Source: Pycnopodia helianthoides
Taxonomy: Eukaryota > Echinodermata > Asteroidea > Forcipulatida > Asteriidae
Direction of reading: 5' to 3'
DNA length: 64,000 bases
Assembly (NCBI GenBank): GCA_032158295.1
Contig: CM063249.1
Location: forward strand, 5,905,195 to 5,969,194
Positions 1 to 64,000 of this stretch are shown in pieces. The notes below the pieces were generated by a model that ran no database searches, was not told where the DNA came from, and saw nothing but the letters and a program-made list of their open reading frames with translations. Position 1 is the stretch's first letter. Each line of letters starts with the position of its first letter. The translations under genes and the position numbers were made by a program.

Positions 1-234
1 CCGATTACACATTTGCATGAAATCATATAGGTTCAACAAACGAATAAAACGCTCACTGAGCGATAAACTCCAATCGGAAAATTAGTTTATTCATGTCTCA
101 TCAAATATGGCATTTCAGACAGAAATATTTCAAGGGATGTTTTCTACTATCATCATCATTAGACCGTGTAAGTTTATGTAAATCTGTGATCAAAAGTATA
201 TTTTACAATTACCAATTCTGTAATGTTCCTTTAA
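1..234 (-). mobile_element. TTAA-flanked MITE, copy 1 (cut by window edge)
   Basis: This is the inner part and one end of the roughly 390-bp element found complete at 12240, 18817, 28501, 39083, 46724 and 60637. It ends with the terminal inverted repeat AATGTTCCT followed by TTAA at 231-234. The other end lies left of the window. It sits in intron 2 of the first carboxypeptidase gene. There is no transposase, so it is non-autonomous. Confidence 0.85.
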
Positions 235-284
235 TAGTCAAAGATATCATGTTAATCTGTTTTTTGTTATTTTTGATGTCCTAC

Positions 285-1696
285 CTCACCCGGGAATGTT
301 TCGTGTAAGCTCTGCAGAGATTGTAACTCCATGAGGTCATTTGGAACGACACGAAGAACCTTGTAGCTAAAAACAAAGGAATCATTTATTCACTGCTACT
401 TAATCCTGGTGGGAAGGTTAGGGTGGGGTTGGGGTTGGGTTGGGGTGGGGTTGGGGAGGGAGTACGGTGTTGGGGTAACAATAATGATAACAATTCTTAT
501 ATAGCGCATAACCGTGAGGTCCCTATATGCGCTGGAAGTATTTTCCTGCAAGACAGTGTGGAGCTATGTTCTTGAAGTATTAGACCTATTCCTTTACATA
601 GCACCATGTAATGGTTTACAAGGTGCTGTGGCGCAATATGCTGCCGATCAAACCAGGAACACCGGGGCGAACCCCTTCTCTTTCCGATAAGTGCACTGGG
701 TTCTTTCACGTGAATTACACAAGACACGGGGTAAGGTGTTTTTGTTTACCCCTCTTTTCGAAATTTCCCAAAAGATGCCGATGAAGGTAATTATCACTAG
801 CCGACATTATCTCTATTATGTTAATCGTGAGATTTTATTGACAGTGCGTTTCTTATTAAGTGCACATTTTCTCTAAACGTACAAGTCCCTTCTTTGATCT
901 GACAGGAAAAGTTTCTCAATTCATCGATAAAAATACAACCATAAGAACCCAAAGAACATCTTTGCATTGGCAACTTTAGACATTTACAACTTGCTGAGAA
1001 TAAGAAAAAGCAGATAAAGAGAGGTGTTTATAGCTCAATGTCTCAAGCATTTTGATCGACACGATAGGGATTCTACTTTCTGACTTCTCTTGTACCTAAC
1101 GAACACTAGTCCACAGTCTCCTCGCGAATGTAATCAATTAAAGGCAAAGTATACCTTAGGATTTTGAAACCGTTCGATTGTTTTATTCCTGTATAAATTA
1201 AGATAGGCCTATACACAATCAAACTAACCTGTGAAGATTTCTCTCAAAAGATGGTATTTTTTTTGAGATACCGCAGAAAATCTGGAGCGGTTATGTCCAT
1301 GTAGGAAGAATAATTCATAGTTGGAATACATAATCTGAGAAACGTTTCGTGCATGAAAAGTTTCTCAGATTGACATTTTTTTTAACCCCTTTTCGCTGAA
1401 AACCACATTCCTTACGAAGGGAATCATTTCTCAAAATGTTAAACAATATCAACACAGCTGCTTCTTACCAAGTACGTTTTTATGGTCATTCATTTTTGGA
1501 GTATATTACCAAAGGTATACCCTCCATTTTTAAGTATGAATAAATTATCATTCTCTGGTTCGAAACCACTAAGGAAAGACCAATAAGTAACAATGAATCG
1601 AATGGTCTAACGTACCCATCGTAGCGCTTTCTTTCCCCCGCAAACACACAGACCCAAAAGGGCTACTAGGAGAGCGAAGCGAAGCACGGCCATCAT
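285..1696 (-). CDS. M14A carboxypeptidase, 5' part only (exons 1-2), frameshifted exon 1
   Basis: This is the first two exons of a third carboxypeptidase A/B-type zymogen gene; the rest lies left of position 1. Exon 1 (1616-1696) starts with two adjacent ATG codons (1696, 1693) and encodes the signal peptide MAVLRFALLVALLGLCV, nearly identical to the neighbour starting at 14210. Exon 2 (285-366) encodes YKVLRVVPNDLMELQSLQSL, the start of the activation propeptide. Exon 2 has the same 82-bp length and phase as exon 2 of both intact paralogues. Splice sites are canonical (donor at 1614-1615, acceptor at 367-368). Counted from the inner ATG, exon 1 is 78 bp against 77 in the neighbour. The extra base lies in a run of five G on the coding strand (about 1636-1640). 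As written, the spliced frame reaches TGA ten codons into exon 2. Removing one G would restore the family's RYDG junction. It may be an assembly error, a null allele or a young pseudogene. Confidence 0.8.
415..478 (+). repeat. G-rich low-complexity tract
   Basis: Imperfect repeats of GGTTGGGGTGGGG lie in intron 1 of the first carboxypeptidase gene. The runs of three to four G could form a G-quadruplex on the plus strand. Confidence 0.7.
485..735 (-). mobile_element. tRNA-derived SINE, 5'-truncated, minus strand
   Basis: This is the reverse complement of the body of the SINE copies at 8690 and 17400. Shared blocks include the CACCGGGGC motif (from CCCGGTGTTTCTGGCAG in the sense direction), the CACCTTGTAAACC block and the tail with the GCGCTATATA motif. 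The tRNA-like head is missing. It lies in intron 1 of the first carboxypeptidase gene. Confidence 0.65.
1138..1533. mobile_element. Probable degenerate TTAA-flanked MITE
   Basis: The left end reads TTAAAGGCAAAGTATACC and the right end, in reverse complement, ends in GGTATACC close to a second TTAA at 1530-1533. The length (396 bp) matches the better preserved TTAA elements. An internal hairpin (AATCTGAGAAAC and its complement) lies at about 1330-1370. The ends match only partly, so this is a moderate call. Confidence 0.45.
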
Positions 1697-1731
1697 GATC
1701 CCGAAATGATGCTCGTTTCTCGGTCTTTTCG

Positions 1732-1737
1732 TTTATA
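1732..1737 (-). promoter_or_regulatory. Candidate TATA box of the first carboxypeptidase gene
   Basis: The minus strand reads GTGTATAAAC, placing TATAAA 36-41 bases before the outer ATG at 1696. This implies a very short 5' leader. The middle gene has a similarly placed but weaker TTTAAAA at about 14250-14256. Confidence 0.4.
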
Positions 1738-4700
1738 CACGAATTACGAATAAGTGTCTCGTCACTGGCCTTTGTTATCGCTGGAACAGGTAGGTTAAAT
1801 ATTAATGATACAAACATTTTCCTGTTGTTCTTTCCAGTGTCTGATGTTTGTATAAATTTATCATTGTGCAGTTGTAGAGTCATGCCAGAGATTATTCTAG
1901 CATGACTTGAGTTTGAACTTGTACGTGCTGCACTTCCCGCCTTTATTTTATTACTACAACATTAGTGTTGTTCTGTTGCTGGAAAATATGGTACATTTTT
2001 ATCACCTGTATCAAATTTATATATGATATATCACAAGTAAACATCCACAATCTAGTTGTTGTCATATTATTTGTTTAAGCTCGCCAAATGCAAGTCTCGT
2101 GTATATCGAAAATAAAAAGCAACTCGATTGACGACGATATTTTTTATAAGAAATCAAATCTTATATACAATTCTTGGAAGTGAAAATAACCATAGCATTT
2201 CGTTATAAAGACATCCTTCTTTTTTAAATACAAATAAAATGTTATAATTGACAGGGACGAGGATGCTTATTAAAAAAAAAAAAAAAAACAATTGCCAATT
2301 ACGTGAAAATTTATGCGACCATTATACAAAGGTTTAACATGAACGTCAGTTGGGCTATAAACATTGTTATTTGTTTTAAAGTAATCGGAAATGATGGTCT
2401 TCTTCTCAGTTTTTCTGTGTTTGTTTTAAAAATTTAGTTTACTTTGACATATTTTGTAAACCTTTCTCTTCCTATAACAATTTACATAAGCTACGTTAAA
2501 CTAAAGCATTTGAAGAAACAGAATAGCGCACACGTAAAATGTCGGTATTGTTGGGACCAAGTTGGTCTCGTAAGTTCAAATAGACCATGTTACATTTGTT
2601 TACAGAGTGGTGACCTCGTACATTATAATGCATTTCCTGACGGGCAAGATGCTACACAGGCTCAATGGGAAAATTTATATTTTGTGTCATAATTTTCACA
2701 TAAATTCAAAAATTACAAAAGCAACAGCTGTACAGCTTTTGAGATGTCCCCCCTTTCTTCATATCAAAAGTTGAGGAAAATCAGACAGTGCGATCTCCAT
2801 AAAACATAAGATTTGTTGTATTCTTCCATAGAGGTGTGTCCAAATGTGCCCGCCGGAAGTCCAGGCTCTGTGGCTCTTTTGTAAACATGTGATGTCACAG
2901 GTCACATCGTCTATACGCGCGAGACTTTCATAGTCTTATTACTAAAGTCTATTACCCTTTTCGAAACCATGGATTCGCTTCGGGCTCCGGCTTAGGTTCC
3001 GCCAGTAAATTTGCCGGACCCCAAGCCCAAGCCCTGGTTTGGAAAAGGCCTGTAAGTGGCACACCTGCGGAGGTTCTCACGAACCCTTAGACTGGCGTAT
3101 GAAGAGATAATTTCACTCGAAAACAAGTCAAAACGTCTCAACATCTGCTTGGTTCACTTAACTTACTAATGACTGTCCTGTCAAAAACAACTTAATGTTG
3201 ATATTATTCAGAGCAAATATCGATAATATTTGCCCAGTAAAGTTTGATGTTTTGCTAACATATCAATTGTTGCTGTTCACTGATAACAACACAAAAACAC
3301 ATACAAGCATGACAACCACAAATACTGTATGGGAAACAGTTGTTTCGTATTGTTTAGTACCCCCAAAAGGAGAACATAATTAGAAGTGGACAATTTCATG
3401 ACAACATCGCCAAGTCGGTGAAGTAGACAAAGTTGAAGAGCAGTTTTCAGTGAGTCTGATTTTAGTTAGATCATTTGCATTCGATTGATATACCCGCTGC
3501 ATGTATAACAAGCTGTCATATAGTCATACATGTACACCTGGGAATCACAGCGGGAGAAAGTTGACTCCTTACAAGCTCTGTGGAGTGTATTTTTATTTAT
3601 TTTTTATTTTTTTGGAAAAGTAAATGCTACGAAACACTCCACAAAATAACCTCACAGAGATCTGTACAACAAATACAATTTTACTGTATTAACAAAAATT
3701 GTAATAAAACAAAAACCTCAGCCAGGCAGGCTGATAAACCTGTTCATTCTCTCCATTTACTTGTCACAAAACTTGATTCTTGCAACAACTTTATTTTTAT
3801 TAAATGAGCGTATGTTTTTTTCCAAAAGGATAGCTCGCTTGAGGTTAGGCCTATATTGGGAAATCACAAACACTTTTTGGTAGTTTAGTGTAATTTGGTG
3901 ATCAGAATTAACCACAGAGTGTAGTTTTGGTTCGTTGCCATAGCCCGATATTATGTTACTGTCATTAGGATTCAAGTGTTGGCTAGCCGTCTTGATACAC
4001 ACAGTGCAATTTTTTACGGGCAACTTGGAGGCAACCAACTGCTCTGCATGCTAAAGGAACACTTCGGCATCACAACATAATTATTTGTCTACACTATTTT
4101 ACTATTCCCACTCTGGAACTAGTTGCCTGTCTGTAAACTTCCCCCGTGTGACGCAGCCGTTCTGTTCGTGAAGAACGTGCTTCAAAAATCTCATTCGCTT
4201 GTTTGCATTATTAGCCTCATCGTTGTCCTTGTTGTGAAACATTGTTATTTGGACTTCATCAGCGATCTCTGTCCAGCACTACTGTCGTCTTGTCTTGACT
4301 GTTCGTTTTTTTTATTTATCTCTGTCCAGTCAACCGTATAACTTTATTAAGTTTAACTTGTCAGGTCTTTTGAACAACAGGCGGAAGAAAACAGTGACGA
4401 GTGCACCCCACTAAATAAACTTCAATAGCATACAGTGCACAATGCTAAATATTCAAAAATACACGAACAATACCTGGAAGTCTCACAGCTTTTTACAGTA
4501 AAGGCAAAATTATGAATTGACTCTTGAACTTTTATTCTCTGCTCAATTTGATATGGGGAGTCCCAGGGCCCGTCGAGTTATTCTCCCTCCAAACAAAAAC
4601 ACCCTACACAGGTGTAGATTTCAAAACGTCCTAGCATCAAAATTGAAAAATGTCCCTATACACCTCTTTGCAAATACTATGACAATTTATTTCAGGGCCT

Positions 4701-6103
4701 TTGTCATCCAAAATACTTCAAGTTGGAAGTGAACAACCCCCAGGTCACTATTGGGCAAAATTTATACACTGAAACACTTTTTTGGGCTCTCAAATCTGTC
4801 TAAGAAAATATGTAATATTTTCAGGGCCTACAAAAATTAATGAGGCCGACGCTCTGTTTACTCCCTGTTTGGTGGGATGCACCCTTAAGTACGTTTTTTA
4901 TTATTGTTGTTATTGATATTATTATCACAAAAAGTACAGACGGTGGACAATTTTTGTTAAAGTTGTTGTCAGATGTTGACACCATTTTATTGTGTAGTTG
5001 TTGTAGTGGTTGTGTATTATGGGTTTGTTGCACAGTTTCGGCGATATTTAAAGGGATATATTGGCCTACTGTAGGTCGACAGTTCTCAAGTTCTCTGTTA
5101 TAACCAAATTAGGGGATTACAAAAAAGCAAAAAAAGACCCCCAAAACGGGAGGATTTTAAATCTTGTGCGTATGGGGACTCTTCGGTGAAGTGGGGGGGG
5201 GGGCAAAAGATTTGACCTAAAATTACACAAACAAAAGCCGCAATGTTTAGAAAAACGACTATATATGGGCTTTCCCAATGTGTTTTCTATTTTCCCTTTG
5301 CTTAAATCTATCCCGTTCAAACCATTGTGGGGTTAAAGCACCCCACAAGTACAGTTCCTATAATACCTAAGCACACAAATACTAAAGTCTGATACTGCTA
5401 AAAGTATGTTTTGCTTTCTCTGTCCAATTTTGTTCTTCTTGCTCTGCACGAAGTTTTGCCCAATTTGGGGGGGGGGGATAGGCAGTTGCCACCCTGCCCG
5501 CTTGGGTAGCACACCTATGATGAAACACAAAGTCCTGTGATGAATGGTGTTTTTCTGTGCAGTACATGTCTCTATTCATACCGAAGACAGCGAGAGTGCG
5601 CCCTCGTTTGATATTATTAGTATAGAAATTGAAGTGTACACCTCTAAAATTATAAAACGTAAAGAAGACGCAGATTAGTTTACATTTCAGATTTTATTTT
5701 GACCCATTAAACAGACTACAGTGAGACGAAGCAAACACTTTAATATCAGAACAATCATAAAAATTCAGTCTTTGCCCTCAAATTTTACGTTCTTTTGATT
5801 TGGTTTGGGATTCAAAATGGCGGACAATTAAAGCTGTACACGTATAAGGAATTGAAGAAGACAGTCTGATACACTCCCCTAACCCCACCTCCGTGACACT
5901 CCCTCACTCCACCTTCATAAACACTCCCCTCACCCCACCAACATGGACACTCCCCTCACCCCACCTACATGGACACTCCCCTCACCCCACCTCCATAGAA
6001 ACTCCCCTTACCCAACCTCCATATACACTCTCCTCACCTCAACTTCTAAGTACACTTCAATGCTAACACCCGTTGCCAAATAGTGAGTCAGTTACAGATT
6101 GAT
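1738..6103. other. Intergenic region between the first and second carboxypeptidase genes
   Basis: No gene with recognisable homology was found here on either strand. It contains a small inverted-repeat element at 2956-3049 (ends CCTTTTCGAAACC and CCTTTTCCAAACC, same family as 14614-14762). It also has poly-A and poly-G runs (2271-2289, 5191-5201, 5467-5477) and a C-rich tandem repeat at 5895-6060. A TTTATT on the plus strand at 5693-5698 is a possible AATAAA signal for the gene ending at 6362, though it is about 660 bp from the stop. Confidence 0.6.
5895..6060 (+). repeat. C-rich tandem repeat, unit about 28 bp
   Basis: About six imperfect copies of a unit containing CACTCCCCTCACCCCACC, separated by short spacers with CCATGGACA variants. 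It lies about 300 bp downstream of the stop codon of the second carboxypeptidase gene. Confidence 0.75.
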
Positions 6104-6330
6104 ATGGACGCTTCCCATGAAATATGCTAATTACATTCACGCATGCGTACATACGCTATTGGTTGGAAAACGCCGTGAGTTGTGCACTAGGCGGACGCTC
6201 AAACGTGTTTGCGTCACGCCACCATCAGTCCCATACAAAAAGGAGCCACGTTCACTCTTTTTGCCAACCAATCGGGAGAGTGCGTGCGCACGCGCATCGC
6301 TCAATTTACATATTTCACGGGAAGTGTCTA
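6104..6330 (-). mobile_element. Fold-back MITE (CTTCCCATGAAATATGC ends), copy 1
   Basis: Terminal inverted repeats are CTTCCCATGAAATATGC on the left and the complement ending in TATTTCACGGGAAG on the right. It is the same family as 45079-45300 in the opposite orientation. It ends 31 bp from the stop codon of the second carboxypeptidase gene, so it is probably transcribed as part of the 3' UTR. Confidence 0.85.
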
Positions 6331-6361
6331 CTATTAATAACCCGACGGACGTTCGATGTAT

Positions 6362-9300
6362 CTAAACGAACTTGTTGCCGATGACCTTCATTGCTGCGTA
6401 GACCTCCTGCGCACTTGGGTCAATCTCACTTTCTGGGGCAAGGAAACCGTAGTATCCTTTATCGCGTAGCTCCGGTGCGTAACAATAGGGAATGCCAGCC
6501 TTCTCATACGCCCAGTCAATACTTGAACCCGAAGCTTTGTCTGAAAAGCAAAGATTAATTGGAACTTTATTATTTCTTTGGAAAAAGACGATGACTAGCC
6601 CAAATCATCTGGGTTCTCTTCTAACATTGTCACTGAAGTTTAGCAAGACCCCCAAACCACCAACCACTTACCTGATAATACTTGGCTTGTTTCGGATCAG
6701 AATAACTAGAAATTAATAGTTTGACTTGATACCCTTAATGTCCATATTTTTTGGGGAAAAAAAAAATACAAATAACAACAAAATCGGTATTTAGTGTACA
6801 ACTTTCATGTGACGCAACTCTCGCATTGGGATAGTAAGCAGTTAGTTTGGATGGGATTTATAATAGCCGAACATTGATTAGCAAAACATAACAGTATTAT
6901 TTGTAACAATATTATTATTTTTTTATACCAATATCATGTTTTAAATACTTACAATGCATTTATTTGCATTTTTGAACCAATTACCTCAATAAGGACTTGC
7001 TTCCCTGTTTCAGCAGGACCGTGGGCATTTGTTGAACAAAGAGCAGCACTGACAGCCAATCATGTTACTGTTAACAATCTAATTAAACCCACTTTAGCCT
7101 AGTTTGCTTTGATACAATTTTAAAAGTAAAAAAAAAAAAGAGGTTTTTGTTAAAGATCACCACATAACATATTAGACTTACAAAGCACATGTGAAATCGG
7201 TCCAATAGTGAAACTCTTATAGTTGACGTAGTACAAAGCTGTCATGGCGTCGTGGGCGAGGTTGTACTGTAAGAAAAGAATGAGAACGTCCATTTCATAG
7301 TTCATAGTTCAATTTATTTCCACTCAATCATTTAAAGTTACAAAATATAACATTACAGGAGAAGAAAACTGAATAGATTAAGTGGAGGAGGTCTCCTAAT
7401 TAAAGCAAACTTGTTGGATGGAGACCCCCCCCGAATTTGTGTACATACGTACGTATCTATCTGAGAAAGAACAATGTAAAGAGTAGACTGAAATAATTGA
7501 AGGCACACAAATTAGTTAAACATGAAAAGACACGGACAAAACACAAACAGAACAACACAGTAACAATGGTTCAGTAGATGGCGGTATGGAGATAAGTAGA
7601 ATAGATAAGTAGAGACATTATTGGCAGAAGTTGAATCAATAGAATAGTGAGCCATTAAGTTGTTGACTGATATGACATCATCATTGTTTAATTAAAATTA
7701 AACGTGAAAGTGTCAATTGTCGTGAAACCATGTTCAAATTCTATTTCATATTGACCGCATATAGGTGAACTATGTGATAGTTGTAATAGCCACGAGACCA
7801 CCGAGTTTGCTCTGTGTGGAGAGTTCAGTTCGATATCTGTAAAAACTGATTTATTTGTGGAACCGTTAGACCTTCATGGTGATTCAATTTACAGGCAACC
7901 AGTTCCAGGCAATCTCCAAGAAGAAAAAAATATTCACATGTTAATTTCTACATAATTTTCTTGGGGACAGTAAAGATAGTGCAGACATATTTATACAGTG
8001 TACAACCAATAGCGTTCCTTTTGCATGCAGTGCAGTTGGTTGTAAGTTGACTGTACACATTGCCCTGTATGACGACATGGCTATATAAGGAGGTCATTTT
8101 CATAGATGGATTGCAATACGCGTCATTGACCGCCATTTTTGATGTAAAACGATTGAAAAGTGCACGCGTGTACGCGCTACGCACGACTCTCAGCCAATGA
8201 TAGCTCTTCACGCGTGCACAATTCATCAAAGATGGTGGTCAATGATGCGTATTGCAATCTATCTATTGCTCAATAAATGCAAACAAAATATAGCAAACTC
8301 GTACCTGATCGTAGTAGTTGGCTACGTAATCATTCTTGTATCCATAGGGAAACATCCACAACTGACTGTAACAATGCATATCAATGAAAACCTTCACATT
8401 TTTGAGCGTGAGGATGTAGTCGGTTAGACCTTTAACCTCGACCTCAGAGTGCACAGAGGGACCATGGTAGGTCTGTGTACACGCATCGGGGCTCGATCCA
8501 CCAGCTGTATAGAGGAAAGAGGAATAGTGAGTTGGATTAGATATTTTATATTAATGACAAAAAGAATGCGGTCAAAATATTCAGGGAAGAGTTCAATACG
8601 ATTCAATATCTTAACATTGTTGTACATGTATATAGACAATGGTAGCGTACGAGGATGGGGGCTTGAGGTGACTTAAGGGAATTGTCCGTGGAGTGTCGTG
8701 GCTGGGCGGTCAAGCGCGCTGGACTCGGGCTCTGGTGTTTCTGACCAGCAGAGTGTGGGTTCGAGTCATGTGCGTGACTCTTGTGTCCTTAAGCAATACA
8801 CTAAACCATTATTGCTTCGCCCTTCGGATGGGACGTAAGGCCGTAGGTACCGTGTGCTGTGTAATGCACGTAAAAAGAACCAGTCACACCTATCGCAAAG
8901 AGAAGGGGGTCTGCCCCGGTGTTTCTGGCAGTGGCTGCTGAATACGCAGCAGCACCTTGTAAACCTTTACAAGGTGTTACATAAATGGGTCTCTTAATTC
9001 AAAAACTTCAAAAACCTGTCTGGAAATTTATGATAAACACTTTGAGACGCCCGTAGATAAAGCGCTGTATAAAAACTAGGTATTACGCTATTATAATATT
9101 ATACACAATGTTTTGAAGCGCAATAAAGCACCCAACCAACTGGTAAGCAAAACCATGCATTACATAATAACACCATATGGTATTAAACAGATGGGTATAA
9201 ACCATACACATAGAAATAGAACTCAGAGAATGCTATGTGTGCTTATCAATGCATATCTGCTTTGAGGCAAGTCATGCGCGCTGCCATTTTAGCTGTATGG

Positions 9301-12300
9301 CAAATTCCAGCTTTCCCATTGGTTGATCTGGATAATTTTGCCATACAGACATGTCACATGGTATTGATACTGTTTCGCTCAGCCCCAGCGGCCTATCCAG
9401 GACCGCTGGGATGAGCTAATCAGCTTGCACAGATTCTTGTTCAGGAAGTACGTCATGCGTGCAGTGCTTGCAGTGTGAGTGTGATGCATGATGGGACTGA
9501 GCATTAACTAATGAGTGTGCTTGATACGTTTGCCCATCCCAGCGCGCCTTTGGTTTTAAGGCAAGGCGCTGGGGACGAGCGAATTGATACTCTATGTCCA
9601 CAGTTGGCATAGAGGGCGTGCGCAGCAGACACAGACAACAATCGAGCTCGGCATTCTCTGTGTTCTATTTCTATGGTATAAACTTAAAAACTTGGAGGTG
9701 AGATAAGTCCCTACTGGAGGGTGACTTACTGTTCCATCCAGCATCAAAGTTTCTATTCGGATCTACTCCTGTACACTGTGGGTTGTAAGTTGGTTTCCTC
9801 GTTTTCCTCCAAAAACGGTCAACCTATTTTAATGTAAAATAACAAATTATCAATCACCCAAGTCGACAACCCACCACTTTAAATAAGTGAGGCTTGCGTT
9901 GCAAGTTTTTTTACTATACACCTTCGGCAAGATTTTAAAAGCAGCACTGACATGATTTGAAGCTCGTAAAAATGTAATGCTCCGTGAGAAAGCTGAGCCT
10001 TGGTGCACTTATAAACACTTGAAAAGGCACACGAAAAAGGCCAGACTTGCGTTGATATCTGTGGACAGCAGCAGGAGAGTTTAATAACAAACTAATTTTT
10101 TAACTGAAATGAATTGCTTGTTGTTGTTCAAAGCTCCCAACTAACCAGTCTTCTGATTTATTTATCCATTATTCGTTTCACTTTAAACGATGTGAATATA
10201 ACACCTTGTCTTACCTCGTGTGAGTGAACGTAGCCGTCAGGGTTGAAAAGAGGCATGATGTAGAAGTCCACTCCATCCAGCATCCTGACTATTTCAGAAT
10301 CGCCGGCCTCGTAGCCTTCCACGAGCTGAAAAACGAATTAAAAAAGAGTCTAACAGTATTGAGTGTTTACGGAGGTATTCCATGATGCGACACGTGACTT
10401 CACTTTCTGACATAAAAGTTTGATAGAGCCTGTGCGGGTTTGGGGAGCAATGTGGGGACTGGGTTGGAGACTTGATTTACTTACCATAGAAACCATTTTC
10501 AAGAGGGTAGCTGGAGACAGCCATTCGCGGGAGTGAGTTCCGCTGTGCCACCAGATGATTGGCTTGCCACTTCCCGGCTTTCCGATCTTGACGATGTGAA
10601 AAAACATATATATTAAAAGAAAGATTTGAAATGTTTGTTGATATCATTTGTATTTGATCTATATCAGAACTCAAATTGTTTAAACCATCACACGGAGTTG
10701 AATTATAAATATTGACCCATGCTCTCAACATGAATCCTCTTATACAGTTAAACATAAGACAGGAAACAGTCGTAGTTGCGTCATGCCTGCCTACCATCGC
10801 CATGTAACTCAAGACTTTCGGTGGAAACCAGTAAAATGGTTCAGGTAGGACTCGGACCCACTTCGCACCAACCTCTTGAATTAGGCATGAACACCTTTTA
10901 AGGAAACAAGACTGTTGTACTAAACAGATACGTTCTGGGTCGATGCAACAGGAACAGGTTCACCGTCTGAACTCTTACCTTCAAAAATTTCATGTCCCTT
11001 CCTTCATATGATCTTACAGGCAGTATGTCTTCTCTTACAATCGAGCTATGCTGAGCTGCCATATCACTGACCCACTGGTTAATCTGCAGAGGGTAGCACA
11101 AAGTATCCAACATTATTCAACCCATTTAAAAGCAAGAAGTTTAAACTGTTCAATCAAAATGATTGTCAAGTAATAAACCACAAGGGAAACTGACTGGGTA
11201 AATTTCAAATAGTATGGGGTTGAACAAAGAAAAATTGACTTGAGCAGGATTTGAACCACGAGGTCGTTGGTTCAAATCCCGCTCTAAACAAAGAAAAATT
11301 GACTAGCGCAAATCCCGCTCTAGTAAATTTGTCTTTGTTCAACCCCATTCAAAATGATTGTGTGAGGTTTTTTATAGCTGGATATCATTCAGTTACAAAG
11401 TGTCATCGAAAACGACACCCATACAAGAATCGAATGGGTCTTACTTTATTGTGAATCAATTACGCAGGCCTGGAATTACACAGAGGCCACGGAGGTCTGT
11501 TGCCCTTGGTCTTTGCCTTGGTGCCCCATGAAAAGTTTCCCGTAGACTTTAAGATTTTCCAATGGAAGTGCCCTTTGCAAAATGAAAACGGCCTTGCCCT
11601 CTCACAGATGAAATTCCAGGCCTGATTACGCAAAATTTGGTTGTAAGACTTTATTCACCAATAAGCACGTCTTCTCTGTGTTATCATCAAGGCCCAATTG
11701 TATACAGCTGCTTAAACAGAAAATATTGCGTAACATTTTTCTACTTAGCGAAAATGAGCAGGATAAAATATAGTCATATATTTCTTGTGCTTAGCTACTT
11801 TTTTGTGCTTAAGCAGCTCTATGAAATTGGACCCAGAGCTCTTCGTGACCACATTCTTAATACTATCAGAAGGAGATATCAGTTTGGATTAACTTGACTT
11901 TCAATGAGGTGGTGACGTCAATATTCTGCAATTCTGGGAGTGCCCGACACTTTGGAGAGAGTTCAATCAGTCAAACTTTGTTGCTTACTTGAATGAGTTT
12001 TTATTTATTTATTAAATAAATATTATTATACGAGGTGTTAAAACATTGCAACTGTCGATGGAACAATAGTGACGAATAGGGTGTTTACTTTCAAGGTTTT
12101 GTTTTACATTTTGTTGAAACTCTTGTATTTCAATGAAAACATTCTAAATTTTCATTACAACATTTAAAAGCAAACCAGATCCAAGCCCAGGTGTTTTTGT
12201 GGCAAGCAACATTAATGCTTTTGGAACGATCTCATTTATTTAAAGGAACATTACAGAATTGGTAAGAAAAAACTTGTAAATTATACTTTTTGATCACAGA

Positions 12301-14210
12301 TTTACATAAAACTTATGATGATGATAGTAGAAAACATCCTTTGAAATATTTCTGTCTGAAATGCCATATTTGATGAGAAATTAATAAACTGATTTTCCGA
12401 TTGGAGTTTATCGCTCAGTGAGCGTTTTATTCATTTGTTGAATCTATATGATTTCATGCAAATGTGTATGTGTTTTCACTATTTTCTCGTGACCCAGAGG
12501 CCGATCGATCTCAAACTTCTACAGGTTTGTCAGTTTATGTATATGGTGGATTACAAAAAGTGCTTACACTGCCAGCAACTGTTTTGTTAGCAAAAACCAG
12601 TTCTGTAATGTTCCTTTAACCAAATGTATACGTCATGTCTCATTACTACAGTTCTGTCGCAGGGTTACACAGATGGCCTTTTAGGGCATATTATACGTAC
12701 CGAATTGTATGTGTGAAACACATTATAATTAAAACTATTCAGTGAGAAGACGCCTCCTGATTGGTCAACGGCTATTGAGTCTGCGCGTTGCTGTACGTCT
12801 TCAATCATGGTAGAGAACGACAGGCCAAGCCCTTGCAGAGCATTACGGACGTTGTCTAACTGTGCAGGGCCAACCAGTATGTCAACGGGAGTATTCAATT
12901 GACTAGGGTCTGTCCAAAACTCAATCTGTAAAGTAAAAATATATCAACTTACGTGGTGAATAATTGTTCAATTGCTATTGGTAAAAATGACAGTTGGATG
13001 ACCCGCCCTGACTGGGCATTATCACTGGTATCCGCGGCTATGCCCTATTCATGAATCCCCACCAAACCACTGATGACCGGTTACCATCGGATCGTCCGTT
13101 CATCCAAATCTAGTTAATAATACAACCACGATCTTGTTTCGACTGAAGCAGAAATTGTAAATTTGGATGAAGTTTTGAGCATTATTATGAATTACCAATC
13201 CAAATGTAAAATAAAGACGTATAATGTTGACTTAAAGGCTTAAATGCTGTATTATTATTTATTTCTTTATTTGTTGTATTTGAATATCCTACCTCTCCAT
13301 GAAAGGTTTCTTGTAGGCTCCTTACTGACTGCAGCTGAGGCAAACTAGTCGGTAGGACACGAAAAACCTTGTAGCTAGAAATAAGAAGCACAGGAAAGAG
13401 AAATAGTACAAAGATGACCTATTTGCGCCATAGGACTTCTAACAAGAAAAAACAATACCCCCACACACGGTGGGCCAGTCTAAGAAAATGTTACTTAAAA
13501 AATGACCGCTTTACAGGGTAAACATTTCTGGTGGAACGTTTGCTGTGTTTTGCTCCTGCATTCCGTGAGGTTGTCTCTAGTAAGGTCTAGTCACTGCCTA
13601 TACTTTATGCATCTATTCATCTTTGACTACTCAGTGTGGTGGAGTGGACGCTCATTCCCTGTGCATTTGGTGCTCAATGTAGGGTATGGTGTCATCCCCC
13701 TCTATCTTCATTGTTTGCTCGGAAACTTAGGAATTCTTTAGAAGGGAGTGTACTTTTGTACAAGAGTAAAAAAAGTGTGTTAAAATATGGGAACACTTTG
13801 GGGTCCCTCTACCCCCATATCGGGCACTGAAAACATGTTTGTGAATCCCGTAAATCGAGGACTTCTTCAATTGTTTGGACTTGTATTGGTTCTGTACACG
13901 AAAGCGAAGCGAGGACGGTCAAAACACCCGAATCCTTTTTGTTAAAGTCCTCGGTTTCAATAGGTAGACACACTCGGAAACGTACCCAGGTGACGGATGA
14001 AGCAACGAAATGCACGCGTCTAAATTGACGAGAACAGCAAGTCTCGAATCTTTGAGTAACTCCTTGTTTCCGGAGCAATTAAATGAACCTAGTTCGGACC
14101 TATTGACAGATCGATTAAGATTTAATCACTTACCCATCGTATCTGATTTTTGTGTCTGCCAGACACAGGCCCAGAAGGGCTGCCAGGAGAATGAAGCGAA
14201 GCACGGCCAT
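6362..14210 (-). CDS. Secreted M14A metallocarboxypeptidase zymogen (CPA-like), 10 exons
   Basis: Exons in transcript order: 14134-14210, 13293-13374, 12701-12925, 10979-11083, 10485-10586, 10215-10325, 9730-9823, 8305-8504, 7182-7266, 6362-6540. They total 1260 bp or 419 codons, the usual family length. All introns are GT-AG and phases join without a break. The product starts with a signal peptide ([18 protein letters not shown]). An activation propeptide follows, to about residue 130, ending near FHTYNS. The rest is the peptidase M14 domain. Zinc ligands are His181 and Glu184 (HSGTHSREW) and His309 (DMHCYSQ). Substrate carboxylate is bound by Arg240 (WRKTR), Asn257-Arg258 (DPNRN) and Tyr361; the general base is Glu384 (PELRD). 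Cys251 and Cys274 match the family disulfide. Position 255 of the bovine enzyme is Ile368, as in carboxypeptidase A, predicting release of aromatic or aliphatic C-terminal residues. It is the middle member of a tandem array and probably a digestive enzyme activated by trypsin. Orthology to a single vertebrate CPA or CPB gene cannot be set. Confidence 0.95.
8690..9085 (+). mobile_element. tRNA-derived SINE (family 1), near full length
   Basis: The head has Pol III-type boxes: an A-box-like TGGCTGGGCGG at about 8700 and a B box GGGTTCGAGTC at about 8758-8768. The body shares CCCGGTGTTTCTGGCAG and CACCTTGTAAACC with the copy at 17400. The tail reads GCGCTGTATAAAAACTAGGTATTA, a LINE-like 3' end. 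It lies in intron 7 of the second carboxypeptidase gene and was probably mobilised by a LINE. Confidence 0.8.
9203..9675. mobile_element. MITE with 8-bp target duplication (hAT-like)
   Basis: The 473-bp element has terminal inverted repeats sharing CATAGAAATAGAAC; one side carries six extra bases after CATA, and the repeats continue to AGAGAATGC. Identical 8-bp direct repeats GTATAAAC flank it (9195-9202 and 9676-9683). An 8-bp duplication is typical of hAT elements. The interior holds no transposase and contains smaller inverted segments (for example CCCAGCG and CGCTGGG motifs). It sits in intron 7 of the second carboxypeptidase gene. Confidence 0.8.
11217..11345. mobile_element. Fold-back copy of tRNA-derived SINE (family 2)
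   Basis: Two inverted copies of a tRNA 3' half face each other. GAGCAGGATTTGAACCA at 11242-11258 pairs with TGGTTCAAATCCCGCTC at 11268-11284 with one mismatch. The outer arms GGGGTTGAACAAAG and its complement extend the inverted repeat. GGTTCAAATCCC is a B-box motif. The flank AAACCACAAGGGAAACTG also flanks the tRNA-like fragment at 62805-62845. It lies in intron 3 of the second carboxypeptidase gene. Confidence 0.7.
11691..11834. mobile_element. Small MITE with GGCCCAATT ends
   Basis: The ends read GGCCCAATTGTATACAGCTG and the complement of AGCAGCTCTATGAAATTGGA. The interior (ACAGAAAATATTGCGTAACA, GTGCTTAGCTACTTTTT) matches the larger copy at 24270-24464. It lies in intron 3 of the second carboxypeptidase gene. 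Confidence 0.7.
12240..12619 (+). mobile_element. TTAA-flanked MITE, copy 2
   Basis: This full-length copy begins TTAAAGGAACATTACAGAAT and ends in the inverted repeat followed by TTAA. The interior carries CACTATTTTCTCGTGACCCA and a CTCAGTGAGCG near-palindrome. TTAA on both sides with AGGAACATTACAG termini suggests mobilisation by a piggyBac-type transposase. It is in intron 3 of the second carboxypeptidase gene. Confidence 0.9.
13826..13968 (-). repeat. Dispersed repeat (AAATCGAGGACTT ends), copy 1
   Basis: Contains AAATCGAGGACTT, GCGAAGCGAGGACGGTCAAAACA and AAGTCCTCGG, all found in reverse orientation at 19668-19870. CGAGGACTT and AAGTCCTCG at its ends form an inverted repeat, so it is a probable MITE. 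It lies in intron 1 of the second carboxypeptidase gene. Confidence 0.6.
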
Positions 14211-14256
14211 CCTTATTTCTAAGTGAAGATCGTTTGTCCGTACTTTACGTTTTAAA

Positions 14257-16085
14257 GGAACTTCGACTTATTTGCATAATACAATTTTGGGTAATTGTTA
14301 ACTTGATTGTTACTCATTAATCAAATCGAAATTACGTATTGTTCTTTATGTTTCCTTTACACCGTAATGTGCAATGGAATTCACTTTAAACACTCTTGTT
14401 GTTTTCTCCTAATTGAAACAGTTTTACTTTTTTGTATGCGTGTATTGCTCCCTGTTGATAACGTTCAAATACATTCTAGCAAAAATCCCCTCCCCTATTT
14501 TAAAGCCCCTCCCCTATATTAAAGCCCTTCCCCTATTTCAAAGCCCTCCCCTCTCTTAAAACAAGGCAAATGACTCTTAGATATCTTCGATTCTGCTTCG
14601 TTGATGGTTTTTAAGGCTTTTCCAAACCTCGGCTTAGGCTCCGTGTACGGTTCCGGGCTTCATTTGATGTTAGAAACACCGTACAAAATTGTACACTGCT
14701 CCAAAATTGGTAACGGAGCCGGAGCCGGAGCCAGAGCCTAAAGCCGAAGTTTCGAAAAGGCCCCGAATAAACTCAGCAGTTGAACTCAAAATGGCCACGA
14801 AGCCAAAGCTTGTATCGGTACCAAAGAAAAAAACATGGTGAAAGAAGACTTTAGCAATTAACTTCTGAAACTTATAGATGTCGATCAGGCATCGATTTAT
14901 GTTCAATCCATCCGTAAAATATCGGTAATTGGGACAGATATAAATTGCTGATTAATTTGATTTTATAGTGTAAAACTTTCAAGTAAACATTCAGCGACAA
15001 AATGAGAACAAAATCGGCATTTTTCGAGCTTAGATCGTAAATTGCTTGACCATTCTCCTGTATTTAACAATTTGGATTACATATTGTTCATGAGAGATGT
15101 TTAAACTTGCTGACATAGACCTTCTCCAGAACACCGGGTACTTATGCAATTATTAACGCTTAAACTTGATATGGGTTTAAGATTAGGAGATTAAAAACAA
15201 TTTTCGGGTGTAATTAACACAGCTGGTTTGATTGATAACATTTAAATCCTCTTTTATTTTATCAAATATTATCTGTTTTGTTTTTCTGTATCAACAGAAA
15301 CTTAACAGATGTGTTCTTGTTATCTTTGCAAGATAATTGTAATGACGTCATTTGATAATCGAATCTCCTTTGGTCACACATTGAACACACTTTTATACTA
15401 CAGAGAGGTTGGTATTAATGAAAATATCCCGTTAAAGGCCCTGTACACTATTGGTGAGATCGAAAAACACAATGTTCACAGATTCACACATAACTTACAT
15501 GATTTAAAGTAAGTAATGGTAGAAAGGGTTCCTTAAAATATTTCTGCCTAAAATGCTATCGTTTCTGAGAAACGAGTAAAACAATAGTAATTATCGCGCG
15601 CGATAATTTGAAAAAACAGAAAACACATAAGATCTCTTTTCACTATTTTCTCGTGACCTCGATGACCAATTGAGCTCAAACTTTCACAGGTTTGTTTGTT
15701 CATGCATATGTTTAATCACACAAAATGTGGACACTGATTTTGAGCCGTTACCAAAAGTGTACAATACCTTTTAAGTATAAATGATTTCCGTCAATCAATC
15801 GATTCGCCAGTTTCTATGAAACATTTAATTAGTAATTTGTAGTCAATATTTACTGTTATGTTTTGATTGATAAGCTCATTTATCGATTATTTAAACAACA
15901 GTTTTAGTCGATATTATAATGATTAAACAAGTTGGTTAATACATATTGGTTTATTCTCAAAAGCAACTTTGAATTTCAAATCTAAATAACCACACGTAGT
16001 ATCCACAGACAAACAATCTTTGGACATAAATTGCAGTCCACATAACATTGAGATACCTCAAAGATGATGCTTGACAAGGACACAA
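14257..16085. other. Intergenic region between the second and third carboxypeptidase genes
   Basis: Contains no recognisable gene. A 149-bp inverted-repeat element lies at 14614-14762 (ends CTTTTCCAAACC and CTTTTCGAAAC, GC-rich GGAGCC interior). A TTAA-flanked MITE lies at 15432-15774. The rest is AT-rich and unassigned. Control elements of the second gene must lie here, but only a weak TTTAAAA at 14250-14256 was seen. Confidence 0.6.
15432..15774 (+). mobile_element. TTAA-flanked MITE, third family
   Basis: Termini are TTAAAGGCCCTGTACACTAT and the inverted GTGTACAATACCTTTTAA, with TTAA at each end. The interior shares CACTATTTTCTCGTGACC and CTCAAACTTTCACAGGTTTG with the 390-bp family, and has a perfect palindrome ATTATCGCGCGCGATAAT at about 15594-15611. 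Confidence 0.8.
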
Positions 16086-16091
16086 TTTATT
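16086..16091 (-). terminator. Candidate polyadenylation signal of the third carboxypeptidase gene
   Basis: AATAAA on the minus strand (TTTATT on plus), about 200 bp downstream of the stop codon at 16294-16296. Distance and orientation fit a 3' UTR of ordinary length. Confidence 0.45.
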
Positions 16092-16293
16092 TTATGTACG
16101 TCACAAACAATACCTTGCACAGAAAATATAAACCATTACCAAGCCGTATTGTATGATTGACCCATCCCTGAATTCAATTGTTCTAAGAACTTTCAAAATA
16201 CCTGGTGTTTGTTTGTTTGTTTGTTGTTGTTTTTGTTTACGCCAAACCACTATTTAAACACTGAGTAATGTTCGACTTTCTCATGATAGTTTT

Positions 16294-19200
16294 TTAGACG
16301 ATGAAGTTGTTTCCGATAGCCTTAACGGCTTCGAGGGTCTCGACGGCACTGTCCTTGATGAATCTAGCCGGGATCAGGAAACCATAGCTCCCGGTATCTC
16401 TGAGCTCTGGGGCGAATGAGTAAGGAATACCAGCTACTCCATAAGCCCAGTCAGCACTGGAGCCCGCTGCTTCATCTAGAACGAGAGAAAACAAACCGCT
16501 TATTGTAGTTAAGGGAATATATTTTGAGGCAAAGTTTGGTAACAAAATGTCAATGCAATCAGAAATGAATATTGAATTCTATAAATCTGTTTTCTAATTT
16601 AAAAAAAATCATCTTTTTGAAAGAGTGACTGTAAAGGGACGAATAATAGATCCAATTGACTGGGAAGGGGAGACATTCTAGCCGACGACCTCAACTCTAT
16701 AGTTAAATCTGTCAACAATGTATCAATGCCACTCGCGTATTATCAAAAACCCGTATACATTATCACATCACACACAACTTCATTGGTTCCAGTCTAACAA
16801 AGAGTTAACTTCACAATGATATTGCCCTCATGGAAAGCTATGAATTACAGGGCACCACCGTACCTTAAGGAACTTCTCTCACCTTTAAACTCAAAGTCGC
16901 AATCTTCGATCTACGAACAAACTTCTCCTATTAACTGTCCCTAAAACAACCGCTTCCTATGGTGATCGTGCCTTTTCAGTATCTACTCCAAAACTCTGAA
17001 ACTCTTTACCATTAATATCCAAGCTATAGAATCTCTGGACATTTTCAAAAACATGCTTAAAACAAAATGTCGGCATTGTTTACGAATGACTCTATATATT
17101 GTGCTTATCCACTTGTTTAACTTACATATAATATTAGCAATGCTTCCTGTGGTGTATTTGGTTCCGTATACTGACGTCAGTGCTGCAACAGCCTTATCAG
17201 CTAGCGCTTTCTGCACACGGGAAAAAAAAACAATTACCAAACAATTTATGTCTGATGGTTCTTTCTTGAGATGGTCAAATTAAATATGAGGAGAGCTCCA
17301 TATCTTTGTGGACGGCCAATTTAGTCCTGAGGATTGTTGTTTGACTTTACTTGAACACAGAAAGCCCCCAATAACCCCTCCAAACCCTTCACGACACGTG
17401 GCGTCTCGTGGCTTCATGGTCTAGGGTTTCGGATCAGCAGAGTGTGGGTTCGAGTCCCTGTCTTGACACTAATTGTGTCCTCTATAGCGAGGCACTTGAC
17501 CATTATGGCTTCGTCTTTCGGATGGGACATTAGGTCCCGTGCTTTGTGTAATGCTCGTTGACGAATCCAGTTACACTTATTGCTCAGACTGAGAAGGGGT
17601 TTAGCCCCGGTGTTTCTGGCAGTGGCTGTTGAGTGCTCCATCACCTTGTAAACCCTCAAGGTGCTACATAAATGGGTCTCATAATTCAAAAACATTAAAA
17701 ACACGTCATATTATGATTTTTTTCTTAATAAGCATTTTGATACGCGCGTAGATAATAAGATATTGTTATTATTTTACAATACAATAAATGTTGATAATTG
17801 TCAAGATATTTTCTACACAAGTTTTATAACAACCGGGACTTTATTCTGATCAAAATGGCCGCTTATTGTACAGATCGAGGAAATCGTACTTAACCTATCG
17901 GCCTCACCTGGTCTGCGTAATTAGCAGGGAGTCTCTTGGTGTAACCCCAGGGCACCATCCAGTATTGACTGTAGCAATGGAAGTCAACAAACACCTGTAC
18001 ATTCCTCAGTGTAAGGATGTAGTCGGTGACGGTCTTAACCTCGACTTCAGTATGGGCTGCGGTACCACAGTACGTATCGGAGCATGGGAAGTTGCTGGCA
18101 CCAGTCTCTGTGAAGTCAGAGTGGGGAAAAATGGCTGATTAATCATAAGCCATGTCAGAATTATTGGTTTGGCCGAGGCATTGTATACGGAACTTCTTGT
18201 TCTGATTACCGCTGCAGCAGCTAGCGACCACAGCCAAGTGCTCTGGACTTTGCAGGAGCAACAGCGACCTCTATTGTTTTCAATGGATGAGTTATTTTGT
18301 TTACTACACTGGCGCCATCATCTACAAATGTTTTTAACAAGTTCCTTGTGAAACCACTGGATTCAGTTTAATCTGTCATGTTGAATCTCCGAATCGTAAA
18401 GCGCATGAGAAACAAAATCGCTGGTGAGGATAAGCCACAGTTTTCAAAACGTTAGTTTAGACGTTCCCAAACCACGGCAACGGTCTATAGGACTGTGGCT
18501 TCAGCTATCTGTCGGGCTCAGTTTGATATTGCGTGCTTTCAGTTATTGGATTCAAAATGGCGGATGTAGCCTGAGCCACAGCCAATAAAAAAGAGTCGAC
18601 GATCCCCTGTTCGGATATCCCTTGAATATTTCACAGAGAGTTGTAAACTTACCGCACCAGTGGTGGTCCCAGTTTCTGTTGGGGTCCGTTCCAACACAGG
18701 CGGAGAGATAGGTTGGGGATCGGGTCTTACGCCACATGCGATCCTTGAGAAAGAAATCATAATAATAGTAGTCATTTATTGACGGAAGCCTGGTTATCAA
18801 TGTACAAACAACGTACTTAAAGGAACATTACAGAATTGGTAAGAAAAAAACTTGTAAAATGTACATTTTTATCACAGATTTACATAAAACTTACACGGTC
18901 TAATGATGATAGAAAACATCCCTTGAAATATTTTTGTCCGAAATTCCATATTTGATGAGAAATGAATAAAACTAATTTTCCGATTTGAATTTATCGCTCA
19001 GTGAGCGTTTTATTCATTTGTTGAATCTATATGATTTCATGCAAATGTGTAATCGGTTTTTCACTATTTTCTCGTGACCCAGATGGCCGATCGATCTCAA
19101 ACTTCTACAGGTTTGTCAGTTTATGTATATGGTGGATTACATAAAGTGCTTAATACACTGCCAGCAACTGTTTGGTTAGCAAAAATCAATTCTGTAATGT

Positions 19201-22200
19201 TCCTTTAACGGAGCCTTTTCAAAGCTCGGTTTTTTGATATCCCAAAAATGTAAAATGCTACAGTTCTATTCAAACTTACACCACTCCATGTGTACTCGTA
19301 GCCATCAGGGTTGAACATGGGTAGGATGTACCAATCGATCTGGTCCAGGAGGGTTGTTATGGTGGAATCGCTGCCGTAGCCCTGAACCATCTACAGAAAT
19401 AATTAATGATGAACGAGATGAATAAAAAAAGGCTTAATTTTACTCACATCAGTGTAACTAGAGTAAACTGTAAATATCGTATTGATTGTAATCACACTTA
19501 AATAATATCATTTATTACAAATGGCTTAACGACACATTTTCATTTTGGGATGGGGGGGTGGGGGGAAGAAGACCAAGTAGGGGCGAAGAATTTGGGAGCT
19601 TTAATGTTTCGAACCATTCAAGTGCAATTTTTGTCGATCTCATTTGTGTGTGTGAGCGTGCCTACCCGTTGAAACCGAGGACTTTAACAAAAGGGATCCC
19701 GGTGTTTTGACCGAGGGAGAACGTCCTCGCTTCGCTTTCTTGTACAAAACCAATGGGGACGTCGCAAAAAAAAAAACCAAAAAACAAAAAACAAGTCCAA
19801 ACAATGGGAGAACAAAGAGAAGTCCTCGATTTACGGTATTCACAAACAGGTGTGATTTCAAATTTCACTACCTTATGGAGACCGAGAACAAAACAGAAAA
19901 GGGGTAACAAAGGGTCTCCATAGGGAATTTCTAAAAACTGGGTTGCTCCACAAGGAATGTTGTGTACAAAGTCTATGGGAGGTTCTTAACTATACAGGGA
20001 CAAAAGAAAGCACAAAAGATGTATCCACAGGGATGCAAAAAATAGAATGGGTGTGTGTGTGGGGGGGTGTAGAGGGTGGGGCATTGGTTCTGAGCGGAGG
20101 GGGGGGGGCTCCCACCCCGCTCCCCCCTCTAGTAACGCCATCGGTTATTAAAATCTGTTTGCAAACATCAAACTTACCATGTCGACCATGGCGAGCATTG
20201 TGGCTGGTGACAGCCACTCGCGGGAGTGCACGCCACTCTCCAACCAGATAATGGGCTTGTTGAAGCCACGTTTGCCGATCTACAATAATTCGGGGAAAAA
20301 TATATTAAACCATAATTCAGGAATGAATGTTAGAAATGATCAGGGTTGATTTTTTAAGACGAGACGACATCGGAGGACAGAGAGGCTTTTTGTCACGGTT
20401 TCAGGATTTGAATTAAAGGGGATGCGATATTCAGTATTCAGAAAGGCACATCTACACTCAATGTAACATGAACTGTCAACTTAATTTGTTAAACATTTCA
20501 ATGCAAGCTGTTCTAGTACACATTACAAAAAAACACGGTTTTGGTGATAACAAATATTCCCTTTCTCTCCGGAGAAAGGATCATTTGGTCTACATTTATG
20601 CAGCAGACATGCAACAACCGTCGAGTGACCAAGACTTCAGTTTACACGGTATTTATTATGACGTCATACCTTAAGGAGCTTAATTTGTCTTCCTTCGTAT
20701 GATGTCCCAAGAAGCTCCTCAGTAACAATGCTGCTGTACTGGCTGGCTATGTCGCTCACCCATTGGTTGATCTGAAAGAAATTCGTCCAATAGGAATTAA
20801 CGAAACAACTCAACACTGGTTCCCTGACGTTCCCTATATAGTCTCCACCCACATGTCTATATTATGCGTTTACCGTGGACATTTTAAGAGTACACAGACC
20901 CACAAGCACACTTCTGTTACAACTTTGTTCTTCGCCCAGCCAGGCTGGGAATCGAACCCCCGTTAGTGCACAAACAGAACTTAAGTCAGGTTCCACCACT
21001 GCTGTTGCTGCTTGCACTGGGGAAGTTGTCACGTTCGCTGGTATCCTTACCTCATCATATGTGTGATAGCTGTCATAATCAAATGCAGCAGAAGTCGACA
21101 CCTCGGATCTCTGTTTCTGCTCTTCGATCAACTGCTCGACATTGTCGATGAAGACCTCAGTCTGGATACCGTGATCACTAAGAATTGCCAGAACCTCGCT
21201 CTGGACATTTGGTCCAACCATGAAGTCGATCGGCTTACCAGCGTGACGTGGCTCAGCCCAGAAGTCAAGCTAAAGAAACACAACCAACACTTACCATTAC
21301 TAAAGTTATAGAAATAAAACCAACACTTTAACTACCACACCACTATTACTGAAACTGTCGATTCCTTCAAACTGGACACTCGTCACTTATGTCTTTTTTA
21401 AACGTTTTTTTCCCTGTTCTCTCCTAACCATTAATCTTGTTTAAAATTTTTCGCTGACTGTTAAGACATTGAAAATACCTGGCCCGATTTCCTGCTCACC
21501 GCAAAACTCTACGCTTATGGCATCTTGTAAACCACATGAATCTACGGGCTGTAAGCGCAGAATTTTGAGAATTTGGGCCCAGGTAATACCCAAATGAATT
21601 CTTTTTGTAATATATTTTTAAAGGAAACACAAGGTAAGGCATATGATGAATTCATAAATCATTATGTTAAAATATCTCCACGTCCATTGTATATCCAAGG
21701 CTATAGCTTTTGTCTAAAAAACTGTAGAGTTAAATTTTCTGATTGATAATTATTGTATTTGTATTTGTAAATAATGATGAATTCTCCTTTGAATCTGGTA
21801 GTATACAGTTGCACTGAAGTTTGAAATTAGAAAAAAAATGACACTATTTAAAAGTGTCATCTTTTTTGTGGCGCATTTATACATTTTTAATCGTATTAGT
21901 CGTAAATGTTGAAATGAGAAGAATTATTGTCACTAAGTTTGCGAATTTCATACTTTTTAGTCCTTGTTGAAAAGTTTGAGTTGATAAGAGTTAGGCCTAA
22001 TAACATTCTGTGATGCATTCTAAACCCTTTTTAAGGCCTATTTGCAACCAAATGAGAAGAATCGCTGTCATTATTTTGTGGTGCATTTTGTACCTTTCCT
22101 TCGAGAAGAGTCCTAAGGAATCCCATTTTACGAACTTCGTCATCGTCACGTGGGTTTACACGAAACACCTTGAAGCTGTGTAGGAAAGAATGAAGCATTT

Positions 22201-23763
22201 AGTGCCGCCATTCTAATGTATTGTAAATAATGAAAACCAAAGCGAGGATGACAGGCAAATATAGTATGACCCTATAATGGCAAAAACAAAAACTGTTGTT
22301 TATAGGGAATTGAAGCTGTACTGTACTTATTCTGTCAGGAAACATGGTCGACGTCATTCTGATTACAAATTTCAAAAGCTCAAACGCTCATTTTAATAAT
22401 TGCCATCATTGAGTCAATTAGCATTAATAACATTTACTCAATAGAGCAATTTAAGCATACAAGTTGCACAGTATAAGACACAGGAGTATTCATAGATATA
22501 TTTACATTTTGTAAGTAGGCCCTTTGTTCCTATCCAACGCTAAGTCAACACCAGAAGCAAAGCCTGATTCAAACAAATTCTAAAATTAGTTTCGAGCACC
22601 AATGCCCAACAGTGCCAAAAACCATTTCCCGCCCAACACACTGCAGACGCAAGGTTTGTCACGTGCGGCCACTTCGACGCTTTAAGTTGTACAGCATTTT
22701 GTCCCTCCGAGTTAGAACTCGGAAATTTCTTTTTTTAGCACGTAGCTGTATGCATTTTTTATTCGTCGAGTTGCTCCTGCAGGCATAACAGAACGTTTGG
22801 TTTGTATGAAAGGTTAAATACTTATAGATTTGGGAGGCGGGTATAATTTCTACCCCTCATTTCTGGAAGGTTTTTTTTATGTGAAATCTGAAATCGGCAA
22901 AACCTGGATATGTGGTGAATAGAAATGTGACCCCGGGGGGACACCGTCCTGTTTTCACAACGGGAGAGGGTTGTTCGACTGACGAAAATTACCCTACCTT
23001 CGGCTTATTTTCTGTGCGCTTAGGCGAAATGTAGTGAGCTCGATTCTTACAGATGGCCGTCACCACTTGCAGATTATTTATTAAAGGCTTTCCTTGAACG
23101 ATCTTTTCTTTTATCTGAATTACTTTGTGCTGCTTTTACAATTTCAGTTGTATTCACAAAAATACCCAGTATTGTGCAGTTGTGTTTACATATTATTTAA
23201 AATCATTCTCATTGAATGAAACTACAGTCTTGTGGTTGTTTCAAGAGAATATTTGCCCAAATCCTCGATTAAATAGTTATCCTTTGAAACTATTTTTTAA
23301 GAGCAGAAAAGCACAGCAGGCCTATACGGTTTGTTTGCTTGTTTGCTATGCAGGCATATCACTAACCAACATTTGTTCAATTCCAAAATGATTAAACTAG
23401 TTCTTGATTGCTTACTAATGCCGGTCATCTATGACTCATGAAGCCGGCATTAGGCAGAAAGAAAAAGAAACCACAGAGTTGATGACAAGACAATGTGATT
23501 TGAGTACTTCAAGCAGCAAACTTTTTCCCCGTCTCTCAACAAAATCGAAAGTTTCTGAAATTTACATCTAATAATGTTTCAAGTGAAATCACCATATGAA
23601 AATTTGTAGTGTATTTTGTAAGTTTTTACCAAAATACAAGAAATATAAACTTTAAAAAAATAAAATATGAAACCTCTGCAACGTAGACTTACCCGTCATA
23701 ATTAATTCCCCCGAGGCAGACCCCGAGCAATGCCACCAAAACAGCTACTTTGAACAAACCCAT
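16294..23763 (-). CDS. Secreted M14A metallocarboxypeptidase zymogen with Ala at position 255, 10 exons
   Basis: Exons in transcript order: 23693-23763, 22094-22175, 21051-21269, 20670-20771, 20178-20279, 19280-19390, 18653-18743, 17908-18107, 17126-17210, 16294-16475. They total 1245 bp or 414 codons. Exon lengths and phases match the paralogue at 6362-14210 one for one. A signal peptide ([18 protein letters not shown]) is followed by a propeptide ending [11 protein letters not shown] and the M14 domain. Zinc ligands are His176 and Glu179 (GVHSREW) and His303 (VDFHCYSQ). Arg234, Asn251-Arg252, Tyr355 and Glu378 (PELRD) complete the active site. Extra cysteines at 259 and 273 flank Cys268. 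The S1' floor residue is Ala362, unlike Ile in CPA, Asp in CPB or Arg in CPO, so specificity is uncertain. A good TATA box lies at 23816-23823. The exon 2 donor (GTACAA) is weak but keeps frame. Confidence 0.95.
16855..17055 (+). pseudogene. Decayed LINE reverse transcriptase, C-terminal tail
   Basis: Plus-strand translation gives [11 protein letters not shown], then after frame changes [13 protein letters not shown] and [11 protein letters not shown]. This order is the conserved tail of many non-LTR reverse transcriptases. Stops and at least one frameshift show it is dead. It lies in intron 9 of the third carboxypeptidase gene, antisense to it. Confidence 0.65.
17126..17210 (-). CDS. Exon 9 of the third carboxypeptidase gene
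   Basis: This 85-bp exon is listed separately because it is short and lies between LINE and SINE debris, so an automatic caller could lose it. It encodes [19 protein letters not shown] and ends one base into the codon for Tyr355, the substrate-binding Tyr248 equivalent; the codon is completed by the last exon at 16475. The matching exon in the paralogue (7182-7266) is also 85 bp. Confidence 0.9.
17400..17770 (+). mobile_element. tRNA-derived SINE (family 1), second plus-strand copy
   Basis: Has the B box GGGTTCGAGTCCC at about 17449-17461, the core CCCGGTGTTTCTGGCAG and the CACCTTGTAAACC block shared with the copy at 8690. The tail ends in GATAATAAGATATTGTTATTATT. It lies in intron 8 of the third carboxypeptidase gene. 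Confidence 0.8.
18817..19208 (+). mobile_element. TTAA-flanked MITE, copy 3
   Basis: Full length with TTAA at both ends and AGGAACATTACAG termini. It makes up about 390 of the 536 bases of intron 6 of the third carboxypeptidase gene, between the exons carrying the NPDGY and WRKTR motifs. The paralogue lacks an insertion there. Confidence 0.9.
19668..19870 (+). repeat. Dispersed repeat (AAATCGAGGACTT ends), copy 2
   Basis: The reverse-oriented relative of 13826-13968, with CCGAGGACTTTAACAAAAGG at one end and GTCCTCGATTTACGG at the other. It has an A-rich interior and sits in intron 5 of the third carboxypeptidase gene. Confidence 0.6.
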
Positions 23764-23815
23764 CGTCACCCTCAAAATCTCACTCCACACTGTTCTCCAA
23801 CGAAAACCAGGTGTC

Positions 23816-23823
23816 TTTATATA
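23816..23823 (-). promoter_or_regulatory. TATA box of the third carboxypeptidase gene
   Basis: The minus strand reads TATATAAA 53-60 bases upstream of the ATG at 23763. A start site 25-30 bases downstream of the box would give a 5' leader of about 30 bases. This is the best promoter-like element in the window. Confidence 0.65.
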
Positions 23824-24269
23824 ACCCCAAACTTTAAGCGGATTACAACTAATTAACAGTTTGATATGAGAAAGAAACAATGGTATCTGTGCTTAATAAT
23901 TATTAAGGAGGATAATTATTCTAATAAAATATATCCGGGGTTTCATCTTTGGAATTAAAATAAATCTACTTTCATTTTTATCTTTTTAGTCACCTCATAA
24001 AGGTTTGACTTCTTCTTTTTGGGGGGTGGAGGTAGTCCCTATGTTTTCCTCTTTCAAAATAATCAGTAACGTCCAGGAAGATGCAAAAACTCCAGTATCG
24101 TCTTAGAACTTGGATGTAATTGTGTATGTCTTGGGTTTACTGATCAAATTCGAGAGGAGACATCCTTGCACATGTCAACTGAGCTTGGTTTGAGTCCAAA
24201 CAAACTCGCCCGTAGATTGGGCGCTCGTAGAAAAATTAATAACAGCCAAGATAAAACATTTTGATTTCA

Positions 24270-24464
24270 GGGCCCAATTTCATAGAGCTGCTCAAGCAGA
24301 AAATATTGCTTTAAAGATGTTCTGCTCAGCAGAAATGAGCAGGGAACCAGTCACAATTTGTACATGTGACATGGTAGTTTGGTTGGTAACCTTATTCTTG
24401 TCAGCATAATTTTGTTGTGCTTAGCTACTTTTTGTATTTAAGCAGCTCTTGTGTAATTTGGCTC
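24270..24464. mobile_element. MITE with GGGCCCAATTTCAT ends
   Basis: The left end GGGCCCAATTTCATAGAGCT and the right end, the complement of AGCAGCTCTTGTGTAATTTG, form terminal inverted repeats. Related copies are at 11691, 42210 and 42565. A fragment of the same family lies at about 30145-30280. Confidence 0.75.
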
Positions 24465-24719
24465 AGGTTTCACTACACCACGTAGTGTCTATCTCTTCCT
24501 GATGGATGCAATTAGCTCCAAGAATAGCCGGATGTTTTTTTTCACAAGTTAGTTTTAGCTCCATTGGTTACCATGATGTACGTCATTAATTATCACGAGC
24601 AGATGTTACACAGTGGTCCGCTGAATTGAATCAACATCAATATTCTCTATATGAGAAGAAGCCATTATTAAATTTAGGTCGAGCTGTCCATCGTCATCTC
24701 TCCCGAGGTTTTCTCGTCC

Positions 24720-25690
24720 CCTGACCAGGGAAACCCCAGTCACTGTCGACAAAAACTAACCCAATTGGGGCATGATATTTCTACCCTAATTGGAACCCTC
24801 GTCCCTAATGAGGAGGTCCCTAACCAGGGAAACCCCAGTCACTGTCAACCAAACTATTCCAATTGGGGCATATTTCTACCCTACTTAGAACCTTCGTCCC
24901 TAATGAGAAGGTCCCTAACCAGGGAAACCCCAGTCACCGTTAACCAAACTATCCTAATTGGGGCATATTTCTACTCTACTTAGAACCTTCGTCCCTAATG
25001 AGAAGGTCCCTAACCAGGGAAACCCCAGTCACTGTCAACTAAACTATTCCAATTGGGGCATATTTCTACCCTACTTAGAACCTTCGTCCCTAACGAGAAG
25101 GTCCCTAACCAGGGAAACCCCAGTCACCGTTAACCAAACTATCCTAATTGGGGCATATATTTATTCTCTACTTAGAACCTTCGTCCCTAATGAGAAGGTC
25201 CCTAACCAGGGAAACCCCAGTCACTGTCAACCAAACTATTCCATTTGGGGCATATTTCTACCCTACTTAGAACCTTCGTCCCTAATGAGAAGGTCCCTAA
25301 CCAGGAAAACCCCAGTCACCGTTAACCAATATCCTAATTGGGGCATATTTCTACCCTGATTGGAACCCTCTTTTCCCAATGAGGAGGTCCATAACCAGGG
25401 AAACCCCAGTCACTGTTAACCAAACTATCCCAATTGGGGCACGATATTTCTACCCTAATTGGAACCCTCGTCCCCAATGAGGAGGTCCATAACCAGGGAA
25501 ACCCCAGTCACTGTCGACAAAACTATCCTAATTGGGGCATATTTCTACCCTGATTGGAACCATTTTCCCCAGTGAGGAGGTCCATAACCAGGGAAACCCA
25601 GTCACTGTTAACCAAACTATCTCAATTGTGATATATATTTCTACCCTGTTTGGAACCCTCGTCCCCAATGAGGAGACTATAGATCTCAAT
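24720..25690 (+). repeat. Minisatellite, about 95-bp unit, about 10 copies
   Basis: Each unit contains ACCAGGGAAACCCCAGTCAC, AATTGGGGCATATTTCTACC and a CTCGTCCCTAATGAGGAGG variant. Unit starts are spaced 93-98 bp. Outer units are more diverged than the near-identical inner units at 24840-25300. Open frames across it, including one of 133 codons, only reflect the repetition. No gene is assigned. Confidence 0.9.
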
Positions 25691-28500
25691 TTTCGGCGTC
25701 CCGTTGGTTGTAGTTTCAGGCACTTCATCTAGTACCTACAACGTCACATACCGGTATTTAGCTTATCCACAATGCAGGTGGTGTTTACGGACGGACGAGG
25801 TTAAGACACACGTCACAATTTAGACAAATGAGAAAAATAGTCAGTAATTATTCAAATCTGTATAACGTAAACCAAATCTACATAAATGAATTGCTGTTGA
25901 AGAGCAGATGTTAAATTCACACCGTGTAATTATGTAAATAACAATATTTAAGTGTTTATTTAATCACAAGACAAACTGCATTAAATGGTTATCATAATTC
26001 ACCATTAGGCCTAGCTCATTCGTTAAGCTTTCTATTTAATGTGTTTATTTTTCCTTTTTTGTGAGAAAATAGAATTAGCTGTTGCAAACTGCTTACCAAC
26101 CAAAAGGACCTGTGGTATAAATGCAAAAAATAATTAATGGCCTGACGTTTCGACCCTAGCAGAGTCTTAGTTTTTTGTGTACATTGCTTTGTTTGTCTTC
26201 AAGCCATTTGCCTTGTTTAGTCTGTGGTTGTATGTTGTCTGCCAGGACATTGATGTCAAACAGCTTTTGTCGATCTAATATCTTGTATGAAGATATTGAA
26301 GATAAATGGATAAATTATATCTGTTTGGGAAAAACAAAGGTGACGAAAAAATAATGAAGGACAATTTCAACAGGTGACGTGTATGGATTGAATGTCAGCT
26401 TCAGGTGACAGACCAACAAACTTAACAGGGATAATCAGTCTGCCGAAGTGATGATTGAATATGACGAAATACTTATCAATACAATTTTACCGGGAGGCAA
26501 CTTTTTTAGGGGACATTAATATGAGAACAAATTTCGCATAAACTATCATACCCATCGTGACATTATGAAAAAGATGCACGGTTGAAATTGCTCTTCCTAC
26601 AATACAGTGTCTGACAATCATTGTTTGGGTGACGACAATACATTGTTTGACAATCATTGTTTGGGTGACGACAATACATTGTCTGCAATCATTGTTTGGG
26701 TGACGACAATACATTGTTTGACAATCATTGTTTGGGTGACTACAATACATTGTCTGGACAATCATTGTTTGGGTGACGACAATACATTGTCTGACAATCA
26801 TTGTTTGGGTGACTACAATACTTGTCTGCAATCATTGTTTGGGTGACGACACTAATTGTTTGACAATCATTGTTTGGGTGACTACAATACATTGTCTGAC
26901 AATCATTGTTTGGGTGACGACAATACATTGTCTGCAATCATTGTTTGGGTGGCTACAATACATTGTCTGACCATCATTGTTTGGGTGACGACAATACATT
27001 GTCTGACAATCATTGTTTGGGTGACTACAATACATTGTCTGACAATCATTGTTTGGGTGACGACAATACATTGTCTGCAATCATTGTTTGGGTGGCTACA
27101 ATACATTGTCTGACCATCATTGTTTGGGTGACGACAATACATTGTCTGACAATCATTGTTTGGGTGACGACAATACATTGTCTGCAATCATTGTTTGGGT
27201 GGCTACAATACATTGTCTGACCATCATTGTTTGGGTGACGACAATACATTGTCTGACCATCATTGTTCGAGTGACACAAACTCGAATAACTGGACTCGTC
27301 AACTAAACTGTTTTATTTTACTGATTGGTATTTCAGAATTTGATATAATCGTTTTATTTGCACATAATTAAAACATAATTTATGTCAGAAAACAATTCAT
27401 AGGTTAAATGGAATCTTGTAATTAATTTGTGATTGTCAATACTCAATATATACACACAATAACCATTCGTTTGTTAATTTTCTTTTTTAAATAAGGAAGA
27501 AAACAATTCCACATATATTAAAACTACCAATTTGCATATCCATGCTAACAAAGACAAATAAAGACTAAAACCAACCCTTGTCAACAACATTGTATCCAAT
27601 TTTGCATCATTAAAATGTTTAATTTTCACCAGTGGATAGGTTGTCCGTCAGTGCATTTACTGATTTCCTCTCAGCATCGTGGTTGAAAACAATGCTACTG
27701 TTTCTTACCTCGAAAGTAGGGTGAAGAAAGACAACAAAACAAATGTCTGTAAATCGAATATCACAATGAGCAATAATTTGGGGGACTGTCATTCTCGCGG
27801 TTTTTTTTTGTATATGTGTTTCTTGAAAATTTTACGGTTTGGATAATACACCCGTCCAATTTATTGTGGCATTCCTTTAGATATAGCATAACCTTTTCTC
27901 AATAGCAGTAATAACTTTTTAACGAGGTCCATTTTGCAATCTACAATCAATATCCTTAACGAGGCATCTCTAATTGCACCCATAAACTTTGAAAAGAATC
28001 CCAAACGCCTGTACCGAGACCAGTCGTGATCCAATTCCTTGTCAGTGGAATTTTAAAAAAGAGAAAAGAACAAATCCATTCATTGATTGCACATGGGAGT
28101 CATCAGCCTGTTCGGTACTCGACCGTACATCAGATGTTACCCCACTTAAAATACATCATCAAACCTTTATTACATTTCAATGGATTTATCAAAAAACAAC
28201 TCCAGTTTTGCTTCCGAAAGAAACTGTAATGCCTCGGTAAAGACTGTGTGTTTTTCTCCAATACAGTAGTTTTTGTTTACAGACATCGCCCGCAATGTTG
28301 ATAGGAGGGCCATGAGTTTGACAGAGTTGTAAACAAGTATGACGTCACATTGGCGTCATATCTCATCCAAAAGGCTTGTCTTTACTAATTCCACTGGTTG
28401 TGTATACGGTGTTAGGTTTGTTTGTTTGTTTGTGGCCTGTTTTCTTCTGATGCTAGTACATAGTAATTTAGGTCCAGGCAAATCGTCAAAAATATCAACA
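25691..28500. other. Intergenic AT-rich region around the second minisatellite
   Basis: Apart from the array at 26605-27280, nothing recognisable was seen. There is no conserved protein motif on either strand. Confidence 0.5.
26605..27280 (+). repeat. Minisatellite, 35-36-bp unit, about 19 copies
   Basis: The unit is about GACAATCATTGTTTGGGTGA followed by CGACAATACATTGTCT. GACAAT at one end and ATTGTC at the other give each unit dyad symmetry. Variants GACGAC, GACTAC and GGCTAC recur in order, showing a higher-order repeat in the right half (26940-27270). Long open frames on both strands are repeat artefacts. Confidence 0.9.
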
Positions 28501-28894
28501 TTAAAGGAACATTACAGAATTGGTAAGAAAAAAACTTGCAAAATATACTTTTTGATCACAGATTTACATAAAACTTACACGGTCTAATGATGACGATAGT
28601 AGAAAACATCCCTTGAAATATTTCTCTCTGAAATGCCATATTTGATGAGAAATGAATGAACTAATTTTCTGTTTGGAGTTTATCGCTCAGTGAGCTTTTT
28701 ATTCATTTGTTGAATCTATATGATTTCATACAAATGTGTAATCGGTTTTTCACTATTTTCTTGTGACCCAGATATCCGATCGATCTCAAACTTCCACAGG
28801 TTTGTCAGTTTACGTATATGGTGGATTGCATAAAGTGCTTACACTGCCAGCAACTGTTTTGTTAGCAAAAACCATCTCTGTAATGTTCCTTTAA
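28501..28894 (+). mobile_element. TTAA-flanked MITE, copy 4
   Basis: A full-length 394-bp copy with TTAA at both ends and the AGGAACATTACAG inverted termini. It lies in intergenic DNA between the carboxypeptidase array and the WSCD-type gene. Confidence 0.9.
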
Positions 28895-30509
28895 ATAACG
28901 AGACTTCTCTGTTTTCCTTATTTCCATACGAGACGATCAGTAAAGTCTTCCCACGATCATTCCATCATACGATGAAGTATTTACAATCTCGTGAGATTAT
29001 GGATTATTATTAGCGAAAGTATTTTCACCCAACATGGAGCTAAAATCAAAATCCATATGAAAACACCAGTGTCCAGTGAGATAGTACCGAGGGCTTACTT
29101 TAAATTTTACGAGTGGAATACAGTTTCGTACCCCGTCCCGTACTCTACTTGATGAAACGCAATAATTACTAGAGTTGTGATTTCCTCTCTATACGTGAAC
29201 CATCAGCGTAATTGCTTAAATTCCCCCGGGCCCACCCTATGGGCTTCACAAACAGATTACGTGGACGCGGCTATTCCGAATCCAGAGGGGGATATTCAAT
29301 ATGTTGTCATTATGTTAATTTAAATTTTTTTTAAACCAACATCAGTCATCGTATGAATTTTCTGCACAGATCATCCATATCTATTGTCACAACACTATAT
29401 CGTATAATAATAACAAATGGGTTTTTGAAAGTCAGACAGAGCTGCAACTGATGTCAGAGTTTCCCCCAAAAAAGGCCCCTTAGGAATACCGATGTATTCG
29501 TATGATGTTCCCTTTGCATGGCTCCCTGTTTACACAATTACTACCGATATGGTATTTTCACTTTCCATTCCACAGAAGGGACCAGACTAAAAATAGCATT
29601 TTTCCTTAAACATAAAAAATATTTTAAAAAATGAAGAAAAAAAAACAACAACAAACAAATAAATAAACAAACAAAATGGTCGCACCGTGCTAAAGGTCAA
29701 TGCAATCAAGACAAGACGGTTTAAACTGCTGTTGTTCAATTCAGTAATCTCTATTTAAAAAAAATGAAGACGAATTGAATCAATATTACATTTACACGAG
29801 GCCCCGCCAGTCAAACATCGTGTCTGGAACTAAAACCACGACCGCACGGAAGAGCAACCTATCAAGTAAATTAAATAAGATACCAAGTAGATTATAATGA
29901 CACACTGTTAAAGATATATCGTCCGTTTCGAAAGTACCCTTGGAACCAACAGTTCTTAAGTATTTCTAATTTGGTAAAATCAAAAACTGAAATAATCTAA
30001 ATACTTCAATGTTAAGTACATGTCGTCAGAAGTATGGCATTGGTATTGAATAGCTGGTTGAGATCCAATAAATGACAAGCGTCATATTTAACTAATGACC
30101 CATTTTAATGAAGCCAGTTTTAATGAAGTTCGTAAAGACGCTTACAATTAAACATTTGCTGAGCACAGAAAAAATGCTGCTTAACGAAAACAGGTTACCA
30201 ACCAAATTACTACATGAAGTGTTTATCACTGGTCCCCTGTTTTGCTCAGCATGATAATTATTAAACTGGGCCCTTTCAAGAGAAGAGTGTTCCATAGGTG
30301 GGAAAATGTTGCAACGAAAACTGTTATCAAATTACCTGGTTGTTAAGGACAGTGTAACATTTGTGTTTTCTTCATTTAAAAAAAACTGCTTAAAATAGCA
30401 AGTTTTTTTTTTTTAAGTTGACATAATTATTTTATATTAAACCTCGGTTTGTTTAAATGTTACAATTAAAACATAATTCAATAACAATGATCTATTCAAA
30501 AACTCGATG

Positions 30510-30655
30510 TAAATTACAACAATTGAATTATGCAAATATCAATTGTAAATTACAACGATTGATTTGTGCAAGTATCAATTGTAAATTACAACGATTGATT
30601 TATGCAAGTATCAATTATTGTAAATTACAACGATTGATTTATGCAAATATCAAGT
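30510..30655 (+). repeat. Tandem repeat, about 36-bp unit, 4 copies
   Basis: The unit is approximately GTAAATTACAACGATTGATT followed by TATGCAAGTATCAATT. It is AT-rich and not coding. Confidence 0.85.
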
Positions 30656-30910
30656 GAAAGACTGGCGGAAAACTTTACCATTTTTAAAAACCACAAATTA
30701 AAGTTTCATCCTAAAAAAAATGCATAGCACTTTCCTCGGTATTTTTACGATTATGCATCTAAATATGATATTTGATCCATGTTTGAATATTCAGCAGAAC
30801 ATGTTTGAATATTCAGCAGTACTTGAGTAATAGTTCAAAGGTATTCGTATATCAGCCAGCAAAGTTTTCAGCTAAAAAGTTGACTACAAAACTAACATAT
30901 AGGCCTATTC

Positions 30911-31259
30911 AGCTGGATGTACAACAGTGGTAAAAGACCAGTATCTGCACTTAGTATGAGACCCAACATATACATGAAATAACAAACCTGTAAAGAGTTG
31001 AGCTCAATCTGTCTTCGGAGTCATGAGAAAACAGTGAACACCCCCATTTTATGTTTTCACTGTTTTCAAACATCGGATTTTGGACATGCGGAATAAAGAC
31101 TAATTGCTTTACTCATTTCCTAAAAACTTGAGCATTTCAAGCAAAAACTATCTCAAGGGAAGTTTTCCACCATGACCATGTTTATACAATGTAAGTTATC
31201 TGCAAATCTGTGAACATACATATTTTTTTAATCTTACCAATTTTGTACACATCCTTTAA
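30911..31259 (-). mobile_element. Diverged TTAA-type MITE
   Basis: The right end reads ACCAATTTTGTACACATCCT then TTAA; the left end GGATGTACAACAGTGGTAA is its diverged complement. The interior AACAAACCTGTAAAG and GAGCTCAATCTG followed by CATGAGAAAACAGTGAA is the reverse of the body shared by the other TTAA families. Confidence 0.6.
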
Positions 31260-33092
31260 ATATTGTGGGTACGTTGAGAAGTCCTGGGGATCAACTCTGC
31301 TTCACAATACAAACGAGGACACCACTCTTGTTGCAATTACTGTCACATTTTGTTGATGTTCCAATGTTTATGGAAACGGATTTTTATCACTTCCCTTTAA
31401 TCATGGAAGAAGAAATAGCTTTAATGCACAAAATAAGAAGCGTGATTGAATTCTTCTGTGATACCCGTCTAAAGCCAATGATAGACCCACGGGCTCTAAC
31501 GGTTCATGACTACCAGGTCGATCCGTGGTCGTCGGTGATTTGATATTCAGGCAGCACTCCACGTTTAGTGAAAAAAAATCCTATTTGATTTATGTCACAC
31601 CATCAAAAATGCTTTCTACGAATTTCGACGTGCAAGACGCAGGCCGTGCAAGAATGCGGGGATAATAGCTGTGGCACTCGGAACTAAGCACTGCAAGGAA
31701 GAATATTTATGGCTATATTCTTAATGAACACACTTAGGAGTGGTATATTAGCCTTGTACAAATGGAAAACCAGACTGTTTAGTCGACGGAAACTGATAAA
31801 TTTTAATATTTCTTTGCTCGTAAATTATTGCTAGGAGGATGGTCTCTTTCGTTTTAACATACCACAGAGATGATTGAGGAAGCGAGCTTTGACTAAAAGG
31901 CGTGTTTTGCTGGCGTTTTTTCTTTTTGGGGGGGATCAGACTTTGCATTAAGCTGCATTTGCTGGGGGATCAACAAGATTGAACTGTAATTAAAGTCATT
32001 CATTGTAAGAAGGAATGTAATATGACGCAGCTGTAACATGGAATGGAAGAAATGTACGACATGGTGTATTATTAATCTCTAATGGAATGCCTGACAATTC
32101 CAGGAAAATGTACACATAAGTATGTGTTTAAGTATAGGTTATCTCATCCAAACCAGTCCTCTGTAAATTACAAACAAATCAATCGTGTTTACGAAACAAA
32201 ATGGTACATTTAGTATCAAACTGCCAGATATTGGCAAAAAACCCACGGCTATCAAGAGTGGGTTCCAAAGAATATTTATACGTCATTCATGAACTACAAA
32301 ATAATACAAATGTTATCTCATTTACATTTTGTGCAATTTTTGAGGATTTAAAATTCAGCTGTAGAGTTTGTGATCAACAGATAAAAGCTAAGATAGAACT
32401 TTCAGCAAGTTTGTTCTTTCACACACAAGAAATGTCTTAAAGAAAGTAACACGATAACCAAGCATTATAACAACATCTCCATATCTACTGGAAGTACTGT
32501 ATGAGAACAAGCTATCAGCAAGGGGCATCTCTAGGCGTAGAGGGAGCTCTGAGACAGACTTGTATTTTTCCACTGCGCACAGCGTTGAACGCGCAACTCT
32601 TTTGTAGAACAACGCCCCCAACGGCTTCGCGTAGATCCTGAATACAATCGTGATCAAAACGGTTGTTCCACTGGCAGGCATTTTTATAGTTGAATCAAAG
32701 TTTTCCCATCGCTAGACACGGAAGAAATGTTTGGAATTGGAACAATTCTTGCAGGGTAAACTTGGACTATGCATGAACACATCGTACGGCTCCCTCATCA
32801 CACAAAAATAAGTCGCTATCCGCAAAGCGTCCATTGGAGCAGCTAGTTTGCTGTGCTATTCATAGCTCTATTGTATTCCTAAACCGAGGCTAGGCGTGAA
32901 AAGTAGTGTGACATTGTTTTACATTCGTATTGAATAGTGTTGATGTAAACACGAAAACCGTAGTGTGGCTGTGTTGTATTAACACACGTCCCATCGTCCA
33001 TCACTGCCGACTTACCATCATAAATATATCTGTATTCCATTGTTATTAAATATGCAAGAATATACAAACATCCCCACAATAGTTCCTCCTTC

Positions 33093-33460
33093 TCAGAGCT
33101 CTATTCTAGGATCATAGTCCTTGGGAAGTCCAGTGCAGTTCCTGAGTTTAAGCGCCATGGAAACAGTCTTCAAGGAGAGATCGACCATCTCTTTCATTTC
33201 CTCCGTGTAAGGGTCGAAGGTCGATGGACTTTTGGGCTTCCCTGACCTCTTGAACTTTCCCAGGGGGCTGCTGAGGACACACAGAAGCCTCTCCTCGTCC
33301 ACTGGTACTTGAAGAAACTTCACCACTCTTTTAAGATTATCATAAAGGTTTGTTTGTAAATCTTCGTAGTAAACCACGTGCACTCTTTTGCTGTACTGGA
33401 TGAAATTCACGGCAATGTTGGCCCAAGTCCTGGATTTGCCCGTTACAAAAGCCGTCCATT
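33093..33460 (-). CDS. WSCD: WSCD-type gene, last coding exon
   Basis: The acceptor AG at 33461-33462 starts AA TGG, completing a Glu codon from the previous exon. The exon encodes EWTAFVTGKSRTW, then VHVVYYEDLQTNLYDNLKRV, EERLLCVL, FKRSGKPKSP and DPYTEEM, ending at TGA 33093-33095. These blocks are the conserved C-terminal third of WSCD sulfotransferases. Confidence 0.93.
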
Positions 33461-36400
33461 CTGCGTGGGATGATGCAACAAAATATAATTGAAATACAAT
33501 TTTTCCAACTGTCATTGATTCTTGAGAAATAAAATCAGAATATGAGAGAATTTCAGGTGTAAAAAAATAAAATAAAAAATGGCTGAAGCCATCGGACACT
33601 TTATCAAGTGTCCGTTTTTAATCAAACAGTCAGTACTCCGTTAACTTTGTTTTCATCTAAAAAGTTCCTCAACTACACCTAGACCCAAATAGCAAGCCAA
33701 CTGTCTTGTTACCATCATTCCCCCCCCCCCCACTAAAAAAACAATCTATTAATGACCAGCTCTCCCGGACTTTTGGCGTAAGAATTGTACAGCAATAACT
33801 TAGCCTTAGACCTAATGGCCACAACAGGGTGAAACGAACCATGTGTTATAATAATAAGATTGCTTCTTCTCTAGACTTGTACATGGCCTGCACTGCCCTG
33901 GTTTTTATTTGGAAAACTGATTATTTTGATAATTGTTTGCGCGATTTAAAAGTGATTGTGTTCTCCACAAAAAAAAGAAGTATTACACGCTAATATCAAA
34001 ACGGACACTTGAAAAGTATCCGAGGGTGTAGGCGTGTGATCTTGTTTTGTGACGGTGTCACGCAGGGTTTTAATTGTGCCTAACGTTCGACGACACACAA
34101 TACGTCCAAACACTGTTGTTGTGGATAGAAGTTACCATTGACCCAACACGGAACGCTTCGACCTTTCTTTACAGGTGGCACTCTGCGTTTTAAAGTGAAA
34201 AACAATGAACCCTGATCACATTGGCTGGAAATTAAAGTCACACCTATTGTGCTCAAGTTGTTACACTGTAAGGTGTGACGTCATTCTCACGCAGACGTAA
34301 ACGTTTCAACTTCATTTAAAAGACAGGTTTAAGAGACCTTTTTGTGGATGCAACTCACACTATTAATTATAATCGATAACAGTTTTAACGGCTACATACT
34401 ATACTGAAAGCAATTTGATGCCTAGTCTTTGGTCAAGACTTCACCAGCATTTTTCTTTCATTTTCTATAACATTTTACAGGAAGACACATTGACATCATT
34501 CATATTCATTGCCATCGATTTGCCTCTGGGCCTCACCTGTCCCCTTTGTGTACTGAGCTTCCGGTGCAAAGCCAACATGGCCGCCGAACTTCCGGTTGTG
34601 TTCGGAGATGATGGCTTTGTAGGGATTCCTGATGATGAGGATTGCGGCTTCGAATTGGCGGACGTGTTTCTCATCGAAGCGGTGTGTTTTGACGCCTATC
34701 GTGTTCCCCTTTGTCCATTTCTCCCGCTCTCCCATGAACCCTGCAGTGCATTGCAGAGCCAAGTGAAAAACAAACATGCGATAGTTAATGTTCAATGACT
34801 GTGACGTTCCAGGGGGTTTGGATATAAGTTGATGAGCGATAAGTACGGGGCACGGGATTGACACAAGTGCCTTATTTTTAAGGCAGGGTAAAGCAGCATT
34901 CGCGTTGTACGCATTAAACGAGGTAACTTTATCGGTATGGTACGATTGTTAATTCAATAATGCCGAAGTTAACAGAGTTGTTTCTTTCCACTTTTGCATG
35001 TACAATGTCTCCTCAATGCAAAATAATGTACTTTTACTACATTTTACTTTAAATAACGAACACTTTTGTATAAAGTTAACAACCAAATAATGTCACTGTT
35101 CTTAAAATACTACAGAGCATCATGTTTGTTTCAAAGACCCCCCTTTTCGAAAAAAACTTCTGATAATAAATTAAACTAAAAAAACAAAAAAACGACACTT
35201 TCCACTGAACAGCATTTTTATGGCGTTTAAAAAACCGTCGTCATTCTAATTTTCATTTGTAATTAGCAAGTCTAACTTTGCTAGTTATATATTGAGCCTG
35301 GGTGACACATGCAGTGTGAAGCGAACCAGGATGGCCAAGTTTGCACAAGCACCATTTTTGTTATCGACTAGTGACTGGTGCTAACTGGTACTCATGTGTT
35401 TGGGTACCGGGCAATATTAACATCCATCCAGTTCACAAATGGTCCTCCTGCAAACTTGGTCATCTCTAACCCTCCTACTCTCAGTGACTCTTGGCAACAT
35501 TTTCCAGTGAGTTGACCAACCATTTGAAACCATTCGACTGCCAAGGTTGTGTACGGTGGCGCAACTGTGCGCAGAACTAATTCTGTGTACTGTGTACAAT
35601 GCATTCCCTCATGGTATCATATTGCAGGCTAGCATAGTTTATCTATCATTAAAAAACCACAGTGAATGGTATTGAATGGTAGACAGCAAGTAGATTTACC
35701 AACCTTGTTTAAAGAGAACACCGTCATTATAAAAACTACCCGTGTAGACACCAGTTGCCCTCTCTATAAGGTAACGCACCCAAGTATTACCGGAACCAGG
35801 GAAACTTGATATTGCCACCAACGGCATGGTACCATCAGGTTTCAGAGTGATGTTACCATTGCAACGTGCGTCTAGAATTAGAAAAGAGATCGGGACCAGT
35901 GAAAAATTAATATTTAATAGCATGATATCATCAGGATTCAAAGTGTGTCCGCCACAGTAATATATGTACCTTGGTGTCGCCAAGTTCAAAAAATCATTAC
36001 TAAGTATCATTCTCAAGTCTTTTTGCTTACGTTTGACGTGAAACTGTGCCAACCAGGCCACATAAACGGCGCCATTCATACCGCCCTCACTAAATGGACA
36101 CATAATTACAACAAGGCCTATAGACCTTTTTTTTGCAACGTCACATCCCAGTTTTTTGCCAACCAAGGTTGGAAAACTATGGGAAGCCATAAATGCAAAG
36201 CAAAAACGGATAGCCATATTTTGTACATTAATACACAAATGTTCAAAAATAGTGTCGAATTTGTTGGAAACAAAGCAAACAATCATAAGATGTAAAAAAA
36301 TATATATATATATATTGAAAGTTTGCAGAAATGTTGAATTTGGTCACAACATCTCTACCTGCGATTGAATGTTTTGCTAACATTCGGCCCTCCATGCCAA

Positions 36401-39400
36401 CCAGCGCGGTTTGTTGATCAACAAAAGAAAGGTCTATATACGGCAACTCCCAAACTTCTGCATGAGATATGCTCGGGCAGCATCAGCTGTTCTTCGACTG
36501 TGTTTTTTCGACGGGAGGAGGAGGGGGCGGTGGGGGCGGTGGGGGGGGGGGCGTCAAATTGCCTACAACATGTTTGAAAATTTGCCTGCAACATTTAGTA
36601 CTATTATTTACCGTCTGCCGCTGTTTGGTACACTGACAATGCACTGTCCCCTCCACAGTAGTACTTCTCGTCTCCTCGGCATGGAATGTTACACTCTCCC
36701 AATGGTAACACTTTCTGCATATGGTACTCCGGGGTGAAGGAACCACAGTGACACTCTGTTCCTGATCCTAGCGCAGCTAGAGGAAACTTCTGTTTAGAAA
36801 CCAAGAAACAAGAAGAGGATGATTAAGACAATGATACAAAACATGCACGAGTTATGGGACTGATCCTGTTCCTGATCCTAACGCAGCTAGAGGAAACTTC
36901 TGTTTAGAAACCAAGAAACAAGAAGAGGATGATTAAGACAATGATACAAAACATGCACGAGTTATGGGACTGATCCTGTTCCTGATCCTAACGCAGCCAG
37001 AGGAAACTTCTGTTTAGAAACCAAGAAACAAGAAGAGGATGATTAAGATAAGGATACAAAACATGCACGAGTTATGGGACTGATCCTGTTCCTGATCCTA
37101 GCGCAGCTAGAGGAAACTTCTGTTTAGAAACCAAGAAACAAGAAGAGGATGATTAAGATAAGGATACAAAACATGCACGAGTTATGGGACTGATCCTGTT
37201 CCTGATCCTAGCGCAGCTAGAGGAAACTTCTGTTTAGAAACCAAGAAACAAGAAGAGGATGATTAAGATAAGGATACAAAACATGCACGAGTTATGGGAC
37301 TGATCCTGTTCCTGATCCTAACGCAGCTAGAGGAAACTTCTGTTTAGAAACCAAGAAACAAGAAGAGGATGATTAAGATAAGGATACAAAACATGCACGA
37401 GTTATGGGACTGATCCTGTTCCTGATCCTAGCGCAGCTAGAGGAAACTTCTGTTTAGAAACCAAGAAACAAGAAGAGGATGATTAAGATAAGGATACAAA
37501 ACATGCACGAGTTATGGGACTGATCCTGTTCCTGATCCTAACGCAGCTAGAGGAAACTTCTGTTTAGAAACCAAGAAACAAGAAGAGGATGATTAAGACA
37601 AGGATACAAAACATGCACGAGTTATGGGACTGATCCTGTTCCTGATCCCAACGCAGCTAGAGGAAACTTCTGTTTAGAAACCAAGAAACAAGAAGAGGAT
37701 GATTAAGATAAGGATACAAAACATGCACGAGTTATGGGACTGATCCTGTTCCTGATCCCAACGCAGCTAGAGGAAACTTCTGTTTAGAAACCAAGAAACA
37801 AGAAGAGGATGACTAAGATAAGGATACAAAACATGCACGAGTTATGGGACTGATCCTGTTCCTGATCCCAACGCAGCTAGAGGAAACTTCTGTTTAGAAA
37901 CCAAGAAACAAGAAGAGGATGACTAAGATAAGGATACAAAACATGCACGAGTTATGGGACAATCAATAACTTTTTACTAATAAAGACATCCAACTTTTAC
38001 GAGAAAATTTCAGCTGAATAAGTGTGTCTTGTTGATGAAGTACCGGATTGTTTGCCTTTTGTGGATCTGCGACAATTACTTAACACAAAAAAACTAGATT
38101 CATCCCCGCTAGATGGTTACTATACTGGTAGGCGTACACATTATTTTGTCTTTAATTGCTTAATGCGATCTTGCATGTGTGTACGTGTAGGCCTAAAGCA
38201 GGGGTCAGTTTTTATTGTTGCTGTTTAGGTTTTATATTATTGTGGTTTGACATTGTTTCGGTCTTGATGTTGCTTTTATTTGTTTATTATGGGCAGGTTT
38301 ACACCTGTGGTGATAGTGATTTATTTGACGGGTCTAACCTGGACCTTCACGCCTTGAATGTCTTGGTATGTTCGGTGGGGGTTCACGTATAGTACATATT
38401 TTGTTTGTGTGTTGCGTCTTCTTGCAATCTGTTGCTGTCCTTCCTTTCTTTGATGTGATTCATGTTTTTACGTACACGTTTGTTCATTCTCTCTTGTTTT
38501 GTCGAACAATGGCAATGAAAAACTACAATACGATTGCGTTTATAAACATGAGCCCTACATGGAGAGGGGACACTGTACATGGAGGGCGCCCTATAGCTGG
38601 CCGGCACACTGATTGATTGGTTGCTTCAGGCACACCATAATCGTGCACCATTCGTTAAAATGTTATGCCTCGCAGTCCCTTCTTTCAGTTGTCATCTATC
38701 GCGTAAGGCATGTATAGCTTCACCAGAACTACAGAACGAGGTATGAATGTGTTTAGTTTACAGGTGGGGTGATAAAGTGGCCTTATCTAAAATGCTCATT
38801 TTTAGAACGAGAATGAATTACGAGAGGTAGTGCAAGGCATATGCAGCTAGTGTACCCAGACGACCCAGCCGAATTGGACCACTGCATTCAACATCTCAAG
38901 CTTAAAAACCACACTCGGCTTATTCATTACTACAGCCACTCGACACTGGAGAGCTGTTGTAAACGCGTTCTGAATAATGCTACAAATTTAATATTTAATT
39001 GATATCTGGGGAGAGTGGAATGAATAACACAACAGTCTGGTTTGATTGTAATGCAATGATCATTTGTAAATAAAGCCGTTTGTTAAAGGAACATTACAGA
39101 ATTGGTAATTGTAAAATATACTTTTGATCACAGATTTACATAAAACTTACACGGTCTAATGATGATGATAGTATAAAACATCCCTTGAAATATTTCTGTC
39201 TGAAATGCCATATTTGATGAGAAATTAATAAACTATTTTTCCGATTTGAGTTTATCGCTCAGTGAGCGTTTTATTCGTTTGTTGAACCTATATGATTTCA
39301 TGCAAATGTGTAATCGGTTTTTCACTATTTTCTTGTGACCCAGATATCCGATCGATCTCAAACTTCTACAGGTTTGTCAGTTTATGTATATGGTGGATTA

Positions 39401-42400
39401 CATAAAGTGCTTACACTGCCAGCAACTGTTTTGTTAGCAAAAACCAATTCTGTAATGTTCCTTTAACCTAGCTTTGGGTCCCACAATTCTTATTAACTTT
39501 TCCACTCGTATTTTCGGCCTGAGGGAATATTTAACAACAGTAACCTAAAATAAATAATATTTCTTTTTCGGATTATCTTGTTTTACAAATCGTAACCCGC
39601 TAGCCTTTTCTGTTTCCCTGTTGCACTTGAAAGTTCAGAGCCGATAAAAAATAACATCAGTGTCTACAAAATGAACTATAGTAAACACCGATTATATTTT
39701 TAAAACTAGTTAATTGAATGAAAGCGCTTTCCCCACAAAAAAAATAGCGCAGTACCAAATTCGTTTAAATGAAAAAAATGTACACAGACCGCAAATGAGA
39801 AAAAACCTTCCTACGCTCCGCCGGATTGTTATTATCTTCACAGATAAACTCATAACCCGATTGAGTTGAGACATTGAAGAATTGCAGACTTTAAAATTAA
39901 TAGATAACTTTCATTACTGAAATTACAGGGGAAAACATGAGCTTGTAAGCCTCCTTCCCATCTTTGATGTTGTTCTTCGCATTCACAATCTGATCATCAA
40001 TCGTATTATCTGATTGATATACTTTCACTTTCGTCGCACAGGGACGTATAGTTAAAAAAGAAAAGAAAAGGAAAAAAATCCTGGCTAATCCCGCCAGTCT
40101 GCGTCAATATTTGATCCAGGGTCATTCCCGCGGGATTTGGGGGGAGAACCAGGGCGCTGTTGACACAGCCATTCAAAGCAGACGTTTTCGTCAAGGGGCG
40201 CTTTTTTTTTCTAGAGTTGTCACAGTCTTAAAATCTGCCGGTAAGAATTTGCCTGATTAAAATGCAAGGATCAGAAGTATATCCCCGCAGGTTTGGGAAT
40301 CCCGAGTTTTGATGGAATAATGGATAAAGAGGAAGGGACAGTTTGTAAGAAAACTCCCTGAGCTTCTGAAAGGTTTTTTATCATCTCCTCTGAGTACTGA
40401 AGGGTCTCTATTCATCAATTGTTGATGTTGCTAATGGGATGAGGCATTCGTTTACATCATCAACGTATAACACTACGCTTAAAAAAAATCAAAAATTATT
40501 ATATTTGAAAAGTGACCGATGTACTTTAATTTTACCTCCTCACAAACAACTGAACAATGAACAGTTTAGGGGTCAACTAACTATCCAAGGTCATAATTAT
40601 AGAATTGCGACGAAAATGGGCTTTTAAAGCCTTCATTAGAACAACCCCAAGTGCTTTAAATAATGGATTCCATCATTTTGAACTCTTTTCCATCGCAGGC
40701 ATTTTTTTTAATAATACACGAGCTACTGATCAATTTTCTCTTCGGAGGCATGGACATGGGACTTTATCAATTGAAACCAAAATAAGCCGAAATAGCGAAT
40801 GTCATAAATGATGCATGTCATCGTCTCGAAAGCTTTTCTCCACCTTCCGATGCATTTACTTATTGAAAGAGTAGAAGGGTCAACGTCTCGTGAGAGAAGC
40901 GACGCGAATGACTCGAGAATTAAAATGAAACATGCATTTCAAAATGATTGTAGTCGATAACCAATAAACAGTACTTATTAAAAATACAGCAGATACCTGC
41001 AGTTGCAAATTAACAGCATATTGGAAGACATGACTCTGTTATTGATTACACTCCTGAATCAAGATATGTTATGCTGTACCTCAAGTTAAAGGCAGGATAT
41101 ACTTTTGGTAATTGTCAAAGACCAGTATCCTCACTGTGGTGTATCCAAACAAATGCATAAAATAACAAACCTATGAGCTGAAGTGGGCTCAAGTGGTTAT
41201 CGAGGTTGCAAGAAAATAATGGGGAAAAAACACCCTTGTTGCATAGAATGGTGTGCTTTCAAATGCCAGAGAAAGTCTTCATGACAGAAGCCTTTCCTAG
41301 ATGTACTTTGCCTGGTCATGTAATTCTAACAGTAATTACGCTGGGTAAAAACAAAAAAAAACAATTGCCGGCAATGACTGCAGCATAAAGACTATTTGGT
41401 GCAAGTTCAGTTCACATGTATTAATTGCCAGTCAGTACTTCAAAAAATTATAAGTTACCTGTTCCAAACATGCACTGATGCATGACGTAATGGTCAACTT
41501 GTCATCGACGGTGAAGAAGCCATCGGGGAATATGGACTGTTTCCACGGTGTAATGGGCCGCGGAAGACACGCTCTGAATCCATCGGCTAGTCCGGTGTCT
41601 AAAGCCGCAGTTTGCTGGGCTATTATGCAAAATAAATGAAAGACATAAAACAGTTTTTGTAAACGGAAACAACAATTGAAAGAAAGAGAGAGAGAGAAGA
41701 CAATTCAAATTGATTGGCAATACTGTTGTAATGATGCTTGCTACGCCATCGGTTGATAAAACAGTCATTATATTTTAAGAGCATTCTTAACACCAACATC
41801 AGGTACCATTGCTCTGTAGTAATGCACATAATTACTGCTTATGAACAATCATGGTAATAACTATGACAGGACACTTTTGAATGTACTGAGAGCACAATGG
41901 AACCATATTGCCACTCGTGTTGCCATACAGAGGGAGTTTTCGTGATCGTAACCAATAACTGTTTCGTTCCATTGGATGTAGTGATTGGCCAATGACAAAT
42001 TCAAAGAAACAGTTAGGCCTATTGGCTACCACTGCGAAAACGCAATCCAGGAAGACTCAAGGAATTCAACCAGAATGTATGGTGTTTAAGGAGAACCGTT
42101 AGATCAGAATGTATGGTGTTTAAGGAGAACCGTTAGATCAGAATGTATGGTGTTTAAGGAGAACCGTTAGATCAGAATGTATGGTGTATAAAGGAGAACC
42201 GTTAGATCTGGGCCCAATTTCATGGCTCTGCTTACCGCCGAATTCTGCGCTTGCGGTGACCATTCTCCGCTTACTGTTCAAGCGCCGAATTTCTGCGCTA
42301 GCTGTGTAAGCGTAGAATGCCTAGTAACGTGGAGTACGCACGCGCACAAGCCGAAAATCTCCGCTAACCCGTGAATTACGCTTGACGTAAGCGCGGAATT

Positions 42401-45400
42401 CCCTGCTTCCGCAAGCGCCGATTCTTTGCTTACGGTAAGCAGAGCCATGAAATTGGGCCTGAATGTATGGTGTTTAAGGAGAACCGTTAGATCAGAATGT
42501 ATGGTGTTTAAGGAGAACCGTTAGATCAGAATGTATGGTGTATATAAGGAGAACCGTTAGATCTGGGCCCAATTTCATAGCTCTGCTTACCGCCGAATTC
42601 CGCGCTTGCGGTGACCATTCTCCGCTTACTGTTCAAGCGCCGAATTTCTGCGCTTAGCTGTGTAAGCGTAGAATGCCTAGTAACGTAGAGTACGCACGCG
42701 CACAAGCCGAAATTCCCCGCTAACCCGTGAAATACGCTTGACGTAAGCGCGGAATTCTCTGCTTCCGCAAGCGCCGATTCTTTGCTTACGGTAAGCAGAG
42801 CCATGAAATTGGGCCCAGAAGTGTTTAAGGAGAACCGTTAGATCAGAATGTATGGTGTATAAGGATAACCGTTAGATCAGAATGTATGGTGTACAAGGAG
42901 AACCGTAAAATCAGAATTTATGGTGTATAAGGAGAACCGTTAGGAAATCAACATTGCAATGTCTGGCTTATTGAGTCGCCGTATTGTTCAAACGCGGATG
43001 CTAAAAGGAAATTTACATCCACTAAGTGCCGGAAGAACCCCGGGTTTATGATGGATTTACAAGCCTAAGCTCTATCTGGGGTGAGGGGAGGGGGAAGGGG
43101 GTCGTTTCTGTATCTTCCTTTGATATCAGACAGTCCATGTGATCATAGTCCACGGTCTCTGATATATTGATGCAGCCTGAGGGTTCAAACTGTCAGAAAG
43201 TGCAGTCTTTCCCCGCAGGAACCCGAAAAGTGATTTAGACGTCGTTCGTCTTTTTTTTATTATTGGGAATCAAATGTGGCGTACGGAACACACTAATTAA
43301 ATTAATGAGGGAGCTATGCTTGAAACGAGACCACATAATTGATTGGTGGTAAATGTATCCATGCGTTTCCATTGATTTTCTTCTGATGACGTCATAACCA
43401 CGTAAAATTACGTCCAGACTGGACAAGACGAACTAGGACCTTGAAAGACGAAACCGTAGTATAACGGTAGTGCGGGTACCAGCACATTGTTCAGCCTGGG
43501 TCTAAAAGTAATGCAATTACTCTAGCAATGCATCTCAAGCAGGTTGCCAAATGAGTACAGCAAAACAAGAACGTATAAAGATGTCAACATATGCCTCAAT
43601 GCAGATTTGCATTACAAAAGCATTCGACGTTTTCAAGAACAAGATTGTTTTCTAGTAATAGTCCAAAGTAATTTTGAACAACCTATACTTGCGGTGAAGC
43701 TTATCATTTTAAATTCTGCAACATAAAGCGCTGAAACACGAGCTTCTGGGTTGCCTGAGCTGATCCAGAATGGTTATAGCGGCGTTCTACTGTTCCTGTA
43801 TTCGTTAAAGCGGCGTTCTACGGTTCTTGTAATCGTTATAGCGGCGTTATACGGTTCCGTTTTTGTTGTAGCGGCGTTCTACTGTTCAAGTGTTCGTTAT
43901 CCCGGCGTTCTACTGTTCCATTCATCGTTATAGAGGCGTTCTACTGTTCCATTATTTGTTTTAGCGGCGTTCTACTGTTTGCTTACAATTTATTCAAATC
44001 AAGCTGAGGCTGAAATTGGATGAAAAACTGAGGTCGGCCCTTTCCGTAAGGTAAGAATCTATATTCGTTATTGATACTGCGCACCGGAGACATGTAAAGA
44101 TGGCGACGGCATGGTTAGGATCTATATGATATTTCCTGTGCATCTTGGTTACAAATCAATACATGCCGGGGGGGGTGGTTGGTTAACGTCTAGGTCTTGT
44201 TCATCAGCATTTCAATGTTTTCTAGTTATTTATCCGATCAATCCATGCCATTGGTTTTCATAATCGGAGCGACATTTTGCAGCGGAAGTTACCCGTGTTG
44301 GGTATCAGCACTGACCGTACAACAATACATGCAAGTTCAGAAATCATCGTATACATGAATACAGGTCGTGTCATGCCTATTTTATACTACCAAGGGTATG
44401 TAATAATAAGGCACTATTTTGGTCATGTTTATAACTGAGCAAGTTCGAGTGGGCGACTAGACTAACCAGAAACAGTGTGACAGTGTGTGACTTAGCTCTT
44501 GAATTGACTAGATCGACCGAGTTCCAGTGCATGGTCGAGCTAGCCAATCTCCCTGTGCTCTATGGTTTCTGGTAAGTCTAGTTTATACTCTAGTCGCCCA
44601 CCCGAACTTGCTCACTGCTGCTTCTAGTATAAGCTTACTCTCTTTGAATCAAGATAATGTGCAGTGCTGCTGCTTCTGTCATATGTAATATATTTGAGTA
44701 AAGATAAGGTACAGCAAAGCTGCTGTTCCTGTTAACCTCTTGTTTTGACCTAAACCACGATTTATCACTTAGTCTTGTGGCATGTTGATTCATGACCAAC
44801 TCTTTCAGCCACTTACAGAATTTTAGTTTTAAGGACAGACATAAATAATTTAAACACCCCAGTATGGTATGTTATTACAAAACGAAAAACCAGAGGGATG
44901 GTGAATCACTAGTTTGAATCCATTTGATCCGGGAACCAGATCAATCAAGGAACCCGAACTAACAAGTCCGATACTGATCCAATTAAGGGTTTAATATCCT
45001 AGAACCGGAACCTGGCTCGGCCCCGATCTCGTGTTAAGCTACATTTGAAGGGGGGGGGGGCGTTCTAACTCCTTCTAATAGACCCTTCCCATGAAATATG
45101 CAAATTGGACATCGCGCGTGCGCACTCTCCCTACTGGTTGGCAAAATGAGTGAACATGCGCCTTTTTGCATGGGACTGATGGTGGCGTGGCGCACACGCG
45201 TTTGTGCGTCTGCCTTGTGCACAACTCTACGGCGTTTGCCAACCAGTAGCGTCTGTACGCATGCGTGAATGTAATTTACATATTTCATGGGAAGGGTCTA
45301 TTCTACCTCCATGTTACAATCATGGAGGTTACAACTAAGTTGTAGATTTTAAAAGGAGGGTCATTTTATGCTGCCGTTGATTACCGGTACCAAAACGATA

Positions 45401-48400
45401 CAATTAAGTCGTTAATTAGAGTGAACTACAGTGCGTTGCCTCCCTATACTCAATTACTGCATTCTGAGGTAACAAGAGCAATATGGATAGAGGGACAATT
45501 GACTCAAGGTCCCCTCTTTAGGTGAACTATCACCATCAGTTATTTAATGACACTATAAATGCACGTACTAATAATGAAAGTATAATTCGACGGTTTGAAC
45601 GAGAGTGGGAGGTTGTCATAAGCCCCGCCCCTCATCCACCACTCCTTTGACGAGAATCCAAGTTGCCGGAGATTATGTTGGTTTGCTTGTATCAGGAAGA
45701 GGGGGGGGGGGCCGTTGGGACAGTTGTTTCACTTCCATCAACTCGCTACAATATCTCCCCACAGCTACTTAGATTCTGGTTAGGGTGGGGTTTCCTTGCT
45801 CTATAATTGCCAAGTAAACTCCATCCAAACACACACACATTGAGCAGAGACTATTGTGTATATATCTTGACACGTCACCGCACTGTTTCCTTGTACATCA
45901 TTCGAAATTCACGACCTTTTTCTCAGCTCGTTCCATGGCTATTTACCAGAGTTTGACTGGCGACGCATTAACTATACGAGACGCCATGAATCATCCTGCC
46001 TGATACAACGGCTGCAACCGCGCATCGTTAAAATTAGCTTTTTAAATTGAACAATTATCAAGTCCAGGCAGACGAGGTTTTTATTGGAGTTAAATGCCAT
46101 TAGTGTACAAAGAGCTGCATGGCGATTGCTGTGTACTCGGTATTCAACTTGAACGAGACAAAGGCGTTGGTCAGGGTTGTTGGTGATTAAGGTGGATTTA
46201 AAGGGGAGCGCGGGCTCGTCTTGTCGATACGGTTGATCAGGTCGACAGCGAAATGGACAACCATGGAACACAACACCAAACCAATAATATTATTGTCTGT
46301 GTCCGAAGTTGAGTGACTTTGACTTTAACTGCATAGCTGCTGAGATAAAGCTCACTGATGGGGTATCAACAATAATAGACGTAGTCACAGCCGTTAATTC
46401 TAACAACCGTTGCTTTTTCCGCTGAGTCCACCGTAACGGTACACAACAGAGCTACCCACATCACTGACCTAAAGGTCTCGTACGAAGATAACGGCTTAGG
46501 CTGAGTCTGTGACTAGATCACTACATCCACCTAATCGGAGCCCTAGCCATAGCCGAAGTGCCTCATTTCTACATAATCTGATGATTAAAAAGCAATTGGG
46601 AAATCAGAAACCAAAATTCATCTAGTTTCAGCTTGGTTTACAGGACGTGTGTAGATGGTCAATCCAGATGGTATACTATGATTAAAGTAGCCTCGAGCGA
46701 TAGGCTCCACGAAACGTAAAGGTTTAAAGGAACATTACATAATTGTTTTTTGCTAACAAAACAGTTGCTGGCAGTGTAAGCACTTTATGTAATCCACCGT
46801 ATACATAAACTGACAAACCTGTAAAAGTTTGAGATCGATCGGCCATCTGGGTCACAAGAAAATAGTGAAAAACCGATTACACATTTGCATGAAATCATAT
46901 AGATTCAACAAATGAATAAAACGCTCACTGGGTGATAAACTCCAATCGGAAAATTAGTTTATTCATTTCTCGTCAAATATGGCATTTCAGACAGAAATAT
47001 TTCAAGGGATGTTTTCTACTATCATCATCCTTAGATCGTGTAAGTTTTACGGGAATCTGTGACCAAAAAGTATATTTTACAAGTTTTTTTCTCACCAATT
47101 CTGCAATGTTCCTTTAACATAAATATGAATATACAAATATAAAAATACTATTGAAGCAATTGTTCAGGAAGTATTACAAAGCGAGGACCCAATGTGAAGG
47201 TGTGGCCACATTATATTGACACGAATTAGAAAATCTCATTTGTCTTACAAAGGGAAGCATTTTCTTTGTGGTTACTGTCTCAAATAAGAGTAACTTATTG
47301 AAATGGTTCTTAATGGAGTTTGGAACGGTGTCATGATGACCTTAACTGCACTATTAGCATTGGACTGTCTGTAGTGAGTTCTTGACCTGCCCCCTTTAAG
47401 AGGCGTGTCTCAAGCCACACCCGGCCGAAGATCTCCATTGCGGAAGCAATGATGATTCATATTTTAATAGTTGCATGCAGCTTGACAAAACAAAGCAGAC
47501 GATTCTTATTGCTATCACAAGATAATGAAGACACTCAAAGAACATGCTGAAGAATCTGGTGATCACAATCGCAATCCTTCCTTGATTTAAAGCATTTGGT
47601 GATCACAATCGCAATCCTTCCTTGATTTAAAGCATTTGGTGAACAGAATCGCAATCCTTCCTTGATTTAAAGCATTTGGTGATCAGAATCGCAATCCATC
47701 CTTGATTGAAAGGCGGTAAAACATAACCGATTCTGAGAAACAATTCCCACAAAATTCGCTCACTAAAAAGAAGATATGCCATACAAGACAACGTTTAATC
47801 GTAGTTGCCGATATTGCTGTTTTCTCAATGCGTATTGAACACAGCATCAGTTTTCTGTTGTTAGATAAGAACAAACTAAAATAATAAAAAATGGTGACTT
47901 GTTATGTTCCAAGTCGGTCACAAAGTGACACTCATTGCGCATAAAAAAAATATCCCTTTAAAACCAAATGACATCTGAGAAGACAACCGAAGGTGAGACA
48001 TCTTTTTAGAAGGAGATGGGTTTTGTGTTCGTTCTTGAAATGTGAGGTATAGGAAGTCTCCTTCCTCAGTCTGATGGGTAATGAGTTCCACAGGGAAGGA
48101 CCGGACCTAGACTTGGACTCAAGTCCCAATACCGTGCAAGCCCTTCCTTGCCTCATCGTCAGAAAACTATTGTTTTGAGCTCTGCATTCCCCAACCTGGT
48201 CGCCACCACAATAGCTACATTTTGTCGGCGAGGGCGCACTGGTAGTATATGTTTGCACTGTGGCTGCATGCTGGCGCGTTACATGTGTGTTGGGGGACAA
48301 GAACGAGAAAGGGACTTGAATCAAGTCTAGACCGGACACTAAGATCAGTTTCCCTGGGAGTCAGAGAACTTGGACAACATCGTGCCGTGTCGATTGTTAG

Positions 48401-51400
48401 TCAGTCAGACCTACACAGTGCATTATAGCATTGTACGCCATGATTCGGCACACACATCATTAACATATTCAATATTCATTATATCTATAATTAGAGCAAA
48501 CTAAAGCTTGTGCATCGTCAGTGAAAAATTTGCTCTAAACTGGTAATCGATCAAAGACAATGAGTTGAAGAGTATAGACCCATTGTTCTCCGTAATTATG
48601 AAGCCATGTTGCCACATTTTCATTCACACAATCCATGTGCTCACCGAAACATCATCATTATTTTCTCTCCATTGTCTCACAGGTTTGTTAGGGTCTACGC
48701 TGAACGAAATAAGCACTTAATATGTGGAATTTTGTTTTCATTAAAAGAACTATTTATCTTCTCAGTTTTTATCACATTTCTATTTCAACAGAAGAGGCGA
48801 AATCGATGGATTAATCAATATAACTGTGGCAAAGCTGATTTGTAAATGGCCAATTCATATCAGTAAATTCAATACAACTTTATTGTCCCCTTACGGTAAA
48901 ATGTATTTGCCCGTTTACAGACAAAAACACACAATCATTATACGTCAAAAAGCAAGAAAACAATATATCACTTTTTTCAAAGCATACATATTTTAAAGTT
49001 AACAGTACAAAGATAACATATTCAGACATTAATCATGTACTCATTACAATTCGGTTCTTGTATCACGTGACTGTGTGAACTTAGCTCAACCTGATAACGA
49101 TACCATACAATTTGTACTTGACTAATTTGAGCAGGCACCCAACCAAGCATAGCGTAAATATTCTAAAAACAAATTAATCAATTAAAATTATTACCAAGCA
49201 AAATGTCTTTATGTAGGATTACAAATGAGTAATAATATAATAAGGGTAAGATAAAGTCTGGTCGTGTGAAGCTCGGCTCATGTCAAATATATATTTAATA
49301 TTTCTGGAGCCGAGCGGCAAGCCCGGTTCATTCTGTCGTGTTTAAACATCCTTAAAACTTGCCCGCAGAGCACCGCCAGCGAAACAGCGGCAGCAGCAGG
49401 TCGCCAGACCGTTACCTATCTATCTTCTAAGCACGTCCCCCGTACCAGTGACAAGAATTAAGAAACAGGAGAGGGAAACCACAAAAAAAAAAATCAGTGG
49501 AAGGCGATTAGAATGGTGAATGACGATGATGGCGACCGGGGTTGATCGGAGCTTGTGTGACCGGCGACACGTGGCCTGTTTGCAACGGTTCGTGAGTAGG
49601 ATTCTTAACAAAAAAGAAACGAGTTAATGCACCGTGTATCGCAGGGAATGCCTGAATGCCACCGTGTGCAACTTGGTAAAAAAAAAAAAAAAAAAAACTG
49701 AACACGACGGAGACGCCTTCAAGCGTACAAAGACCGTCATTCACAAGATTGTACTATCAACTGAAATTAATTCAGGTACAAGACGTGGCTGAAATATTCA
49801 AAGGATGGTATTCATGTTCCTGTAATTAGCTCTCATTTCTCATGCTTAAAACCGCGCGAGAACGTAACAAAAAAGGACTTGGTCTTTCACACTTGGTTTA
49901 ACAGACGTAAAAATCGTATACGCAGTTCTTGATAAAAAGAGACAAACTCCAATAAAAAATGTCACTAATTATAATATTGCCGTATTACACAGGGATGTGA
50001 AAATTCTGCACTGCACACATGTATAGACAAGTCTATATAGTTGATAACACACTGATCTCATACAACATTAAGTAGGTCACATTTAGTTGTCTTTGTCATA
50101 GAAGAAAAACGACCATCGACGAGAATTCACAAAAAGCCTTCTCATCGTGATGAAGGACTCTACTGAAGCTCCACCAGTGTCCATGGCAGTAATCATAAGA
50201 GATTCAAATACGAAATTGACAACAGCTTTATAGATTATTAATGACTAGACTTGCTACTTTTTTTTGACGAATAGTAATAGCAATAACTATCAAGCAGCTC
50301 GAACCAGCCACAAACTACACGCCATTTGGGCCGGTTTACAGCTCCGTAATGACCCGGTGACCAATGGACATAGAGACCCCATCCCTGCCTAATAAAGCAG
50401 TTTTTATTGATACCCCCATTTCCCAAGACGTACACCCTTCCTTAATATTTCAGATCGTGACATAAAATTTAAAAATTAAATAAAAAACGACGAAACTGGA
50501 GCACAATAGCCGAGACTTAGACGTCAAGCGCAGATCCCTTGCGTCAGCCGAGCTGATTCTCTTCCTCACGCATTTCCCCATTCTGTTTCCTCCCATACAC
50601 GGCTTCCATTTTGTCGGTTATTAAATTATAAATGCCTCCAGCCACCTGCTTAGAGGTCATGTTTTATGCGGCCAGAGCAAAGGGACATCCCTTTTTAATG
50701 TCACTGCTGAGGTAGTTCACAAGACAAAAAAAAAAAAAAAAAAAAACCCACAAGGCCGTGCATAGTTGTAGACACGGGTGACGGCACTATCTCTGCTAAA
50801 TGATCAATTATTCATTAAACTAAATTTGAAGCCCTCTGGGGACCGCGGGTCGCTACGACTAAAACACTTGAAAGGGGCACACAGTCACGTGCTCTGCCAA
50901 TTAAAAAAACAAAACAGGGACTGCTCCTTGCAGCTCAAGCTAAACTACGACCACATTGAGGCGATCCAACAGCTCATTTACTCATCTGTGCTCTACTTAG
51001 TAAAAGCCTGTAAAAGTACATCTTACGTTACAGGTACATAGTTTACCCTCCACACTGCTAAGCTCTATTCATTATTGTCACTGGTAACACGGTACCCTTT
51101 TTTGCAAGCACTATAGTTTCAGTCACTGCTCTATAAATGACGCCATATTCCTACATTTTAATGGCGTCCAAGCCCACTCTTTGAAGCTAGGAGAACATGG
51201 CGACCAAAATGGACAATCCAGATTGTCCCAATAATATGATGGCACTGTTCGTCTATAGTAATAACACCACTTAATATCAGGTTTCGGAAACCATGTGACG
51301 TGTACTTTTGACTGTTAAGCCAGCGGATATTATCTGCTGCATGCGACGTTTGAGTGTCAATTTGCCTGGCCGGTATTATAAAACTACTGCATACAAAGAA

Positions 51401-54400
51401 GAAACATGTGTTCTTTAGCGGTATTTCACCTCGGCTTGCGATATCCAATTAAAAACCCACTATCTTTTTTTTTTCCAGACCATCATTATTGACATAAAGC
51501 TTGTTTGTTAATAACCTCATTTTGTTTTGTTTCTTCCCACAAAACAACACAGCATGGTGTATCCCTTTTTTTAATTATGTCTTCACTCCCATCATATATG
51601 ATGAGGCATGATCGTATAATTATGTTAAACACACGCAGAGAGAGATCGAGAGCTCCTAAGTTAAAACACATTGCCGTTAGCATGTCTCTCCTCACTGGTG
51701 TGACATCCATGATATCGATTCTCATTCTACATCAGCGTGGCAGACCATTTCTTAAATCCCATAGTAGATAAATTATACATTTTCACAATATATATATATA
51801 CATATATTTCCATTAACATAATTATTCTGACCATGTTAACCAGTCATGAGTAACAAAATGTGCAGCAGTCATGCCGTCCAGAACTCCAGGTTACTACGTC
51901 ATTCCAAAACAGGAGGAAACTGATTCTATTTGATTATACAGTACCGCGGCATGCACACGCAGATCAGCTCGTTATAAGTCCAAACGAGAGCAATCCATTG
52001 AGAATTATCGTAAACTCATTACATTATCGAGATATGACTCTTAATTCTACCAACACATGGTCTTATTAGGTAAACAATTGGATTGCCCCCCCCCCCCAAA
52101 AAAAAAAACCACACAAAAAAACAAAAACAAGAGGTGTTCCGGGCTACTATGCCCGAACAACTTATAATAATAGTTAATACATTTAACTGAATGCCGGTTT
52201 CGCATGTTATAAAGAAACCATATGTTTCATTGAATATACTGCTATATAAATTACATGCTTTGTTGTCAAATTGAATGAAGAAAAGGATCGGGAATACTTT
52301 AAAATTAATACCAACATTTATTGAGAAACAGTTTCATAAATGTACGCCTCAGACCATGCTCAGACCAACACTTCGACTGACAATGGCTACACAGTGAACT
52401 TTATCTTGAAAAGTTCATAACGGAAATGTTTCATTCATCACACATGTCTAATAAATCAAGTGCACATGCTGATGTCATTTAGCTATCACCGGTGCACCTG
52501 CAGTGTGACCGAACCTTGCGAAATCGGGTAACCAGACTCCGCACAGCGAAAGACAAACCCAATTTAGTCAGGTTTGTAAGCCATTGCATACAGCCCCGTT
52601 TGGGACTTCCAATAAAACAGCACATATCAAATGTCTTCTTTTTTTTCTTCTTCTTTTTTTCTTCTTTTTTTTCTCGTTTTAGCAGCGGACGTGTGAGCCG
52701 GCGAACTGGCACGCTGGTTCGCACCTACAAGGCGAGGCGTGAAGACCCATTGAATTCAACCCCATGCGGATATCATGTTCATTCATAATGGTGTTACGTG
52801 GTCTCACGGTGTGAGGGGGATAGCGTAGTTCGCGAAGGGACAAGTTAACCGTGGGGTTAAAACTCGCCATCCGCTAAATCCCTGGCGAGTTCGTCTCTTT
52901 TTTTTTATGATCGCGCCTCTCTTCAGCCATGCTCGTATTATGAGCTTCATGAAATAACGCTGTGCTCATTAAGAGGCAAGAAATAAAAATCAAAAACCCT
53001 TCTCCGAGTTCCCAGGAGATGCACCAAAGGTAATAATGCATGCCAGAGAACTCTTCATGTATGGGGGTTATATGAGACGGGCTCTTGACATTGATAGCAG
53101 AGCTCCCTGGTGGATAAATCACAGAGGTTAGGGGGAAACCCCTAAAGGTTCCTCAAAATGAATCTTAGAACCTAAAGAAGATAGAACACAAGAAGATGCA
53201 GAAGTGTATAACCGAGGTCTTCCATTAAGACGACCACGCTTAAACTTTTAGGAGTTTAAAATCCCACACTGATCTTTGTTTTGCTTCGATGACTCTGCAG
53301 AGCTGAGGAGTTGAAAACAACTAAGACCTCGAAGCCCCATCTCCAAAAATGCTCCTTGATCAATTACACAAAGTCTTAAAAGATGAAAAACTGTGACAAT
53401 TGAAATAAACAATTGACTAAGACGAGACACCCTAGCCGCCAATGTAACCCTATCCCTCATCATTGTGTAGAAAAAAACAACACATATCTTGCCCTTTTCT
53501 CGCGCGGTTGTCTTAAGTACGGTATAACACTGACATTTGGAAGTATAGAGAAGTTTCAAACTGGATGGTTTTCAAGAAATATTTCTTAAAACCCTGAAGA
53601 ACTTCTTTGAACGTGAACGCAATCATTCTGGTTGGTTTTTATACAACTCAAGCCTCCTGCTTCGCAAGATCAAAATCAAACACATTTATTTCTCAAAGAC
53701 GACAGAAAAGAGTGGCGTATACACATTCTTTTTTTTAACACATAAAATAAAAAATTCCATCGAAAATTCAGAAAAAATAAATTTAACCAAAAATAGCATG
53801 TCCCTTTACTATCATATAAGGACAACTAAACAAAAAAGACCTTCAGGGTAAAAGGTTGTTCACGTCTCTACAAATTTAAACTCACGAAATGTACTTTCTG
53901 CCGTTCCCGACTCCGATATGAACTTTATTTCCTTCGCATACAGACATGATTGATAAGTCTATACGACTAAATTTCCTTGGTGTATTCGTTGGACTTCCTC
54001 AATCAATACTACACTTGTGTGCCAAAGAGTTTCTGCAAAAACACTGCGTCAAAACCACGTCATGGTGACAAACCCTCTCTCCTATTTCACACGAAACAAC
54101 AGCCTTTTATTGGTGAGAAGGAAATCAATATTTGTGATCTCGTGAGAGGGCCTCCGGAGAATTGTGAACAATTTGAAAAAAGGGAGGGTCAGCAATGTCA
54201 CTGTAGGAGTCATGCTACGGGAAACAGTAAGGAGCCTTTTCGAAACGTGTGCACGTAGGCATAAAGATACCTGTGTATAGAGAGGCGATGAAGAAATTAT
54301 TGGATGTGGGAGGAAAACACAAAGGGTTTTATATGTGGCCCTGAAGGGACATCGAACATATATATTTACGTGAATATTTACGTCAATATTCTCGACACGG

Positions 54401-57400
54401 ACAATAATCGCAAACATTTACGTGAATATTTGCGATTTGGGGCAAAAATCGTGAATATTTTCGTAAATATTAGCGTAAATATACATTTTGTTGTATATGT
54501 TCGATGTACCTTCAGGGCCACCATAGTTTTACTCACGTCATGAGTGAGAGACTGAAAACCAATCCACTCGCAAGGCTCCACTCCTTGATTCGAATCGGGG
54601 TAACAGTGAAAGGTAGGGCATGATACCACTCAGCCATTCTGACCCCCCCCCCCCCAACTTGAGCAACCTATGCAGAACAGCAACTGAATAATTCCACTTC
54701 TTACCTCAGATTGGTTCTAACTTGTAAAATATTCAATCATTTCAAAAAAATATCAAAACTTGCATGAGATCGATTAAGGCCCTAAGTCAATTGAACTGCT
54801 TGAAACCAGAGATCACGCCGATCCAAACTGGAAAGTATTTTCCATATAACGGTGTCGATTTAAAGATTATACGGTCTTACGACAGATTGCTGGTCGGAAT
54901 AAAACTTCACCGTATAAAGCTTGATGTCTTGCAAGACGTTTCAATTGTCTTACAAGACGTTTCAATTTACACTCAGAGAGACGGTGATGAAGGAATATAA
55001 ACAGTCATATTTTGATTTTTTTTTGTGAAGTGGTGCTTCATGAAGTATTGATCCAATCATTTAATTCGCCAAAGTGTCGAAGCAAAAACAAACTCAACTG
55101 TGACTGTTTTTCCAAAGACCATCAAACTGAAAACACAAACAGAAAGACGGCGGACACTTACACAAAATCTACGGCAGTAAAAGTCAACAGCTTGGTGCTT
55201 CACTCTTCCTTTCTCATTTTTTTCGTCTTAATTTCTCCGACTTCACACAATACGTCCAGCACCCAAGGGGAAATGGGATCCTGCACAGTGCAAGGTAATG
55301 CTATCCAATAACGCGCGCCGTCTCTCTGTTCTTTATACCACACGAGTGTTTGTTCTGAAAGGGTGTTTAATTCACTGACCTATATCCATTTCTGTTTTAG
55401 CAGGTTGTACACACCGAGAAAAGAAAACACCCGTCCTCAATTTGCCATCTTGCGTTTCATCTATACCCTTATCATAGGCAGCTGATTGGACAAAATCGTA
55501 TACGTGGCGGCCATCTTGGTCGCATTCTCTGACGTACGCAAGGAGGATTATTGTGATAATCCTCCGCCGGCCAAAAGGAGCCTCTCTATTAGCCTGCCCT
55601 CGATTTTCTTACAGTAAACTTTGATCTCCATACAAGAAGTATTCCAAGTAAAAAAAATTGCAGTTATTGAAAACAACTCATTGAAGAATGGCTGACAAAA
55701 CTGTAAATGTTACTAAAAATCCTCAATATAATTTGTTCTTTTGCAGTAGCTGGGCCTTTAAGTGTTTACCGCTGTACTTCCCATGTCTTATTTGCAGGTT
55801 CGTGTATAAACTGCAACCTTACCAGTTCTTTGATCGACGTTAGGTAAATTAGATCCATGTACGCGCGCTCAGAGGCCGACCAGGTACGTGACGACCTTCA
55901 CTGTGACGGTCAGAGCCATCTTGATTTGATGTGGTCGTCCAATCAAAACCCAATTTCGTCAAATGTGCTCAACGTAAGGTACAAATTTACGGTTGCAGAA
56001 GAACGTTTAAAAAGCAATTTCATAAGGTATCTAGTAATGTGTACGAGCTCAGAATATCTGCGGTAAGTAGAGCCATGAAAGTAGGCCCCAAGTTAATATT
56101 GATACCGAGGCCTGCGGGTTACAATGTTTTCTCTCTTTGATTTCTTCCATATTAAAAGTATCAAAAGTTGAATATGACACCATCATAATATGTCTATTTA
56201 CTCGTTGTTATAATCCAAGTTTTGGACAACGAAAGTAACAGTTGCTGTAATATTGGAGTCAAAATTATAATATTTCATTCCAGGTTAAGGTTTGGTTGTG
56301 ACAACAGAGCTCGTGTGGCACTTAACGTGTCTGTGGCATAGGGAGGGTGTATCACGTGATATTACATTAACCCCCCAACCCTGTCACTACTTACATGTAC
56401 TTTTTTTTTGGACCTGCCCACAGGAGGTTTATGTATCGCCATGTCTCGGTCGGAAGAAGATTTTGCCCCGAAGCGACGCGGCGCCCACAGAGAGAGAGAG
56501 AGTATACCGTAAGGCGTGCATTTAATCTCCGTTGTCGCTAACAACAGAAACCGCTGCCGAGATCTACTGTGAGAATCCTACAAAATTCAAACGCGATGAT
56601 TAACTGATACGATCCGGTATAATTCTTGCCCTCTGTTTAATGTCAAGAGACTTCATGATATACAACATGTTGTCGGTCAAAAGATAAGATTTTGTTTTAT
56701 GTACCAGGTCCCCCCATAGGCTAGAAGATGCGTGTGTATTTGCATGGCCCCATTCGCTGGTGAATTACTTCGGGTGTATAGATGTGACAGGAGTGTTTGT
56801 CCTAAATAGTGCATTGAGTGTAGAAGTACAATGCCATGATGGATGATGCAACGTTGGTTTAGGTTGCTGTGACCATTAGAGCATGTTGTTACCTCCATGC
56901 TGGGACACACGTCACTGGTGTAATTAATACAGTGTTTTACCTTCTAAACTTTCACACACTGTTTACCAGCCACTACACATTTGAAGTACCCGCTGGGTAA
57001 ATTTTGAAATGACAAAATAGTTGATTGATTTCTTTAAGCCGTTTTGTACATTAATGAATTTAAAACCGGGAATGCAATTAGTGTCATCGTAGAGGAAAAG
57101 CTCAACAAGTCCGACTTTGAAAATTGTTCACGTGCTTTCGGAAAAAAAACTTTGACAATTATTTATGACCTCGTTTCAAAATGGCGACTTGATGTTTCTT
57201 CGCCGTCATGTGCTCTTCCGTTTCCCTTCAGGGGTAAATGCAATATTAGCTCATTTGATTCAACGCATGCCGTCTGTTTGTACACCTGCGTCCACATTGT
57301 GTGGTTTCTGGAGATCAATATTCTATAGTCTGTAGAGAAAATTTGAGAGATATGTTTTTGGGTTTCTAGGCTTTCAGTTGATATCCATCAAAAAAATGAC

Positions 57401-60400
57401 GCGCGGGGGGCATCTCGTCAAGTGTAATTGAACGTGTAGCTCATGCTTAATACATTGTATGGCTCTGCCAGTGACTTCAAGTGTGCCAGTTAAGAATAAT
57501 CATAGTGCGTTGTTTTTTGAAACTTCCGTAGTCACAGCGGATGTATTGCTAAGCAATTTGGAAGTATAATAGTACGAGTGGTGTCACGTCGACCCCAGTG
57601 CCACGTCGACCCCAAAACTTCAGCAACGTTTTATGGCATGAAACAGTTTTGTAAAGCAGATTCAATACTCCCCTGAGAAGCGAGACTCCCATAAGATTGC
57701 CCCGGATTATTTAGTGATGCAGACAATTTATTTGGTAATTTTATTTTATATATTTTAATTATCTAGTTTGATTGTATATAGCCTTTTTAACGTTGGCACG
57801 TTGGTAAAGTTGAACTTGTTTCGGCCTATCGGCTCACATAATCGGCTGCTGTAATTCAAATGATGTTGTCGTGTTTTAGTTTTAGTTTTTTTTTTAATTT
57901 TATATATATATATATATATATTTTTTTTTTACAATAAACCAACCATAATTTAATTTAGATCAACTGGTTCTGTTTTCAGAATGTTAACAGTTGACCAATT
58001 TGCCAGAAGAAATCATCTGTTTAAATTTTTTATGTGGACAATCAATTCTATCCAAAGTCTATTATATCGCAAACATAAAATTATATCATCCCTGTAACAT
58101 CAACTCAACAACACGACTCCGTTTAGACTAGGCTCAAAAGTCCTCCCATAGTCAGTGTTTGGTATCTGCGCTGGGTTAATTTCAGCTCAACACTAATTTA
58201 TTGATGTTGAGAGGAAACCGAACAAATCTTAGTACGTGATCGAAGAAAAAAGTAAACTATAATAGAAGATAAAGGGACTTGTATCTTCAGTGACTCGAGT
58301 GAGATGGACGCAGTTTATCCTCAGGGAGATTGGGGAAGAGCCGCGGTGTAAGGAGGATCGTTCCCAGAGCGACGCACTGATGTCGATCGTGTCAGATACC
58401 CCCCGTGCTAAGCCCAGCGTATAGGACGATCAGATACGGATCTATGCATACTATAGCCAGGGTTGAGTCAATTTATCGGTGCATCAAACTTGGGACTTCA
58501 CGTTGTTGTACTTCTTTATAAACTTGGACTGAACTCACGGTGGAGGGGTTAGGAAAGTATTCCCGGGCATCGAGGCCATTATAACAATATCGCTTTGGGT
58601 GCAATAGATAGTTCCCAGTAGACGCCATCTTTACGGGCAAATTGCATTTTGGCTTGCAGGTGCGTCAAACGCGATCAACTTATTAACGCAGCCGCGTTGT
58701 TCACTGACCAATCCTGCAATGAGTTTCGTGAAATGCGCGCGTGTTGCACGCCGTTCTCACACGAAACGCACGACTGTTTGTTCCAAACTGCCCGTAAAGA
58801 TGGCCGATTTACGTCATACTGCAACCTATCTATAGTACATCTGTCCCCTTCATCTACACCTTCTAGCATCACGACAACTTTGATGGCGATAACATAACTA
58901 TCTTTACTACCTTATACAAGTGGGTAGGGTAAAATTTCGAGAAGTGTTATTAAAACCAAAATATTAGGGCTTTATGGTTGATTTTCAAAGCTGAACTTTT
59001 GAATGCACTTAGGTCTAGGCTGTATCATCACTTTAAAGTGGACGTAAAACCCTCTCTTGAAGCAATAACGAAAGAAAAACCACTCAATAATCAAGTCACC
59101 GGACACAGAATTCCACACCGTGTCAAAAAAATCGAGTTGACTCAATGCAGGAGCGTCGAGGTGCCAAAGGAACACATCGAATTTCCGCCCAAAAACCCGT
59201 CAACTGTCGCCTGCCGCAACTTCTGACAGCCCTCTTCGCAAAAACCTGATTATCACGATTTCCACTCAGAGGGCCTGTTTTTCTAAATCGAGTTTGATGT
59301 AGTGACAGGTCAAGTCTGGTGTTCTTTAAATCGAGTTTATCGAGAAACAGCCCTGGAATCAACGGTTCTTATATCACTCACATGACATCCATTTCGCGTA
59401 GCCTAATGCACTCAACATGGAGATATCACGCCAGATTCTGTGACGCATTTCACCACTGCTCATCCAAAATTAAGTTTGGTTGATTTTCCCCCCATTAAAG
59501 TCGGTCTGAATCCATTTTTAAATCGCCTGTTTATGCATACATGATCAAACTGATCGTGCCCAACAAAAGCCAAACGCTCATTATTTCAGGCTTTTCAATT
59601 GGTTTGCTTCAATAACGATAAGGTTAGGCCTAATGTATGTTTTTCATGCATTTCTTATAAGTTGAAATTGAAATGAGTTATTGTTGAGCTTTCAAATAGT
59701 CTCAAACTCGCAAGCCATGAGAGATAATATGGTTACTTACAAATCATGAATGCCCCGAAAGTATTTACAAAATTAGTGATATTGTTTCTTGAACGTGCGC
59801 ACCTCATTCTTGTCATGATCTACTCGTACAGCCGAAGCACATTCAAAGTAAGGTGTCGTATTCACGAACACACACACACACGCCACAACTAGCCAAGACG
59901 GCATTCCAACCTAGAATAATGTTAACAGCTCAACCAATTTCAGATCCTACGAGCATTTGGGGGGGGGGTTTCTAGTGGAGCTTTTCCCCGTGAAGTATTT
60001 GGGGGAACTATACCACAAAACCTTTGGGATTACCTAGAATCACCAATTGTACATCTCTTGACATCTCTTGGCAAAAACCGGATCATTTACTGACACGGGG
60101 TTCAGAATGTTACCAGCGAGGACACCGTCAGAGCAGCGATGTGTCATACGGAACACTGTCTTTCCCGTGAAGTATTTGGGGAACTATACCGCAAAACCCT
60201 TTGGGATTACCTAGAATCACCAATTGTACATCTCCTGGCATCTCTTGGCAAAAACCGGATCATTTACCAACACAGGGTTTTAGAATGTTACCAGCGAGAA
60301 CACCGTCAGAGCAGCGATGTCTCATATACGGAACACTCGCAAAACGCTCCGGTCGGAACTGGTCCGGATCCGTGTCCCGTGGGGGCCTGACCCACTAAAT

Positions 60401-62655
60401 CTGGGCTAATATTATGACCCGGAATCTGTGTCAAAAACGACCCAGAAAATGGATAACAAATGAAGCAGAATCCGAGCTCAAACCCTTTTTTTAATAAAAC
60501 TATTTCCCAGGTCACTCTGACAGGCTCCATGGGATACGTAATCCGGGTCCATTTTGAACCGGGAGTGTTTTAGAGAGTAGGATCATTAAAGGCACTGGAC
60601 ACTAGGCCCTCTATTGGTAATTACTCAAAATAATTGTTAAAGGAACATTACAGAATTGGTTTTGCTAACAAAACAGTTGCTGGCAGTGTAAGCACTTTAT
60701 GTAATCTACCATATACATAAACTGACAAACCTGTAGAAGTTTGAGATCGATCGGCCATCTGGGTCACGAGAAAATAGTAAAAAACCGATTACACATTTGC
60801 ATGAAATCATATAGATTCAACAAATGAATGAAACGCTCACTGAGCGATAAACTCCAATCGGAAAATTAGTTTATTCATTTCTCATCAAATATGGCATTTC
60901 AGACGGAAATATTTCAAGGGATGTTTTCTACTACCATCATCATTAGACCGTGTAAGTTTTATGTAAATCTGTAATCAAAAGTATATTTTACAAGTTTTTT
61001 TCTTACCAGTTCTGTAATGTTCCTTTAACATAAAAACTTACTTGGTAACGAGCAATGGAGAGCTATTGATAGTATAAAACATTGTGAGAAAGGGCTCCCT
61101 CTGAAGTAACGTAGTTTTTGAGAAAGAAGTAATTTCTCAGTAAAATATTTGAATTGATTTTGAGACCTCACGCGTGAGGTCTCGAAATCAAGCATCTGAA
61201 AGCACACAATTTCGTGTGACAAGGGTGTTTTTTCTAGTACCATTATTATCTCGCAACTTCGACGAGCAGTTGAGTTCAAATTTTCACAGGTTTGTTATTT
61301 TGTGCAAATGTTGAGATACACCAAGTGAGAAGACTGGTCTTTGACAATTACCAAATGTGTCCAGTGTCTTTAACAAGCTGAGAAAATACAACAGAGTTAA
61401 AGACATCATCATTAAACACGGCCTCCCTCTGACCGTTAAGACTCACATGGCAATTCTCATTCCAGTCCCTGGAACACAGCATGAATGAAATCTCCAACAA
61501 AACATCACAAGATCCAATTGAAAATACAGTTGTTCAATAAAATGAACTGCATTGATATTTATAACAAGGGATAACCGCGGAGAGCCACAACATCACAGGC
61601 CAAACATTACAACCTCACAGAACATAGTACTAATAATGTGAATCCCAGTTGAATTCTAGTAAAACCCACCATTCGAAATAAACATGACAAATACCTATAA
61701 TGCATTTGCTGTTTAGTCAGCAAATATTCCCTCCCTCTATGCAAATATTAAATGCGTGATGTAGTCAGTATAAAATCCCAGATTACAGCATAAAAGCTTT
61801 CCAGTTGCCTTGATGTGAAGGTGTTCGAGTGGTAAAAATCTGAAGCATTAAGTCCGCCTGTTATTCTATGCCTCAACAGACACAGTCTCCTGGGCTTGAA
61901 ATCTTACACGATGTCATACAATTCACCGTCATTGACCGTCAACGAGTAAGGGGGGGAAAGAGGTATCCTCAACACTTAGTGGTAAAGGATCATTCTATCA
62001 TTCTGGTTTATGTTTATCTGCTTAAGTTAAGCAGATCTATTTTCAAGACTCTGCATACAGTGAAAAAAATCAAGTTTATTATGCTTCCTGTATAGGTCTG
62101 AATTTGTTATATGGACCCTACTACAGCTGATTTTACAATGACGATTGATAAAACTATAGCCTATTGCTCAAACACGAATCAATTCATCAATCAATCGATC
62201 AATCAATCGATCAGTAAATCAACCAATCACTGATTCGATCAATCAATCAACCAATCACTCAATAATTCAAATAATAAACCAATAAATCACGAACAATGTA
62301 AAAAAAAAAAAAAAATGAGGTGTAGCATGGTTAACAAGTTTTCCCTTTATACAAAGCTAGTATGCCCAGTAAGGCTCTATGAAGTTGAGGGGGATGATGA
62401 TGATGATGATGATGATGACCGCATATGACGGTCTTTATCGATAGTTTACACTCACCTTGCTGCCCACCACCATTACTATGTCCGTTGTCTACAAGTATTT
62501 GATACATTGAAAGGTACGGTGCGCCCCCACACGTCTCTGTTGTGTTGCCTGCACATGTTGCATTGCATAAGCTGTCCCTCACCGGCTGATTGTGGTAGAT
62601 GCGTTTACCGCAGTAACACTCACTATGAAACTCCAAACCCGCGTAGTAACTACCT
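33093..62655 (-). CDS. WSCD: WSCD-type protein: WSC domains plus sulfotransferase, 3' six exons
   Basis: Six visible exons in transcript order: 62456-62655, 41459-41619, 36612-36789, 35704-35871, 34537-34740, 33093-33460. They total 1279 bp with matching phases. They encode the second half of one WSC domain (ECYCG, CNATC, CGGAP), a second WSC domain with eight cysteines split over two exons, then a sulfotransferase domain. The sulfotransferase has the PAPS 5'-phosphosulfate loop SFPGSGNTWVRYLIE and a 3'-phosphate motif (IIRNPYKAIISEHNRK). The C-terminus ends GLPKDYDPRIEL. This is the layout of animal WSCD1/WSCD2, type II Golgi proteins for which sialate O-sulfotransferase activity has been reported; function here is inferred. 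About 150 N-terminal residues, including the membrane anchor and start of the first WSC domain, lie beyond 64000. The gene spans more than 30 kb, mostly repeat-filled introns. Whether it is closer to WSCD1 or WSCD2 cannot be told. Confidence 0.92.
33592..34023. mobile_element. MITE with TCGGACACTT ends in last intron of the WSCD-type gene
   Basis: Terminal inverted repeats are TCGGACACTTTATCAAGTGT and TCGGATACTTTTCAAGTGTC (second in reverse complement), each followed by CCGTTTT. Each arm also has a short internal hairpin (GGACACTT and AAGTGTCC). The element is 432 bp with no coding capacity. No clear target duplication was seen. It starts 131 bp past the last exon. Confidence 0.75.
34537..34740 (-). 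CDS. WSCD: WSCD-type gene, sulfotransferase 3'-phosphate exon
   Basis: Encodes FMGEREKWTKGNTIGVKTHR, FEAAILIIRNPYKAIISEHN and GHVGFAPEAQYTKGT. The Arg and Ser of IIRNPYKAIIS fit the RxxxxxxxS 3'-phosphate-binding pattern of PAPS-dependent enzymes. The donor GTGAGG is at 34535-34536. Confidence 0.93.
35704..35871 (-). CDS. WSCD: WSCD-type gene, PAPS loop exon
   Basis: Encodes ARCNGNITLKPDGTMPLVAI, SSFPGSGNTWVRYLIERATG and VYTGSFYNDGVLFKQ. The donor that keeps frame is GTTGGT at 35702-35703; a nearby GTAAAT five bases further on would shift the frame. The acceptor is at 35872-35873. Confidence 0.92.
36515..36553 (+). repeat. G-rich tract beside a WSC exon donor
   Basis: GGAGGAGGAGGGGGCGGTGG followed by more G runs, ending in an 11-G stretch. 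It is on the template strand of the WSCD-type gene, about 60 bp into the intron after the exon at 36612-36789. It could form a quadruplex. Confidence 0.75.
36612..36789 (-). CDS. WSCD: WSCD-type gene, second half of second WSC domain
   Basis: Encodes KFPLAALGSGTECHCG, HMQKVLPLGECNIPCRGDEK and YYCGGDSALSVYQTAAD: five of the eight WSC cysteines. It starts in phase 0 after AACAG and ends one base into a codon completed at 35871. The first 36 bases and the acceptor are part of the 11-copy array at 36754-37960. Confidence 0.93.
36754..37960 (-). repeat. 110-bp tandem array duplicating a splice acceptor and exon start, 11 copies
   Basis: Units repeat every 110 bp with few differences (for example CTAGCGCAG or CTAACGCAG). 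In the gene's direction each unit holds an intron tail (CTCTTCTTGTTTCTTGG), the acceptor CTAAACAG and the first 36 coding bases of the WSC exon (KFPLAALGSGT). Acceptors fall at 36790, 36900, 37010 and so on to 37890. Only the last one transcribed, at 36790, joins the full exon. The true exon thus starts inside the first unit. Confidence 0.95.
37961..41085. other. Intron of the WSCD-type gene between the two halves of WSC domain 2
   Basis: No gene recognised. Contains the TTAA MITE at 39083-39466 and poly-A and poly-T runs. Open frames on the plus strand at 38022-38616 lack recognisable motifs. Confidence 0.5.
39083..39466 (+). mobile_element. TTAA-flanked MITE, copy 5
   Basis: Full length (384 bp) with TTAA at both ends and the AGGAACATTACAG termini. 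It is in an intron of the WSCD-type gene. Confidence 0.9.
41086..41400 (-). mobile_element. Truncated TTAA-type MITE related to 60586-61373
   Basis: Starts TTAAAGGCAGGATATACTTT; next comes TGGTAATTGTCAAAGACCAG, then AACAAACCTATGAGCTGAAG. This is the reverse of the 3' half of the element at 60586. The far end is not clear; the right boundary is approximate. Confidence 0.55.
41459..41619 (-). CDS. WSCD: WSCD-type gene, linker and first half of second WSC domain
   Basis: Encodes QQTAALDTGLADGFRACLPR followed by PITPWKQSIFPDGFFTVDDK and LTITSCISACLEQ. The spacing of Cys in GFRAC, TSC and SAC matches the start of WSC domains. It is entered one base into a codon from the exon at 62456, which fits, and ends in phase 0 with donor GTAACT. 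Confidence 0.88.
42210..42460. mobile_element. MITE with GGGCCCAATTTCAT ends, inside minisatellite, copy A
   Basis: Terminal inverted repeats are GGGCCCAATTTCATGGCTCT and the complement of AGAGCCATGAAATTGGGCC, continuing through GCTTACCG. The 250-bp interior is GC-rich with repeated AAGCGC motifs. Confidence 0.85.
42565..42816. mobile_element. MITE with GGGCCCAATTTCAT ends, inside minisatellite, copy B
   Basis: Nearly identical to 42210-42460 along its length and with the same left junction (GTTAGATCT). It ends with an intact GGGCCC. Confidence 0.85.
43778..43981 (+). repeat. Tandem repeat, 31-bp unit, about 7 copies
   Basis: The unit is approximately AGCGGCGTTCTACTGTTC followed by a variable 13-base stretch ending TCGTTAT. 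Copies have diverged in the second part. Not coding. Confidence 0.85.
44436..44614. mobile_element. Fold-back element with TGAGCAAGTTCG ends
   Basis: Terminal inverted repeats are TGAGCAAGTTCGAGTGGGCG and TGAGCAAGTTCGGGTGGGCG (second in reverse complement), extending through ACTAGA. The element is 179 bp. No clear target duplication was identified. Confidence 0.8.
45079..45300 (+). mobile_element. Fold-back MITE (TAGACCCTTCCCATG ends), copy 2
   Basis: A 222-bp element with near-perfect terminal inverted repeats TAGACCCTTCCCATGAAATA and its complement at the right end. It is the better preserved relative of 6104-6330. The interior holds GTTGGCAAA and CCAACCAGTAGCG segments that also pair. Confidence 0.88.
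46724..47117 (-). mobile_element. TTAA-flanked MITE, copy 6
   Basis: Full length (394 bp), reverse orientation, TTAA at both ends. The terminus AGGAACATTACATAATTG has one change from the consensus. Confidence 0.9.
47556..47702 (+). repeat. Tandem repeat, 40-bp unit, about 4 copies
   Basis: The unit is TTGGTGATCACAATCGCAAT followed by CCTTCCTTGATTTAAAGCAT, nearly identical between copies. Not coding. Confidence 0.88.
47932..48339 (-). pseudogene. LINE reverse transcriptase tail remnant
   Basis: A minus-strand frame contains SRSGPSLWNSLPIRLRKETS then SHFKNEHKTHLL. The LWNSLP plus FK..LKTHLL order is the signature of the C-terminal tail of non-LTR reverse transcriptases. The catalytic domain is absent, so this is a 5'-truncated relic. 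Confidence 0.65.
54335..54522. mobile_element. MITE with GTGGCCCTGAAGG ends
   Basis: A 188-bp element with 28-bp terminal inverted repeats (GTGGCCCTGAAGGGACATCG and GTGGCCCTGAAGGTACATCG, then AACATATA). The interior repeats CGTGAATATT and ATATTTACG, so it is itself nearly self-complementary. Confidence 0.85.
59269..59352. mobile_element. Possible short fold-back element
   Basis: GGGCCTGTTTTTCTAAATCG on the left and the complement of GATAAACTCG-type sequence ending AAACAGCCCT on the right. The arms match only in part, so this is a weak call. Confidence 0.35.
59982..60340 (+). repeat. Direct duplication, about 178-bp unit, 2 copies
   Basis: CCGTGAAGTATTTGGGGAAC, GATTACCTAGAATCACCAAT and GTTACCAGCGAG recur about 178 bp apart with small differences. 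Not coding. Confidence 0.85.
60586..61373 (+). mobile_element. TTAA-flanked MITE, second family, split by a nested MITE
   Basis: Ends are TTAAAGGCACTGGACACTA and the inverted GTGTCCAGTGTCTTTAA. Without the insertion at 60637-61028 it would be about 396 bp. It carries the palindrome GACCTCACGCGTGAGGTC at 61165-61182. It is preceded and followed by TTAA, as in the nested family. Confidence 0.85.
60637..61028 (-). mobile_element. TTAA-flanked MITE, copy 7, nested
   Basis: Full-length copy inserted into the element at 60586-61373. The host reads ATTG-TTAA before and TTAA-CATAAAA after the insertion. This fits duplication of a single TTAA on insertion, the piggyBac pattern. Confidence 0.92.
62160..62290 (+). 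repeat. ATCA-type tetranucleotide repeat
   Basis: Imperfect runs of ATCA, with ATCAATCAATCGATCAATCA as the purest part, followed by a poly-A run at about 62300. Confidence 0.85.
62392..62418 (+). repeat. GAT trinucleotide microsatellite
   Basis: Nine consecutive GAT triplets in the intron just after the donor of the exon at 62456-62655. If intron is retained on the minus strand it would read as a His run. Confidence 0.8.
62456..62655 (-). CDS. WSCD: WSCD-type gene, second half of first WSC domain
   Basis: Encodes GSYYAGLEFHSECYCGKRIY, then SLCNATCAGNTTETCGGAPY, LSMYQ and a Ser/Gly/Gln-rich linker (HSNGGGQQ). It provides the last five cysteines of a WSC domain. The acceptor is either 62656-62657 or two bases inside it; the phase of the missing upstream exon would decide. 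The donor GTGAGT is at 62454-62455. Confidence 0.9.
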
Positions 62656-62804
62656 CTTTAAAGAAAAAACAAGAAAATAAAAAAAAACAAGATTGAAGGA
62701 TTTTCAGTCAAAAAGCCAAGATAACAATCAATCTAACAAATACCTCAACTGTTGCTGAACAGTTGTTTGTTGGGCACAAATATATCAAGTAATTATAAAC
62801 CACA

Positions 62805-62845
62805 AGGGAAACTGATTGGGTGCTCTACCAACTGAGCTATCTGGC
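62805..62845 (-). mobile_element. tRNA-derived SINE (family 2) 5' head fragment
   Basis: The minus strand reads GGGCCAGATAGCTCAGTTGG then TAGAGCACCC, which is the D-arm and A box of a tRNA. The anticodon and T arms are missing, so it is not a functional tRNA. The flank AAACCACAAGGGAAACTGA matches the flank at 11175, tying it to the same repeat family. Confidence 0.65.
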
Positions 62846-63279
62846 CCTATGTTGGCAACCTCCCTACTTTGTCAATATCTTTGTTGGGGGTGCCAGGTAT
62901 TTACGATACAACCTGGGAAGCAGCAAATAAAATAACATTAGTAATAATGAATATTTATTTAGTTACAAAAAAACACAATTACACAAGACAAACAAACAAA
63001 CGAACAAACAAACAACACAATAATAACAAACAACAATAAAAAGTGTACAAACATATATTTACAAGGCAATTAAATGTCAAATGAATATATTTTTTTAAAC
63101 CAAGAAAACTGACAGGAGTCCTAATGGGAAATCAATAAATGATATAAACACAACCTGCTGAATAAACTAATCAAAACTGGAACATACAACTAAGAACAAA
63201 TAAGACTAAAGGAGCCAGTTACAACCAATGCACAAGTGTGTGTTGTTTAGTTGGTAACTTATGTATACAGGGCAAAACA

Positions 63280-63375
63280 TGTGTTTAACATCTCTATGGA
63301 ACTCCTTGCCTGGTGAATATTTCCCTCCATTCTACAATCTAGACTGTTTAAGAGGAATATCAATTTCTCCCCTGA
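63280..63375 (+). pseudogene. LINE reverse transcriptase tail remnant
   Basis: Translation LWNSLPGEYFPPFYNLDCLR matches the usual WNSLP..IF...YNL..FK tail of non-LTR reverse transcriptases. No other part of the enzyme is present. Confidence 0.55.
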
Positions 63376-63544
63376 GTTGTTTTCATCTTAAACATTTTCT
63401 TCTTCTAGCCCCTTTGCAAGAGTGGCTTTTAGCCTTGTTCGGGGGCAGACTTGCATAAAACAAATCTATAGGCATTGGAGTTGTCGACAGCGAGGACTCT
63501 TACAGGTTATGACGTCACAAAGTAACCTTTTTGTGTACCGGAGT

Positions 63545-64000
63545 ATTGCTGGTACCTATGTCTGTATTCCTGCTACCAGTCTGTATTCCTGGTACCTGTC
63601 TGTACTCATGGTACCTGTCTGTACTCATGGTACCTGTCTGTATTCCTGGTACCTGTCTGTATTTCTGGTACCTGTCTGTATTCCTGGTACCTGTCTGTAC
63701 TCATGGTACCTGTCTGTATTCCTGGTACCTGTCTGTATTCCTGGTACCTGTCTGTATTCCTGGTACCTGTCTGTACTCATGGTACCTGTCTGTATTCCTG
63801 GTACCTGTCTGTATTCCTGGTACCTGTCTGTATTCCTGGTACCTGTCTGTATTCCTGGTACCTGTCTGTATTCCTGGTACCTGTCTGTATTCCTGGTACC
63901 TGTCTGTATTCCTGGTACCTGTCTGTATTCCTGGTACCTGTCTGTACTCATGGTACCTGTCTGTATTCCTGGTACCTGTCTGTACTCCTGGTACCTGTCT
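63545..64000 (+). repeat. 19-bp minisatellite, about 24 copies, runs off the window
   Basis: The unit is CTGTCTGTATTCCTGGTAC, with TACTCAT and TATTTCT variants. Each unit holds a GGTACC palindrome. An open frame on the minus strand is a repeat artefact. The array continues past 64000. Confidence 0.95.

What the first reader, a model, noticed from the sequence alone, without database searches (positions are those of the whole stretch)
36754..37960. Eleven tandem copies of a gene's own 3' splice acceptor and exon start
A 110-bp unit containing the intron tail, the acceptor CTAAACAG and the first 36 coding bases of a WSC exon is repeated 11 times directly upstream of that exon. The spliceosome meets ten decoy acceptors (37890 down to 36900) before the one that leads to the full exon at 36790. 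Entry at a decoy would translate KFPLAALGSGTGSVP and then hit TAA, so decoy use should give a truncated product or nonsense-mediated decay. Array length could thus tune output of this gene, and the near identity of units suggests recent expansion.
Basis: partly seen in the sequence, partly recalled or inferred. Interest (0 to 1): 0.75.

Follow-up and report, generated by a model that had tools for sequence, protein, structure and literature searches.

The report
Repeated splice site in sulfotransferase gene
A stretch of 110 bases that spans the end of an intron and the start of the next exon is repeated eleven times in a row in what looks like a sea-star sulfotransferase gene; it resembles a known kind of repeat (a 'mirage' minisatellite) that seems not to disturb splicing, and there is no evidence yet that it regulates the gene.

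Summary
The array is real: eleven head-to-tail 110-bp units at 37960-36756, minus strand, 95-100% identical over the 105 bases they share. Each holds the intron tail, an intact 3' splice acceptor and the first 34 (not 36) coding bases of the next exon. The host is a WSC-domain plus sulfotransferase gene; its partial model is 92% identical to an Asterias amurensis protein, so the window is probably from a related sea star. Joined to the donor at 41458-41457, the last acceptor gives the full exon; each of the ten others gives KFPLAALGSGTGSVP and a stop.

Such repeats over intron-exon boundaries are already described in amphioxus as 'mirages'; [quoted passage not shown] I file this as a mirage minisatellite, a new member of a known kind. 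Most likely the last acceptor is the one used, because only it makes a short exon closed by a nearby donor, and the upstream units leave with the intron. That is inferred; no RNA data were available. Control of the gene by array length is not excluded but has no support here.

The parts
36756..37960 (-). Array of 11 units of 110 bp, each with intron tail, 3' splice acceptor and 34 nt of exon
36751..36860 (-). Terminal (11th) unit, joined to the full exon; its last 5 bases are the exon's own continuation
36861..37960 (-). Ten upstream (decoy) units; each would give KFPLAALGSGTGSVP then a stop if spliced in
36612..36789 (-). Exon with the second half of the second WSC domain, 178 nt; donor GTAAAT follows
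41459..41619 (-). Upstream exon with the first half of the second WSC domain, 161 nt, ends in phase 0 before GTAACT
62456..62655 (-). Exon with the second half of the first WSC domain
35704..35871 (-). Exon, start of the sulfotransferase part
34537..34740 (-). Exon, sulfotransferase part
33093..33460 (-). Last coding exon, ends with TGA

Best explanation
It is a 'mirage' type minisatellite. One duplication copied about 105 bp across the 3' splice site of this intron, apparently with five extra bases (GATCA) at the join, and unequal exchange or slippage then multiplied it. Because each unit carries the same acceptor and an exon start with the same amino acids, the array can grow or shrink without changing the protein: whichever unit lies next to the exon supplies the true acceptor. 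Most likely the spliceosome mainly uses the terminal acceptor, since only there is a 178-nt exon closed by a donor (exon definition). The upstream units have no good donor and would be removed with the intron. Shown: the anatomy, the reading frames, the identical joins, the lack of a good donor in the decoy units. Inferred: the history, which acceptor is used, and neutrality.
For: The ten unit-to-unit joins share the same 20 bases, which fits one founding duplication. Adjacent units are more alike than in shuffled order: 13 differences against a mean of 22.2, p = 0.003. The best donor-like site in each of the 10 decoy units matches 5 of 9 consensus positions, against 7 to 9 of 9 for the five donors of the gene model; the scoring is my own simple one. 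In 10 of 10 aligned homologs (of 112 listed) the protein continues through the junction with no decoy peptide; 9 have no gap there and P0020 lacks one residue. Those are other species, and whether they have an array is not known. The gene model is open across its six exons. The window is rich in tandem arrays: 20 by my count cover 8.6% of it. Amphioxus precedents with the same anatomy are reported not to disturb splicing.
Against: No transcript was seen, so use of the terminal acceptor is not shown. The last 33 intron bases and first 11 exon bases are identical in 11 of 11 units, so nothing close to the site favours the last one, and a rule of 'first acceptor transcribed wins' would favour a decoy. 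Three of three variable columns in the exon part are silent leucine changes, slightly more constraint than neutrality predicts (chance 0.06 counting transitions only, 0.03 counting all changes; three sites only, taken as independent). For PGBD5 the claim of accurate splicing is the authors' inference, and a gene annotation there reads two of the repeats as an exon, without transcript support.
Confidence: 0.78

Rival explanations
1. Decoy array as a rheostat: upstream acceptors are used at an appreciable rate, giving truncated product or nonsense-mediated decay, and array length sets the output of the gene.
For: Each of the ten decoys carries the acceptor sequence of the true exon and leads in frame to an early stop. 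In 8 of 10 decoys the acceptor is the only AG of the unit before the exon part; units 1 and 2 have one more. In those two units, the farthest from the exon, the best branch-point candidate CTTAATC reads CTTAGTC (the consensus is recalled), which could weaken them.
Against: No RNA evidence. Published mirages are reported not to give aberrant mRNA. Decoy exons would be 288 to 1278 nt long (arithmetic), which exon definition disfavours (principle recalled).
Confidence: 0.12
2. Assembly artefact: the number of copies, or the array itself, was created by mis-assembly of reads.
For: Units are nearly identical, and no reads were available. One amphioxus globin mirage was aberrantly assembled in a draft genome (PMC3087553), and for lancelet PGBD5 two sequences disagree on copy number, 2 against 7 and 3 against 6 (PMC3902484).
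Against: Units differ in an ordered way: units 1-3, units 5, 7 and 8, and units 10-11 share variants, and neighbours are alike. There are unlike flanks on both sides.
Confidence: 0.06
3. Intron-gain intermediate: a unit in the array becomes a new small exon, as proposed for amphioxus globin mirages.
For: Published model for mirages (PMC3087553 passages).
Against: No donor-like site better than 5 of 9 lies in any of the 10 decoy units, and the frame is closed by a stop.
Confidence: 0.03

Closest known systems
Mirage minisatellites of amphioxus (Adh3; globins BflGb6 and BflGb9; troponin C; similar repeats in PGBD5)
   Same: Tandem copies of an intron-exon boundary, many with splice signals kept, next to the true exon; [quoted passage not shown]
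   Different: Sea-star-like host instead of amphioxus; 11 units, against 6 and 3 in the two BflGb6 haplotypes; 95-100% identity here against 81-100% in BflGb6; transcripts untested here
Intron gain by tandem genomic duplication (potato RdRp gene)
   Same: Tandem duplication inside a gene, discussed as a source of new introns
   Different: No sign here of a new intron or mini-exon. Seen only as title and start of abstract in a search listing
Sialate:O-sulfotransferase / WSCD family (host gene)
   Same: WSC domains and a sulfotransferase domain; 92% identity to the Asterias amurensis protein
   Different: I could not look at the same intron in relatives, so whether they share the array is unknown

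Membership tests
Mirage minisatellite | Tandem repeat whose unit spans an intron-exon boundary | tested here: met
   the boundary itself rests on the gene model and homologs, not on a transcript
Mirage minisatellite | Repeat units carry splice signals (reported for many, not all, published units) | tested here: met
   11 of 11 units keep the same 33 intron and 11 exon bases around the acceptor
Mirage minisatellite | Turnover typical of tandem repeats (local homogenisation) | tested here: met
   neighbouring units alike, p = 0.003
Mirage minisatellite | Length instability between alleles or in somatic cells | not testable with these tools
   one sequence only
Mirage minisatellite | Normal splicing of the mRNA despite the copies (reported property) | not testable with these tools
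   no RNA data
WSCD / sialate:O-sulfotransferase gene | WSC domains followed by a sulfotransferase domain | tested here: met
   Pfam WSC 9.1e-23, two stretches; Sulfotransfer_1 6.4e-07, above its cut-off; Sulfotransfer_3 below its cut-off; homologs
WSCD / sialate:O-sulfotransferase gene | Sulfotransferase activity on sialic acid | not testable with these tools
   the name is taken from database labels

The most novel reading that the evidence does not exclude
A splice-acceptor minisatellite acts as a copy-number rheostat: each added unit gives the spliceosome one more nonproductive acceptor, so alleles with more units make less sulfotransferase.
Probability: 0.1. Interest if true: 0.75.

Novelty: new member of a known kind. 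Interest (0 to 1): 0.32.

Why it matters
If the terminal acceptor is chosen although ten copies come first, this is a clean natural test of exon definition: the sites are the same from 33 bases before to 11 bases after the splice point and differ mainly in position. It would also extend mirages from amphioxus to echinoderms. Three searches of the open-access library by terms listed no echinoderm case; that library leaves out most subscription papers, and other wording was not tried.

Tried and rejected
RNA structure in the array: three units (37520-37191) fold little better than shuffles, z -1.24, 14 of 100 shuffles folding at least as well. Rfam at gathering thresholds and the tRNA scan of the window: nothing. 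Solved structures: sequence matches to the WSC part of Kremen 1 chains and weak matches to sulfotransferases, not followed up. Cassette-exon use of a unit: rejected for lack of a donor. A donor four bases further on at 35700: rejected, it brings an early stop. The first mirage paper (Canestro and others 2002) is not held; I know it only through citing papers. The home genome could not be searched: the genome search was busy at 6 of 6 tries. Paper searches that listed nothing: (5 of 10 searches). The 'lastAGbefore' column printed was a faulty calculation and is not used; one search replaces it. For the array count I merged the overlapping rows by hand and left out two rows with periods 3 and 4.

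Full report
Observation. Tandem Repeats Finder gives 36756-37960, period 110, 11.0 copies, 98% matches and no indels. On the minus strand, 11 units start at 37960 and then every 110 bases to 36860. Six columns vary in the 105 bases shared by the units: three in the intron part, three in the exon part. Mean pairwise identity is 97.9%.

Host gene. Exons at 62655-62456, 41619-41459, 36789-36612, 35871-35704, 34740-34537 and 33460-33093 join into one open frame of 425 residues. The exon ends were placed by hand from splice consensus and homology. The 5' part of the gene is not in the model. Pfam finds WSC (9.1e-23, two stretches) and Sulfotransfer_1 (6.4e-07); Sulfotransfer_3 stays below its cut-off. 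The best of 112 homologs is a sialate:O-sulfotransferase 2-like protein of Asterias amurensis, 92% identical over the whole model; Patiria miniata (75%) and Acanthaster planci (73%) follow. The window is therefore most likely from a sea star related to Asterias; the species is not settled.

Junctions. The upstream exon ends in phase 0 at 41459. Joined to the terminal acceptor it gives ...LEQKFPLAALGSGTECHCG. The 10 homologs that I aligned, of 112, continue through this place with no decoy peptide; 9 have no gap in the stretch and P0020 lacks one residue. Joined to any of the ten other acceptors the exon gives ...KFPLAALGSGTGSVP and a stop.

Signals. The last 33 intron bases and first 11 exon bases are identical in 11 of 11 units. 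In 9 of 11 units the acceptor is the only AG before the exon part; units 1 and 2 have one more, where CTTAATC reads CTTAGTC. That motif is also the best branch-point candidate by the recalled vertebrate consensus. In each of the 10 decoy units the best donor-like site scores 5 of 9, against 7 to 9 for the five donors of the gene model. So decoys can act as acceptors on paper but are unlikely to make small exons. As the sites are alike, selection among them must come largely from position: transcription order favours the first, exon definition favours the last. Both rules are established knowledge, recalled and not tested here.

History. The ten unit joins are identical over 20 bases, so the array probably grew from one duplication. 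Neighbours are more alike than in shuffled order (13 against 22.2 differences, p = 0.003), as expected from local exchange. The three variable exon columns are silent, and 11 of 11 units encode KFPLAALGSGT (chance of three silent changes 0.06 or 0.03 by two ways of counting). This would follow if units pass through the functional last position from time to time, but three sites are too few to lean on.

Background. The window holds 20 arrays by my merged count, covering 8.6% of it; of these only this one overlaps one of the 11 boundaries of the gene model. Random placement of founder units puts at least one on a boundary of this gene in 16% of runs. Carboxypeptidase exons lie elsewhere in the window, so the true number of boundaries is higher and the chance larger.

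Known precedent. In amphioxus globin genes BflGb6 and BflGb9, tandem repeats span intron-exon boundaries; they had been reported before in Adh3 and named mirages. BflGb6 has 6 and 3 units in two haplotypes, with 150-160 bp units and 81-100% identity. The authors write that Adh3 data and their RT-PCR suggest no interference with regular splicing, that the copies could nevertheless serve as cryptic sites, and that somatic instability was detected at Adh3 (PMC3087553, passages read). A later paper says the Adh and troponin C mirages do not generate aberrant mRNAs and describes 60- and 108-bp repeats over splice sites in lancelet PGBD5, whose copy number differs between two sequences; there a gene annotation reads two repeats as an exon, which the authors set aside for want of transcript support (PMC3902484, passages read). 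The original Adh paper was not held.

Verdict. The sequence finding is correct. It fits the mirage kind, here apparently in a sea star; allele instability and normal splicing, two reported properties of mirages, could not be tested. The regulatory reading is open but has no positive evidence, and the published cases point the other way.

Noticed in passing
window 42071-42943: A 34-bp minisatellite is interrupted by two copies of an element with 27-31 nt inverted ends (TCTGGGCCCAATTTCATGGCTCTGCTTACCG); it looks like a small inverted-repeat transposon that inserted once and was then duplicated with the array as a 356-bp unit (the history is inferred).
   Followed up: partly
window 10350-21269, minus strand: Of 10 open frames scanned, four match carboxypeptidase families above cut-off: Peptidase_M14 at 10350-10643 and 16294-16578, Propep_M14 at 12665-12943 and 20862-21269. 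This suggests at least two carboxypeptidase genes in tandem.
   Followed up: partly
P0004: A second Asterias amurensis protein, labelled isoform X2, is 68% identical to the model and lacks the first WSC domain. Its contig has the same length as that of P0001, so a neighbouring paralogue is likely.
   Followed up: no
window 63543-64000: A 19-bp minisatellite with 24 copies runs to the end of the window.
   Followed up: no
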